Positions 1 to 64,000 of a stretch of 64,000 nt of DNA are shown here, piece after piece. Position numbers and translations under genes: made by a program. The notes beneath the pieces were generated by a model, which searched no databases, was not told where the DNA came from, and saw only the letters and a list, made by a program, of their open reading frames with translations. Source of the stretch: Tetradesmus obliquus (lineage: Eukaryota; Chlorophyta; Chlorophyceae; Sphaeropleales; Scenedesmaceae); the NCBI GenBank assembly GCA_030272155.1, contig CP126206.1, positions 4,131,001 to 4,195,000 on the forward strand. Direction: 5' to 3'. Numbering within the stretch: the stretch's first letter is position 1; each line of letters starts with the position of its first letter.

Positions 1-59
1 CAAAACATGCAGCAGCCGGAACCTGCTGCTATGCAGCACCAGGGTGGGCTTCCTTTCGT

Positions 60-1345
60 GTGCTGCGGCTCACATAGAGTGCTGAGTTCCTGCACTCTGG
101 GTTGTGTTTGCCTGGGGCTTTGTTTTTTTTCATCCACGGGCAATGGGGCTGCACCCACCTAGAACAGTGTGTGCGCCCCTGTTCTTTGATTACTGTAATT
201 ATCACTGCTGCCGTAGCATGCTGAGATCCGCTGTGTTTGCCTGGGCTGTGTTTCTGATCCACTGGGCAAGGGGTTGCACCACTCAAGGGGGTGCACCACT
301 TGTAACAGTGTGTGCGTCCCTCTTTCCTTACTACTGTGAGTATTACTGCTGCCTTGGCATGCTGAGATCCGCTGTGTTTGCCTGGGGCTGTGTTTCTGAT
401 CCACTGGCCAAGGGGTTGCCACTTGCCACTTGCCACTTGCGTCCCAGGCTCCCAGTCTGTTCCTTGGGGCTGTGTCTTCCTTTATCCACGTGCAATTGGG
501 CTGCACCCACATAGAACAGTGTGTGGGTAACTGTTTCCTTACTACTGTGAGTATGACTGCTGCCTAGGCATGCTGAGTTCCTGAGGCATTGTGTTTGCCT
601 GGGGCTGCGTTTCCTTATCCAGCGGCCAAAGGGGTGCACCACTCAAAACAGTGTGTGCATCCCTGTTTTATTACTTCTGTGAGTATCACTGCTGCCTTAG
701 CATTCTGAGTTTCATCACGTTTGCCTGGGGCTGCGTTTCTGTATGCACTGGCAGTGGGGTTGCACCACTTGGAACAGTGTGCGCGTCCCTGTCTCTATAC
801 TATTATGAGTATCGTTACCGCTGCCCTGGCATGCTGAGGCACTGTGTTGCCTGGGGCTGTGTTTCCTTATCCAGCGGCCAAGGGGTTGCACCACTCAAAC
901 AGTGCGTGTGTCCCTGTCTTACTACTACTGTGAGTATTGTTGCCGTTGCCATGGCATGCTGGGGTTCATTGTGTTTGCCTGGGGCTGTGTTTCTGTATGC
1001 ACGGGCCAAGGGGGTGCACCACTCGGAACAGTGCGTGTGTCCCTGTCTTACTACTACTGCGAGTATTGTTGACGTTGCCATGGCATGCTGAGGTTCATTG
1101 TGTTTGCCTGGGGCTGTGTTTCTGTATGCACGGGCCAAGGGGGTGCACCACTCGGAACAGTGCGTGTGTCCCTGTCTTACTACTACTGCGAGTATGACTG
1201 CTGCCTTGGCTTGCTGAGTTCCTGAGGCATTATGTGTGCCTTGGGCTGTGTTTGCTGATTCACTGGTCAAGGGGGTGCACCACTCGGAACAGTGGTTGCG
1301 TCCCTGTTTTGTTACTTCTGTGAGTATCGTGGCTGCCTTGGCGGG
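60..1345. repeat. Satellite of about 127-bp units, roughly 10 copies
   Basis: A unit containing GTTTGCCTGGGGCTGTGTTT, then CAAGGGGTTGCACCACTC and GTGTGCGTCCCTGT recurs with the first motif near 107, 236, 377, 592, 719, 846, 972, 1101 and 1226, and a degenerate copy near 467. Spacing is mostly 125-129 bases. Copies are diverged and some are truncated. Open frames on both strands here follow the repeat and show no protein family. Confidence 0.9.
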
Positions 1346-1454
1346 CTGTGGTCCATGCAGTGGCCATATGAATGTCCTGCAGTGGGTGTGTTTAGAACCA
1401 GGGGGGGGGGGGAGCGTGTGCGTGCAGCAGCGTTTGAGCAGGCAGTGGCTGGAT

Positions 1455-1909
1455 GACGTGGCAGGGATGCCCTGTGGGGTGCAGCGGTTGACGTGGCAGG
1501 GATGCCCTGTGGGGTGCAGCGGTTGACGTGGCAGGGATGCCCTGTGGGGTGCAGCGGTTGACGTGGCAGGGATGCCCTGTGGGGTGCAGCGGTTGACGTG
1601 GCAGGGATGCCCTGTGGGGTGCAGCGGTTGACGTGGCAGGGATGCCCTGTGGGGTGCAGCGGTTGACGTGGCAGGGATGCCCTGTGGGGTGCAGCGGTTG
1701 ACGTGGCAGGGATGCCCTGTGGGGTGCAGCGGTTGACGTGGCAGGGATGCCCTGTGGGGTGCAGCGGTTGACGTGGCAGGGATGCCCTGTGGGGTGCAGC
1801 GGTTGACGTGGCAGGGATGCCCTGTGGGGTGCAGCGGTTGACGTGGCAGGGATGCCCTGTGGGGTGCAGCGGTTGACGTGGCAGGGATGCCCTGTGGGGT
1901 GCAGCGATT
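1455..1909. repeat. 35-bp minisatellite, 13 near-identical copies
   Basis: The unit GACGTGGCAGGGATGCCCTG followed by TGGGGTGCAGCGGTT repeats every 35 bases from 1455 with virtually no variation until the last copy. A run of G (about 1401-1412) sits just upstream. Because 35 is not a multiple of 3, the minus-strand open frame across it cycles through all three frames and gives a 35-residue repeat; I treat that as a repeat artefact. Confidence 0.95.
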
Positions 1910-2229
1910 GCAGCGCTCCCAGGCTGAACCCTAGCATGGAGCACCACAGCAGCAGCGTGATGCCGTGCAAGTATCCTCACAAGTACAGCTGATCTGCAGG
2001 CAGCTTTGTTTGTGAACGCTGCAAGCAGGCAGTGTTCGTGAGACAGATAAGCAGCCGTGAGGCATTGTGAGCGCAACGCGCCTGCACACCACACGCCTGG
2101 TGCTACTCATGCTTGCTGTATGTGCTGCCCTTTCTCTGCAATATTGTGCAAGTGTGTAAGAGTACTTGTGCTGCATTCCGCTTTTGCAACAGGGTGTCTT
2201 GCTCACTTGCTGTCCGCTGCGTCCTGCAG

Positions 2230-2316
2230 GAGTCGGCCCGCTGGCAGGTGGTGCTGCGCGCCCTGGCTGCGCTAGAGGCAGTGCTGCAGCGCGGCAGCAA
2301 CCAGGCCTGCGGCGAG
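2230..2316 (+). CDS. Possible isolated exon, VHS/ENTH-like helix (doubtful)
   Basis: Directly after an acceptor-like CTGCAG the plus strand reads ESARWQVVLRALAALEAVLQ and continues to RGSNQACGE before a GTGGCA donor. An amphipathic W..VLRAL..LEA.L pattern recalls helices of plant VHS/ENTH-type trafficking proteins, but this is inference from one short block. I could not find neighbouring exons that extend it with confidence. It may be a relic or a chance frame. Confidence 0.2.
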
Positions 2317-5300
2317 GTGGCAGTCATGTTTCAGTCATGCATTGTGTTCTACGCTGTGCACACACTTACTTCAAGTGATAAGTTCTGGTCTCCGACCATG
2401 CAGTCAACTTGTTGTGGCTCATAACGTCTGAGATGGTGCCAGGCCCACCTGTAACTACTATCCTCTTTACGCATTGCCGCAATGAAAGGCTTTCATCATC
2501 ACATCAACTGGTGATGATGCAGCATGCCAGTGGCTTCCCGGCCATGGCTCCAGCAAAAACTGTGAGTTGAGCTATGCAGCCAAGCAGAGCAGGCGCATGG
2601 TTGCGTGCTGCTTGCCCAACTGGCCGGCATCGCCAGCTACCAGGTGACCTGGTGTCTCTGTGCACTCTTGCTCACTGAGCACGTGTTGAACATGCCGGCC
2701 AGCGGCAGCTGGCATGCAGCCTGCAGGCGTGTGGCGCACGCAGCCATCCGACAAAGCCCATTTGATAGGCTGCGGCACACAGTAACTTACAAGTCATACC
2801 TATACACCTCCTTGATGCAAGCCAAGCTAAGCCAAGCACACCCTTCTGCAAAGTAAGCTAAGGCTCTATTGCTAACATGCCTGGGGCAGAACAGAAGCAT
2901 CTGGCGGTGTGCCAGGGAGGCTTTTACTGTCTGGTTGTGGTGCGATGCAGCAGCCTAGGGCGTGCTGTGCATCGTAGCAGCAGGTGTGCCTGATGACTGC
3001 AGCAAGCCGTGCTGCAAGCGCCACACCCGCTTCAGCAGCGCTGCATATCCCCAGCTGGGGGGCTCAGCAGCCTGCACTGTAGGCCTGTCGCGTAGCCAGT
3101 CTTATGCAGCTTCCACAGCTGAGTTGGACTAAAACCCCGCTAGATAAAGTATCGTTTGTCATCCGTAGCGCAGCAGCATCATGCTGCATTGTATGATACA
3201 CAAAAGCGGAGCTTCAGCTGGGACCGAAGCTTCTCAAGGGTGACGGCAGAAACCGTACGGCTGAAAATCCAGCCTCGAGCCTGCTCTCTGGCAGGCCTCA
3301 CAAAATAAAACCTGGCTTAAAACAGCATATGGTGGGTTGCATTGAGCTTCTAAGGCAAACATGCCAGACATGTGTAACCGTGATAGTCACCGTTAAAAAG
3401 TCCAGTTCTTATCCAGTGACGCCTATGGAACACCGCATGCAGATTCAAAAACCTAGACGATAACAATAAAACAGTGATAAACGGGCCGTGTTCGTGCCTC
3501 ATTCAGAAGTTCCGGGTACCTCGACCTGTAACATGCTTCTGTCAGTAACAATGCACGAAAGTATGCTCAAAAGGCGAACGAGAGAAATGTAGTTGCGGAG
3601 TGAGCGTTGTGAACAGGCAGTGAGCCAGTGCACATGGCATGGAGCCCGTTCGCTCTGCATTGCTTTGTGTGCTGTAAGGGCGCGGTATGCCGTTGAATTT
3701 TGTACAAGGTACTGTAAAACAGCCATGTTGTTGTTCATGACGCATTTGAAGCTTACTGTGGGTGGTTTGAGGCCTCAGGCCACAGTCATGGTCCCTTCCA
3801 GCTCAAGTGAGTGTCGCTGCCAGTGACTGGCAGCTGCTGGCAGCACATACTGTGCGACAGAGAACATATTCATCCCGAACCTAAAACAACAGGCAATCGC
3901 ATGGGTACTATAACCGAATATAATGCTCGTTTCATCTTTTTAGACAGCTTGACAAGTCAAGCTGCATGTCCCTCTACAACATAGGGAAGCTAGGCATGCG
4001 CCCGGCCATATAGAGAAATGTGCCGATTGCCCGGCCAGGCACGTCATGCATGCGTACACATGCACCATGGAAGCCAGCAGCAGTATCGTCTCTGGACTGC
4101 ATACAACTTGCCGTCTGTGGACTTCCCACTGCTGTACTCTGTTAGACATTGTTACGGCCCTGTGTATACATATGAGATACAACATGCATGCATTTTTACG
4201 GCCCTGTCCTTTGCTCTTCGTCGATCCCACTCCTTGATAGAGCGTAGACACCTTCAACTTTCAACATTGCTGTACAAGTGTTACAACACGTCTGAGCGCT
4301 GCACATGATGCAGGCCCACACAAGTGGCCTCAACACAAGGTTACTGCAGCAGAACCGCACATGATCAGCAGCGCCACACTGGTTTTCTCTGCGCCCAATT
4401 CTCTTTCTGAGGCATCGCTCAGCATCGCTTGCTAGCTGCAGGCAGCGTGCATGCTGCCTGAGCCTGCAGGGCAGCTGTCAGCTCTCTCACCGTGGTGACT
4501 GCGCTGGCAGCAACGGCAACCAGCAGCCTACAACATGCCAGGCAAAGATGGACACGCAGAAGCACGAAGTCGGCCGTTGCGTGGCACGCATCACGCAAGG
4601 CAGCCGTTTGCAAAAGGTTTGGTGCTGTTGTCAGTCAATCAATGCCGCTATTGTTCAGTGTATGCAAGTCTATATCCATAAGGCTGATGGCCTGCACGCG
4701 CAGCTGCATGCAGACATGTATAAGCGCGGCTCAGCAGCAGCCACGTCCTACAAGTGCGGGGCTTGGAATGTGATGCGTAATCAAATGTCATAACAAAACG
4801 CGTGTCTCCGAGACATGCAGCAAGCAACACGCAGTGTAGCTACTAGCTGCACAACGTCTGCTGGACATAGTCGAGTGCATTTGCCATGCCTGACAGCAGA
4901 GAGCCAAACAGACAGCCAGCGACCATCAGATTGCCGGCATGCCTGTGCCTGCAGCCTTGTGGGCCTCACTGGCTTTCCTCCCAGCATCAAGTACCAAAGT
5001 GAACTGCCAGCTGGCAGCCATTATTATACGCGGCATGCCGCCGGCAGGCCGTGCGGCGAGCAACGACGGCAACACACAGCTCCAACGGTCTCCTCATTAC
5101 GAAAGAAGTGCTTGAAAAACTTCACGCAGTGGCTCGAGCACAATGTGTTGCTGTTGCAGCATGCATGAGCCCCATGCTGTCATCATCACACATCATAGCA
5201 AGCCATACTCGACCTTCATATACTGAGGGAGCACATTGTGCTGAGCTGCCGCCACACCACACGCATGCCAAGGCTCTGCACAGGCTGCGCAGCTGTTGAT

Positions 5301-8300
5301 GAAACGACCCAGACTCGTCCACACGCAGCAGTTGAAAGCAGGCTGTAAAAATCGCTTGGAGGCCCTTCAGGGCAAAACCGAAACTAAAAATTCAGCGCTG
5401 AACTCATAGCTGACACACTGCCCGAAGGCATGTGCAGCGCACCGGCGCATTGGGTACGCGGAAGTCACGCGTATGTGACACATGCGTTGGTGCACAGTGC
5501 AAATGCAATAGTTCCTGTAGCAGAGCAGCCAGGCATTCTGCGCTGAAAGCATAGAATCCAACCTGAAAATCACTATACATCCATGTATCACTGGCAGCTG
5601 CTGCAGTGCAGCTGCAGCAGCCAATCAGCAAGCCAACATGTTTCCCCTCTGTCAAAGCGGCCAACACTTCTGGCCCAGGGGTTTGTGCACCCATGTTCTG
5701 CACATCAGGACTGCCCAGTTGACAGCTGGTCACAAAGAGCATGCACGAAACCTGAGCAACATGGAGCTGTGAACCTGCGCATGCAAGGCTCTTTGGGCCC
5801 AATTCGAAGGCTCCTTCAACACCTGCCATCAGCGTAGTGGCTGAGCAGAGTTGTGGCTGCCTGACCGTGCCCAGCCAGCGTGCGTGCAATGCTGACCAAT
5901 TGTGCGCGTACGACTGTAATCAAAAATGTCGCCAAGGCCATTTCTTTCCGAACAAAAGCGCAACACTAAAATGACGGAGCGGCAGAGTAGTTGAAGCACG
6001 TTGGATCCAGCAGCCATGTGCTGCAGCAAAATGGAACATGATCATAGTAACATCGCATCACCTGAACATGCAGTGCATGGCATGTTGCTGCTGCCCTGCA
6101 CATATACTGGAATTGACAGAGTGTGACAAGCAGCAAAGGTGCGCCAGGGCTCACACACTGGGCAGCGCTGTGCAGATAATCAAGGCGGGTTTACCACACA
6201 TCAGCACAACGCCTGGAGTGCTGCTGCCCCTCAGGCATCACAGATGACAGCACGCACGTCATGCCAACACCTGTCGATGGTTGTTTGACTGCAAGACACT
6301 GTCTCCCTCAGAGAGCACGCAGACTGATACACCTTCTCAGATCAAGATCACAGGCACACGCCAGCCAACCAGTCAGCGCAAGCCATTTGATTGCAGGCGG
6401 CACAGACATGTGCACACCGAAGAAGTCAGAAACAAAGCATCATTCTCGGCACTGCGTGCAGCACCAGAGCCCGCAAACAATGCAACAACAGTGCTTGATG
6501 ACACGCCGTAGGTTCTCTACATGCATGATGCAGCCAACACCTGCCTGCGCTCAAGGGCGCTTCATTGCTCAGCAGCAGGAAGGGGCTCAACGTGCCACTT
6601 CCATCATTCATGATGCATCATGTGTCATGCACACACGCGCTGAACAATGCCGTCACCAACACCCCAAACCTTCCGCCCGCCTGGCCCACACCAGCTGCCA
6701 CAGTGGCGGGCAGTGCACTAGTTTTTTTTCTGCACATCATGTCCCCACCTCAAATCTGCAACCAACCTGAACCACAAGTATCGGCAACAGCAGCCCCGAT
6801 GCACAATCAGCGGCCTCAACAACAGCAATGAGCGTGCTGCAGGCATGGTGACTGCGCTGCTTTCGTGCACGCCGCCGCCAGGTCACAGCCAACAAACAGC
6901 GCACATCATGTCAAGCACTGCTTGCATGACCCACAGCCCAACGCTGTGCAGGCATTGACTGGCTGCAGGCCTCCCACCCCACACGCTGTACAGCCCGGCA
7001 GATGCTCACGGTGGTCCACACGTGGAGCTATGCATGTTTGAATTGCCACAACGTTAGCACACTGTCGCTGCAAGTCGACTTACAGCCAAAAAAAGAATAT
7101 GCAGCCCAGCTGTTCACACACCAGGCAACAAGGTGGCCATGCTGGACGATGATGCACTGCAGACCGCTGAAGTTCAATGCCATGCGTCACGTGGCGCAGA
7201 GCATAAGTCGCCTTTCACCACAGGAAAAGCTAGCTGCAACAGGCGCAACAGCAAATCTGCCCAGGGTTCGTGAATGCACCAACAGCAGGAAGTCATCAAG
7301 CACACACGCTCGCCTGCCAACCAGCGCTTTGTGTGCTGATTGAATATATGCACAACACAAAACTGGAGAGGCTCTTTGTGCTGATGGATAATATCCACAG
7401 CAAATAACCTGGCCACCACAAGTTTGCCTGTCAATCAGCGCTCTGTGTGCTGATTGAGTATACCTGCTACCCATGCAGCTGCATGTCCCACGCTGCAGCC
7501 ACATCTGCACGGGCTGCAACACGAGGTGCAACCGCTGCAGATGACCACTGAGCCTATAACTGCGGATGCCACTAGCACCCTGCCGCCAGCCACACCAACT
7601 GTTGCACTGCTCACACGCCCAACACTCTGCAAAACTGTACAAGAGCACCCCAGCAGCAGCAGCAGCAGCAGCAATGGCTGCCTGGAGTGCATACAGCTGC
7701 CGTGCTGTGAAGAAAGCACAGCCGATTCACAGAAACCTCCGTACCCCGACCGATCGCAGCGGATGACCTCAAACTGCAGCCGGCATTGCTGGCTGACGTA
7801 TTACGCAATGACAGCTTAGCTGCCTGCACTGATGTGCACATTCTATTTGTGACGTCCAAGCCTGCGTATTATGTCTATTGCCCAGCGTTTGCTGCTCGAT
7901 AGCGCACATGTGAACTGCCAGCAGACAACGCTCACAGCAGCTGCCCCACTCAAACAACGATCAACCACCGCAATTTGCACAGACCAAGAAGCTTGAACAG
8001 CAGCCGCCGGGCACTGCTGCGGTGCTGTGCACCTTCAAACGAGACTAGCCGACGAGGGCATGCAGTCTGCTGCCATTGCATCGCTGCCCAGCATGCCATG
8101 ATCACCATCAGAGATTCAGAGAGGTACCTCTACCTGCACGCATCACTCGTGGCGAGAACAGGAGCGGCCTATGTCGCCGCACCAAGCATGCACCCATAGC
8201 GCTTGACCAACACCATTCCTCAGCATGCGTTCGTCTTGTGTTGCTGTGCGCAGTGGCCCATTCAACAGCATTGGGCCCGGCAGCTGCCAGCCCTGGGCAC

Positions 8301-8912
8301 AGCCACCCGAATAAGAGTAAAGGCAAGCACAGGCATGCGCCACTCCAGAAGTATCCCAGAGTCTGGCACATGCGCTGGCTTGAGCACAGTGTGTGCAGAG
8401 CACAAACAAATGTGTTGTCCATGTGACAGCAAGCAACGCCCGCAGCTGTTCAGACAGAGGGCTGCTGCTGTGACTTACTCACTGCTCACCAGCACGCACA
8501 ACCCTACACAACATTGACAGACACATATTATATGCAATGAAGCCTGCTTACGCCTGCTGTATCAACCAATCGATTCCACAATACGATCACTCTTCAGCCT
8601 AGCTAGCACACGGCAATTCCGCTGCCAACCATTTCAAGAGGCTCAACGCCAGCAGCGCAACATGCACATGTCAGCCTCCGCTAGGCCCTGCCAACGGCCC
8701 CATCCACACCCATCACATGCAGCCGCACCACACACCTGATGCTTGATGCCAACAATAGAACCATGCACAGCGTGTGCCGACACACCCCTCATTGCTCACG
8801 CCCACCACACACTGCCGCTCCCACACAAACCCCCGCCCTGCAAACTACTCCGACAAACCCACACGCCGCGCCACGCCCCAAGCACCACAGCCCATCACGC
8901 CGCGCCCGGCCC
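2317..8912. other. Gene-poor stretch, nothing recognised
   Basis: About 6.6 kb with only short open frames on both strands, none matching a family I know. Composition shifts from mixed (2.3-5.5 kb) to CA-rich on the plus strand (6-8.7 kb). No transposon termini, RNA gene or clear exon was found. The 3' untranslated region of the AP2-like gene probably occupies the right end. Confidence 0.5.
7311..7462. repeat. Direct repeat of about 38 bp, spacing 114
   Basis: The block around GTGTGCTGATTGAATATA (7311-7348) recurs as GTGTGCTGATTGAGTATA (7425-7462), with a poorer middle copy near 7370-7395. It gives a repeated peptide in minus-strand frames but no recognisable gene. Confidence 0.6.
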
Positions 8913-11699
8913 TCAGCGCCACTCGCCAGGCCCGGGCTGCCTCCAGGCCCCAGCCAGCCCGCCACTCGCCAGGCCCGCCACCAGCGCAGCAAACACGTCG
9001 CACACCGCCGCATCCGCCGCCACGCCGCCCGCCGCCTTGTGCTGCAGCCCTGCCAGCCAGCCGGCCAGCACCGCAGCCGGCAGCGCGGCCCCGGGCCCGG
9101 CGCCGCCCAACGCGGCCCCCAGCCCCAGCAGCGCCTCCAGCGCGCCCTCCACCAGCGCCAGCGCGCCGCTGCACTCCGCCAGCAGCGGCGCGCACCGCTT
9201 GCTGCTGCCGCCGGCCACCATGCCGCGCGCAATGTGGCCCATCAGCTCGCGCAGCAGCTGCATGGCGCTGGCGCTGCCGGGCAGCGGCTGGCCGTTATTG
9301 GCGTCCGCCTCCGCGCTGTGCTGGCGGCGCACCTGCGCGAGCCAGCTGGTGAGGTCGCTGAGCGCGTAGCGCCCGTTGCAGCGGTGCATGAGCGCCACCA
9401 TCAGCTGCAGCAGCTGCGCCACGCTGGAGCGGATGAAGGCCTGCACGTCGGCGATGCTGCTGGCACCGGCAATGCTGGGCGGAGGAGGCGCAGGCGCGGC
9501 GCGGCCCTGGCCAGCTGCGCCGGCAAAGGCAGCACGGCCTGCTGTTGAAGCTGACGCATGGCGGGCGGCTGCCGGTGCACCTGCTGCTGCTGCTGCTGCT
9601 GGCGCGCCACCTGGGTAGGGAGCCTGTTGCTGCTGCTGCTGAGGGATCTCCTGCAGAGATGCCCGCTGCGTCAGCATGTGCCAGTCCTCGTCGCCGATGT
9701 TCATTGCAAGTTGTGCCTGCTGCTGCAGCTGTTGCATGTACGCGGCTGGCCCTGCAGCAGGGCCGGTAGCAGTGCTGGCAGTCCCGGGGCTGCCCGAGGC
9801 ATTGCCTGCTGCTGCTGCTGCTGCTGCTGCTGGCCCCTCCTGCTGCCAGGGCATCATGCCGAAGGCCCATGCCATGCGGGCCGCCAGTGACAGCTGCCTG
9901 CCTGTGGGCTGCTGGCTGCTAGCAGCTGCCATGCCCAGCTGCTCAACAGGCACCTGCCCGCCGCTGCTGGTGTTGTTGCCCTGGCTGTCGCTGGAGCCGC
10001 TGAGGCTGCTGTGGCTACGCTCAAGACCGCCGCCGGGAGCAAAGACCGCTGCTGCTGGTGCTGCTGGTGCTGTTGCTGCGTACAGGTGAGCAGCAGAGGC
10101 GGGCGCAGGACCAGCCATGCCCTGCTGCATCTGTGCTCCGTGTAGTGGCTGGTGCGCTGCTGCGGCGCCGAACTCAGTTGCTGCTGCAACAGCAGCAGCA
10201 CTTGCGGCTGCCGCCGCCACCTCGCCTGCTGCTGCGCCCATGCATGCGGTTGCGACGGCGGCGGCAGCTGCTGCGTGGCCTGCACTGTTGTCGCTGAACA
10301 TGGCAGCTGGCGTTGGGGGTGCAGCGGCTGCATTGCCTGCTTGGTAGCACCCTGACCTATCCAGTGCGCGCATGTATGCTGCCATCATGGCAACGCTGGG
10401 GTAGGCAGGCTGCTGCGCCTGCTGCTGGTGTGCTGCAGGCTGCTGTTGGCGCTGGTGTGCTGCAGCCTGCTGTTGCTGCTGCTGGTGTTGCAGTGCTGCA
10501 GCCTGCTGCTGCTGGTGGTTGACGTGGTGTGCCGCAGCCTGCTGTTGCTGCTGCTGCTGCTGCTGCACATGGTGGTAGTTGTGTGCTACAGGCTGCTGCT
10601 GCTGCTGCTGCTGCTGGTGGGACTGGAACTGGTGTGGTGCAGGCTGCTGCTGCTGTTGGAAGTGGTGTGCTGCAGGCTGCTGCTGCTGGTAACTGTGGTG
10701 TGCGGCTTGCTGCTGCTGCTGCTGCGCTGGCTGGGCCTGCTGCTGCTCCTGGCCAGCTGGTGCCTGGCTGAACAGGTCCATGAAGCCGCCTGGCTCGCCC
10801 AGCAGGAAATCATCCTCAGCCGGCGCCGCACCGCCCAGCAGGGCCGCAAAGTCTGTCATGCCACTGTCCAGGCCAGGCAGCTGCTGCTCCTGGAAGGCAA
10901 ACTGCGCAGCAGCAGCCGCAGCAGCCTGCAGGGGGGGCTGCATGGCAGGCGGCGCTGCTGCTGCTGCTGCTGGCTCGTCTGCGTCGTCCTCCGATGCGCT
11001 GCCTGCAGCAGCAGCGTCTGCTGGGCCGTGCTCAGCCAGCAGCTTGCGCACCAAGGCGCGCACCTTGCTGAGTGCTGCAGCATCCTGCAGCTTCATCACG
11101 TTTGCAGCATAGTTGGTCTTGGCCCTGGGGCGTAGCTCGCGTATGGCTGCGTCGTATGCCAGGCGCGCCACGACCACGTCAGGGAACCTGCAGCAGCAGC
11201 AGGTTACCATCCAGGCAGGCAGGCAGGCAGGCAGCAGTGAGGTGAGCATCGCCAACAGCCAGTCCAGCAGATGCCAGAGGTCATATATGCAGATAAAAAA
11301 TTCAGATGGGCGCATTCAATCATAGCCAGCTGAATCGCAACGGCCACACGAAGCCCGCCCGGCGTGGGTGAAAGCGCGATGCAAGCTCAGCTCGAAGCCC
11401 TTTTCAGCACCGTCCTATGGATTCAGAGGAGTGAGTTATCATGAAACCTTGCAACAGACGTGCATGATCGCTGCTGAGTTGCCCGGCAGCAAAGAGTGTC
11501 CCATTCCCTCGTGCAGCCCCGCCCCGCACCTGCCAAGGAAGTGCGCTTTGCCCTTGTAGCACACGCGTGTCTTATAGAGGATGCAGTCTGGTTTGACCTC
11601 CTGGCTCACGCCAATGCCCCAGCCGTTGATCATCACTGCATTCTCAGCGACAGCGTGAGGGGCAAGGTCCGGGGCCGCCTGCTGAAACAGAGCTGCCAT
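8913..11699 (-). CDS. AP2/ERF-like DNA-binding protein, Gln/Ala-rich
   Basis: Two exons on the minus strand, 11699-11530 and 11187-8913, joined by a GT-AG intron in phase (AG|G gives Arg); total 814 residues. The first Met follows an in-frame TGA. Spanning the junction is YKTRVCYKGKAHFLGRF, then LAYDAAIRELRPRAKTNY, which matches the second half of an AP2 domain (strand, LG.F, then the A.AYD.AA helix, then NF/NY), at about residues 45-90. The usual YRGV start of the domain is weak or missing. The rest is long Gln and Ala tracts with a hydrophobic Ala/Leu-rich C-terminus. By family knowledge it would be a nuclear transcription factor; targets are unknown. Unlike other genes here its intron shows no exon copies. 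The gene is well supported; the AP2 assignment is moderate. Confidence 0.65.
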
Positions 11700-12131
11700 T
11701 GGCTGGTAAAAGCTGATTAAAGCTGCAATTGGTCAGGGTTTCCTGTATTCACGATCAGTTCATTGGGGCTGCCTACATGTGCTGGCTCACTACGTCCTAC
11801 AAGCCGTCTTAGCCTCAATGTGCGGCTGAATTACGTTCACAAAGACCCAGCGACTGTGGCCAGCGGCGTACAGCGTCGACGGTTTCGTCGTGTGGAGTAG
11901 GTGTCACCAACGCCCGACTCCCTAAAACACGGGCTGCACACATGGCGGGGCATTTTGCATAACCCAACAGTGAATCCGAGTGAAATTTTGGGTCTGCAAT
12001 GGGGTCTGGAAGCAGGCTCCACCGGTGACACCGCCCGGTGACCGGTTTCAGTAATCATCATGCATCAAGCTGCCAACCACGCCACGACAATGAGTACGAC
12101 TAGAATTAAGGACGCACTTGCTACTGATATG
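11700..12131. other. Intergenic, nothing recognised
   Basis: Lies 5' of the AP2-like gene and 3' of the truncated glucosyltransferase locus, both on the minus strand. It should contain the AP2-like promoter. I see no TATA box I would defend. Confidence 0.4.
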
Positions 12132-14363
12132 CTACTGCTGTCCCGGGTGCACCACCCGCCTCACTCTGCCTCCCGCCTTGTGATACCGTATACCTCCCCA
12201 CATGATATGATCACAGACAAAGCAGTACGCCATGCAAAACAGCAGCAGCGCATTCTCCAGCACCCAGCCCAACCACAGCAAGGCGAGGCTCAGCTGCGGC
12301 CGCAAAACCTCGTCACTCGCCCCAGGTGACAAAACCCTGAACAGCCGCAGCACCTGCCGCACCATGTACTGAATTGCCAGCAGGGAAGATGCATTCAAGG
12401 CGATGAACAGCCAGGTGCTGAAAGAGGTACAGCTCAGCAGCAGCTGCTGCCAGTGTACGACACTATCACTCATCATCATGTTACTCATCAAGCCATAGCA
12501 TCAACGCCATCGGCCCCGCGCCCCAATGGAGCGGCAACTACACCCTCGTGTTTGCAAGCATTACGCACACCCCAAGCCCTTTCAAAAAAATCAGCAATGA
12601 ACCTAAACACCAGTAACCTAACAGAACCCCAAGCATCATCCGACACAAACCGCTTCACCTTCACCTCAGCATCTGTAATAGACAACAAGTTACGCAATTT
12701 TGCAGCGCAACCAGACAAAGCCCTAATCTCATTAAACATCTCATCTCTTTGCACAGACGTCGCAGCACAATCAAACAACAAATGTGACAATGACTCCACA
12801 CCAGCACCACACGCCGGACATGCTGTATTACCATTAGCTCGCCTGCCACCATAACGACTGGACCAGTCGCACCAGGTGCGTTCATGTACAGCCAAGCAAC
12901 CCAAACGCACACGCATCATCAACTCGACACCACGTGTAGGCGCCCCAGACCGCAAAAAAGGCCTGACCCGCTTAAACGTCATAACATCAGCATGTTTTGG
13001 GTGCACATGCGTGATGTAACTCAACAAAGTGGAATGCTCCAGCGATTCATACATTATCCTATCTGCATGCAACTTCTTGATCTGCCCTGAAATGTGACTC
13101 TTGCAGCAACTTGCACGCCCTGCCGCTGTCTCTACATTCACACCATACTTGCACAATAGACTCTGCACATACTTGTGCCACGGAGTTACTACCATTGCTC
13201 CAGTCGAACGCCTCCACTCTGCAGAGAAAACTTGCTTTGGCAGTCTAACACCATCCATGCGCTGTATCCTGAAATAGTACTCCATAGCTCGCTGATGTAA
13301 CCACATATGCAAAGGCTTCACACCCCATTCAGCCAAAACAGCCGAGGAACACGGACGCTCCTTGCCACAGCGCATTGCACACTTAATTATGTCTGTCTGC
13401 ACCTGATCAATCTGTTGCAGCTGCCTAGCTGTTAACGGGAACCACACTTCACTGCCGTACTCCACAACTGGACGAATGCAGGTCAACAGCACAATACGCT
13501 TCACTTCAACACTGATATGACGGCTCTTCCATATGGGCATAAGCCCAGCTTTCAAACTCTGCACTTTGGCAAGCATTTTGTCAAAATGCGTACTCCAATT
13601 GCATGCGTTGTTGAACCACAAACCAAGATAGCAATATTCTGAAACGACTGGCACAGGAGCATCATTCCATATGATGCCAGAGTCAACCAGCTGACTACGC
13701 TGGCTGCGCTGACGACCTGGCAAGATGTGCATGACTGCAGACTTGGAACTGTTGAGCTTAAAGCGCCACTTGCAACTGTACTCATACACGGTTGCAGCAA
13801 CGGCTTGAACTTCAGACAGAGAACCACACACAACAACAAAATCATCTGCCTGCATGGCAGCCACAACCTGGCCAGCAGCTTCGTCAGATGGACCTAGTAG
13901 CGTTATGCCGGGGTGTTTTGCATGCACCTCACGCAACAGGTCATCAATGAAAAACAGGTACTATGTGGGGGAGATGACATCACCCTCATGCAAGCCAAGA
14001 TCGCATGAAAAGCTGTCAGCGACGCAACCTTCATGAGAAACCACACGACGAGCGCCCTGATATAAGTTATACAGCACCCGGAACATCTTTCCTCGTACAC
14101 CCTTCTCCCAGAGTTTGTAGAACAACCCATCAAGCCAGACAGTGGGAAAGGCTTTGTAGGTGTCAACATAAAGCACATATGATTCCTTCCCCTCCGCTTT
14201 CCTTCCACACAAGATCTCACTTAGCACGCTCTGGTGATCTGCACAGCTGCGCTTGGGCCTGAAACCATTCTGGCTTTCATGCAGCAACGGTGCTGCTGCC
14301 GTGGCAGCAGCAGTTGCTCGTGGTGGACCTGCTGGCTGCTGCTGCTGTGACTGTTGTTGCTGC

Positions 14364-14405
<42 letters not shown>

Positions 14406-14740
14406 CCTGTCTGCTGGCTGTGGTGCTGCGGCAGCAATTCGCCCTCTGCAAACACTATCACTGCTGCTGCTGCTGCTGCCACTGTTCCTTGTCCAGCTAC
14501 TAAAAGAGGTACAGCTCAGCAGCAGCTGCTGCCAGCCCACCACACTATCACTGCTGCTGTTGCTTGTCCCACTGCAGAGTGCCGGCCCTGCTGCCGCCAG
14601 CAGCAGCAGCAGCAGCTGCAGGATGGTGGCTGCTGCTGCTGCCGTGAACACTGCGGAGCCGTAGCTGTGGGCCAGCATCATGCCGTGGTTCAGGGTTTTG
14701 TTGCGGGGGGTGACGTAGGTGTTGAGCAGGGGCGCAACTA
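12132..14740 (-). repeat. Second copy of the glucosyltransferase last exon, split by a retroelement
   Basis: Minus-strand 14740-14452 repeats the start of the last exon (MMLAHSYGSAVFTAAAA onward) with an internal duplication of the LLLSCTSF segment. After the retroelement, 12470-12132 continues to the C-terminal block CDHIMWGGIRYHKAGGRVRR and a stop. It lies downstream of the intact last exon (15307-14746), so it is one more downstream copy of a terminal exon with its stop codon. Confidence 0.8.
12471..14451 (-). mobile_element. 5'-truncated LINE-type non-LTR retrotransposon
   Basis: One minus-strand frame holds reverse transcriptase blocks in order: QNGFRPKRSCADH, YVLYVDTYKAF, GLHEGDVISP, then the catalytic QADDFVVV, a thumb/connection region and a C-terminal CPACGAGV....HLLFDC zinc-binding motif; stop at 12488-12490. 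A TAG at 13961-13963 interrupts the frame between the GDVISP and YLFFIDDL blocks, so this copy cannot make the full enzyme without readthrough. The endonuclease and N-terminal RT are absent; a poly-Gln-coding CAG tract (about 14335-14405) takes their place. The 11-base ACACTATCACT at 12460-12470 and 14452-14462 is a likely target-site duplication. The 3' end is a very short ATG-rich tail, as in some LINE clades with microsatellite tails. Clade not assigned. Confidence 0.85.
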
Positions 14741-15359
14741 CTATGCTACTGCTGCCCCGGGTGCACCACCCGCCTCACTCTGCCTCCCGCCTTATGGTAC
14801 CTAATACCTCCCCACACAATATGATCGCAGAAAAAGCAGTACGCGATGCAAAACGGCAGCAGCGCATTCTCCAGCACCCAGCCCAGCCACAGCAATCCGA
14901 GGTTTAGCTGCGGCCGCAAAACCTCGTCACTCGCAGCCGGTGACAAAACCCTAAACAGCCGCAGCACCTGCCGCACCATGTACTGCACTGCCAGCAGGGA
15001 TGATGCATTCAAGCCGATGAACAGCCAGGTGCTGAAAGAGGTACAGCTCAGCAGCAGCTGCTGCCCCTGTACGACACTATCACCATCGCTGCTGCTGCTG
15101 CTGCTTGTCCCACTGCAGAGTGCCGGCCCTGCTGCCGCCAGCAGCAGCAGCAGCAGCAGCAGCTGCAGGCTGGTGGCTGCTGCTGCTGCTGTGAACACTG
15201 CGGAGCCGTAGCTGTGGGCCAGCATCATGCTGTGATTCAGGGTTTTGTTGCGGGGGGTGGCGTAGGTGTCAAGGACATACAGCTGCCGCCGCAGATAATT
15301 CCAGTACCTGCGCATTTATGAGACGGCATATGCAGGGTTCAGGGTTTAGTATAGGGTTC

Positions 15360-15780
15360 AGGGTTTTGCTGCGGGGGCTGGCGTAGGTGTCAAGGACATA
15401 CAGCTGCCGCCGCAGGTAGTTCCAGTACCTGTGGCGCAGGCACAAGCAGCACATGCGGGGTTTAGGGATCAGGGTTTAGTTGCGTGACTGCTTGTCCAGC
15501 ACATACAGCCGCCGCCGCAGGTGATCCCATTACCTGCACGGTCATGCGCTGGAACATGCAGGGTTTAGGCTATGGTGTGGTTAAGGGTTTTGTTGCGGGG
15601 GCTGGCATAGGTGTCCAACACGTACAGCTGCCGCTGCCGGTAATTTCAGTACCTGAGGCACAGGAACAAGCAGCACAAGCAGCACATGCGGGGTTTAGAA
15701 ACCAGGGTTTAGTTGCGGGTGCGTGACTGCTTGTTCAGCACTCACAGCTGCCGCCGCATGTAGTTTGAAAGGTTTAGGGT
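15360..15780 (-). repeat. Copies of the 5' half of L1 exon E8
   Basis: Upstream (transcriptionally) of intact E8 lie about four copies of the YWNYLRRQLYVLDTYA start with an acceptor, near 15425, 15530, 15645 and 15760, spaced about 105-120 bases. Each is followed by TTTAGGG-like sequence. They decay with distance; the 15530 and 15760 copies retain mainly the RRQL part. Confidence 0.8.
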
Positions 15781-15944
15781 TTGAATTGGGTGTTTTTTTG
15801 CCACAAACCCTAATGTGGCTGATGCAATAAACACTCACAGCTGTCTTATGTGGCATAGCATATACCCCACGCATTGCCAGTAAAATTGTTTTATGTGGCA
15901 TAGCATATACCCCACGCATTGCCAGTAAAATGCCACTCACTGCT

Positions 15945-16700
15945 TTGCCGTGTAGGTGGCTGGCAGCTGCTGTGCGAAGTAGGCCGAGGCAGGCATGCTA
16001 ATTCATGTTGAAACAAGGTAGCACACAGTGGGATAGAATAAACAAGGCAATTTCTGAGTCATTACAACTCACTGCTGGTCTGTGTAGGTGGGCGGCAGCT
16101 GCTGCGGGAAGTAGGCCGAGGCAGGCATGCCAATAAAAATTGACAGGGTAGCAGACAACCGATCAACAAACAAGAATAGCAGCACCCGCAGCACCACTCA
16201 CTGCTTTGCTGTGTACGTGGCTGGCAGCTGCTGAGGGAAGTAGGCTGAGGCAGGCATGCCGATAGGCAGGCCATGCTCCGTGCAGAAAGCAGCCAGCAGC
16301 AGGTCATCCGAGTAGCCGCCCTGCCGCCACACCTGCAGCAAAAATACAAACAGCAGTTTGATTACTTTCTGCCGAGTTGGTTGAAAACCATGTGTGTAGA
16401 GCAAGCCTGTATGACCGTGCTCCGTGCAGAAAGCAGCAGATAATCCGAACAGCCGCCCTGCCGCCACACCTGCAGCCATGAAGGCAAAATGCAGATTCTG
16501 CTGCTGGTTGAAAGGTTCACGTTGGATTTGAAGGCGCTAGCAGCAGGTCGTCAGAGCAGCCGCCCTGCCGCCACACCTGCAGCAACGTACAGCAGCGGTA
16601 CACACAGCTTCAAGTACATGGGCCATATGCATAGCAAGCATGCGGGCATGCCGATAGGCAGGCCGTGCTCCGTGCAACAGGCGGCCAGCAGCACAGCATC
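15945..16700 (-). repeat. Copies of both halves of L1 exon E7
   Basis: The 3' half (GMPASAYF.QQLP.TYT) with donor recurs downstream at about 16130-16080 and 15995-15950. The 5' half (VWRQGG.SD.LLL.AFCTEHG) with acceptor recurs upstream at about 16480-16410, 16580-16535 and 16690-16640. The last of these is fused directly to an E6 fragment. Confidence 0.8.
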
Positions 16701-17570
16701 TGAATAGCCGCAGCTCCTCCGCGCGCAGCAGCATGGCGCCTCCCCACACAAAACCACCCTGCTCTCCTGAAGCTAGGCAGTGTACATTCAGACCCACCCC
16801 ACTTTGCTGGAAATACCAACTGTAGCTCGCCTGCTTTCATCAGCACCCACCTGCAAGATGTTGGGCTTGCTGCTCACGCTCCTGCCGCCAGTTGCTGCTG
16901 CCGCTGCCTCCTCTGCTGCTTTCTGCAGCTCATCCGCCCGCAGCAGCATGGCCCCTCCCCACACAAAACCACCTCTGCCAGCCACACCACACAGCCTGTG
17001 AAGCTAGGCAGTAGTGTGCTAGAAACCCGCCCCGCTTTGCTGCAGCTGCCACCTCACTTAAATTCGATCAATACACAAAGTTGCAGATCCGCACCCACCT
17101 GCAGTATGTTGGGCTTACTGCTCAAGCCACCGCCACCAGCAGCAGCAGCTGCTGCTGCTGCCTCCTCTGCTGCTGCCTTTCTCAGCTTGTCAGCGCGCAG
17201 CAGCATGGCCCCTCCCCACACAAAGCCACCTCTGTCAGCAACAGAAAAGCCGATCAGCAGAGGCAGGTGGTAGGAGGCGGCAGCGTACGCCAGCAGCCTG
17301 CCCCACCAGCTGCTGCTGCTGTTGCCGCCGCTGCTGCTGCTGCTTGGTGCGGCAACAAGGTCGAAGGGGTAGCCTGTGCAGGCGTGGCGTGGCAACACAG
17401 ACACAATTATGTCACGGAATGCATCCGGCACACGCAGTAAATCCCATCCAGGAATGTAGATACAACGTACGGCTACCTGAAGGGGCAGCCTGCACAGGCG
17501 TAGCGACACAGACACAGCACCATCAGGCGGTGTCGGGACCCACAGCTGACTGCCCACCATGAAAGAGGTG
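16690..17570 (-). repeat. Copies of halves of L1 exon E6
   Basis: 3'-half copies (GGFVWGGAMLLRAEEL and relatives) lie downstream of intact E6 at about 16985-16857 and 16770-16690. A short 5'-half copy with acceptor (TGTGCAG then GCTGCCCCTTCAGG) lies upstream near 17490-17450. Confidence 0.7.
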
Positions 17571-17764
17571 CAGCGCCACGTCATGGTTCAGCACACAAAC
17601 CAAGAGGTTATCATGCAAAGTTCACAACCAAGAACTGAACAGCAACATCTTCACATCTAGGGGATTGCACCCAGAAGGTCCCACCCAGAGGTTTGCACTT
17701 CACAGTTCCCACCCAGAACTTCCCACCCACGTGTGGCCATGAACAGCTGCGGGTCAGCTTCCAA

Positions 17765-20700
17765 CACTCTGCCAACAGGGGGCTTCGCATACCCTTCGCA
17801 TACCCTTCGCAGGCTCTTGCGAACTTCTCATGTGTTGCGAAGGGATTATGCGAAGCTAGCTGTACGGCTTGAAGGACAGCAGAAGCGTGTAGTGCTCATC
17901 AATTTATGGCTCTGACTGCTTGCGAACACTACTGGCAACATTCCAAGGTGCTTGTCTGTGAGTTTGGCACAGCTGTCTAGGGAAGGCCCCTTGCTGCTTG
18001 CGGAGGCGTTCGCGAACATGCCAGTGATCTTCCTCAGAGTACCTTGCAGCCACGCCAAACGCATCTCTCCATCACTTGCAAACTTACAGAGTCAAACACG
18101 CGGCAAGCAGCTTTCACGGCATAGCTGCAAAAGCAGAACACCTGCACTGGTAGTGTTCAATGAACAACGCAGATGCTACCTCTGGTTTTACTTTGCGTCA
18201 AAGTTTTTAGGACAAACATACTAACGATTATTAACCGTTGTTGAAGTGATCGCCGCTCTGAGTACCACGGCTGTCATGTGTCATAATACAAACAAAGAAG
18301 GTGTCAAAACATACATTGATGAATGCTGAACGTTCGAGAAAAATGACTGTTTCTGCTGGGTTGTCAACAAAATTGATTGATCGCAGCCGTTGCAGATGAG
18401 CTGCACACCGCAGTTGCGTGTGGTGCGTGTGGTTGCAGAAATGCAGGCGAGCAACTGTGATGGCAGCTCCATTTTTGATGTTGTCACGGCATTCTTCTGA
18501 TGCTGTGGCGTCCTCCTCTCATATCGCTGTGGACGTCTGCGGGGTGGCGAGCAGCAGGAGCAGCAGCTGCAGCAGCGCCGTGCATCCCGCAGGACAGTGT
18601 TCGTTGATCTACGCGCTGGGACCTTTTCAACGACCATCGTTCAAAAGCTCAGAGCTTTCATCCTGTCATGGTGAGCCACATACGGTCAGCTAGGCTGCAG
18701 CTGGAAGGGCAGCATCATCTGTAGGGCTGCAACATGCCGTCTGCTGCTGCCAATGAGGCAGGCACTCAGCAGATGCAGCAGTGCAGCATTGAGATGGCTG
18801 TGATACTGGACCAAGATTGAAAGTAACATTTCCATCAGCCATGGCGTGCTGCCTCAAAGACTGGCTGCTGGTTTCAGAGAGGTGCTTCTGTGCATCACAT
18901 GCGCTGTTGTTGCTTTGTGCAGGCAGTAGCCAGCTGCTCGTCCTGCAACCTGGCTTGACAGGTACGCTCTGAAAGGGCATCATACAGTTGGCACTGGTAG
19001 CAGTTGCTCACACTGTGTGGCTTCTGCTGTTGCTGCTGCAGCTGCAAGTGACAGATCTGCGACGCGCAGGCAGACATGCACCAAACTTTACAGCAGATGC
19101 AGAGCAGAACACCCTGCATGGCATGCTGGCTACCAGCCGATAGATAGAGGTGGCGCCGTGAGCAATCAACCAACAGTTGTGTTCCGTCGCATGCTGTTGC
19201 TGTTCTGCAGTGTTGGCACTGCTAAGACACCTGGGACGCTGGTCAAGGCGCAAAAGAAGCACAGCTTATCTCGCCAACAGGATGTTGCTTGTACCCCTGG
19301 TGAGCTTGCAGGCTGGAGAGTGCTGTTGTAAGCGGGTTGCCCAAATCAACAAGCCGCAGCTGCAACCTTGTTCACTGCAACACTGCATCGACTGTCATGC
19401 ATGTAAACATGGGCAGTCTAGCATGTGTTGCAGTGCACTGCGCATGTGTTAGATTCTAAGAAGGCTGGGATTTCAATGCAAGTGGGCCTGTGGATCGCAG
19501 GGGTTGATGCTGGCAGCACAGGTGCTACATGCTGTCAGCTGCTTGCGGGTATCAAATGCAGTTGGTGTTGTGCTGCTGCACTGCTGCAGGTGCAAGGCAG
19601 AGGCTGTGGTCGTGGACTAGCAGGCTACGCTGCGGGCTGTCCAAGCAGTTGTGCAAACTACAAGCCAGTAGTTTGTGGTGCTGTGCGCGCCAGCTGTGTG
19701 GAGAGATACGCAATGTCACCAGTAGTGCAGCAGCAGCATCATGTTGTCTGCCATGCACTCCTGTGGAGGGCAGATGCTGTGTGTTACGCCAGTGATTTGG
19801 ACAGTCTAGAGTGGTGGCAGAGCATGGCATGCAGTGGTTGTGGCCTGCATGCTGCACTCTGGCGACAGGGACTTCACAAAGCCGTCGCAAATAGTTCATC
19901 AGCCCGCGTTTGCATGACGAGTGCGATGTACTGGGCATGATGGCCACATGGTTGATGAGAAGGCGTGTACACCACACTTGGCAGTGCACTAGCATACGGC
20001 CCACAGGGTGTATGCTTGTTGTTCTGCTCACTGAACGATCTTGCATATGCCAGTGGTTGGTGCATCTTGATGCAAGTGGCACTGCTGCCAATGCTTGTGG
20101 TGCAGTGGTCACTGCATCATGATACAGGTACTTGTGATCCATAAGTTTTGCTTCAACTGGTACTTGAATGTGCAGTGGCAATTGCACGGTATGCACTGAG
20201 CAGTACAGGCTGACACACACCGATGTGTGTTCCAGTGCTATGTTGCAACATATTGCACAGCAGCTGCAGCTCAGCAGCCTGCAGTTCTAAGTTGCACAGC
20301 AACTGCCACTGCTCATATGCTTGCGCGAAGGTATGATACAGCCATTGCATGTGCATGGTTGTGAGTGGATGACCTTATCTGGGTTTGTAGTGTTGGACAG
20401 CAGATGTACTGACTTGGCTATGCAGCTGTATGTGTGCACCTGCAGCAGACCATGTTCTGCAGTAGGTGCGCACCTATGGCTGTGCATGCACAGCCAAGGA
20501 CCACTGCTATGGGCTACTGGGACAGCAAGCAATGTGCATGCACCTTTGTTGTGATAATAATTATATCATACACTATAATACGGCATGGTCTGTGGTCTTT
20601 ATAACATAAATGCAACACTGTTCACAGCAACATTCACAAAAAGTGTTCACACGAAGTTCACACGCTGTTCACAAAAAAACCGAGTGATGCCACAAAACCA

Positions 20701-20800
20701 TTCACCAAGGGGTTCGCAAAAACGTTCATAAAGTATATATTGTGAACGTTTTCGCGAATTTTTTTGCGACGGGTTTGCGAAGTCACCCGTCGGTGCAGTG
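17765..20800. mobile_element. CACTA-like DNA transposon, non-autonomous, 3,036 bp
   Basis: The left end reads CACTCTGCCAACAGGGGG then CTTCGCATACCC. The reverse complement of the right end reads CACTGCACCGACGGGTGA then CTTCGCAAACCC; about 28 of the first 38 bases agree. CAA flanks both sides (17762-17764, 20801-20803). Removing the element and one CAA restores a 26-base stretch of a downstream E5 copy at exactly the length seen in other E5 copies. Arrays of TTCGCA/TGCGAA and TTCGCGAA motifs lie inside both ends, as in CACTA/EnSpm elements, which also make 3-bp duplications. No transposase is recognised among the interior frames (for example 19425-19940 plus or 19552-20220 minus). Confidence 0.65.
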
Positions 20801-20869
20801 CAATGCCTCCACCAGCTGGCTCAGGCTCAGCGGGTGCAGCGCCATGTCATCATCCAGCACAGCCACTCG

Positions 20870-21205
20870 GCAATTCACACTCCGAAGATCACGTAAAAAC
20901 TTCACACACCCAGAAGTTCACGTAAAAACTTAACACTAAGAGGACAGCATCCAGAAGTTCACACCCAGAAGTTCACAGCCAAAAACTTGCACAAAACATT
21001 GCCACGTCATCATCCAGCACAGCCACTCGGCAATTCACACTCAGAAGTTCACACCCAGAAGTTCACACATAGAACTTCACACGAAGCGGACCGCATCCAG
21101 AAGTTCACGGCACAAAGTATTGCCACGCAGAGAAACAATTGTTTCAATCCAGAAGTTCACACCTAAAAGTCTCCATGCCAAAGTTCACACCCAGAACTTC
21201 ACCCA
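20870..21205. repeat. Repeats of AGAAGTTCACACCC
   Basis: Intron sequence between an E5 3'-half copy (about 20870-20801) and intact E5 is built of degenerate AGAAGTTCACACCC units. The same motif family fills 17640-17730 and the L2 interval 33640-34740, so it is a shared intron repeat of both loci. Confidence 0.75.
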
Positions 21206-21206
21206 C

Positions 21207-21526
21207 CTGTGGCCATGAACAGCTGTGAATCAGCTTCCATTTCATCGACCATCTGACAGAGGCTCAGCGGGTGCAGCGCCACGTCATCATCCAGCACAGC
21301 CACGTAGCCGCCGCTGCTGCTGCTGCTGCTGCTGCTGTTGCTGTCAAGGCTGCCACTGCCCCATGTTGTCGTGCTGTTGCTGGGATAATGGGTGTTGTGG
21401 TGCTGCTGGTGGTGGTCCAGCTGCTGCTGCTGCTGCTGCTGCTGGTGGCCTTGCAGGACAGACTGCTGCTGCTGCTGGTGCTGCTGCTGCATGGCTGCCA
21501 GTGCCACCTCGATGCCTCCTAGGACG
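21207..21526 (-). other. L1 exon E5, GT21 DDD-motif exon
   Basis: Starts NVLGGIEVALAAMQ, then a Gln-rich insert, Ser-rich run, and YVAVLDDDVALHPLSLCQMV ending at MATG with a GTGGGT donor. At 320 nt it starts and ends in the same phases as the 602-nt L2 exon; the length difference is all in the Gln/Ser-coding insert, so the insert varies while phase is kept. Confidence 0.8.
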
Positions 21527-21703
21527 CTGCGCAACAGACAGACAAGCAGCAAGAGCTGCAGCCGCTCAGCTACATGCCCCTGGGCTAGGGTTTAGTTACA
21601 CACACACAAATTCAACCCTAAACCCTACATGCGCCTGGGCTCCATGACCTTGAGGGTGTCGCAGGTGCCCAGTCAGCCAATGAGCTGTGGTGAGGTTGCA
21701 GCT

Positions 21704-21765
21704 TTAGGGTTGAACCCCCAACTCTAACCCCTAACCCTAACCCCTAACCCTAAACCAAAACATGT
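21704..21765. repeat. Interstitial telomere-like CCCTAA tract
   Basis: CTTTAGGGTTGAACC is followed by CTAACCCCTAACCCTAACCC and CTAACCCTAAACC. This is the densest of several TTTAGGG/TTAGGG-like patches; others lie at about 15330-15370, 15760-15815 and 21590-21630. Confidence 0.8.
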
Positions 21766-21983
21766 GGTTGCAGCAACGCGAAGCACCAGGCTACGACAAG
21801 GTATGTGTGCACTCATTTGTGAGCAACAGTGACTGCCTTGCACAACCCTACTCACCCCTCTGCACATGCGGTTCCCGACGCGCGCACCCACACACAAAAG
21901 CCGCCGACCAGTTCGCTCAACTGCTTAGGGTTTAGGGTAAACCCTCAAGTGCAATCATTTCGTAAACAACACAGCACCACACT

Positions 21984-23588
21984 CACTTGTGTATCTTCTG
22001 GCTGCAGGAGGTAGCCAGGCCGGCGTCCACCAGCAGCACCCACTGCCCGGGGTACTGGATGATACAAAAAACACGCTCACTCCATCCCTCTGTTTCTGTG
22101 CCTATCAGGGTTGAGGGCTTAGGGTTCAGCGCCGCTCACTTTTGAATCTTCTGGCTGCAGCAGCTAGGCAGGCCGGCGTCAACCAGCAGCACCCACTGCC
22201 CAGGACACTGGATGATACAAACAAACACGCACACTCCCATCATTTGTTTCTATGCCTATTAGGGTTCAGCGCCGCTCACTTGTGTATCTTCTGGCTGCAG
22301 GATTGGGCCAGGCTGGCATCCACCAGCAGCACCCATTGCCAGGCAGCCCAGCTCTTTCCAACACCTGCTGCTGCTGCTGCTGCTTGCCGCCCTGCTGCTG
22401 CTGCTACTGGTGCTGCTGGCCCAGCATGTCGTTCAGCGCTGCCACTGCAGGGTCGGCAGCTGACTCCACCACAAAGACACTCCACATAACCACAAGCACA
22501 AACAGGCTCACTTGTGTATCTTCTGGCTGCAGGACTGGGCCAGACCAGCGCCAACCAGCAGCACCCATTGCCCGTTGCCCTGACGAGCCACAGCACCCTG
22601 CTGCTGCTGCTGCTGCTGGCTCAGCATGTCCTGCAGGGCTGCCGCTGCACGGTCGGCAGCTGACTCCACCACACAAACCAACACAATAACCACAAACAGG
22701 CTCACTTGTGAATCTTCTGGCTGCAGGATTGGGCCAGGTGGGCGTCAACCAGCAGCACCCACTGCCCGGGGCCCCTGGCGAGCCACTGCGCCCTGCTGCT
22801 GCTTGCTGCCTTGCTGCTGCTGCTACTGCTGCTGCTTGCTGCCTCGCTGCTGCTGCTGCAGGGTTGCTGCCTGACTCCACCACAAACACAGACGCTGAAT
22901 AGATCCACAACCACCAACCACACTCACTTGTGTATCTTCTGGCTGCAGGATTGGGCCAGGCCGGCGTCCACCAGCAGCACCCACTGCCCGGGGCCCCTGG
23001 CGAGCCACTGCGCCCTGCTGCTGCTTGCTGCCTTGCTGCTGCTGCTACTGCTGCTGCTTGCTGCCTCGCTGCTGCTGCTGCAGGGTTGCTGCCTGACTCC
23101 ACCACAAACACAGACGCTGAATAGATCCACAACCACCAACCACACTCACTTGTGTATCTTCTGGCTGCAGGATTGGGCCAGGCCGGCGTCCACCAGCAGC
23201 ACCCACTGCCCGGGGCCCCTGGCGAGCCACTGCGCCCTGCTGCTGCTTGCTGCCTTGCTGCTGCTGCTACTGCTGCTGCTTGCTGCCTCGCTGCTGCTGC
23301 TGCAGGGTTGCTGCCTGACTCCACCACAAACACAGACGCTGAATAGATCCACAACCACCAACCACACTCACTTGTGTATCTTCTGGCTGCAGGATTGGGC
23401 CAGGCCGGCGTCCACCAGCAGCACCCACTGCCCGGGGCCCCTGGCGAGCCACTGCGCGCTGCTGCTGCTTGCTGCCTTGCTGCTGCTGCTACTGCTGCTG
23501 CTTGCTGCCTCGCTGCTGCTGCTGCAGGGTTGCTGCCTGACTCCACCACAAACACAAACACACAAAAACAACAATCACCACACTCACT
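21984..23588 (-). repeat. Array of exon E4 copies, core period 222 bp
   Basis: The donor-side motif CTTGTGTATCTTCTGGCTGC recurs near 21984, 22136, 22275, 22509, 22701, 22924, 23146, 23368 and 23584. From 22701 to 23368 the period is 222 bases and copies are nearly identical. Copies nearest E5 keep only the 3' half. In the 222-bp copies the VVES start and the LLVDAGLAQSCSQKIHK end are in different frames, so they are not translatable as exon E4. Confidence 0.85.
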
Positions 23589-24050
23589 TGTGTATCTTTT
23601 GGCTGCAGGATTGGGCCAGGCCGGCGTCAACCAGCAGCACCCACTGCCCGGGGCCCTGGCGAGCAGCATGCAGCACACAGCCAGGCAACGCACTGGTAAA
23701 CACCTGCTGCTGCTGCTGCTTGTCGCCTTGCTGCTGCTGCTGCTGCTGCTGCTGGCTCAGCATTTCCTGCAGCGCTGCCACTGCAGGGTCGGCGGCTGAC
23801 TCCACGACGTAGCATGGCGCCTGCACACAGCCGCCCCACACAAGCTTGCCTCATTCACCTTAAGCTAGGCAGCCACGCAGCCGCCGCCGCCGCTGCTGCT
23901 GCTGCTGCTGCTGCTGATGCTGCTGATGCTGTCCAAGAGGCTGCCCGGCTGTCAGTGCTCTGCTTACAGTGTGAGTGCCGATCATGATACGGTCGCTGCC
24001 ACGGCTGTGTTGCTATTGCTGTTGTTGCTGGTGGAGCTGCCAGTTTGAGG

Positions 24051-24114
<64 letters not shown>
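24051..24114. repeat. (CTG) tract, about 21 units
   Basis: An uninterrupted CTG run, the longest in this part of the window. A shorter run lies at about 23891-23918. It sits between the L1 locus and the stop codon of the next minus-strand gene. Confidence 0.95.
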
Positions 24115-24115
<1 letters not shown>

Positions 24116-24131
24116 GCGCCGCTGCTTCATT

Positions 24132-26027
24132 TTATGCCAAAGCAGCAGTTACTGCTTGTAACACTGCTTCTTTGACTTCTGCTGCTGGCATGTCGGGACG
24201 TGCTGTAGTAGCAGCAACAAGCGCCTCCGGTATACAAGCAGCCCGCAGAGCAGTCTGGACTTCAGCCAAGTCACTGATGCGCTTCTGGTCATCTGTGCTG
24301 GGCAGCCCAAGCAATTCGCGCAGCTGGTCTGTCTCGTTTTTGTAGTAGTCACGGCCCAGTGTGTAGGACAGCGGCGGCGCAGCAACATCTAGCGCGTTAG
24401 TGTAGTAGATGGTCAGCCGGATGCCATACAGATGACCCAGCAGTTTCAGGCGGAACTTCTGCCACATCACGTCAGTGCAGCCCTCCAACCGCGTTGCAAG
24501 CACCAAGCAGTTGTCCACGTCTTCTACATTGGTTGTGCCCACTGGGAAGCCCACCCAGCGACCAATTGGTGGGCTGATGACATAATCAATGAACTCGCTG
24601 GCAGCTGTGGGCCGCAGCGTAGGCAGCAGCCAGATGTCGCTGCCTTTGCTCTGGTCCGGCTCGGACATCAACCAGCTACTTGGCACAGCTCCTTCTTGGC
24701 AGATAAGTCTGTTGAATAGTTTAGGGGCTGCATGCAGATGGCACAATGGAAGATGCAACACGGAACACATGTCATGCAGAAATTCGGTTCTTGTTGAGAG
24801 TATATCCGAGTGCTGCAGCTGAAATTGTTCAGCACTGGTACTGACACTGCTGTTGCTGCTGCTGCTGCTGCCGTTTTGCATGGGGTGACAATCTTGGCAC
24901 TTGTATCTGCGCTGCACGGTTCAGAATATCGGTGCTGAACGAGCATGCTCCACAGCTGTTCTTGCTACGGTGTGCATGCATGTGGGTGGTCTGCTGTGGG
25001 GGCCCCATGTTCATTTTGTGCAGTGCTGTGCTTTTGCGCAAAGCACTGCAGGGTGATGCAGCCATTGAGCTTGGCAGCCGCACAACAGCTGCAGCTGGCG
25101 CAACAACATCCACCAAATGTTGCTGATGTCCTGCTGTTTCTCGCTATACTGCCTGCTGCAGCAAAAACTCACGGGCGCGTGGGTGGCCAACGTGCACGTC
25201 CTGAGGAAAGTAACGCTGGTACTGCCTGCTCAGCAGCTCATGGTGCCGCAGCTTGGCCTCAGCCCAACCTGTCATAGCCAGTGTGACCAGGGCCTCATCC
25301 AGCGGAGGCTGACTAGCAACACCAGGCATGTTGAAGTTAGTTGCAACCATCACGTCAATGTGGTCGTATGTGTGACCATGTTGCTGTTGCGCAGCCGCTG
25401 CAGCATCTCCTGCAGCATCTCCTGCAGCACCTGAAGAACAATGCAACGCAGTCATGCATCTTATACCCACTTTTCCGTTGTGGTTTCCTGCAAAGAAGCC
25501 GTAACAAGACATCACATATGCTCTGAACCTGCTGCCTTACGCCTGTATGGCATTGGATGGTCCCCAGGTGGCAGGCTGAGCCAGGCAGCTGCAACTTCCT
25601 GAGCGACAATCAGCACTGCGCCACATGACCAGATGCATGTGCTGTTTGTCTCTGTTCTGCTTCAAACACAAGCTGGGCATGCCCATAATCCGGCTGTGTC
25701 ACCTGCGTTCAGGCCAGATGCCAGCTTGTCTGCCAGCTGAACAAGGCTCTTGCCAAGGTCAGCAGCGACAGCAAGGATGTGTGGCACTTCTGGATAGCTG
25801 GCCTGCAATCCCTGCACTACGGCTGGACCAAGGCCCCAGTTAACCACTGTGTACTCTATCTTGTCTTTCAGCAGGTTTTCACGGACGTGCAGGAATGGCA
25901 CGACGGAAGCAGCAGCAACGTTCCGGCTCTGCCACGCCACTGCCGCAGCAGCAACTCCCACCAGCAACGTGACCACCAATGTGCCGATAGTTGCCCATGC
26001 TGTCACCCAGTCAGCACTCGTGATCAT
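24132..26027 (-). CDS. Unknown multi-exon protein with N-terminal membrane segment
   Basis: I do not recognise the family. Exon 1 is 26027-25703: MITSADWVTAWATIGTLV begins a single hydrophobic segment (about residues 10-32), followed by VVPFLHVRENLLKDKIEYTV and VNWGLGPAVV. Likely exon 2 is 25615-25541 (VAQEVAAAWLSLPPGDHPMP) and exon 3 is 25430-25173 (Ala/Gln stretch, then DHIDVMVATNFNMPGV and RQYQRYFPQDVHVGHP); their phases agree. The last coding block ends at 24132 and includes DIWLLPTLRPTAASEFIDYV, PPIGRWVGFPVGTTNVED and LLGLPSTDDQKRISDL. The junction between exon 3 and the last block is unresolved. The N-terminal layout (one helix, then a soluble NWGLGPA region) resembles many bacterial membrane proteins of unknown role; that is a loose analogy. 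It is divergent from the next gene, 226 bp between starts. Confidence 0.55.
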
Positions 26028-26253
26028 GTCGCCCGACCTTTTCGCCCCGGACCAAACAGCAAACTGCAGCGATGAGGTTTTCGAAATGCTTTGACAATAG
26101 AATGTGTCCGAAGATGCTTGTTGAAGCCTGCTGTACCACGCTGCTGGCGCTACGCCAGCAGCTTCCGCGTTCCAAAGCCGGGTGACCCACTGTCAGTGGC
26201 CCTGATCGGTGTCACCCTAATCAATGCGTGCGCACTGATTACACCATTATTTG
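26028..26253. promoter_or_regulatory. Short divergent intergenic region, likely shared promoter
   Basis: Only 226 bases separate the start codons of the minus-strand membrane protein and the plus-strand Ala-rich protein, so both promoters must lie here or overlap the 5' ends. No clear TATA box was seen. Confidence 0.4.
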
Positions 26254-28101
26254 ATGGTCTGCATGAGCTTTGACGTTGGCTTTGATTGGGTTGCAGACGA
26301 GTATCGCAGAATAGGGGCAGCAAGCACACTCCGTGCACAGTGTCTGCATGTACCAATGAACTCGCTGTTTGCACGCATTCGAGCTGCTGTGCCTGTGAAG
26401 AAGTTGTCACTGACTAAAATACTGTCAGGAAATCGTCATAAGCTTCAGCAGCCGCGTCTATCATCACAGGTGCAGGTTGCCAAGCAGTTGTCAAGCAGGG
26501 CAGAGGAGGCATACAACTCAGCTGCACGGCAGGCAACAACAGCAGTAACAGCAGCTCAGCGGGCTCAGAATGCACTAGCAGATGCTTCAAAAGCTCTAAA
26601 ACGCGGGGTCCCGGGCGTTGCTGCAGCAGTTGCCCACTGTGAAGCGGCTGCTGCTGCTGCAACAGATGCAGTGGCTGCTGCTGGTGCAGCTGATGAGTCA
26701 GCAACGGCAGCGGCCGCATGGATTTTGCTTCATGCTGAACATGCTGGGCTCTCTCACTCGGCAGTGGGCGAGGCAGCTTACGAAGTGCTCCGCACTGTCC
26801 CGTTTCCGGAACAGTACAATGAAGAAGGCAGCTGGCAGACCTTGCTCTTCTTCATTGAGGCACCTTTTGCGTTTGTCAAAGTGAAGAAGGTTAAATCCCT
26901 GATACTTGCACTGCAGCTGACAGCAGTGGCATTGCAGGCTGCCCAAAAAGCTGCGTCAAAAGCAGCAGCGGCAGCATCACAGGCAGCAGCAGCTGCTGCA
27001 GCCGCAGCTCTGCAGACAGAGGCAGCTACAGCAAGGGCCAGGATCCGTGTTCACTCGAGCATGACCAACGCTACTGCAGCTGCTGCCGTAATGCGTAAGG
27101 CAGCCTGCAAGGCCTCAGATGCTGTGCAGATTGCAGAAAAAGAAGCCACAACAAGAACATTAGTAACAACAGCAGCTGATGCTGCAGCGGCAGCGGCGAG
27201 TTCTGCACGCATGGTGTGTGATCACTTCAATGTCTATGTTTCTGAAACCTCTTTCAACAGGCCAGCAGAAGCAACAGCAGCAGCACAGGCGGCCTCACCA
27301 GCAGTACAGGCAATACCAGCAGCAGCATATCAGCTGCAGCTTGCCAGACCGGTTCGTCTCAGTGTCGGCTCATTGATCATGCTCAGGCATGCAGGCAGCA
27401 GTCAAGCACCTTCTGCAGCAGTGCAGCCAGCCATGCAGCTGCCTGGGGTCATAGAGCCACCTGATGACACTAGCAGCCAGAGAGCTCAGCTGCAGGCACA
27501 TAACCCTACAGTGGCGTACAGCAGCAGCCAGGCGCAGCCTGCTGCAGCGCAAGCAGCAAGTGGTATACCACTTGCTGCTGCGCAGCCAGCCAGGCAGCTG
27601 CTGCCTGGTGGCGTGGAGCCTCCTGATGATGAGGATCAGCCAGAGATGATGCCTAGTGTATGGTCGCCACAGCAGCTGCCATGTAGCGAGGCGCGGGCGG
27701 GCAGCAGCAGTCAGGTGTTGGCTGCTGCAGTGCCAGTTTTGCAGAGGCCTGGTGGCGTGGAGCCTCCTGATGACGAGGATGAGCCAGAGATCACAGCTGA
27801 TTGCCAGCCGGCACAGCAGATGCTAACTGGTTCTGCACAGGCAGGCAGCAGCATCGAGGCGCTGCCTGCTGCAGCGCAGCCGGCTAGGCAGCAGCCTGGC
27901 GGCATGGAGCCTCCCGACGATGCAGCAACAACCCCGAGCAGTGTGCCGGCAGGCAGCAGCAGCCAGCCACCGCAGCAGCAGCAGCTTGCACAGGGCAGCC
28001 AGGCAGGTTTCAAGGCAGCACAGGCGGCCATGGCAGATGCTGTGCAGGCTGCAGCAGATTTACGTGTATTGCTGCAAGTGGCTGCAACATCAGAGCCCTG
28101 A
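26254..28101 (+). CDS. Unknown 615-residue Ala-rich protein with EPPDD repeats
   Basis: An intronless open frame from the first ATG (26254) to TGA. I do not recognise it. The N-terminal 60 residues are mixed; residues about 75-330 are Ala/Gln/Ser-rich and helical in character, with a more ordered patch around LRTVPFPEQYNEEGSWQTLL. The C-terminal third has four copies of a P-G-G-V/M-EPPDD element (LPGVIEPPDD, LPGGVEPPDDEDQPEM, RPGGVEPPDDEDEPEI, QPGGMEPPDD), each preceded by Ala/Gln-rich linkers of similar length, and an Ala/Gln-rich end. Proline-acidic repeats suggest a structural or interaction role, but nothing shows the function. The length of the frame and the diverged, frame-keeping repeats favour real coding. 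Confidence 0.6.
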   Translation: MVCMSFDVGFDWVADEYRRIGAASTLRAQCLHVPMNSLFARIRAAVPVKKLSLTKILSGNRHKLQQPRLSSQVQVAKQLSSRAEEAYNSAARQATTAVTAAQRAQNALADASKALKRGVPGVAAAVAHCEAAAAAATDAVAAAGAADESATAAAAWILLHAEHAGLSHSAVGEAAYEVLRTVPFPEQYNEEGSWQTLLFFIEAPFAFVKVKKVKSLILALQLTAVALQAAQKAASKAAAAASQAAAAAAAAALQTEAATARARIRVHSSMTNATAAAAVMRKAACKASDAVQIAEKEATTRTLVTTAADAAAAAASSARMVCDHFNVYVSETSFNRPAEATAAAQAASPAVQAIPAAAYQLQLARPVRLSVGSLIMLRHAGSSQAPSAAVQPAMQLPGVIEPPDDTSSQRAQLQAHNPTVAYSSSQAQPAAAQAASGIPLAAAQPARQLLPGGVEPPDDEDQPEMMPSVWSPQQLPCSEARAGSSSQVLAAAVPVLQRPGGVEPPDDEDEPEITADCQPAQQMLTGSAQAGSSIEALPAAAQPARQQPGGMEPPDDAATTPSSVPAGSSSQPPQQQQLAQGSQAGFKAAQAAMADAVQAAADLRVLLQVAATSEP

Positions 28102-29654
28102 AGGTCACCTTTGCAGTGCCTGCAGTAGAAAACCATATTGTGACCTATGTTGCAGCGGAGGCTAGTTCTTGAATAAGATAGGATTGTGATACGAGCTTTT
28201 CACGTGACACAGCACCCACAACAATTGCGTTGCTGCACCTTTTTGTACAGTGTTTGTTAGGGCAGGACTACATGCAAGCAGAAGCAGGGCTTGCTGCATG
28301 TGGCTTGTAACGGCGTTGTGTTGGTGTACATGCTTTTGTGTCACTCATTATGTGCATGACTAATAGGCCTACAGTGGAGGTTGAACAACCACAGTGCATC
28401 AGGCTGGCCTTGTTTTTATATTTAGCTAGGTCCTGGGTGTTGTTCTTCAACAGAAAGACACCACTTCAATGTGTTGCTGCATGTTGATGTGGTCTGTTGA
28501 TGCAGGCATGTTGTGTAGCTGTCGACAGCTGTAGAATAGCGACAACAGCTGCAGCTGTTGCTCAGAGTCCAAGATGACAGTTTTTGGTCTTCGTCATGAC
28601 AGACTTGCTGTCGTCTGATATTGCGTCAAGCCTCCAAGCTTCAGATCTTCTTAACAGATCAAAAGCAGCTGCTCGCCATTGACTGAACCACAAGCAGTCA
28701 ATGAATATCTGCGAGCACTGCTGGCTGAGCCAAATCCTCATTGTGACGATTGAACTAGTTGCATACCAATGCTAGCAGATGCACTGCTACTTGCTGTCTG
28801 TCAACAGGAAGATTGACGGGGTGCAGCTGTTTCCAACGTGGTTTGGTAACGGCTGGTGGCGGCAACGGGGGACGGCGGCAGCTGCCGGCAACAGACGGTA
28901 ACGTCTGGTAATTGTAACATGTGCGGCCTCTGAAGCTGGTGATGGCTGGTAACGTTACTACCGCTGGTTACAAATGGTGTGGCTGTGGCGGCAGCCTGTA
29001 ACGGTTGGTAGCAGTAACGTTTTTGTTGTATGGCAGCTGGGAATGATTGGTAATGGCAACGGCAATAACATCTTTCGTAGAGAGTGAGTTACCTGTTATC
29101 CTTTGAAATGTGAACCATGTTGTCATGAGATGAACCCGAGCCCACACCGACACTCTGGCGTAAAGCAACAACGCCGTCTTGAGATTTGAATAAAGACGGA
29201 CAGGTTTTTACACATGTACGGGTGTGCCTCATACGAGAACACACTAGCCAGCGCCAGCGGCTGTAGCACAAACACACCTAGGGCCCGCCAGCGCCGGGAA
29301 GCACACACGACTCGCAGCATAGGCTGCGGCACACAGCGATTTCAATGCTCATCTCTCAAACACCGGGCACACCCTTCCATACCAAGTAAGCTAATGGCTC
29401 AAATGGTAACATGGTGATGAAGACCCTCTTTGGCCCAGACGGTGACACATCCGAGTAGGATAATGGACACCACGGTGCCTGCTCCATATGTTACAACAGA
29501 GCCAAACAATATTGTCACACCACAGCCCCCTCATACCCTATTGCGTTAATCGTCAAGCCAAAGCCTAAAGCTGCATATTGTTGAGAACACGTACACAAAC
29601 CAGAACTCCTGGTACTCCCAACACTCATCCTGGGAGCTGACAAGAGCACCCATG
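28102..29654. other. Intergenic; imperfect TGGTAACG repeats
   Basis: No gene recognised. About 28843-29070 is a low-complexity patch of GGTAACG and GGCGGCAAC variants (GGTAACGGCTGG, GGTAACGTCTGG, GGTAACGTTACT, GTAACGGTTGG). The rest shows no termini, RNA gene or exon. It should include the 3' region of the plus-strand Ala-rich gene and of the L2 locus. Confidence 0.5.
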
Positions 29655-29858
29655 CTACTGTTGCCCTAGATGCACCACCCTGCGCACCTTCCCGCCCTGC
29701 TTATAATACGTGATGCCTCCCCACACAATGTGATCACAGAAATAGCAGTACGCCATGCAGAAAGGCAGCACCCCATTCTCAAGCACCCACCCCAGCCACA
29801 GCAGCAGCGGCAGCCACAACTGGCCAGTCAGCACAGCAACAAGATCACGTGCACCCAC
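29655..29858 (-). repeat. Copy of the 3' half of L2 last exon, with stop
   Basis: Encodes LLLWLGWVLENGVLPFCMAY then CDHIVWGGITYYKQGGKVRR and ends in a stop, clearly a diverged copy of the last exon's C-terminus. It lies downstream of the true stop at 29915 and could serve as an alternative terminal exon only if a splice acceptor is used. Confidence 0.85.
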
Positions 29859-29914
29859 GCTTCAAGCTGCCAATCAAGCCTTGAAAATGACTTAACAATG
29901 ACACACTTACTACG

Positions 29915-32900
29915 CTACTGCTGCCCTGGGTGCACCACCTGCCTCACTCTGCCTCCCGCCTTGTGATACCTGATACCTCCCCACACAATACGATCACAGA
30001 AAAAGCAGTACGCCATACAAAAAGGCAGCACCGCATTCTCAAGCACCCAGCCCAGCCACAGCAGCAGCAGGCTCAGCTGCGGCCGCAAAACCTCGTCATC
30101 CGCATCTGGTGACAAAACCCTAAACAGGCGCAGCACCTGCCGCATCATATACTGGATTGCCACAAGAGATGATGCATTCAAGCTGATGAAGAGCCAACTG
30201 CTCAGAGTGGTGCAACTCAGCAGCAGCTGCTGCCAGTGTACCACACTATCACTGCTGCTGCTGCTGCTGCTTGTCCCACTCCAGAATGCTGACCCTGCTG
30301 CCGCTAGCAGCAGCAGCAGCAGCAGCAGCTGCAGGCTGGTGGCTGCTGCTGCTGCTGCCGTGAACACTGCGGAGCCGTAGCTGTGGGCAAGCATCATGCC
30401 GTGGTTCAGGGTTTTGTTGCGGGGGCTGGCGTAGGTATCAAGGACATACAGCTGCCGCCGCAGGTAGTTCCAATACCTGTGAAGCAGGCACAAGCAGCAC
30501 ATGCGGGGTTAAGAGATCAGGGTTGAGTTGCTGGTGCATAACTTCTTGTTCAGAACGTACAGCTGCTGCCGCAGGTAATTCCAACACCTGCACAGTCACG
30601 CAGTGGCACACGCAGCATTTAGGCTATGGTGTGGTTCAGCGTTCTGTTGCGGGGGTTGGCATAGTTGTCCAACACGTACAGCTGCCGCCGCAGGTAGTTC
30701 CAGTACCTGTGCCGCAGGCACACACACACCGGAACATGCAGGGTTGAGGGTTTGGGGTTGAGTGCAGGTGCATAACTGCTTGTTCAGCACTCACAGCTGC
30801 CGCCGCATATAGTTTAAAGGTTTAGGGTTAGGGTTTAGGTTTTTGTCCCAAACCCTGAACCCCTTTAAACCCTAAAGCCTGCGGCACGCAGCAGGGTGCA
30901 CAAGCGTAGTAGCACAGGAGGGGCTGAACCAAACAGAAGCGGCAAGTAGGCTGATGCAGGGTTAGATGTACATACTCAAAGTGACACGAAATGAAGCAAA
31001 CAAGGCAATGCAGCACCACAGCGACACTCACTGCTTGGGGCCGTCTAGGCGGGCGGCAACTGCCGAGAGAAGTAGGCTGAGGCAGGCATGCCGCTTTACG
31101 TTTGGAACAAGGTAGCGCACAGTGGGAAAAATAAACAAGGCCATGCTCTGAGTCATTTCAACTCACTGCTTAGCCGTGTCGGTGGCAGCTGCTGAGGAAT
31201 GTATGCTGAGGCAAGCATGCCGATAGGCACAATCATGGGAGCACTCAACCAAGTAAACATGACAGAGCGCTGCCAATAGTAAAGTGCCACTCACTGCTTT
31301 GCTGTGTAGGTGGCTGGCAGATGCTGCGGGAAGTAGGCCGAGGCAGGCATGCCGATAGGCAGGCCATGCTCCGTGCAGAACGCAGCCAGCAGCAAATCAT
31401 CCGAGTAACCACCCTGCCGCCACACCTGCAGCAACACAATGCAGCATTACATGCAGCTTGTTACAGCTGTCGTTGGTTTGTTCACAATCCACGCTCCGTG
31501 CAGTAAGCAGCAAGCAGCAAATCATCCGAATAGCCGCCCTGCCGCCACACCTGCAGCAGCACAACAACAATCAGCAGTTGACTGGTTTTCTGCCGAGTTG
31601 GTGAATAATCGGATGAGAAGAGCAAGTAAATATGGCCATGCTCCGTGCAGTAGGCGGCGAGCAGCAGGTCATCCGAATAGCCGCCCTGCCGCCACACCTG
31701 CAGCAGCGAATGCGATTGTGTGGGGGTGTCAAATGTCAGGCCACGCTCCGTGCAATAAGCAGCAAATCATCTGTCTAGCGGCCCTGCCGCCACACCTGCA
31801 GCAACATAATGCAGCGGTACACAGGGCTTAGATTACATAGGCCATATGCGCAGCAAGCATGCGGGCAAGTAGATGGGCAGGCCATGCTTTGTGCAGTAGG
31901 CGGCAAGCAGCAGGTCATCGGAATAGCCGCCCTGCCGCCACACCTGCAGCAAAAAGACAACGAGCAGTTTATTGGGTTTCTGCGTAGTTGGTAACTAACC
32001 ATAAGCAGCATGCCCCCCCCCCCTCCCCCACACAAAGCCTCCCCCCGCTCATCTGAAGCTAGGCTGTGTACGTATTTACACCCACACCTCCTTTGCTGCA
32101 GCTGCAACTTATTTGTGGCGGCTTTTATCACTATTTGACTTGCACGAAGTAGCACCCACCTGCAGTATGCTTGGGCTTGCGGCAGCTGCTGAAGCCACTG
32201 GTGCTGCTGCTTTTGCTGCTGCCTCCTCTGCTGCTTTCTGCAGCTCGCCAGCCCGCAGCAGCATGGCCCCTCCTCACACAAAGCCACCCCGCTCTCCTAA
32301 AACTAGGCAGTGTACATTTTTAGATCCACCCCACTTTGCTGGAAGTACCCGGTCTAGCTCGCCTGCTTTCAACAGCACCCACCTGCAGTAAGTTGGGCTT
32401 GCTGCCACCACCATCAGCTGCTGCTTCCTCTGCCGCGGCTTCCTCTGCTGCTGCCCTGCGCAGCTCGTCAGCCCGCAGCAGCATGGCCCCTCCCCACACA
32501 AAGCCACCTCACACAACCTCGTCCCGGTCACCTGAAGCTAGGTAGTGGTACGGATATCACCCACCCCACTCTGCTGCAATCACTAAGTCTGTTTCGTCTG
32601 CTCTCATCAGCACTCACCTGCAGTATGTTGGGCTTGCTGCTCACGCCACAGCTGCCACCAGCAGCTGCTGCTGCCGCTGCTTCCTCTGCTGCTGCCTCCT
32701 GTGCTGCTGCCTCCTCTGCTGCTGCCTTTTGCAGCTCGCCCGCCCGCAGCATCATGGCCCCTCCCCACACAAAGCCACCCCGGTCTGCAACCGAAAAGCC
32801 AATCAGAAGCGGCAGGTGGTAGGAGGCGGCAGCGTACGCCAGCAGCCGGCCCCACCAGCTGCTGCCGCTGCTGCTGCTGCTTGGTGCGGCAACAAGGTCA

Positions 32901-33028
32901 AAGGGGTAGCCTGCACAGGCGTGGCGACAGACAGACAGACAGACAGGGAGACACAGATCTGTCAAGAAATGCACCCGGCACACAGAAATTCCTACCCAGA
33001 AACTCAGATACAACGTAAGACACTCAAA

Positions 33029-33071
<43 letters not shown>

Positions 33072-35075
33072 GGGAGACACAGATCTGACAGGGAACACAT
33101 TCATCTGCCTTGGCCACACAAGCTGCTTTGATGTGCAGCGCCCAGCCGAGCAAGCCTCTTGCTATTTTGCGGCAGCGCGCCAGGACCCACATTATTAATA
33201 GATTTTGCGGCAGCCCGCCAGGACCCACATTATTATTAGATTTTGCGGCAGCGCGCCAGGACCCACATTTTTATTAGATTTTGCGGCAGCGCGCCAGGAC
33301 CCACATTATTATAAGATTTTGCGGCAGCGCGCCAGGACCCACATTATTAATAGATTTTGCGGCAGTGCGCCAGGACCCACAGCTGCCTGCCTCTCATGGC
33401 AGGGGCACAGCAGGGCAACCAACACAGTGTTAAGTTCGCTCATTTGTGGCGGTGGTGACGAGCCAGAAGGACTCCGTCCTCCCTGTTAACAAAAAAACAC
33501 AGTGTTGGCAGCGTTGAGCAAACCTGCAGTGCTTGCAGATGCCGGGCATGCGCCGCCTCCTCAAATGAAATGCATGTCAAATGCACGGCCAGGACCCAGT
33601 GAAGTGCAGCATAACCCACACGACACAGACTTTCCAACCAGGAGTTCACACCCTGAAGTTCACACTCAGAGCTTCCCACCCACCTGTGGCCATGAACAGC
33701 TGCGGGTCAGCCTGCATCTCGTCCACCAGCTGGCTCGGGCTCAGCGGGTGCAGCGCCACGTCATCATCCAGTGCTAGATGACCCCCCCCCCCTTCCCGGG
33801 AGGTTGACACCAAGAAATACACACCAAAACGTTCACACCTAGGGACCGCATCCAGAGGTTCACACCCAGAAATTCACACCCAGTAGTTCACACCGGAAGT
33901 TCCCACCCACCTGTGGCCATGAACAGCTGTGAAACAGCTTCCATCTCATTGACCAGCTGGCTCAGGCTCAGCGGGTGCAGCGCACGTCATTATTCAGCAC
34001 GTCATTATTCAGCACAGCCACTCGGCAATTCACACTCAAAAGTTCACACCCAGAAGTCCACACATACAACTTCACACTAGGAGGATCGCATCCAGAAGTT
34101 CACACCCAGAAGTTCACAGCCAAAAATATGCACAAAATATTGCCATCCAGAGAAACATTTGTTTGAATCCAGAAGTTCACACCCACAGGTCTCCATCCCG
34201 AACTTCACACCCAGAACTTCACCCGCCTGTGGCCATGAACAGCTGCGGGTCAGCCTCCATCTCGTCCACCAGCTGGCTCAGGCTCAGCGGGTGCAGCGCC
34301 ACGTCATCATCCAGTGCTAGATGACCCCCCCCCCCCCCCTTCCCGGGAGGTTGACACCAAGAAATACACACCAAAACGTTCACACCTAGGGACCGCATCC
34401 AGAGGTTCACACCCAGAAATTCACACCCAGTAGTTCACACCGGAAGTTCCCACCCACCTGTGGCCATGAACAGCTGCGGGTCAGCTTCCATCTCATCGAC
34501 CATCTGACAGAGGCTCAGCGGGTGCAGCGCCACGTCATCATCCAGCACATACACCCAGAAGTTCACACCCAGAAGATTGCATCTAAAAGTACACACTCAG
34601 AAGTTGAAGCCAAAAATCTGCACAACATGTTGCCACCCAGATGCTTGCATCCAGAAGTTCACACCCGGAGGCCTGCACCCAGAAGTTCACAGCCTGAACT
34701 TCACACCGGAACTTCACACCCACCTGTGGCCATGAACAGCTGCGGGTCAGCCTGCATCTCATCGACCATCTGACAGAGGCTCAGCGGGTGCAGCGCCACG
34801 TCATCATCCAGCACAGCCACATAGCCGTCGCTGCTGCTGCTGCTGCTCCTGTCACTGCTGCTGCTGTCAAGGCCGCTGGTTTCCAGGCTACCACTGCCCC
34901 ATGTTGCTGTGCTGCTGCTGGGATGATGAGTGTTGTGGTGCTGCTGGTCGTGGTCCGGTTGCTGCTGCTGCTGCTGGTGGCCTTGCAGGACGGGCTGTTG
35001 CTGCTGCTGCTGCTGCCGGTGGTGGCCTTGCAGGTCAGGCTGTTGCTGCTGCTGCTGGTGGCCTTGCAGGACAGG

Positions 35076-35114
<39 letters not shown>

Positions 35115-35212
35115 GCCTTGCAGGACAGGCTGTTGCTGCTGCTGCTGCCGGTGGTGGCCTTGCAGGTCAGGCTGTTGCTGCTGCTGCTGGTGGCCTTGCA
35201 GGACAGGCTGTG

Positions 35213-35243
<31 letters not shown>

Positions 35244-36086
35244 GCCTTGCAGGACAGGCTGTTGCTGCTGCTGCTGCTGCAGCTGCTGCATGGCTGCCAG
35301 TGCCACTTCGATGCCTCCTAGGATGCTGCAGGACAGACAAATAGGCAGGGAAGGTTTGCAACATTAAATATGTGCTGCTGTAGGTGCTGCACGTGCCAAG
35401 CAAGCTGAAGATGTGGCCGAGGCTTGCCGATAAGCACAGCCAAGCAGGCTAAAGCCACACACTCACTTGTGTATTTTCTGGCTACAGGTGTGGGCTAGGC
35501 CAGCGTCAACCAGCAGCACCCACTGCCCGGGGCCCTGGCGAGCAGCATGCAGCACACAGCCCAGCTGTTTCCAACACCTGCTGCTGGTGCTTGCCGCCTT
35601 GCTGCTGCTGCTGCGCCAGCATGTCGTTCAGCGCAGCCACTACAGGGTCGGCGGCTGACTCCACCAGAAACACAAACACTAAATAGAACCACAAACACAA
35701 CCAACAAACAGGCCCACTTGTGAATCTTCTGGCTGCAGGATTGGGCCAGGCCACTCACGCAGTCCACCCAACCAGGATGCTGGATATAAAAAAAATACGC
35801 GCGCGGCAACCGTCTGCCTATGCCTATTAGGGTTCAGCATCGCTCACTTGTGTATCTTCTGGCTGCAGGATTGGGCCAGGCCGGCGTCAACCAGCAGCAG
35901 CCACTGCCCGGGGCCCTGCTGAGCAGCATGCAGCACACAGCCAGGCAGCGCACTGGTAAACACCTGCTGCTGCTGCTGCTGCTTGTCGCCTTGCTGCTGC
36001 TGGCTCAGTATTTCCTGGAGCGCTGCCACTGCAGGGTCTGCAGCTGACTCCACCACAAACACAAACACGCGGGGGCCGCCTGAATG

Positions 36087-36131
<45 letters not shown>

Positions 36132-37923
36132 GCAGCACGCATTGCTATGAGCAGCCGCCACTACAACCCCTGTGCTGCAGGAACATTGGGGCCCATATGC
36201 AGAGCCGAAGCAGTACCGAGCCTTTGCATGCTTGCGGCAATCCCTGCTGCAGGCCTACTCTGCTGTGCTGCAAGCTGATGCAAGCATAGCTTGGGTATTT
36301 TCAGCGCGGAGGGCTCTGAGCAGCAAAGAATGCCTGGTGCTTCTGCTGCTGCTGCTCACCGTAGTGTGCTGCCAGCTGGCTGGCCCAGTTGTCGATGCTG
36401 TGCTGCAAGCTGCTGCAAGCATTGATGAAAGTGCTAGGCAGTGTGGTCACTGCTGCTGCTGCTGCTGCTGCTGCTCACCGCAGTGTGCTGCCAGCTGGCT
36501 GGCCCAGTTGGCGCTGCTTTGCTGCCAGCTGCTGCTGGCATACAACAGTGCTGGGCAGTGTCGTTACTGCTGCTGCTGCCGCTGCTGCTGCTCACCGTAG
36601 TGTGCTGCCAGCTGGCTGGCCCAGTTGGCGCTGCTGTGCTGCAAGCTGCTGCAAACATACAACAGTGCTGGGCAGTGTGGTCACTGTTGCTGCTGCTGCT
36701 GCTGCTCACCGTAGTGTGCTGCCAGCTGGCTGGCCCAGTTGCCCCTGCTGTGCTGCCTGCAGCCCTTCACTGGGCAGATCACGGCCAGCGGCGGCCACGG
36801 TGCCTGCAGCAGCAGCAGTAGCAGCAGCACACCTGTCACAGCTCATGCTGCTGATGTCAGCATTGCAGTCAGAAATATGGTATGTGTGGGCAGCACATGT
36901 GCAGCCTAACAGCATTGAGGCCACAGCAAGATGCGGCACAAGCAGCTGCTCAGACAGGCTGCCACAGGCCAGGCGTCACAGGCAGTGCAGCAGTGCATGG
37001 TATTGGCGCTGGGAGTTGCTCAGGCATGCACGCACAGCAGCAGCAGCAGCCATCTGCTCCCACCTGTGAGCCGGGAGGCCTCGACTTGTATATGCTGTGG
37101 CTCGCAGCTACATTCTGCTGCTGCGGTTCCTGCTGCTGCTGTATTTTGTTTGGCAGGGTGGGTGCAGCTGCTGCTGGCGCTGCTGCTGCTGCTGCTGTTT
37201 GACTTGCTCTGCAAAGCGCTCTATGCTTCAGGCTGCTCCCCTGCTGCTGCTGCTGCTGCTGCTGGTGCTCTGCACCTGCAGTGCAGGCATGCACAGAGAC
37301 CACAGCAGGAGCAGCACCAGACTTGCTCTCTGCTGCTGCTGCTGCTTCCTGCAGTGCTGCTGCGTAGCCTGCTGCTGCCAGCCGTGCAGCCTCCCTGCCC
37401 CTGCGCAGCCCTGACATCGCCCAGCCCACCGTGCCCACCAGCAGCACAAAGCTGGCCTGCAGCTGCGCTTGCAGGAACGTTTGCAGGAATGTTTGCAGGA
37501 ACGTTTGCAGGAAGGTTGTGTGAGGATGTTTGCTGTGGCAGCTCACATTGGCATCGTGCCAAGCAGCAACAGGCATGGTGCCAAGCAGCAAGAGAGGTGG
37601 CCAGCAGCTGGTGGGCACTGCGGATGTCCACTATGCATATGGAAGCTTAATTAGTTGCTGATTGTGCTGAGTGCTGCAGTGCCAGCCTTTCAGGTTTTGG
37701 TACACAGGCATCAGCCCATCAATCACGATTGTGCCAGTTGGTGTACCGCTGGTCTGCTGTGGGTGTGTTGCTGCTGCCACTGCAGAGCAGGTCCACGTCC
37801 CTCAGCTGCGTCTGACTGACGTCTATGTTGAGCATGCAGGTTTAAACCTACCTGGATGGCTTGCACCAAAGGGTGCCGCAGGGCAGTGACCAGGGATAGC
37901 AGCAGCAGTGGCAGTTGAGCCAT
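29915..37923 (-). CDS. Ceramide glucosyltransferase (GT21), complete gene L2
   Basis: Transfers glucose from UDP-glucose to ceramide at Golgi/ER membranes. Minus-strand exons: E1 37923-37852 (MAQLPLLLLSLVTALRHPLV), E2 from 37462 (membrane segment ASFVLLVGTVGWAMSGLRR; 3' end unresolved), E3 36803-36710 (LAVICPVKGC...NWASQLAAHYG), E4 36079-35848 (VFVVESAADP...CSQKIHK), E5 35325-34724 (long Gln insert, then YVAVLDDDVALHP), E6 32910-32618 (GYPFDLV...GGFVWGGAM), E7 31425-31295 (GGYSDDLLLAA), E8 30476-29915 (YWNYLRRQLYVLDTY, three hydrophobic segments, WGGIRYHKAGGRVR). Every junction from E3 to E8 is GT-AG and in phase. Block order matches plant GT21: PxKG, FVVES, CSQKIHN, LDDDV, GG.M, GGYSDD, RYWNYLR. 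Gln/Ser/Ala inserts make it longer than the roughly 520-residue plant enzymes. Introns carry copies of the neighbouring exon halves. Confidence 0.88.
30500..30810 (-). repeat. Copies of the 5' half of L2 exon E8
   Basis: Upstream of intact E8 lie about three copies of the YWNYLRRQL start with acceptor, near 30580, 30700 and 30800. The middle one (30710-30640) retains RQLYVLD-like coding and the CGCAACAGAACGC continuation. TTTAGGG-like sequence follows at 30815-30880. Confidence 0.75.
31025..31950 (-). repeat. Copies of both halves of L2 exon E7
   Basis: Downstream 3'-half copies with donor at about 31220-31165 and 31095-31035. Upstream 5'-half copies with acceptor (TGCAG then GTGTGGCGGCAGGGCGGCTA) at about 31560-31490, 31705-31640, 31805-31740 and 31950-31860. 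The intact exon lies between the two groups at 31425-31295. Confidence 0.85.
32005..32530 (-). repeat. Copies of the 3' half of L2 exon E6
   Basis: Three downstream copies of the GGFVWGGAMLLRA...SKPNILQ segment with donor lie at about 32530-32385, 32290-32160 and 32060-32000. The last is degenerate, with a C-run. Confidence 0.8.
32928..33075. repeat. (AGAC)n tetranucleotide repeats
   Basis: Two ACAGACAGACAG runs (about 32928-32948 and 33030-33072), each followed by GGGAGACACAGATCTG, in the L2 intron between E5 and E6. Confidence 0.9.
33163..33382. repeat. 38-bp minisatellite, about 6 copies
   Basis: The unit ATTTTGCGGCAGCGCGCCAG followed by GACCCACATTATTAATAG repeats with small changes (TAATAG, TTATTAG, TATAAG ends). 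It lies in the L2 E5-E6 intron and does not resemble an exon. Confidence 0.9.
33684..34547 (-). repeat. Copies of the 3' half of L2 exon E5
   Basis: Four downstream copies of DDDVALHPLSLCQLVDEM to FMATGG with a CCACAG|GTGGGT-type donor end at about 34458, 34227, 33911 and 33684. The segments 33768-33935 and 34308-34475, including a long C-run, are nearly identical, so about 540 bases were duplicated as one block on top of the older copies. Between them lie AGAAGTTCACACCC repeats. Confidence 0.85.
35465..35760 (-). repeat. Copies of L2 exon E4 downstream of the intact exon
   Basis: One almost full copy at about 35680-35470 (VESAADPVVAALNDMLAQQQ, then an out-of-frame end near CSQKIHK) and one short 3'-half copy at about 35755-35710 with donor. 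Intact E4 is upstream at 36079-35848. Confidence 0.8.
36350..36665 (-). repeat. Three copies of the 3' half of L2 exon E3
   Basis: Period is about 115-125 bases. Each copy encodes NWASQLAAHYG and ends in G|GTGAGC, followed by CAG-rich intron. They lie near 36660-36590, 36545-36475 and 36425-36355, downstream of intact E3. Confidence 0.85.
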
Positions 37924-38549
37924 CTCGCTGACGCCTACAGCTCCTTGTCGATGCAGGCAGCCTCTAACAGCTTATTTGAACAAAATCATATCTGTATTGC
38001 TGTTGCAGTGGGGGCGATGGACTGTCTGCAGTAGCATCCAACGGAACAGTGTGCGGGCAGGGACAAGTCGACACTGCTACGCACTCGTGGAAGTGTCTCA
38101 AGTTGACACGGAGTCGAGAATCAAATCGTAACAGAGAATCACGCGCGAGCAACAGGAAGCGGTCGGTTGCGCTGGTGCTGGCAAAGCGACCACTGGTCAG
38201 TGACCAGGTCAACAACATGAGGGTTGTAGCGGCAGGGTTGTTCAACAGGGTTGGCAAGTTGTTCAAAGTGTCTCAACACATTGTTCTTCGAGTTGTCGCC
38301 ACCATTTTGCTGCGCCAGACACCCGTCCAGGCCCACACTCAAGCGGTATGGTACTCCTGGCAGCACCAATAACCAGCAGCATGCATATGCCACTCCCCTG
38401 CCTCCGACTGCTGCAACTGTTGCAGCAGCTGCAGACTGTTCATCTTCATCTGTGCCCAAAACCATACCCACGCAGCGATAGCAAGAGCGTGCTGCACACT
38501 ACAAGGGCGATTATGTTCCTATCTGGCCGCAGGCTCACGTGCCTGCTGC

Positions 38550-38587
<38 letters not shown>

Positions 38588-39031
38588 GCTGGGACCAGGT
38601 GTTAAGGAGTAAGCGCTCTCAGCATAAGAATGCTTGTTACATCAGGTGTCAATCAAAGACATTTGCAAAGTGCAATGCAAGGCCACCACCGATAAAAGAG
38701 GATGCCTAGCAACTTGAATCATCAAAGCGCCTGGAGTCCCAAGACGTGCACACTGTGACAGTGATGTGCATGCCTGCCTGCCTGCCCAGTGCCTTGCTTT
38801 GGGGGTGAAAAGGACACAGCCCACCGAGCCCTGCTGACATGTAATGGCAAGCAGCTGCAGGTCGGGCGCCCCGACAGCTGGGCGAGGCCCGCAGCCCCAC
38901 TGCTTGACAGTATGTCTTCGCATGAGCCCGTGCTACTGGACTGCTGTGCCTGCATGATCAGCCCACTCGGAGCCCCAGGAGCATTTGAACAGGGAGGCTT
39001 CTGGTCCAGCATTGCTTGAAGGTGCGCAGTT

Positions 39032-39100
39032 GTAAAATGACAGTTTTAGGCATGGGAAATGGCAGTTGTGCATTTACCATGCCTAAAACCGTCATTTCAC
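39032..39100. repeat. Hairpin with 24-base arms
   Basis: GTAAAATGACAGTTTTAGGC(ATGG) at 39032-39055 pairs with 39077-39100 at about 22 of 24 positions; the loop is 21 bases. The outer TTGTAAAATGACAGTT also occurs near 60811-60828, which hints at a dispersed short inverted-repeat element or a small-RNA precursor. Confidence 0.6.
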
Positions 39101-39892
39101 AGGCTTTGACATTAACTGCTGAGAGAGCCACAAGTTGCTGACTACAGCAGCGTGCTGGCGTTGCAACTCTTTGAGCAGCCTGCACGCTGCTGTGCTGCTG
39201 ACGAAGCATGCTTCAGCACAGCACACGCCAGCAGATGGAATGAAACAACAGGTGGCATGCAGCGCTGGAATTCAGGTAGCCAGTACACTGGTGCCGACTG
39301 CAGAGCTGGAAGTAGGTGGACGTGCAAAGGACAGCAGCAGACAGCGCTTGCGAATTTAGAAGGCACAGCTATTGGGACCTCAAGCTCACTGCTGACCTTG
39401 CTCCTGCACGCTTGCCACGTGTAGCTGCACATGCACGTGCCATGCAACAATACTCACATGCCGCTGTGCAGCAACAGCAACTCATTACGCAAACCTGGCA
39501 TTGGCTGGCATCACCTGCTTATGATCATACTTGCTGCTCTCTTGTGAGCTTGAGCTGGGGCTTGCAGCCAGTGCTAGCACGTTCAGTACAAGCAGTAGGT
39601 GACGGCTTACCTGGAAAGGTCCAGAGCCACTTACCAGCACGTTGCTGCAAGTGCAACATCACTTTCCTGCAAGCGTGCTGCTGCTTTGTACGCCAGCAGC
39701 CAGACCATCGTCATGAGATAAAAAGTTCAAGCAATCACGAAAAAAATTAGTTTTATGTAGATGTCCAAGCACGTCCAAAAGCACGATGCTGGGCAAGGGC
39801 GGGTGCCCGTGCATTCGAACAGCAAGCAGCATGGGTGGCATACACAGAAGAAGAACGTTATCATCAACACGCAATGGAAACTTTGCCGATCA

Positions 39893-39898
39893 TATAAA
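39893..39898 (+). promoter_or_regulatory. Candidate TATA box for CCT1
   Basis: TATAAA lies 205 bases before the CCT1 start codon, leaving room for a normal 5' untranslated leader. No other support. Confidence 0.35.
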
Positions 39899-40102
39899 TC
39901 GCAGGTCCTCAATGAAACATTGCGTCCTCGAAGCGTCTAACGTGTTACTGGACGCGAAAGTACCCCCATCTTTTTTCTCGCTGGTCTACGCCTTGCACTA
40001 TCTCACTTTCAATCAGATCAAGTGTATTCTACGTCAAGCCACCGGCCTTCAGGCGCTGCAGTTCAACCAGTCTCTTGGCGCCTTTCCTGTAGCAGCGGCA
40101 GT

Positions 40103-41940
40103 ATGGCCATCGCAGCGCCTGCAGGGCGGCTGCAGATCGCTGGAGAACGTCAGTCGGGCCAGGATGTGCGAACGCAGAACGTCACGGCCGTCAGTGCCAT
40201 AGCGAACATAGTGAAGACGTCCCTGGGCCCAGTGGGGCTAGATAAGGTACTGCCTGCTGCACATATACCTGCCTGATCGGCGCTAGATGCATCGATAGTA
40301 AATACTTATGTATTCATCGTGCGCTACAGATGCTGGTGGACGACATTGGGGACGTGACTGTCACAAACGATGGAGCAACCATCCTCAAGCTGCTTGAAGT
40401 GCAGCACCCAGCAGCAAAGGTGCGGCGCGCAAGCATTGCATGTGCTTGCATGTTGCAGCAGCTGATTGATGTCAACTACCGAAGTTAGTAGTAATCGTTT
40501 GGGCCTGTTTTTTCTGCGCCAGAGGCAGGACGGGATGAGATCATGTGCCAGCAGCAGTAGCAGCAAATGCAGTAGGGTACACGCAGCAGCAGTACATGCA
40601 GCAGCAGCGCCGGCAGCAGTGGCGGCAGCAGCAGCAGCAGCAGCAGCAGACTACCCCAGCAAACAACTCAGCCGCAAGCATACAGCCGCAACGTGCTGCA
40701 TCACACAAAGGCGGCAGGCGGCATCCCTCGCACACGCCATAGCTGCTGGATGCATGGATGCTGGATGCATGTTGCATATCACGGTGTGTGCTGGATGCAT
40801 ACAGCCTTCTGTGGGCGGGGAGCCGCAAAGAAAGTTGTTGCCGTGTTACCATTGTGGCGCTGTGAAGGCTGAGTGCGTTGCATTCGTCCACTGTGCAGTG
40901 CAGTTCAGCCTGCTGTGGGGTGCTGGGGGTGTGCTGCATGTGATGTGCAAACTATGCTTGCCGCCACATGCGCATGTCAAAGCAGATATGGTGGCCTGCT
41001 GTGCAGTGCTGTTCAGCTGCTGCTGTGGGGTGCTGGGGGTGTGCTGCATATGATGTGGAACATGTGCTTGGCACTATGTCAAGCGGCTGTGGTGTGCTGC
41101 TGTTGTGTCCATCTGTGGTGTGCCGGTCACACTTGCCTTGCGTGGCAAGTGTGACTAAAGCTGCCGTTTTTGGGGTTGTAAGGACAGTGGGCAGCTGGTG
41201 ATGTTGTTGATATGGACATGCATGTTAGCACCGGGCGTCACACACCACATGGGCACGTGAAACCAGCATCTAACAGCAGCAACAGGGGCATGTGACAATC
41301 GATCGACATGTCTTGATTCGCTCTGTATGTTGTACAGAGCGTGTACTTTGGAAACGGCCTCTCTGGCAGTGGGTGATTTCGTCTCGATGGCTTCTGGGTA
41401 GCATATCTACAGCAAGCGCAGCAGCAGCAGCAGCAGCAGCGCATGCTGTCATCACATGCTGGGCCGCAGGATTCACCTGGGGCGTGCCATAGGGCTCTTG
41501 CACAGCAGCAGCAGCAGCAGCAACAGCAGCGCATGCTGTCATTACATGCTGGGCCGCAGGAGTTGCCTGGGGCGTGCCGTAGGGCTCTTGCACAGCAGCA
41601 GCAGCAGCAGCAGCAGCAGCGTGCCACAGCCTTTCTGTTGACATGGCTAGTGCCCTTGCAGCGCAACTGTTGTTGATCTTATCTTCACACTTGTCTTGCA
41701 GATCCTGGTTGAGCTGGCAGAGCTGCAGGATGCAGAAGTAGGAGACGGCACCACCAGCGTTGTTACCCTGGATGCTGCACCTTTTCCCAAAGCACCTGTC
41801 ACTGTTGCTGCTGCTGCTGCTGCATTTCTGTGTGCAGATGCTGGTCGAACTGGCAGAGCTGCAGGACGCTGATGTAGGGGACGGCACCACCAGTGTTGTG
41901 ATCCTAAATTTAATCAGAACCTGGCTCTGAACTACTTGGC

Positions 41941-41981
<41 letters not shown>

Positions 41982-42890
41982 ATGTCGTTGTGCAGATCCT
42001 GGTTGAGCTTGCAGAGCTGCAGGATGCTGAAGTAGGGGACGGCACCACCAGCGTGGTCATCCTGGCTGCTGCAACACCTTTTTCCCAAAGCACCTGTCAC
42101 TGCTGCTGCTGCTGCATTTCTGTGTGCAGATCCTGGTGGAGCTAGCTGAGCTGCAGGATGCAGAAGTAGGGGACGGCACCACCAGCGTTGTGATCCTGGC
42201 TGCAGAGCTGCTGAAGCGCGCCAATGACCTGGTGCGCGCCAAGATCCACCCCACCAGCATCATCGCAGGCTACAGGCTGGCCATGCGTGAGGTGCGGCTT
42301 GGTAGGGTTTGGGGTTTAACAGGGTCGAGCAGATGAGATTTAGGTGGCAGCAGCGGCAGCAGCAGCCGCCAACGACCTAGTTGAGATTCACAGGGTGAAG
42401 GGGTTTTTGGGTGAGGGGTCATCTTAGCTGCTGAGCTGCCAAGGGCGCCAATGACCTGGTGCGGGCCAAGATCCACCCCACCAGCATCATCGCAGGATAC
42501 AGGCTGACCATGCGCGAGGTGAGTGGGACTTAGGGTTTTGGGTTTCAGGATCCACAGGGTGTAGGGTTTAGTGGTTGCGGGTTTTTTTAGGGGAGGAGAG
42601 GCAGCAGCAGCAGCTAACGACCTGGTGCGGGCAAAGATCCACCCCACCAGCATCATCGCAGGCTACAGGCTGACCATGCGCGAGGTGAGTGGGACCTAGG
42701 GTTTATGTTTTATAGGGATTGGGGTTGAGGTTGAAGCGGTGTGGTGGGGGGAGAGGCAGCAGCAACCAATGACCTGGTGCGGGCAATGATCCACCCCACC
42801 AGCATCATTGCGGGATACAGGCTGGCCATGCGCGAGGTGAGCGAGGCTGTAGGGTTGTGGGGTTCATTGGGTTTTGTTTGGGCGGGGGGT

Positions 42891-42924
<34 letters not shown>

Positions 42925-45305
42925 CAGAGGCACGGTCACTGTGCCACTTCCTGACGACCAGAGTCGAGCAGTGCACATGTTATCGCCCCTGCGATTATGT
43001 AAGCCGCACTCCCCACATTGCTCCAAGGCAAATGTGCCACCCCCCATGCTGTGAAGCAGCACTACTGCACCACCTCACGCTGTGAACTTCGGCATCAGCT
43101 CTTCAATAAGCTTCACGGCCTGCACCTTGCAGGCCGTGAGGTTTATCGAAGGGCTGATGGCGATCAGACTTTCCCATCTGGGCCCTGAGACGCTGCTGGC
43201 GGCCGCCAAGACCAGCTAGCTGATGTTTTGTTATGACGCTTACTTCCTACTGTGAACTTTGCACTTCCTGCAGGCCGTGAAGTTCATCGAGGAGCTGATG
43301 GCCATAAAGACTTCGCAGCTGGGCCCTGAGACGCTGCTGGCGGCTGCCAAGACCAGTTATTCCGTTGCAATGCTTACTTCCTAGTGTGAACTTCACCCCC
43401 TGCAGGCCGTGAAGTTTATTGAGGAGCTGATGGCGATCAAAACTTCGCAGCTGGGCCCCGAGACGCTGCTGGCGGCTGCCAAGACCAGCATGGGCAGCAA
43501 GATCGTCGGGGCGGAGGGTGATTTCTTTGGCAAGATGGTGGTTGAGGCTATTCAGGCAGTGCAGACCACAGACCAGGTGGGTCTCTCTTTCTTTGTCGTC
43601 CTCTTCTTATTCTGTGCTGTGAATGAGCCCTGGTTTGTGCACATGTGGGATTCAGGGTGTCGCACTTGGCGGCAGACCAGCAAGGGCAGCAAGATCGTTG
43701 GGGCAGAGGGCGACTTTTTCAGCAAGATGGTTGTGGAGGCCATTCAGGCAGTGCAGACCACAGACCAGGTGCGGCCTGGTGCTGCTTCCTGGCCACTGTG
43801 CTGCTGTGTAGCTTCTGTGCTGTTGCTGTACCCTGGTGTTTGCCTGTTTGATTTTGGTGTGTCGCACTTGACAACATATCAGCATGGGCAGCAAGTTCTG
43901 GTAGCTGCGGATGGCGACTTTTCTGGCAAGATGGCTGTGGAGGCGATTCGAGCAGTGCAGGCCACTGACCAGGTGGGTGCAGGGTTCAGGGTTGCCCAGA
44001 TCTGAGCAAAGGGTTTTGGGCGAAGGGTTTGGCAATGCAGCAAGATCTGAGGGCGACTTTTTCTGCAAGATGGTGGTGGAGGCGATTCAGGCAGTGCATA
44101 CCACAGACAAGGTGGGGGGTGCTGCCAATAATTTTGCCGTGTAGTTTCTGTGCTGTGGTTATGCCCTGATATTTGTCTGTTTTTTATTGCCAAATGCCTG
44201 TGTGCAGTCTCGCAGAGCGGCAAGGTGCGCTACCCGGTGCGCGCCATCAACATCCTCAAGGCCAGCGGCAGTTTAATGAATATCTAACATCAAACTTTAA
44301 ACACCTAAACCCTTGTCATTCATGCAGAACGGCAAAGTGCGCTACCCGGTGCGCTCCATCAACATCCTCAAGGCCAGCGGGCAGTCGCACACCTAAACGC
44401 AGACAAGTACAAAAGTTTAACCCTAAACCCTGTGTCTTGACAAAAGTTGAACCTAAAACCCGTGTGTATTTTCTTCATAATGCAGAACGGCAAGGTGCGC
44501 TACCCGGTGCGCACCATCAACATCCTCAAGGCCAGCAGGCAGTCCTCAACCCCAAACCCAAACTCAAACATAAAACAAAACCTAAACCACATTGCTGCCT
44601 GTTGCTGTGTGTCAACATGCCGTCTGTCAAGTGAATGGCATAGTGTGCTACCCCGTGCGCTCCATCAACATCCTCAAGGCCAGCGGGCAGTCGCACACTT
44701 AAACCCAGACAAAGTTTAAACCCTAAACCCTGTGCATTGACTTCATATTGCAGAACGGCAAGGTGCGCTACCCGGTGCGCTCCATCAACATCCTAAAGGC
44801 GAGCGGGCAGTCTGCGCTGCAGAGCCAGCTGATCAAGGGCTACGCCATAAACTGCGCCCGCGCGGCACAGGGCATGCCGACAAGGTGTGTTGTTTATTTC
44901 TTGTTATGTGTATGTGTCGAGCTGCATAGCCAGCTGATCAAGAGCTACGCCATGAACTGCGCCCGCGCAGCACAGGGCGTGCCCACGCGGTGCGTGTCTG
45001 TTGTGCTGTGTCCTGCTTTATGTCTCTGAACAGCTGCTTCTGTTACTTGTGGCACATCAAGGGCTGTGCCATCAAATGCGCCCGCGCAGCACAGGGCGTG
45101 CCCACGCGGTGCGTTTGCAAAGCATTGTGTTGCAGACAGCAGGGCAGTTCCTCGTCGTGGTTGGCTTGTGGCATTGGGTATGGTGCCATGGGTTCTTGCG
45201 CAGCAGCAGCTGGCGCTGATGTTGAAGGCATGCTGTGGGCTCTTGGCATTTGCTGGGGCTGCTGCAAGCTCTTGCTGCTGCGCACATCGATGATGCTGGA
45301 ACTAA

Positions 45306-45349
<44 letters not shown>

Positions 45350-48300
45350 AGGGTGTCGCCTGCGCGCATCGCGTGCCTGGACATGAACCTGCAGAAGGCG
45401 CGGCTGCAGATGGGAGTGCAGGTGCGGGGGGCTGGTTCAAAGTGATAGTACCAGCTTCTGCTGCACTCTGGGCATGCAGCGCTAGCTGCACTCTGGGCAT
45501 GCAGCGCTAGCTGCACTGCAGCAACCCTGCCTGTGCTTGCCGTTCAACCAAACGCAAATGCGCACCAAACCCAACATCTGCTCTCTGCTGCAGGTGCTGG
45601 TGACAGACCCCAAGGAGCTGGAGGCCATAAGGCTCAGCTTTGCCCCACCCTCGCCCAACCATATCTGCTGCTGCTGCTGCCATGCAGGTGCTGGTCACGG
45701 ACCCAAGGAGCTGGAGGCCATCAAACACAGCATGCCCCGCCCCCACTTTCTCCAACCCCCCTCGCTGAACCCTTTCTCCCTGTGCTGCCATTCTGCTGCA
45801 GGTGCTGGTGACTGACCCCAAGGAGCTGGAGGCCATCAGGCAGCGCGAGTTCGACATCACCAAGGAGCGCATCGCCAAGATCCTGGACGCGGGTGCGGTT
45901 TTTAGCAGGTTCAGGGTTTTGTTTAGGGTTTGTTTGTGGCTTGCTGCTGGCTTTGACATCACCAAAAAGCGCATCGCCAAGATCCTGGACGCGGGTACGT
46001 TTCAGGTTTGTTGCCTTGTACACCCTTTTTCAAGATTTGGTCTGCTGCTGATGGCTTGTTATTGGCTGCCGGAGTTGACATCACCAAGGAGTGCGTCGCC
46101 AAGATCCTCGACACAGGTGCGTCTCAGTGTTTTGTTTGAGCGAGCGGCTTTGCATGATTGTCTGGGTTACGTGTCTGGCCTGCTGCTGTCTTTGATGTTG
46201 TTCCCACTTACTGGATTACTGGATACTGGACGCGGCTGCGGGCTGAGCATGTTCAGTGATGCAGAGGATTGCAACACAGATTTCCTTGCCGCTGCTGCCA
46301 CAGGTGCCAACTTGGTGCTGACCACCAAGGGCATTGACGACAGCAGCCTCAAGTACTGTGTGGAGGCGGGCGTGCTTGCTGCTGCCCTGTTAAAAATCCG
46401 CTCTTTATTGTTATTAGGAGCATCGCCGCCAATTTTCTGCGCTGTTGCAGCCGCCAATGTGGTGCTGTCTGCAAGGCTCTCCCGGATCCTGCGCACGCCG
46501 TCACCAACTTGTTTGCTGACCAAGGAATGTGCAATGCGTCACTGCTGCAGGCGCCAACGTGGTGCTGACCACCAAGGGCATCGATGACAGCAGCCTCAAG
46601 TACTTTGTGGAGGCGGGCGTGCTGGCGGTGCGCCGCGTGCCGAAAGACGACCTCAAGTGAGTCGCGCGACGCAGTTTTATCTCTCTGTCATTAATGTTGT
46701 TATTGTTGTCACACTGTCACCAGGTGCTGTTGCGGCACGTTTGTATCCATGTTTTGTTGTGATGTTAAAAGCAGGCTCAAGTACTTTGTGGAGGCGGGCG
46801 TGCTGGCGGTGCGCCGCGTGCCCAAGGACGACCTCAAGTGAGCTGCGGATCAGGGTTTAGGCCCATGGCCGACAGGTTTTAGGGTTTAGGTTTACTGAAA
46901 ATTATGCAGCTCACTCAAGTTGTAATTGTAACAGTTTAATCAGGTCATGGGTGCCACAGGATGCCAGTTTTGCTGGCGGTGCGGCGCGTGCCTAAAGATG
47001 ACCTCAAGTGAGTAGCCGTGTTGTTATATGTTCAGGGGTTTAGGTGTTTCAAAACCCCAACCCCAAACCCCAACATGCGGCCCCACAGCACCGCATTCAC
47101 ACCTGTTGCCTGACACACCTGAGCTTCACTCACACCCCGTTGCTGCTGCTACTGCTGCTGCTGCTGCTGCTGCTGCAACAGTAGTTGGTGTGCTTGCCGA
47201 CATGGAGGGGGATAAGAGCTTTGACGCCAGCTGCTGCTGCCGCTGCTGCTGCTGCTGCTTCCAGGCGCATTGCCAAGGCCACTGGCGCAACAGTAGTTGG
47301 TGTGGGTTGTGCAGACATGGAGGGGGACGGGAGCTTCACTCACACCTGCTGCTGCTGCTGCTGCTCTTGACCCCCTCAGGCGCATCGCAAAAGCCACTGG
47401 AGCAACAGTAGCTGGGCGTGCTTGCTGACATGGAGGGCGACGGGAGGTCCACTCATACCCCTGTGCTGCTGCTGCTGCTGCTGCTTTCCTGATCCCCGCA
47501 GGCGCATTGCCAAGGCTACTGGCGCAACAGTGGTTGGTGTGCTGGCAGACATGGAGGGCGATGAGAGCTTTGACGCGAGCTCCCTGGGCGAGGCGGAAGA
47601 GGTGACGGAGACGCGCGTGGCTGATGATGCGATGGTGAGTGGCTGCATTTGCCTGCGTTTCATTATGCCTGCGTTTCATTATGGTGGGTGAATGCATTCG
47701 CCTGCGTTTCATTATGGTGGGTGAATGCATTCGCCTGCGTTTCATTATGGTGGGTGAATGCATTCGCCTGCGTTTCATTATGGTGGGTGAATGCATTCGC
47801 CTGCGTTTCATTATGGTGGGTGAATGCATTCGCCTGCGTTTCATTATGGTGGGTGAATGCATTCGCCTGCGTTTCATTATGCCTGCGTGTCATCATGCAA
47901 TCACCAGGACTGGCGCTGCGCTTTTATGCTGTGTAAATGTTGTGTGGGCGTGTGGGCGTGCGGCTACTGCAAGCATTGGCAGACGTGGGGCGGTGGGGCT
48001 TTCACAGCCACATGAGCCGTTGCGCTTTGTCCCTGGGCGAGGACGAGGAGGTGACAGAGACGCGCATGGCTGATGATGCGATGGTGAGTTGCATTGAGCA
48101 CCACACCTAGTCCTGAGCTGTGACATGTTTTTTTTTTGTTATGGTGAGCGCGGGGCTTCTGCAAGCATTGGCGGTGGGGGTTTGACAGCCACAGAGCTTT
48201 GGGTGCAAGCTGCCTGGGCGACGCGGAAGAGGTCACAGAGACGCCATGGTGGGGGTCCATCATTTGCTTCACAGGCAAAACCTGTTTCGCATCAAAATTT

Positions 48301-50902
48301 TGAAACACCTAGTGCTAGGGCTTTTGGTTTCATCTTTGCCGCCGGGCTGAGTGGCTGTCACAGATGAACTCAAGAGCCATAGCGCCGCGAGCTCTGCGTG
48401 CACCATGCAGCGCGTGCTGCGCATGCATATGTGCTGCTTGGCTTCCCCAGCTTGCACATGTTTCTGTGACAGTGGCTGATGACAAACAGCGTATTTTTCT
48501 CTTTTCGCAGGTCATGATTAGCGGCGCCGCGACCAGCCGTGCCGCCACGCTGCTGCTGCATACGGGAATCAAAAGACAATTAATTGACAAGCAGCTTGAT
48601 GTCTATCCTTTCTTTGCAGGTCATGATCAGCGGCGCCAAGACCAGCCGCGCCGCCACGCTGCTGCTGCGCGGCGCGAATGACATGCACCTGGACGAGATG
48701 GACCGCAGCCTGCACGATGCGCTGTGCGTGGTGAAGCGCGTGCTGGAGAGCGGCAGCGTGGTGCCAGGTGCGGGTCGGGATGAAGCCTTAGGCTGTAGGG
48801 TTTTGGTGGTTAAATTTAGGGTTTGGTATGGTGTTTTTTTTTTGGGGGGGGGGGGGGGGAGGCGCTCAGTGCACCTGGACGAGATGGACCGCAGCCTGCA
48901 TGATGCACTGTGTGCTGTGAAGCACGTGCTGGAGAGCGGCAGCGTGGTGCCGGGTGCGTGTGGTTTAAGCCTCAGGCTTTTGGGCTTGTGGTTTGTCATG
49001 CTCAAATGTTGCGGTAGGTTTTTAATTCAAAGGGTTTTTGTGGGGGATTTGGGCAACTGGACGAGATGGACCGCAGCCTGCACGACGCGCTGTGCGTGGT
49101 GGAAGCGTGTGCTGGAGAGCGGCAGCGTGGTGCCAGGTAAGTTTGAAGCCTTAGGCTTTAGGGTTGTATGCTAGCTTGTGGGGGTCTTGATCAGGTTTTT
49201 AGGGTAAGGATGGGGTTTTGTAGACGTTTTTTGGACACCTGGACGAGATGGACCGCAGCCTGCACGCCGCGCTGTGCGTGGTGAAGCGAGTGCTGGAGAG
49301 CGGCAGCGTGGTGCCAGGTGCGGTGCGGGGTTTAAGCCTCAGGGTTTAGGGTTCCTGGTGCCAAAATTTGTGGTTTAAGGTTGGTTTGTGGGGTGTTGTG
49401 CACCTGGACGAGCTGGACCGCAGCCTGCACGACGCGCTCTGTGTTGTGAAACGCGCGCTGGAGAGCGGCAGCGTGGTGCCAGGTGCGGCGCAGGGTTTTA
49501 AGCCTCAAGTTTTGAATGTACATGTGCTTGATTGTGGGGGGTCTTTAACCGTTTTTTAAGGGTCTCACTGGGTTTTGGCAGAAGTTTTTTGGGCACCTGG
49601 ACGAGATGGGCCGCAGCCTGCACGACGCGCTGTGTGTTGCTGCGCCTGCAACTGTTTGTGTCCCTGCAGGTGGCGGTGCGGTGGAGACAGGTCTCGGCCT
49701 ATATCTTGAGAACTTTGCCACCAGCCTGGGCAGCCGCGCATGCGCTGTAACCCAATGCCTCACCCTCCGAATGTTTTTCTTATTTGAACTACAGGTGGCG
49801 GCGCTGTTGAGGCTGGCCTGTCAGTGTACCTCGAAAACTTCGCCACCAGCCTGGGCAGCAGGGAGCAGCTGGCCATTGCGGAGTTTGCGGACGCGCTGCT
49901 GGTCATCCCCAAAACCCTGGCCGTCAACGCCGCAAAGGTGAGCACTTGTCTACTTGTTTTGTAGCCTGTGCGGCACACAGCACTGCTGGATGCGCTGCTG
50001 GTCATCCCCAAAACCCGGCCGTCAAAACCCTGCGCGCCTTCCACCACACCGCACACAGCACTGCAGCTCCTGCTGCTTCCCACTGACACTGTTGTCCATC
50101 TACTTTGTTCCCCACGGGATGCCACGGAGCTGGTGGCCAAGCTGCGCGCCTTCCACCACACCGCACAGGCCAGCCCAAACAAACACGCACTGCTGCGGCT
50201 ACTCACTTGCCTAACCCCTAAACCCTGGACCCTAAACCGCTGCTGCTCTTGTGCTTTTGTATGTTATTTCAGGACGCTACGGAGTTGGTGGCCAAGCTGC
50301 GCGCATTCCACCACACCGCCCAGGCCAGCCCCGACAAGCGGGCGTTGGGGCAGGTGGGGCTGGACCTCATCAACGGGGAGGTGGTGAACAATGTGGAGGC
50401 GGGCGTGCTGGAGCCAGCACTGAGCAAGACAAAAATGATCCAGGTAGGCAGAATCGCCGGTCTATATGGTTTATCGGGTTATTTTAGGGTTTTGATGGGT
50501 TTATTTTTTGGTTGATATGGTTCTTTTTAGGCTGGGGCAGATGGGGCTGCACCTCATCAACGGGGAAGTGGTCAACAATGTGGAGGCAGGCGTGCTGGAG
50601 CCAGCACTGAGCAAGACAAAGATGATCCAGGTAGGCAGAATAGCCTGGTTTGCTAAGATTTATGCCTGTTCACAGCCTTAAGCTGAACGCTTTGTTTGTA
50701 TTTTTGTGCGCCGTTTGCCATGGAGGCCGCGCTGACCATCCTGCGCATCATCTTTGCCTGTTGGCAGCCCATCATCTCATAATCGCTTCCCTTTCATTTT
50801 CAACGTTTTGCAATGCAGTTTGCCACGGAGGCTGCGCTGACCATCCTGCGCATCGACGACCTCATCAAGCTGGACGCGCCGGAGGAGCAGGGCGAGGAGT
50901 AA
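40103..50902 (+). CDS. CCT1: Chaperonin CCT subunit alpha (TCP-1 alpha)
   Basis: One of eight subunits of the cytosolic ATP-dependent TRiC/CCT folding chamber (actin, tubulin and others). Exons: 40103-40246, 40330-40419, 42130-42291, 43406-43576, 44754-44884, 45352-45421, 45802-45892, 46551-46656, 47502-47634, 48620-48767, 49795-49937, 50273-50443, 50819-50902. All junctions are GT-AG with matching phases; the sum is 1,644 nt, 547 residues, the normal subunit length. Nucleotide-site motifs are present: [10 protein letters not shown] (about 39-48), [16 protein letters not shown] (about 92-99) and GGGAVE (about 416-421). Alpha-type features include [50 protein letters not shown] and [18 protein letters not shown] near the C-terminus. 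Introns from exon 2 onward contain about 40 partial exon copies, described separately. Confidence 0.96.
40905..41610. repeat. Tandem duplications inside CCT1 intron 2
   Basis: CTGTGGGGTGCTGGGGGTGT and flanks recur about 108 bases apart (about 40905-40960, 41013-41065). A second pair (about 41437-41510, 41531-41605) repeats CATGCTGGGCCGCAGGA...GGGCTCTTGCACAGCAG with CAG runs. Neither resembles an exon. Confidence 0.75.
41702..42836 (+). repeat. CCT1 exon 3 echoes: three 5' halves, three 3' halves
   Basis: 5' halves after TGCAG at 41702-41780, 41838-41905 and 41996-42075 encode [18 protein letters not shown] variants. Intact exon 42130-42291. 3' halves at about 42427-42518, 42612-42684 and 42762-42836 encode [13 protein letters not shown](A/T)MRE and end at GAG|GTGAG. 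CTG runs precede some acceptors; TTAGGG-like patches follow the donors. Confidence 0.92.
43092..43160. repeat. Inverted copy of the exon 4 acceptor forming a hairpin
   Basis: 43092-43124 is the reverse complement of the exon 4 start (TGCAGGCCGTGAAGCTTATT in reverse) and lies 3 bases from the direct copy 43128-43160; about 28 of 33 positions pair. This is the only inverted echo I found. Confidence 0.75.
43133..44111 (+). repeat. CCT1 exon 4 echoes: two 5' halves, three 3' halves
   Basis: 5' halves 43133-43216 and 43274-43355 ([19 protein letters not shown] variants). Intact exon 43406-43576. 3' halves about 43679-43768, 43885-43972 and 44035-44111 ([19 protein letters not shown] variants), each ending at a GTGGG or GTGCG donor. 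The copies carry substitutions and one has an in-frame stop. Confidence 0.92.
44216..45109 (+). repeat. CCT1 exon 5 echoes: four 5' halves, two 3' halves
   Basis: 5' halves 44216-44272, 44328-44387, 44486-44545 and about 44632-44692 encode [17 protein letters not shown] variants; introns between them contain CCCTAAACCC-like sequence. Intact exon 44754-44884. 3' halves about 44923-44989 and 45052-45109 encode [24 protein letters not shown] peptide with CG|GTGCGT donors. Confidence 0.92.
45594..46115 (+). repeat. CCT1 exon 7 echoes: two 5' halves, two 3' halves
   Basis: 5' halves 45594-45633 and 45688-45724 ([13 protein letters not shown] variants, the second with a one-base deletion). Intact exon 45802-45892. 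3' halves about 45947-45995 and 46073-46115 ([19 protein letters not shown]) ending at G|GTACG or G|GTGCG. Confidence 0.9.
46304..47007 (+). repeat. CCT1 exon 8 echoes: two 5' halves, two 3' halves
   Basis: 5' halves 46304-46378 ([20 protein letters not shown]) and 46451-46475. Intact exon 46551-46656. 3' halves about 46775-46837 and 46963-47007 ([17 protein letters not shown] and [12 protein letters not shown]) with CTCAA|GTGAG donors. Confidence 0.9.
47175..48248 (+). repeat. CCT1 exon 9 echoes: three 5' halves, two 3' halves
   Basis: 5' halves about 47175-47231, 47265-47340 and 47380-47455 ([19 protein letters not shown] variants), each after a CTG-rich acceptor. Intact exon 47502-47634. 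3' halves about 48027-48083 ([17 protein letters not shown]) and 48197-48248, ending ATG|GTGAG or ATG|GTGGG. Confidence 0.9.
47650..47885 (+). repeat. 33-bp array of 5' splice-site copies
   Basis: About seven units of ATGGTGGGTGAATGCATTCG followed by CCTGCGTTTCATT. The true exon 9 donor region reads ATG|GTGAGTGGCTGCATTTG then CCTGCGTTTCATT, so the array is an amplified exon-intron junction. Each unit keeps an ATG|GTGGGT donor. Confidence 0.88.
48511..49639 (+). repeat. CCT1 exon 10 echoes: one 5' half, five 3' halves
   Basis: 5' half 48511-48565 ([16 protein letters not shown]). Intact exon 48620-48767. 3' halves about 48869-48952, 49054-49136, 49237-49317, 49400-49482 and 49593-49639 ([14 protein letters not shown] onward) mostly ending CCAG|GTGCG. 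Period is about 160-185 bases; TTTAGGG-like sequence and G-runs lie between them. Confidence 0.92.
49670..50750 (+). repeat. CCT1 exon 11-13 echoes
   Basis: Exon 11: 5' half 49670-49750, intact 49795-49937, 3' half about 49985-50030. Exon 12: 5' half about 50119-50181, intact 50273-50443, 3' half about 50534-50630 ending CAG|GTAGGC. Exon 13: 5' half 50714-50750, intact 50819-50902. The order is always 5' half, intact exon, 3' half. Confidence 0.88.
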
Positions 50903-52448
50903 TATCAAAAAGGAAAAACAGCAGCAGCAGCGGTAGCAGCGGCGGCAGCAGCGGCGGCGGCAGCAGCACGAGCTGCTGCTGCGAGGGCTGCTAGGTAGCA
51001 GCCGGGGGCACGTGTGGTTGTGCTGGGCTGTGCAGTGCGCGTTGAGCGGCAGCAGCAGCAGCAGCAGCAGCGGTTGGTGTGAGGCAACGGTTCATCTGAT
51101 GGTAGCTGCTGCAGATGGTGCAGTTTCTGTGAGGTTTTAGGGTTAAGGCTGCTGCATGGCCTGCGGGGGCGGGCTGCTGATGCTCTCTGTTGGCGCAGTG
51201 GCCTAATGTGCATCCCATGGGGGCTGATGAGGTTGGTTTGTTTTGCATCTCTGCTGCAGCAGCTGCAGTCAACTGCTGCCAAATCTGGACGTGTTTGCAG
51301 CTGCGTGTGACTTGTGTACAGTTGTCTCGCAGGCATTTCATTTGCATCACGTGCATAGCTGCTTGAACAGCCCACTCACATCGCCAGATAACTTGGGCAG
51401 GGGTCTTCTGGTCCAGCCTTGCTTGAGGGTGCGGGCAGTTATGCATTTATTTTCACGCTCCTTCGGGATCCTAGAGCCGTATAAGTCCATTCTTTTGCAG
51501 AGCTGACCAGGCACGCTGAGCATGCATGCATGGGGAGTTCTGCGGGACACACAGGGCGGTGTTTGAGCTGTGGCATGTGTCATTGTTTGGTATCTATCCG
51601 AGGGTGATGTTTGCTGCACGGAAATAACGTCACGAAGCAGCTTGCTGCAGGTGGTGGCGTCCCTTTCAGCCTGAGCAACGCCATGCATGGATGGTTTATG
51701 TAGTGGTTGCCCAATGAGCATGTCATTGGCTCGAAAATGGGCTGTGTTCCCGTCTTGTAACACACAAAGCGTGCAGGCTGTAAGGTGTGGCAAGTGTGGC
51801 TGGGGGTGGCGTCCCTTGCAGCCTGAGCAACGCCATGCATTGCTGACTTGCAAGGTCTGAGGTCTGTCAGTGACCGTATGTGCCTCTGGGCCAAGCGCAG
51901 TGGGTGCAGTGCTCAGGTGTACTGCTGTGGTTGCAGCAAAGCCAAGAGTGTGTGTGTTGCGGGCGTGGGACACTCTTGACGCTGCCAGCCATGCGATCCG
52001 CGTAGGTCAAGGTGTTGCATGCTGTGGCAGCATCTGCGTGCTTTGCCGTTGTGGCATCAGGCATGCTTACCTGTAGCAATGCTGGTGAGTGATCATGCCC
52101 CATTGTGTTGCCAGGCCCCCCTGCTGGAAGCTGCCTTACCATGCACGTGTCATGCAGTCTGAATCTTGACAAGAGGTCTCAGGTGTAGCTCTGTAACAGT
52201 TACTGACAGTGTCCCATGACAATGCCCTGAGCTCCTGTGGAAGGACTTTAGAACTGAAATCTGCTGCCGCGGCTGTCACATACAATGTTGTACACTCTTG
52301 ACCTGCGGTTATGTATATTTAAAGCTCGGTCGGGGGTGGAGTTGAAGCAGCTACTGCACATGTTGTCAACACAGACAGCTGCATGATGTACAGTAGCAGC
52401 AACTCATGACCCGCCTGCTATACGGTGCCATCATCATCTGACAGTTTG
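50903..52448. other. Intergenic between CCT1 and the TMEM62-like gene
   Basis: CCT1 3' region, starting with CAG/GGC-rich sequence, then no recognised gene. A direct repeat of about 40 bases (GCGTCCCTTTCAGCCTGAGC and GCGTCCCTTGCAGCCTGAGC) lies near 51657-51695 and 51808-51846, in which AG|CCTGAGCAACGCCATGCAT looks like an exon start. The minus-strand open frame 51973-51347 over it matches nothing known. Confidence 0.45.
52314..52323 (+). promoter_or_regulatory. Candidate TATA box for the TMEM62-like gene
   Basis: TATATTTAAA lies 135 bases before the chosen start codon at 52449, a plausible core-promoter position. Confidence 0.4.
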
Positions 52449-55373
52449 ATGATCAGGCAGCTGCTTCTGGTGCTGTTTGCGTGCGCAGCTGGAGTGCACT
52501 TGGCCCGTGCTGAGCCAGGTGATGCCAACCGGGGATTCGGCATCCCGATGGACCGTTACAATTCGATTGTTTTGAATCCTTGTTTGCGTTACTTCTCGAT
52601 CCTTGCCTGGACATCAGCTTTCTCTGCTTACTCGACAGCAGAGGAGGGCGTTGGCGCCGATTGCTGACTGAGCAGCGTCTTGCAGCCCATGCCAGCCGCT
52701 GCTATGGTTTCAGCGTCTCCATCGGATTCTGTTGTCGGTGCTCCAGGCCCAGCAAACGGCAGAACCGCTGCAGCGTGAATATTCTGCAGCTAAGTGCCTG
52801 GCCTGACACACCATCATTGTGCAGCAGCAGGACAGGCCATGCACAGCACTGTACTCTGCTACCAACCCACCTTTCTGTGCAACCCATATTACATCTTACG
52901 ACTGTCCTCTGTCCTGCAGGCACTGCAGGTGCCGCGCGCCTGCCTGCGGAGTCACAGCAGCATGCCAACAGCGCCAGCAGCAGCAACCTGCTTGCAGGAA
53001 ACGCCAACAGCGTGGCCTGGTTTGTGCAGCTGTCAGACCTGCACATCAACAAGTGGGTGCACCACGAGATCCTGCCCGACTTGCAGGAATTCGGTCGACG
53101 GGTGTTGACCGGCGTGCGGCCTGGCGCGCTGCTCATCACTGGGGACCTTGTTGACGCAAAGACGCGGCCAGAGGGCAGCCAGCAGCACGAGGAGGAGTGG
53201 CAGGTGCGCTGATGTGTGCGTACTCTTTGATGATAGGCTACTCACAACCAAATGCATGCAAGCAGGCTGGTGAGGGCAGCCAGCAGCACGAGGAGGAGTG
53301 ACAGGTGTGTTTTGCTGGATGTTTATTAAGCAGGAGTTGGGCAGCTGGACGCTTTGGTGGTGAAGGTCTGTAACGTTGTGTGCGCTGCTCATCACCGGGG
53401 ACCTGGTGGATGCCAAGACGCCGCCTGAGGGCAGCCAGCAGCACGAGGAGGAGTGGCAGGTGCGTGGGTGCAGATAGGTTGTGCTCGTGTGTTTTGTGCA
53501 GCAGTCTGTTGATCTGAAGTGCTTGTCTGCAGCACCAGGAGGAGTGGCAGGTGCGCTGATGTGTGCTGTGCAGCAGTCTGGTTCTGGTGCTGTGCAGCAG
53601 TTGCCTGCAACAGGCACTGGATGCGCATAGGCAGCATCAGCAGTGAGGAGTGGTAGGTGCGCTGATGCTGACAGAGGGATGCATGTGGAGAGGATTGGCA
53701 GATGCTTGCAAGCAGGATAGACTGTTGATTGTGGTGATGTTTTAGGTTAAGCAGCAGTCAGATGGTGTGAAGCAGTTGCCTGCAACAGGCACCGGATGTG
53801 CATCGTCAGCATCAGCAGTGTGAGTAGCATTGAGCGTGCGCGGTGGTAGTTCAGCAATGGGATGCGTGCCTTTCCTCAGCTTCTAATTTGCCACTTTTTT
53901 TCTCGTCATCGCTCCTGCTGCTGCCGCTGCTGCTGCTGCCTGCAGGCGTATGAGCGCGCGTGGCGCCAGCTAGCACAGTCAGCGCAGCTGCCAGCCAGCG
54001 CAATCCTCGACCTACGCGGCAACCACGACGTCTTTGACACTCTGCGCAACAGCCCGCAGGACTGGTTTGCAACCCACTCTGCAGCAGCAGCAGCACATGG
54101 CAGGCAGGCAGCCGCCACGCAGCGGCTGTGGCTGAGCACGCTGCCAGGTCAGCTGCTGCTGCAGCCGCAGCAGCAGCACAGCAGGAAGCAGCGCCGTGGC
54201 AGCGGCAGTGAAGGGCAGCGCAGGCAGCTGCTGCAGCAGCAAGGCACTGGCGTGGGCAACAGCAGCAACAGCAGCAGCAGTGCAAATTCAGCGCAGAAGC
54301 TTCACTCGGCAGGCCGTGCTGTGATGGCAGCAGCAGATGCGGCTGCTGCGGCTTGTCCTGCAGCGCTGCTGCTAGGCATCGATCTAGCGCCAAACATCGG
54401 CCTGCACAGTCCCACCAACTTCTTTGGGGTGGCTGGGCCTGCGCTGCTGCAGCAGCTGCAGCAGCGCCTGCAGCAGCTGCGCAGCAGCAGCAGCAGCAGT
54501 GGGATCGCTGACGTGGCGCTTCCTGCAGGCTGTAGCACGTCCATACCTATCATCAGCTACAGCCACTACCCCTTTAGCACTGTAGCGGCAGCCTACGGCA
54601 GCAGCAGCGGCGTGGCAGACGGCGGCGGCCCGCCGGCGGTGCAGGGCGGTCGGGCGTTACGGGATCTGTTATGTTGTCATGACGTGTCCGCGCATCTCTC
54701 GGGCCACCTGCATGATTTGTTAGGCCCGAGGATGCAGGTGTTATATGACAAGGCGGCGCTGCTGGGTGGCGTGTTTGGGCGCAGCAGGCTGCGGGCGCCG
54801 CTGCACTGGCAGGGGGCTGGTGCTACTACTGCTGCTGGTGGTGGAGGAGCTTTCTTGGCAGATTTGGAGGTGGGTGTTTCATACCTTTGCTTGGCAGCTG
54901 ACGTTATGCACTGGCAGGGGGCTGGAGGTGGTGCTGCTGGCTGCTGGTGGTGGTGCTGAGGGAGGTGGTGGTGGTGGTGGTGCTTTCTTAGCGGACTGGA
55001 AGGAGCGCCAATGCTGGCGGCTGGCGGCTGATGGCCGTGAACTGCTTGACTAACAAAGCTGCTGCTGCTGCTGTTGCTGCTGCAGTCTGCCGATTGGAAG
55101 CAGCGCCGGCGCTGGCGGCTGATGGCAGTAGACACTGGCTCAGTCAGCTTTGCTGACCTGCACTTCCGGCGCAGCCCCTGCAGCGCAGCAGCAGCTGCAG
55201 CTGGGGCTTGCGTCAGCAGCAGCAGCAGTGACGGCAGCAGCAGCAGCAGCAGCAGTGCGGCGTACAGCTATGAGGTGAGCGCTGTGGATGGCAGCAGGGT
55301 TGTAGCGCAGCATGTGGTGATGCTGACGTGGCCGCCTGATGGCCGCTACAGCCCTCTCTCTGCTGCAGAAAAG

Positions 55374-55405
<32 letters not shown>

Positions 55406-56043
55406 AGATGTGAATGAGGCAGCAGGCGGCAGCAGCAGCATGTTGTGGGTGCGTGCGCTGGTGCTGCCGCTGCAGCTGCTGGGTGAGGGCAGCGCCAAGC
55501 AGCTCGGCAGTGTGACGCTGCAGTGGTTTTGTGTGGGGTCTGAGGCTGACCTGGCGGCAGGGTTAAGGCTTCCCAGCCGCGGCAAAACCTTGGGCAGTGC
55601 GCAGATGAAGCCTGTTGGGCAGCCAGGGGGCAGCACTAGGGATGAGCAGCAGCAGCAGCAGAAATCCAAAGCAGCAGCAGCAGCAGCAGCAGGCAGCCAA
55701 GACAGCGGTGGTGAAGATGAACATATGTATGCAGTAGAGCAGCCGCAGGTGTTTGCTGCTGCGGTGCCGCTGGAGCAGCAGGAGCTGCAGCGCAGCTGCG
55801 GCAGCAGCAGCAGCAGCAGCAGCAGCGCTGCTGCTGTGGTGCTGCTGCAGGTGGTGGTGACTGATGATGCTGGGGGCACTTCAAGCAGTGAGCTGCGCCC
55901 AGTGCTGCTGCCACAGCATGTAGAAAGATCCGCAGCAGCTGGAGACCGCAGCAGCAGCAGCAGCAGCAGTGCGGCAGCGCCGCGCAGCAGGCACAAGCAG
56001 CTGGAACAAGCTGTTGCTGCTGCTGGTGACGGAGCATTTGTCA

Positions 56044-56077
<34 letters not shown>

Positions 56078-59000
56078 TGCAGCCGGCGGCCACCTGCCGC
56101 TGCCGTCTAGCACTGTGGAGCGGCTGCTGCTGAGCTTCGACGGGCCTGCCTTTGCTGTGCGGCTGTTCTTTGCGGGCTGGCTGGCGCAGGTGCTGGGGCT
56201 GCTGCTGCTGCCCAGGTGAGCACTGTTGACAGTTGCCTGTCATTCAGCTGCAATGAAACAGTCACAGGGTTGTCAACGTTTGTACATTCCCCCTGTAGCT
56301 GGCTGGCGCAGGTGCTGGGGCTGCTGCTGCTGACCAGGTCTGGGGATGGTGGCTGCTGGTATGCAATTGGTGGTGGTTACTTGTAACTGAACAGCAGCGA
56401 TAGCGTGTGATGGGGTTGCGTGATGTGCTGCTGGTTGGCCTGCTGCTGCTGCCCAGGTGCGCACTGGCTGGCTGCTGGCATGCAACTGTTGACAGATACT
56501 ATTCGTAGGCAGCAGCGATAGCGTGTCATGGGGTTGCCTGATTTCGTCTGTATAGCATTGCCTGTGCCTTGGCAGGTGCGAATGCGGTGATCAACTCTGG
56601 ATCAGCAGCATTGCCTGGCTGACCACATGCTGATGTAAAGCCCTGACCCACGTCTCATCTGCCGCTGTTGCTGCTGCCGCCCTGCAGGCTGTTTGCAAGG
56701 CACATCCTGCGCACTATGGCTGGGCATGTCTTGATGTGATTGTTCTGATCACTCTGCTGTCAATGTGTGTCCCGCTGCTGCTGCTGCTGCCGCCCTGCAG
56801 GCTGTTTGGCAGGCACATCCTGGCCCTGCACGCGCACCTGAACAAGAGCAGCAGCAGCAGCAGCCAGGGCCGGCTGCTGCGCCACCAGCAGAGCATGCCG
56901 CAGCAGCAGATGGGCGAGCTATACAAACAGACCTTCTGCTGCCAGCAAAAGGAAGGCGGCTGGTGCTTAAACCCTGGCGGCCTAGGGTTTTGCACGCACC
57001 TTAAAACCCTGGTGGCGGCGGCTGCAGCGCTGCTGTTTAGGGTTTTGGGGTGGTGTGTGCTGGCGGGGCTGCGGCTGCTGCTGCTGCCGCTGGCTGCCAT
57101 GGCTGTGCTGGCGCAGCGCCATGGTGGCTTGTGGTGGACGCTGCTGGCGCACAGCAGTTGGGTGTTAGGTGAGTGGCCTTTTAGCATGTTTCTGTTTGTT
57201 TTTGTGATTGTGTTGCGCCGCTGGCGGCCATGGCTGTGCTGGCGGGGCGCCATGCAGGGCTGTGGTGGGTGTTACTGGCGCACAGCGGTTGGGTGTTAGG
57301 TGAGTGGTCTTTTACCATGTTTCTGTTTGTTGCTTTAGAGAGAGGATACTTACATGCAGGTCCTGGGACCATCTTAGAAGGTTTCAGTCACAACAGGTTT
57401 TGTGGTTGTGTTGCGCCGCTGGCGTCCATGGCTGTGCTGGCGCGGCGCCATGCTGCGCTGTGGTGGGCGCTGGCGGCGCACAGCGGTTGGGTGCTGGGTG
57501 AGTGACAGCTGGCAGGGGTGGTGTTTTGTGTTTAATATGTTTTGTTTTCTGGCGGCCATGGCTGTGCTGGCGCGGCGCCATTCTGGGCTGTGGTGGGCGT
57601 TGCTGGCGCACAGTGGTTGGGTGCTGGGTGAGTCAACTGCCTGTGGTTTGTTGGTTTTAACAGCGATGAGCTTGTGTTATGCTGGGCTGTGGTGGGTGTT
57701 GCTGGCAGCGCACAGCGGCTCGGTGCTAGGTACGTCAGCTGCCTGGAATTTTGTGCTCTGCTTGTGTATGTTTATTCTGGCGGCCATGGCTGTGCTGGCG
57801 GGGCGCCATGCCGGGCTGTGGTGGGCTTTGCTGGCGCACAGCAGCTGGGTGTTAGGTGAGTGGCGTTTTAGCATGCTTCCGTTTGTCTTTGTGAGTTTTC
57901 GATGTGCTTGTGTTGCGCCGCTGGTGTCCTTGGCTGTGCTGGGTCGGCGCCATGCTGGTCTGTGGTGGGCGCTGCTGGCGCACAGCGGCTGGGTGTTGGG
58001 TGAGTGGCCTTTCAGCATGTTTCTGTTGGTTTTTGTGATTTTGTTGCGCCGCTGGCTGAGTGAGGGTGACATGCAGGGGTGTGCTGCCTGTCCGCTTGGC
58101 TTGCAGTTGCGCAGATGTGTAAGGGTGCGTGGCTGAGCACATGGTCCTCATCCACTAGAACCGGCAGCACTCTCCCCTCACACACAGCCGCTGCTGCCTG
58201 CTGTTCTACGTACTGAGCCCTGCTGCCTTCCTGCGCCTTGCTCTGCCCTGGCTGGGCTGTGCGGCAGCTCTACAGCTGCGCCGTGGGTCTGCGCCCAGAT
58301 GAGCTCCACCTGATACAATACCACTGCCGCCTGGTGTCCTGCCGTTGTTTTGCTGTGCAGCTGCGCCGTGGTTTTGCGCCCAGATGGGCAGCAGCAGCCA
58401 GGGCCTAGGGCTGTGGTTCAGGTGGGGCCTGCTGCTGCCGCTGCCCTCTGACCTGTCACCCTCCTGGGTCAACGGCGACGCCGGATCGCCCTTCTGGGGC
58501 GCTGACGTTACTAACACTGTTAGTAACAGTGTTAGTAACGTTAGTGAAGGCGAGGACCTGGTGGATCCCAGTGGAAGCTGGCAGGAGTATGTGTGGATGG
58601 GGCTGCCAGACACACATTTGATCGCCTCCCTCACAATGTGCATAACCCTAGCACCGATGACGCTATGGCTGGGCCTAGTGGTGTGGCACTGGCACAGTGT
58701 GGCAGCAGCAGCGGCCCGCGGCAGCAGCAGCAGTGGCGTGGCAGCAGCAGCGGAGGCGGCGGCTGGTCTGCTGGTGGTGGGCCTGCAGGGCAGGCAGCAG
58801 CAGCTGGCAGGGGCTGGCAAGTGGCTGCAGCAGCAGCTGGGGGTGGGTTCTGGGTCTAGTGGTTGTGAAGCAGGGAGTGCTGCTGCGAATGGCAGCTGCA
58901 CTGCGGCAGAGGTAGAGCTGCAGCAGCAAGCAGACAGCAGCAGCGGCAGCACTGCTGCTGCTGCGGCGGCAGGGGAGACTGGCGGCAGCAGCAGCAGCAG

Positions 59001-59715
59001 TAGGTCGCGGCCGAGTCCTCACAGGCTGGCTCGCAGCCGCAGCATTGGCAACCCAGCAGTGCGGCGCAGGGAGTCAGTTGAGCTGACAGCAGCAGCAGCA
59101 GCAGGAGAGGCTGATGAGGACAGTGTAAGTGCCACGTCCATCCAGCAGCAGCACCAGAGTGTAGCAGCAGCAGCGGAAGGCAGCAGCAGCAGCTGCTTGC
59201 TGGCGCCAGGCAGCAGCAGGGACGAGCAGCAGGAGCCTGCCACAGAAGCAGCAGCAGAGGAGGAGGAAGCCACGCCGCTGCTGCTGCTGTCCTCTGCCTC
59301 GTCATCAGGAGCAGCAGCAGCATTAGGCTCAGCCTGGTTGCAGTGGGTTGGCCTAAACCCTGGCCTAAACCCTGCTGCTGCAGCAGACCCCTGGCAAGCC
59401 AGCAAGCAGCGCAGGTGGCTGTCGCCGCGCTACCTCGCCTGGTACCTGCTGTATTTCATCGTGCTGTGTGCGCGCGGGCTGGGCCGCACCTTGCAGCTCT
59501 CACTGCTGTCGCTGCGGCTGCCGCTGCCGCTGCTGTTACTAGCAGTACCCCCGATGGCCTTCTGGTTCAAGGTGTGCTGGCGACTGGCTGCTGCGTATGG
59601 GCCTGTGGCACTATTCGTGAGTCCTGTGGTTGGCTGGCTGCCGCTGCTGCTGGCGCTGGCGCTGCGGCGCGTGCGGGCTGATGTTGCAGCCGGCAAGGCG
59701 CGGCGGCGTGACTGA
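52449..59715 (+). CDS. TMEM62-like membrane metallophosphoesterase
   Basis: Exons 52449-52518, 52920-53203, 53946-54869, 55086-56215, 56801-57168, 58361-59715, all GT-AG and in phase; 1,376 residues. Residues 1-21 are a signal peptide (MIRQLLLVLFACAAGV). Calcineurin-like phosphoesterase motifs in order: QLSDLH (about 61-66), GDLVDAKT, RGNHD (about 142-146), SHYP and SGHLHD, supplying the metal ligands. DWKQRRRWRLMAVDTGSVSF and SFADLHF match the conserved TMEM62 stretch after the catalytic domain. Four or more hydrophobic segments follow (LFFAGWLAQVLGLLLL, VLAGLRLLLLPLAAMAVL, a segment near YLAWYLLYFIVLC, and YGPVALFVSPVVGWLPLLLA). The animal protein is about 640 residues; the extra length is Ser, Gln and Ala runs. 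Substrate unknown. The second ATG-equivalent upstream is GTG, so 52449 is the first true ATG. Confidence 0.88.
53270..53660 (+). repeat. TMEM62-like exon 2: four copies of its 3' end
   Basis: Segments ending in GAGGAGTGGCAG|GTGCG-like donors recur at about 53273-53303, 53385-53460, 53530-53552 and 53630-53655, shortening with distance. The 53385 copy retains LLITGDLVDAKTPPEGSQQH. Intact exon 2 ends at 53203. Confidence 0.85.
54905..55045 (+). repeat. Echoes of exon 3 (3' end) and exon 4 (5' end)
   Basis: In intron 3, CACTGGCAGGGGGCTGGAGG and following Gly-coding repeat the end of exon 3. Then TTAG|CGGACTGGAAGGAGCGCCAA repeats the start of exon 4. The 3' echo comes first and the 5' echo second, as the rule requires. 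Confidence 0.75.
56290..56735 (+). repeat. Echoes of exon 4 (3' end) and exon 5 (5' end)
   Basis: GGCTGGCGCAGGTGCTGGGG with donor recurs at about 56299-56337, and a shorter one ends near 56455. A 5' half of exon 5 (CTGCAG|GCTGTTTGCAAGGCACAT) follows at about 56687-56725. Intact exons end at 56215 and start at 56801. Confidence 0.8.
57218..57999 (+). repeat. Exon 5: six copies of its 3' half
   Basis: CCATGGCTGTGCTGGCG to the GGGTGTTAG|GTGAG donor recurs at about 57218-57299, 57418-57497, 57553-57627, 57672-57729, 57779-57855 and 57922-57999. Each encodes VLA.RHAGLWWALLAHSGWV-like peptide; most are about 120-200 bases apart. A 5' half of exon 6 follows at about 58280-58310. Confidence 0.9.
58505..58541. 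repeat. 37-bp palindrome inside coding exon 6
   Basis: ACGTTACTAACACTGTTA, a central G (58523), then TAACAGTGTTAGTAACGT: 18-base perfect arms with a one-base centre. It codes DVTNTVSNSVSNV in a linker between membrane segments. Confidence 0.95.
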
Positions 59716-60346
59716 GCTGTGCATCATGTGGGCAAGGCGCTGCAACTGGTGGCGCGAGAGTGTCATATGTAGCCTGGCGGGCGTTGTTGCCTTGCAATGA
59801 ACAATGGAGGCAATGGTCTTGTGCTGCGTATGGGCCTGTGTCATTGTTAGTGGGCACGGTGGTTGGCTGGCTGCCGCTGCTGCTGGCACTGGCGCTGCGG
59901 CATGTGCGGCAGGACGTGGCGGCCGGCAAGGCGCGGCGGCGCGATTGAAACGATCTATAGTTGGATCTGAGGTACTGAACTGTGTGTGCAGCCTGGCACT
60001 GCATATGTAGCCTGGCACTGCGTTGCCGCCTCCTACTGAGGGGCACGCTAGCAGCGCTCGTTACTTGTCCCTGGGCACTCACAACAGGCACTGCCGCAAA
60101 CAGCACTGCAGCCTGGCACTGCATATGCAGCCTGGCACTGCATATGCAGCCTGGCACTGCGGCGCGTGCGGCTGGCTGTGGTGCCTGGCAGGCGCGGCGG
60201 CGCGGGCATACTGCAAACGCACGTGCGTATGGGCGTGTCGCATTGTTAGTGAGCCCGGTGGTTGGCTGGCTGCCGCTGCTGCTCGGCCTGGCGCTGCGGC
60301 GCGTGCGGGCTGATGTCGCGGCCGGCAAGGCGCGGCGGCGCGACTG
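59716..60346 (+). repeat. Two downstream copies of the last-exon tail, with stop codons
   Basis: AAYGPV.L.V......GWLPLLLALALR to AGKARRRD and a stop recurs at about 59822-59948 and 60225-60346 after the true stop at 59713-59715. Both keep an open frame. They lie in the presumed 3' region. Confidence 0.88.
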
Positions 60347-60513
60347 AGGTGCGATGGCACCACCGCTGCAAGGATGGAGTGTGGCGTGTCTAGTGGTGCT
60401 ATGTTGCAAGGTGGAGTGGGCAGGCTGCAGTGCTGTTTGCGGCAGTGCCTGTTGTGAGTGCCCAGGGACAAGTAACGAGCGCTGCTAGCGTGCCCCTCAG
60501 TAGGAGGCGGCAA
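60023..60513. repeat. Perfect 93-bp inverted repeat, 305-bp spacer
   Basis: 60023-60115 (TTGCCGCCTCCTACTGAGGG onward) is exactly the reverse complement of 60421-60513. The spacer carries the second copy of the TMEM62-like tail and short CAGCCTGGCACTGCATATG repeats (60000-60150). Confidence 0.95.
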
Positions 60514-60900
60514 CTGAGTACGCATTATGTTGCATTTGCTTCTAATGCATGACCTGCATGCGCTGTATAACCTTTCAAATTCAACGTCGACCATGCAGAC
60601 AAGCCCATGTGCACACATGTAAATGACCATAGCATACCAGGACCCACATGTAACTATCCTCTCCTTGCATACGTGACTGCGTTCTTTTCCATCCTGCACA
60701 ACCCACGGCATGCAAAACGTAACCCTCTTTAAACTAGCAGGGAGTGCTGGCTTGCACATCTGGCGACAACACAAACATCCCTGTGAACACGTCCACCTGA
60801 GGTTACAACGGTTGTAAAATGACAGTTGCTTGCATGCAACCAAATGCAATCACTCAGCCTGAACGACCGCAAACCGTCATGTGGAGCGCCAAGCGGCCTT

Positions 60901-61065
60901 GCAAAAAGCATTAACGGCCGCATGGAGATGCAAGCCACCGCCGCATGCACTGCTCAAACCAAAAAGCGCCATGGTTGCTCAAAACGCGTCATGGTTGCTG
61001 TAAAAAGCATCAACGGCCACATGCAGATGCGAACCACCGCCGCATGCGCTGCTCAAACATAATCA
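60901..61065. repeat. Direct repeat of about 60 bp
   Basis: AAAAAGCATTAACGGCCGCA to CGCATGCACTGCTCAAAC (about 60902-60959) recurs as AAAAAGCATCAACGGCCACA to CGCATGCGCTGCTCAAAC (about 61001-61060). The surrounding 60514-61500 shows no gene I recognise. Confidence 0.8.
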
Positions 61066-61540
61066 GCGTTATGACTGCTGGTCAACTCCCTAGGCCGGCC
61101 CCAGCGCTGAGCCCTGCCGATCTGCAGCTACAGCAACCCAAAGCTGCAGCTGCTAGTTGCCAAGCTAGTGGCGTTTGACAGTGCCTAAACCCTAAACCTG
61201 CCAAGCCAGTGCGGCTGACAGTGTTGCCAAGCGTGCTGGCTCTCCCTGCCAGTGCTAAGCAACGTAGGCGCGCTAGCAGCGCGGGGACGCCAGCAGCTGG
61301 CATGCTGCCCACAAGCAACTCATGCGGGCATGTAGCCAGCAGACATGAAAGTGCAACATGCCGCAATTTGCAGATGACAATCCGAAAGGCCGCGCTGCTG
61401 CATGTGACCCAATGATGAAACCATTACTCCACTGCTGCACTTGGCGTCTGTCAACTAGGAGGGCCCTTTTTCTGCTCAGTTGCTCGACGCGAGTGCCTGC
61501 CCAGAGGCTGCAGATGTGGCGTTGCATGACACTGCACTGC

Positions 61541-61604
61541 AGTTACGCCAGTGGCGGTGCCAGGTGGCGCAGCGGCGCCATGTACACCTTGATGGCCTGT
61601 TATC

Positions 61605-61655
<51 letters not shown>

Positions 61656-61765
61656 AGCGTGGGACCACACCCGCTGCAGCTGCAGTTACGCCAGTGGCGG
61701 TGCCAGGTGACGCAGCGGCGCCATGTACGCCTTGATGGCCTGCTGTCGCTGCTGCTGCTGCTGCC
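61541..61765 (-). repeat. Two downstream copies of the terminal-exon tail of the 61809-62327 gene
   Basis: IKAYMAPLRHLAPP.A and its TAA recur with stops at 61686-61688 and 61543-61545; the true stop is 61809-61811. Spacing is 123 and 143 bases, and the copies are separated by CTG-rich sequence. Confidence 0.85.
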
Positions 61766-61808
61766 GTGTGCTGTAGAAGGCGTGGGGCCACACCCGCTGC
61801 AGCAGCAG

Positions 61809-62327
61809 TTACGCCCGTGGCGGCGCCAGGTGGCGCAGCGGCGCCATGTAGGCCTTGATGGCCTGCTGCGCCGCATCCTCATCAGAAAAGTCAAAGTCAA
61901 CGCGACGATGGCCGTTGACTTCTGTGCCCTGCTTGATCATGTAGATGCGGCCTCCTACTGCTGCCATGTGGTTGAGTCTGAGCTTGTCTTCTTCTTCTAG
62001 GTAGGGTTCCTCGTCATGCTCTAAACTGCGGGTCCTCCAGCTGCTAAAAACCAAGTCCAGTATCTCTTGAGATGCTGCTGCGTCCGATCGGGATATGCGG
62101 AAGTCCAAATCGTGCCAGGTAATGTGCAGCTGCGAGCCCACTGGGGTCAGGCAGAGCGTCTCAGCAGTCAGCATGTTGGAGTTGTCGACATCGTAGCTCA
62201 AAAGCTCTCCATTTACTACGCATAAGTGGATTTTGTACGTTGCTTTGGCGAGAGCTGCCTTGTGCTTGGCGTCCGCCTGGTCGACAATCTGCTGTGCCAG
62301 AGGGTGCACCATTTTGTGCGCAGGCAT
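61809..62327 (-). CDS. Unknown protein, 172 residues in this exon
   Basis: I do not recognise it. The first ATG (62327) directly follows an in-frame TAA, and an acceptor-like CTTTCAG lies about 20 bases upstream, so it may begin in the second exon behind a 5' untranslated intron. It is a compact, low-Gln globular-looking sequence: MPAHKMVHPLAQQIVDQADA, then CVVNGELLSYDVDNSNML, LHITWHDLDFRISRSD, SLEHDEEPYLEEEDKLRL and RRVDFDFSDEDAAQQAIKAY. It has no signal peptide or membrane segment. Composition differs clearly from the repeat-derived frames around it, which supports real coding. Its terminal segment is repeated downstream. Confidence 0.65.
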   Translation of the reverse strand: MPAHKMVHPLAQQIVDQADAKHKAALAKATYKIHLCVVNGELLSYDVDNSNMLTAETLCLTPVGSQLHITWHDLDFRISRSDAAASQEILDLVFSSWRTRSLEHDEEPYLEEEDKLRLNHMAAVGGRIYMIKQGTEVNGHRRVDFDFSDEDAAQQAIKAYMAPLRHLAPPRA

Positions 62328-62874
62328 TTATAGAAATATACAGCTGAAAGCAGGCAAAGTAACAAGGGTTAAGCCTGGCTTCACATTTGGACGGGCACAT
62401 AAACCCCTGCCTGAAGGGTTTGCGAGCTGGGCCGGCTGCAGTGAGAGATTGACTCCCACCCTGCCAGCCTTTTTCGCACTCATTCAATGCTAGACAGCTC
62501 AAAGCATGTAAGGTTGGTAACTCTAGCTTCAGAGAGCAGGGGCTCCATGGTAGGAAGGGCCTGTCACAAGCCCGATCCGGCCTGCAGGGTTTACTTGCTG
62601 GCCGAGAGGCCCAGGCCTGCAGTGACGGAAGTGACTTCCACCCTGGCGTGGCAGTTGCTTGGATTGTGCCGCGCTTGACGTTAAAGATCCACAAACAAAA
62701 CCCTCGAATTCTATTTGCTGGATCACACGGTCCAGGCAATCTTGCAGCTGCTGCAGCAGCTGCTTCAGCCTGCTGGACACATGTCGGGCTGGCAGCCAGC
62801 GAGTGAGCTGTTTCTGCTGTTGAGGCGAAGGTGGGCTGTCTGCCCTCTAGCCGCAGAGCCAGTGTACAGCCCAT

Positions 62875-62880
62875 TTATAT
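62875..62880 (-). promoter_or_regulatory. Candidate TATA box for the 61809-62327 gene
   Basis: TATAAA on the minus strand about 550 bases upstream of the chosen ATG. It fits only if the leader is spliced; a minus-strand ATG at 62874 is too close to be the start. Confidence 0.3.
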
Positions 62881-62889
62881 CCGTATGTA

Positions 62890-63319
62890 TTGACTCCTAG
62901 TGCCTAAGTGCACTCACCATCAGCAACCACGCCCTTGTCTGATTAGCAGCACAAACCCCGGCACCATGCTGCGATGGCTGCAAATCAACAGCAGGCAGCA
63001 GCAGGGCTGCAGACGCACAGCGTAGTTCTCTACCCGGGGGCCCTCAACCACAATTCGTCTGTTACACCACGGGAACACAGGCTGTGTTGCCCCGTGAAGG
63101 GGCCCCCAGGACGGACGGTTTGTCCTGACAACCAGCATTAGCGCCTTGCAGTCGTTTGCCCCCCCCCCCATCATGCAACAAACGCACAACCACACCCACA
63201 AGCAGCAAGCCACAACACTGGCAGGAGGTAACAGCAGCGGCACCAATACTACGCTGTCCCACTGGGGCAGCTGGCAGCTGCACAGCAATGCGTCACCACT
63301 TCTACACCTCGCCGCAACA
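62890..63319. other. Intergenic, nothing firm
   Basis: Separates two minus-strand genes. It may contain further eroded tail copies of the dehydrogenase (for example around 63215-63260), but I cannot support them. Confidence 0.4.
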
Positions 63320-63323
63320 GCAG

Positions 63324-63662
63324 CTACTGCTGCACCTGGTAGGGGTCTGTTTGCACCACCGTGACCACCTTGACCACCTGCACCAATATCAGTCGTAGTT
63401 TCCGCTCCGTACGAGGCACAGTTGCCGGCGCTGATGACAAGGTATGGCTGACAAGAATATTTTCACTTTTTAAATAACCTGCACCAACGCCTTGCCCACA
63501 TTGCCGCCGCCTATCACCGCCAGTACCAACAGTCTGCTGTTGAAGCTGCACAACATACCCAGAACAACAAATCCTGCGAAGCAGCTACTGCTGCACCAAG
63601 AAGGGGTCTGTTTGCACACCCCGCACCAGCGCCTTGCCAACATTGCCGCCCCCCATTATGCC
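63324..63662 (-). repeat. Three downstream copies of the dehydrogenase tail
   Basis: At about 63662-63575 (IMGGGNVGKALVRGV...DPFLVQQ, stop), 63530-63470 (IGGGNVGKALVQVI, stop) and 63395-63324 (LVQVV....QTDPYQVQQ, stop). They diverge more than expected for inert copies, but all three retain a stop-terminated frame. Confidence 0.8.
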
Positions 63663-63824
63663 CACAAAGCATCAACTTGCACTCACACGCATCAAGCCGC
63701 AAAACTGGCAGCAGCAGCAGCACCACAGCCTGCGCTGATCTCTGCACACCCTGCATCAAGGCTTGAAGCCACTACTGCTGCACAGCGAAAGGATCCATTT
63801 GGAACGACCCCGGCGCATTGCTAG

Positions 63825-63964
63825 CTACTGCTGCACCGGAAACGGATCTGCTGCCACCACCTGCACCAGTGCCTTGCCAACATTGCCGCCCCCCATCATG
63901 CCCACAAAGGCAGCACCCGCATTCTCTAAGCCTTGTGTCACATGCTGCAGCGCCTTCACTTTGC
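63825..63964 (-). CDS. Last exon of a medium-chain dehydrogenase/reductase (partial)
   Basis: After a (CTG)n CAG acceptor (63965 to the window end) the exon reads KVKALQHVTQGLENAGAAFV, then GMMGGGNVGKALVQVV and VAADPFPVQQ, stop 63825-63827. G.LE.....AF..M..G.N.GK.LV.V is the usual C-terminus of zinc-type NAD(P)H-dependent quinone or enoyl reductases (MDR superfamily, for example ZADH2-like). The substrate cannot be told from this exon. The gene continues beyond 64000. Confidence 0.65.
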
Positions 63965-63966
63965 CT

Positions 63967-64000
<34 letters not shown>

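Follow-up and report, generated by a model that had tools for sequence, protein, structure and literature searches.

Half-exon copies in the introns of the Tetradesmus obliquus CCT1 gene probably arose by duplication across exon-intron junctions and still look protein-coding

Results

The CCT1 gene and its half-exon copies

The window, by which we mean the whole 64,000-nucleotide stretch of DNA analysed here (C16:4131001-4195000), comes from a Tetradesmus obliquus genome of 104,662,953 bases in 17 contigs. On its plus strand lies a CCT1 gene with 13 exons, found at 40103..40246 (exon 1), 40330..40419 (exon 2), 42130..42291 (exon 3), 43406..43576 (exon 4), 44754..44884 (exon 5), 45352..45421 (exon 6), 45802..45892 (exon 7), 46551..46656 (exon 8), 47502..47634 (exon 9), 48620..48767 (exon 10), 49795..49937 (exon 11), 50273..50443 (exon 12) and 50819..50902 (exon 13, including the stop codon). 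The 12 introns total 9156 bases, with a mean of 763. An initial annotation, made from the sequence alone, had claimed that the intact exons by themselves join to a normal 547-residue subunit, and indeed the translation of the 13 joined exons is identical to the public T. obliquus protein P0001 over all 547 residues and aligns with TCP1-alpha structures across residues 8-543. The two closest full-length proteins, P0001 and P0002, differ from each other at one of 547 residues.

A BLAST search of every intact exon against the whole gene returned 42 partial exon copies, hereafter echoes, all of them in introns adjacent to the exon concerned: 41 are direct (20 upstream and 21 downstream of the exon) and one is inverted. 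This count leaves out five matches of 18-20 nt to a motif common to exons 8 and 12. The initial annotation had put the number of copies at about 40 and had listed both kinds of copy for exons 3, 4, 5 and 7-12; both kinds were found for all nine. Exon 13 has a single upstream copy, and the same search found no echoes of exons 1, 2 and 6. Exon sequence within echoes accounts for 2670 of the 9156 intron bases (29%). The real introns gave 45 BLAST matches (the 42 echoes plus three of the short motif), compared with a mean of 0.15 and a maximum of 1 in 20 controls in which the introns were shuffled in 3-base blocks. Of the 41 spacings between neighbouring copies, 40 fall within 94-247 bp and one is 449 bp; the median is 141.

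Read along the plus strand, exon 3 is preceded by three 5'-half echoes (41702-41775, 41838-41905 and 41996-42069, covering exon bases 1-74, 1-68 and 1-74, respectively) and followed by three 3'-half echoes, each with a GT donor (42418-42518, 42613-42684 and 42766-42836). Exon 4 has two 5'-half echoes (43133-43216 and 43274-43356) and three 3'-half echoes (43674-43768, 43880-43972 and 44049-44111), while exon 5 has four of the former (44218-44272, 44328-44386, 44486-44544 and 44634-44692) and two of the latter (44921-44986 and 45056-45105). Two copies of each kind flank exon 7 (45594-45633 and 45688-45723; 45952-45994 and 46064-46112), and exon 8 has one echo of its 5' part (46306..46379) and two of its 3' part (46770-46837 and 46971-47007). 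Three 5'-half echoes precede exon 9 (47166-47232, which lacks exon bases 1-13, 47265-47336 and 47380-47446) and two 3'-half echoes follow it (48030-48083 and 48193-48244, the second without the exon end). Exon 10 has a single 5'-part echo (48511..48559) and five 3'-half echoes, the last of them trimmed (48870-48951, 49053-49136, 49236-49317, 49399-49482 and 49593-49637). For exon 11 there is one 5'-half echo (49670..49734), with 10 silent and two amino-acid-changing differences from the exon, and one echo of part of the 3' half (49988..50025). Exon 12 has two 5'-half echoes (50030-50055, an internal fragment, and 50118-50182) and one 3'-half echo (50533..50630), and the exon 13 copy is a 5'-part echo at 50714..50749.

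The introns also hold simple repeats. Several CTG/CAG runs occur between 40583 and 47259, some of them near echo acceptors; a 33-bp minisatellite of 6.5 copies at 100% identity occupies 47667-47881 in intron 9, near the exon 9 donor; and telomere-type motifs resembling CCCTAAA/TTTAGGG were seen by eye in intron parts between echoes at 44290-44760 and 48770-49600.

Polarity of the echoes

The initial annotation had described a strict polarity rule, with copies before an exon carrying only its 5' half plus the 3' splice site and copies after it carrying only its 3' half plus the 5' splice site. The polarity itself is perfect in CCT1: none of the 20 upstream copies contains the exon end and none of the 21 downstream copies contains the exon start. 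The splice site is kept in most copies, not in all. Eighteen of the 20 upstream copies reach the exon start, with the AG lost in three and kept in 15 of these, and 18 of the 21 downstream copies reach the exon end, all 18 with the GT; five copies (beginning at 47166, 50030, 48193, 49593 and 49988) end short of the junction. Eight introns contain both kinds, and in every one the 3' halves of the preceding exon come ahead of the 5' halves of the following one. Each 5'-half array ends with the intact exon, and each 3'-half array begins with it.

This arrangement follows from the geometry of tandem duplication across a junction, given one intact exon that must survive. When the duplicated segment starts in the intron and ends in the exon, the downstream copy continues the exon and the upstream copy is left as a 5' half with an acceptor; when it starts in the exon and ends in the intron, the upstream copy stays intact and the downstream copy is left as a 3' half with a donor. 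Polarity is thus evidence for tandem duplication rather than random insertion; it is no rule in its own right and calls for no separate selection. The initial annotation had proposed tandem duplications that break once inside the exon and once inside the intron, and three features of the locus support this origin: (i) the copies are direct (41 of 42) and adjacent to the exon; (ii) many include recognisable intron flank, self-matches extending in several arrays from the exon part over the junction into the intron; and (iii) the intact exon sits at the predicted end of its array. When 40-nt flanks were force-aligned, similarity to the own exon's flank exceeded the 95th percentile of other-exon flanks for 14 of 36 echo flanks; the remaining 22 could not be told apart from other-exon flanks, a point against this origin.

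The one inverted copy, 31 nt from the start of exon 4 (43089..43119, minus strand), stands head to head with the echo at 43133 and 13 bases from it. It looks like the product of a fold-back template switch, which suggests that some of the duplication events were template switches.

The inner cut points of the echoes cluster near the middle of the exon: expressed as a fraction of exon length (range 0.33-0.72), their median is 0.45 in 5' halves and 0.46 in 3' halves. In the eight exons that have usable cuts on either side, the 5'-half and 3'-half medians lie on average 12 nt apart, compared with 37 for independent uniform cuts (p 0.00045, in a test chosen post hoc against a crude uniform null). 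Mid-exon cuts would tend to arise from units of such sizes placed around a junction, together with selection against nearly complete exon copies, although we assign them no firm cause. Splicing at the in-exon cut points was considered and rejected, as inspection by eye showed no consistent GT at the cut ends of 5' halves inside exons.

Splice sites and an isoform containing echo sequence

Splice sites were scored with a matrix built from the true CCT1 sites, a procedure that favours the echoes, which are homologous to the training sites. Median scores of echo and true sites were 5.89 and 5.58 for donors and 5.16 and 4.52 for acceptors, with no significant difference, and the score of the weakest true site was equalled or exceeded by all 18 echo donors and by 15 of the 18 echo acceptors. 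The view of the initial annotation that the copies both lengthen introns and generate decoy splice sites is borne out by these scores and by the share of intron sequence that the echoes occupy. A good donor within the same unit was found for 0 of 18 acceptor echoes versus 11 of 11 intact internal exons; a good acceptor within the same unit was found for 4 of 18 donor echoes, the comparison with intact exons covering donors.

One public isoform does make use of an echo. P0003 (556 aa) matches exactly the translation of exon 10 joined to window positions 49291-49317 and then to exon 11. The inserted piece is a 27-nt micro-exon on the plus strand within the third exon-10 echo; as annotated, it takes its donor from that echo and relies on an AG found in no other exon-10 copy. 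A functional role for the annotated isoform is doubtful, as it duplicates nine residues of a conserved chaperonin.

Divergence between echoes and intact exons

The echoes have diverged from their exons in the manner of protein-coding sequence. Over the 41 direct echoes, dN/dS relative to the intact exon is 0.11 (bootstrap 0.084-0.143), differences at the three codon positions number 34/30/183, and 28% of silent sites differ but only 3.8% of amino-acid-changing ones; between echoes, dN/dS is 0.20. For the intron flanks (forced 40-nt alignment), divergence is 0.31/0.25 (donor side/acceptor side), against control values of 0.38/0.37 for flanks of different exons and 0.41/0.40 for shuffled flanks. 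The flanks have therefore diverged at least as much as the silent sites and nearly to the alignment background, which indicates that the echo units are old, whereas amino-acid divergence is several-fold lower. Mutation bias at third positions is not favoured as a cause, since the flanks have diverged at least as far as the silent sites.

Signs of decay are also present. Frame-shifting indels occur in 11 of 41 echoes, and at 60 of the 70 amino-acid differences the residue of the intact exon, and not that of the echo, is present among five relatives (the reverse was seen once), so that these changes look late. None of the 70 differences is a stop codon. Alignment columns in which several echoes depart from the exon, not all alike, comprise 24 silent and 5 non-silent changes and those in which the intact exon stands alone 16 and 1, whereas changes confined to single echoes are 43 silent and 44 non-silent. 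It would seem that older echo changes passed selection and recent ones did not. Some CCT1 echoes look plainly neutral, such as that at 43133 with 5 silent and 6 non-silent differences. Across 63 non-independent pairs, silent divergence shows a rho of -0.13 with flank divergence and amino-acid divergence a rho of 0.29 (p 0.02); with flanks so close to background, the test can discriminate little in either direction, and any support from a decoupling of flanks and silent sites is weakened.

Simulated exchange among echoes

We simulated 150 chromosomes with four echoes at theta 0.04, with one run per setting. Budding, within-chromosome exchange and rare between-chromosome exchange gave dN/dS of 0.55-0.61. 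Under frequent between-chromosome exchange the values were 0.31 and 0.08, and the silent diversity of the functional exon was raised. The simulated pS was about 0.12 compared with 0.28 observed, from which we extrapolate that a theta near 0.1, that is, a very diverse population, would be required. Exchange within one chromosome was rejected as a route by which selection could act, as the simulated dN/dS stays at 0.55-0.59, and gene conversion from the intact exon would, by argument, also give 0.5 or more.

Other loci

To assess polarity beyond CCT1 without gene models, we took pairs of local coding copies and determined in each pair the copy whose coding sequence runs on. Ten regions matching the chaperonin family (L013-L022) were sampled together with eight 10-kb stretches chosen at random (L023-L030) and the window outside CCT1, some of which was without clusters. 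Outside CCT1, 67 clusters were polar and 6 anti-polar (34 versus 4 for 5' halves, 33 versus 2 for 3' halves). The same crude test on the CCT1 coding strand called 19 of 25 clusters polar and 6 anti-polar, though the true polarity is perfect, so the 6 anti-polar clusters elsewhere fall within the error of the method. The outcome that the initial annotation had named as contrary to its claim, the two halves lying equally often on both sides, was not seen in these 18 loci and the window. Local repeats make up 0 to 0.38 of the 18 loci and exceed 0.25 in two of the eight random ones. The phenomenon is patchy. It is real and strong and extends beyond CCT1. Among the chaperonin-family regions the local-repeat search was empty in L014 (C2:2083000-2091500), the other nine ranging from 0.09 to 0.38.

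For codon positions at these loci, reading frames were assigned by coding score without gene models; a simple gene finder, which recovered 13 of 13 CCT1 exons along with 28 false ones, was not used for other genes. Across the L loci the differences number 169/185/508 in 9211 nt, a third-position excess. Locus by locus, the same contrast is strong in CCT1 (53/45/216) and in the random stretch L025 (5/6/34) and weak in L018 (16/15/25) and L021 (29/34/55).

The window itself contains a diverged gene pair on the minus strand (A and B, at 11500-24500 and 27000-38500), which is putatively glycosyltransferase-21-like (GT21-like) by motif. Both genes carry echo arrays, some of them matched between the copies by their flanks. 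In gene B, 14 of 14 echoes (five probes) lie on the predicted side, the intact copies having been assigned by our own reading. Gene A is less clean: three of four fragments found with the first probe lack a donor end, and a 222-bp tandem array at 22701-23664 (4.4 copies, 97% identity) seems to carry one complete exon per unit, both splice sites included, and would then depart from the half-exon pattern; the identity of its copies is a sign of recent amplification. For the pair, dN/dS is 0.16 between echoes and their own intact copy, 0.14 between intact A and B and 0.26 between echoes, values that include one misassigned copy: for Y3 of gene A, 15427 was taken as the intact copy where 15306 is indicated, so that the gene A Y3 rows and the totals including them are unsafe. 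The codon-position counts of the pair, 25/32/38 and 22/15/39, show a weak third-position excess. Nine flank-matched echo pairs between A and B give 31/96.4 silent and 29/293.6 non-silent differences, a sum made by hand from rows of the dN/dS table that we do not count as evidence. A further gene with echo-like coding repeats lies on the plus strand at 52449-60500 and is putatively a TMEM62-like metallophosphoesterase, again by motif. Dense local repeats without clear codon periodicity occur at 113-1222 and 57086-57898.

Discussion

The coding look of the CCT1 echoes is a solid observation that plain duplication and decay leave unexplained. The tandem duplication, intron growth and decoy splice sites described in the initial annotation have stood, and its polarity has turned out to be no separate rule; the low dN/dS of 0.11 it did not foresee. 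We favor an explanation in three layers, which as a whole we consider, on balance, somewhat probable. In the first, segments lying across exactly one exon-intron junction were duplicated in tandem again and again, the intron gaining one unit per event; this layer is supported directly and explains the position and polarity of the echoes well. In the second, the extra splice sites would be tolerated in that a half-exon offers one of the two sites needed by exon definition. Exon definition probably keeps most echo splice sites silent, passing over most echoes because half-exons mostly lack a partner splice site. In the third layer, the weakest step, half-exons would be exchanged between echoes and functional exons, across chromosomes; most of the divergence of an echo would then date from times when its sequence was part of a functional exon, free decay accounting for the last part only. 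Such exchange is our best inference as to the cause of the coding look. A wider version of this idea is that echo arrays may form a reservoir of half-exon alleles, which unequal inter-chromosomal exchange would move to and from the functional exon; selection could in this way reach DNA that is not part of the mRNA, and the stored copies would raise the silent diversity of the gene. This version is tentative, and we would bet against it more readily than for it. Several points count against the third layer: it needs a very diverse population, while P0001 and P0002 differ by a single residue; amino-acid divergence rises with flank divergence, in a test of little power; the third-position excess of the GT21-like pair is weak; and some CCT1 echoes look plainly neutral.

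A simpler account would have each echo copied once from its neighbour and left to drift, its coding look being a remnant. Position, polarity and the signs of decay (11 of 41 echoes frame-shifted, 60 of 70 amino-acid differences echo-specific) are all accounted for in this way, and the rise of amino-acid divergence with flank divergence (rho 0.29) and the weak third-position excess at L018 and L021 also fit. However, neutral drift should give a dN/dS of at least 0.5 (0.55-0.61 in simulations), compared with 0.11 in CCT1 and 0.16 in the GT21-like pair (one copy misassigned), and simulated echo-echo values under local copying are 0.65-1.11, compared with 0.20 in CCT1 and 0.26 in that pair (same reservation). 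Plain duplication and decay was therefore already disfavoured, and we think it quite unlikely. Silent-only divergence followed by a short period of decay would be obtained directly if diverged functional versions of CCT1 from elsewhere (a hybrid parent, an introgressed or homeologous genome, or a lost paralogue) had templated the echoes, and it is in keeping with outside donors that the copies within an array differ from one another as well as from the intact exon. Nevertheless, exon 3, the one exon tested, matches its own array and a 75% chaperonin paralogue among the genome matches listed, and arrays of up to five echoes (exon 10) would demand several donors; we regard this origin as unlikely.

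It could also be argued that the echoes are functional coding sequence used in alternative mRNAs, given that P0003 includes 27 nt of an exon-10 echo in frame, that echo codons are conserved and that the 70 amino-acid differences include no stop. Against this, the frame is shifted in 11 of 41 echoes, most half-exons have no partner splice site, and the nine chaperonin residues that P0003 repeats make its function doubtful, so that we give the idea very little weight. Least credible to us is an assembly artefact in which haplotypes or strains were stacked head to tail. Functional haplotypes would bring silent divergence, and read errors would mimic decay, but whole haplotype arms would not be expected to appear as 3' halves followed by 5' halves in eight of eight introns; moreover, one exon half is echoed up to five times, the 104.66 Mb assembly has just 17 contigs, and a public isoform uses an echo.

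The echoes offer a natural series of intermediates for the growth of introns, every duplication leaving behind a copy together with a decoy splice site. The mean intron of T. obliquus is reported as 462 bp, compared with 230-302 bp in the four other algae tabulated (PMC5966456). With dozens of normal-strength splice sites that are apparently ignored, the locus also lends itself to testing exon definition in an alga. Recycling of half-exons, if it occurs as we propose, would expose unexpressed sequence to selection by way of its later use and so place introns under a constraint of a new kind.

Several known systems place extra exon-like sequence in or near introns. Tandem exon duplication, as in alternative or mutually exclusive exons, resembles the present case in putting additional exon sequence beside an exon, but it yields whole-exon copies with both splice sites, of which there are 0 among the 41 direct CCT1 echoes. 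Introner elements likewise fill introns with repeated sequence, but they spread to unrelated genes; for exon 3, the exon searched, the genome matches listed comprised at least seven at its own locus and at least one chaperonin paralogue at 75%, with none at unrelated loci. Processed (cDNA) copies that join neighbouring exons were not found in CCT1, where each copy is part of a single exon. The exchange that we propose has a parallel in the concerted evolution of multigene families, where copies diversify and exchange and variation depends on the whole set of copies; in CCT1, by contrast, the copies are exon halves within one gene and only one of them is in the main mRNA.

In the portions of the open-licence papers that we searched, we found no report of half-exon echo arrays of this kind. 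In the Rogers model of AGGT-type intron creation (Hellsten et al., as described in PMC4974935), tandem duplication inside an exon creates a new intron. The CCT1 echoes share with that model the alteration of intron content by tandem duplication, but their unit lies across a junction that already exists and does not call for an intron at a new position; none was seen inside a former exon, all 42 copies being intronic and the intact exons giving the full protein. Junction-spanning duplication was known beforehand from one published case, that of the potato RdRp gene, where a single junction-spanning tandem genomic duplication gave rise to one new intron with a cryptic donor (PMC4974935). There, as in CCT1, splice signals were inherited from the parent copy and some differences between the copies are seen. 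The CCT1 gene differs from that case in having dozens of units, on both sides of its exons, which have lengthened existing introns while the main protein has remained unchanged.
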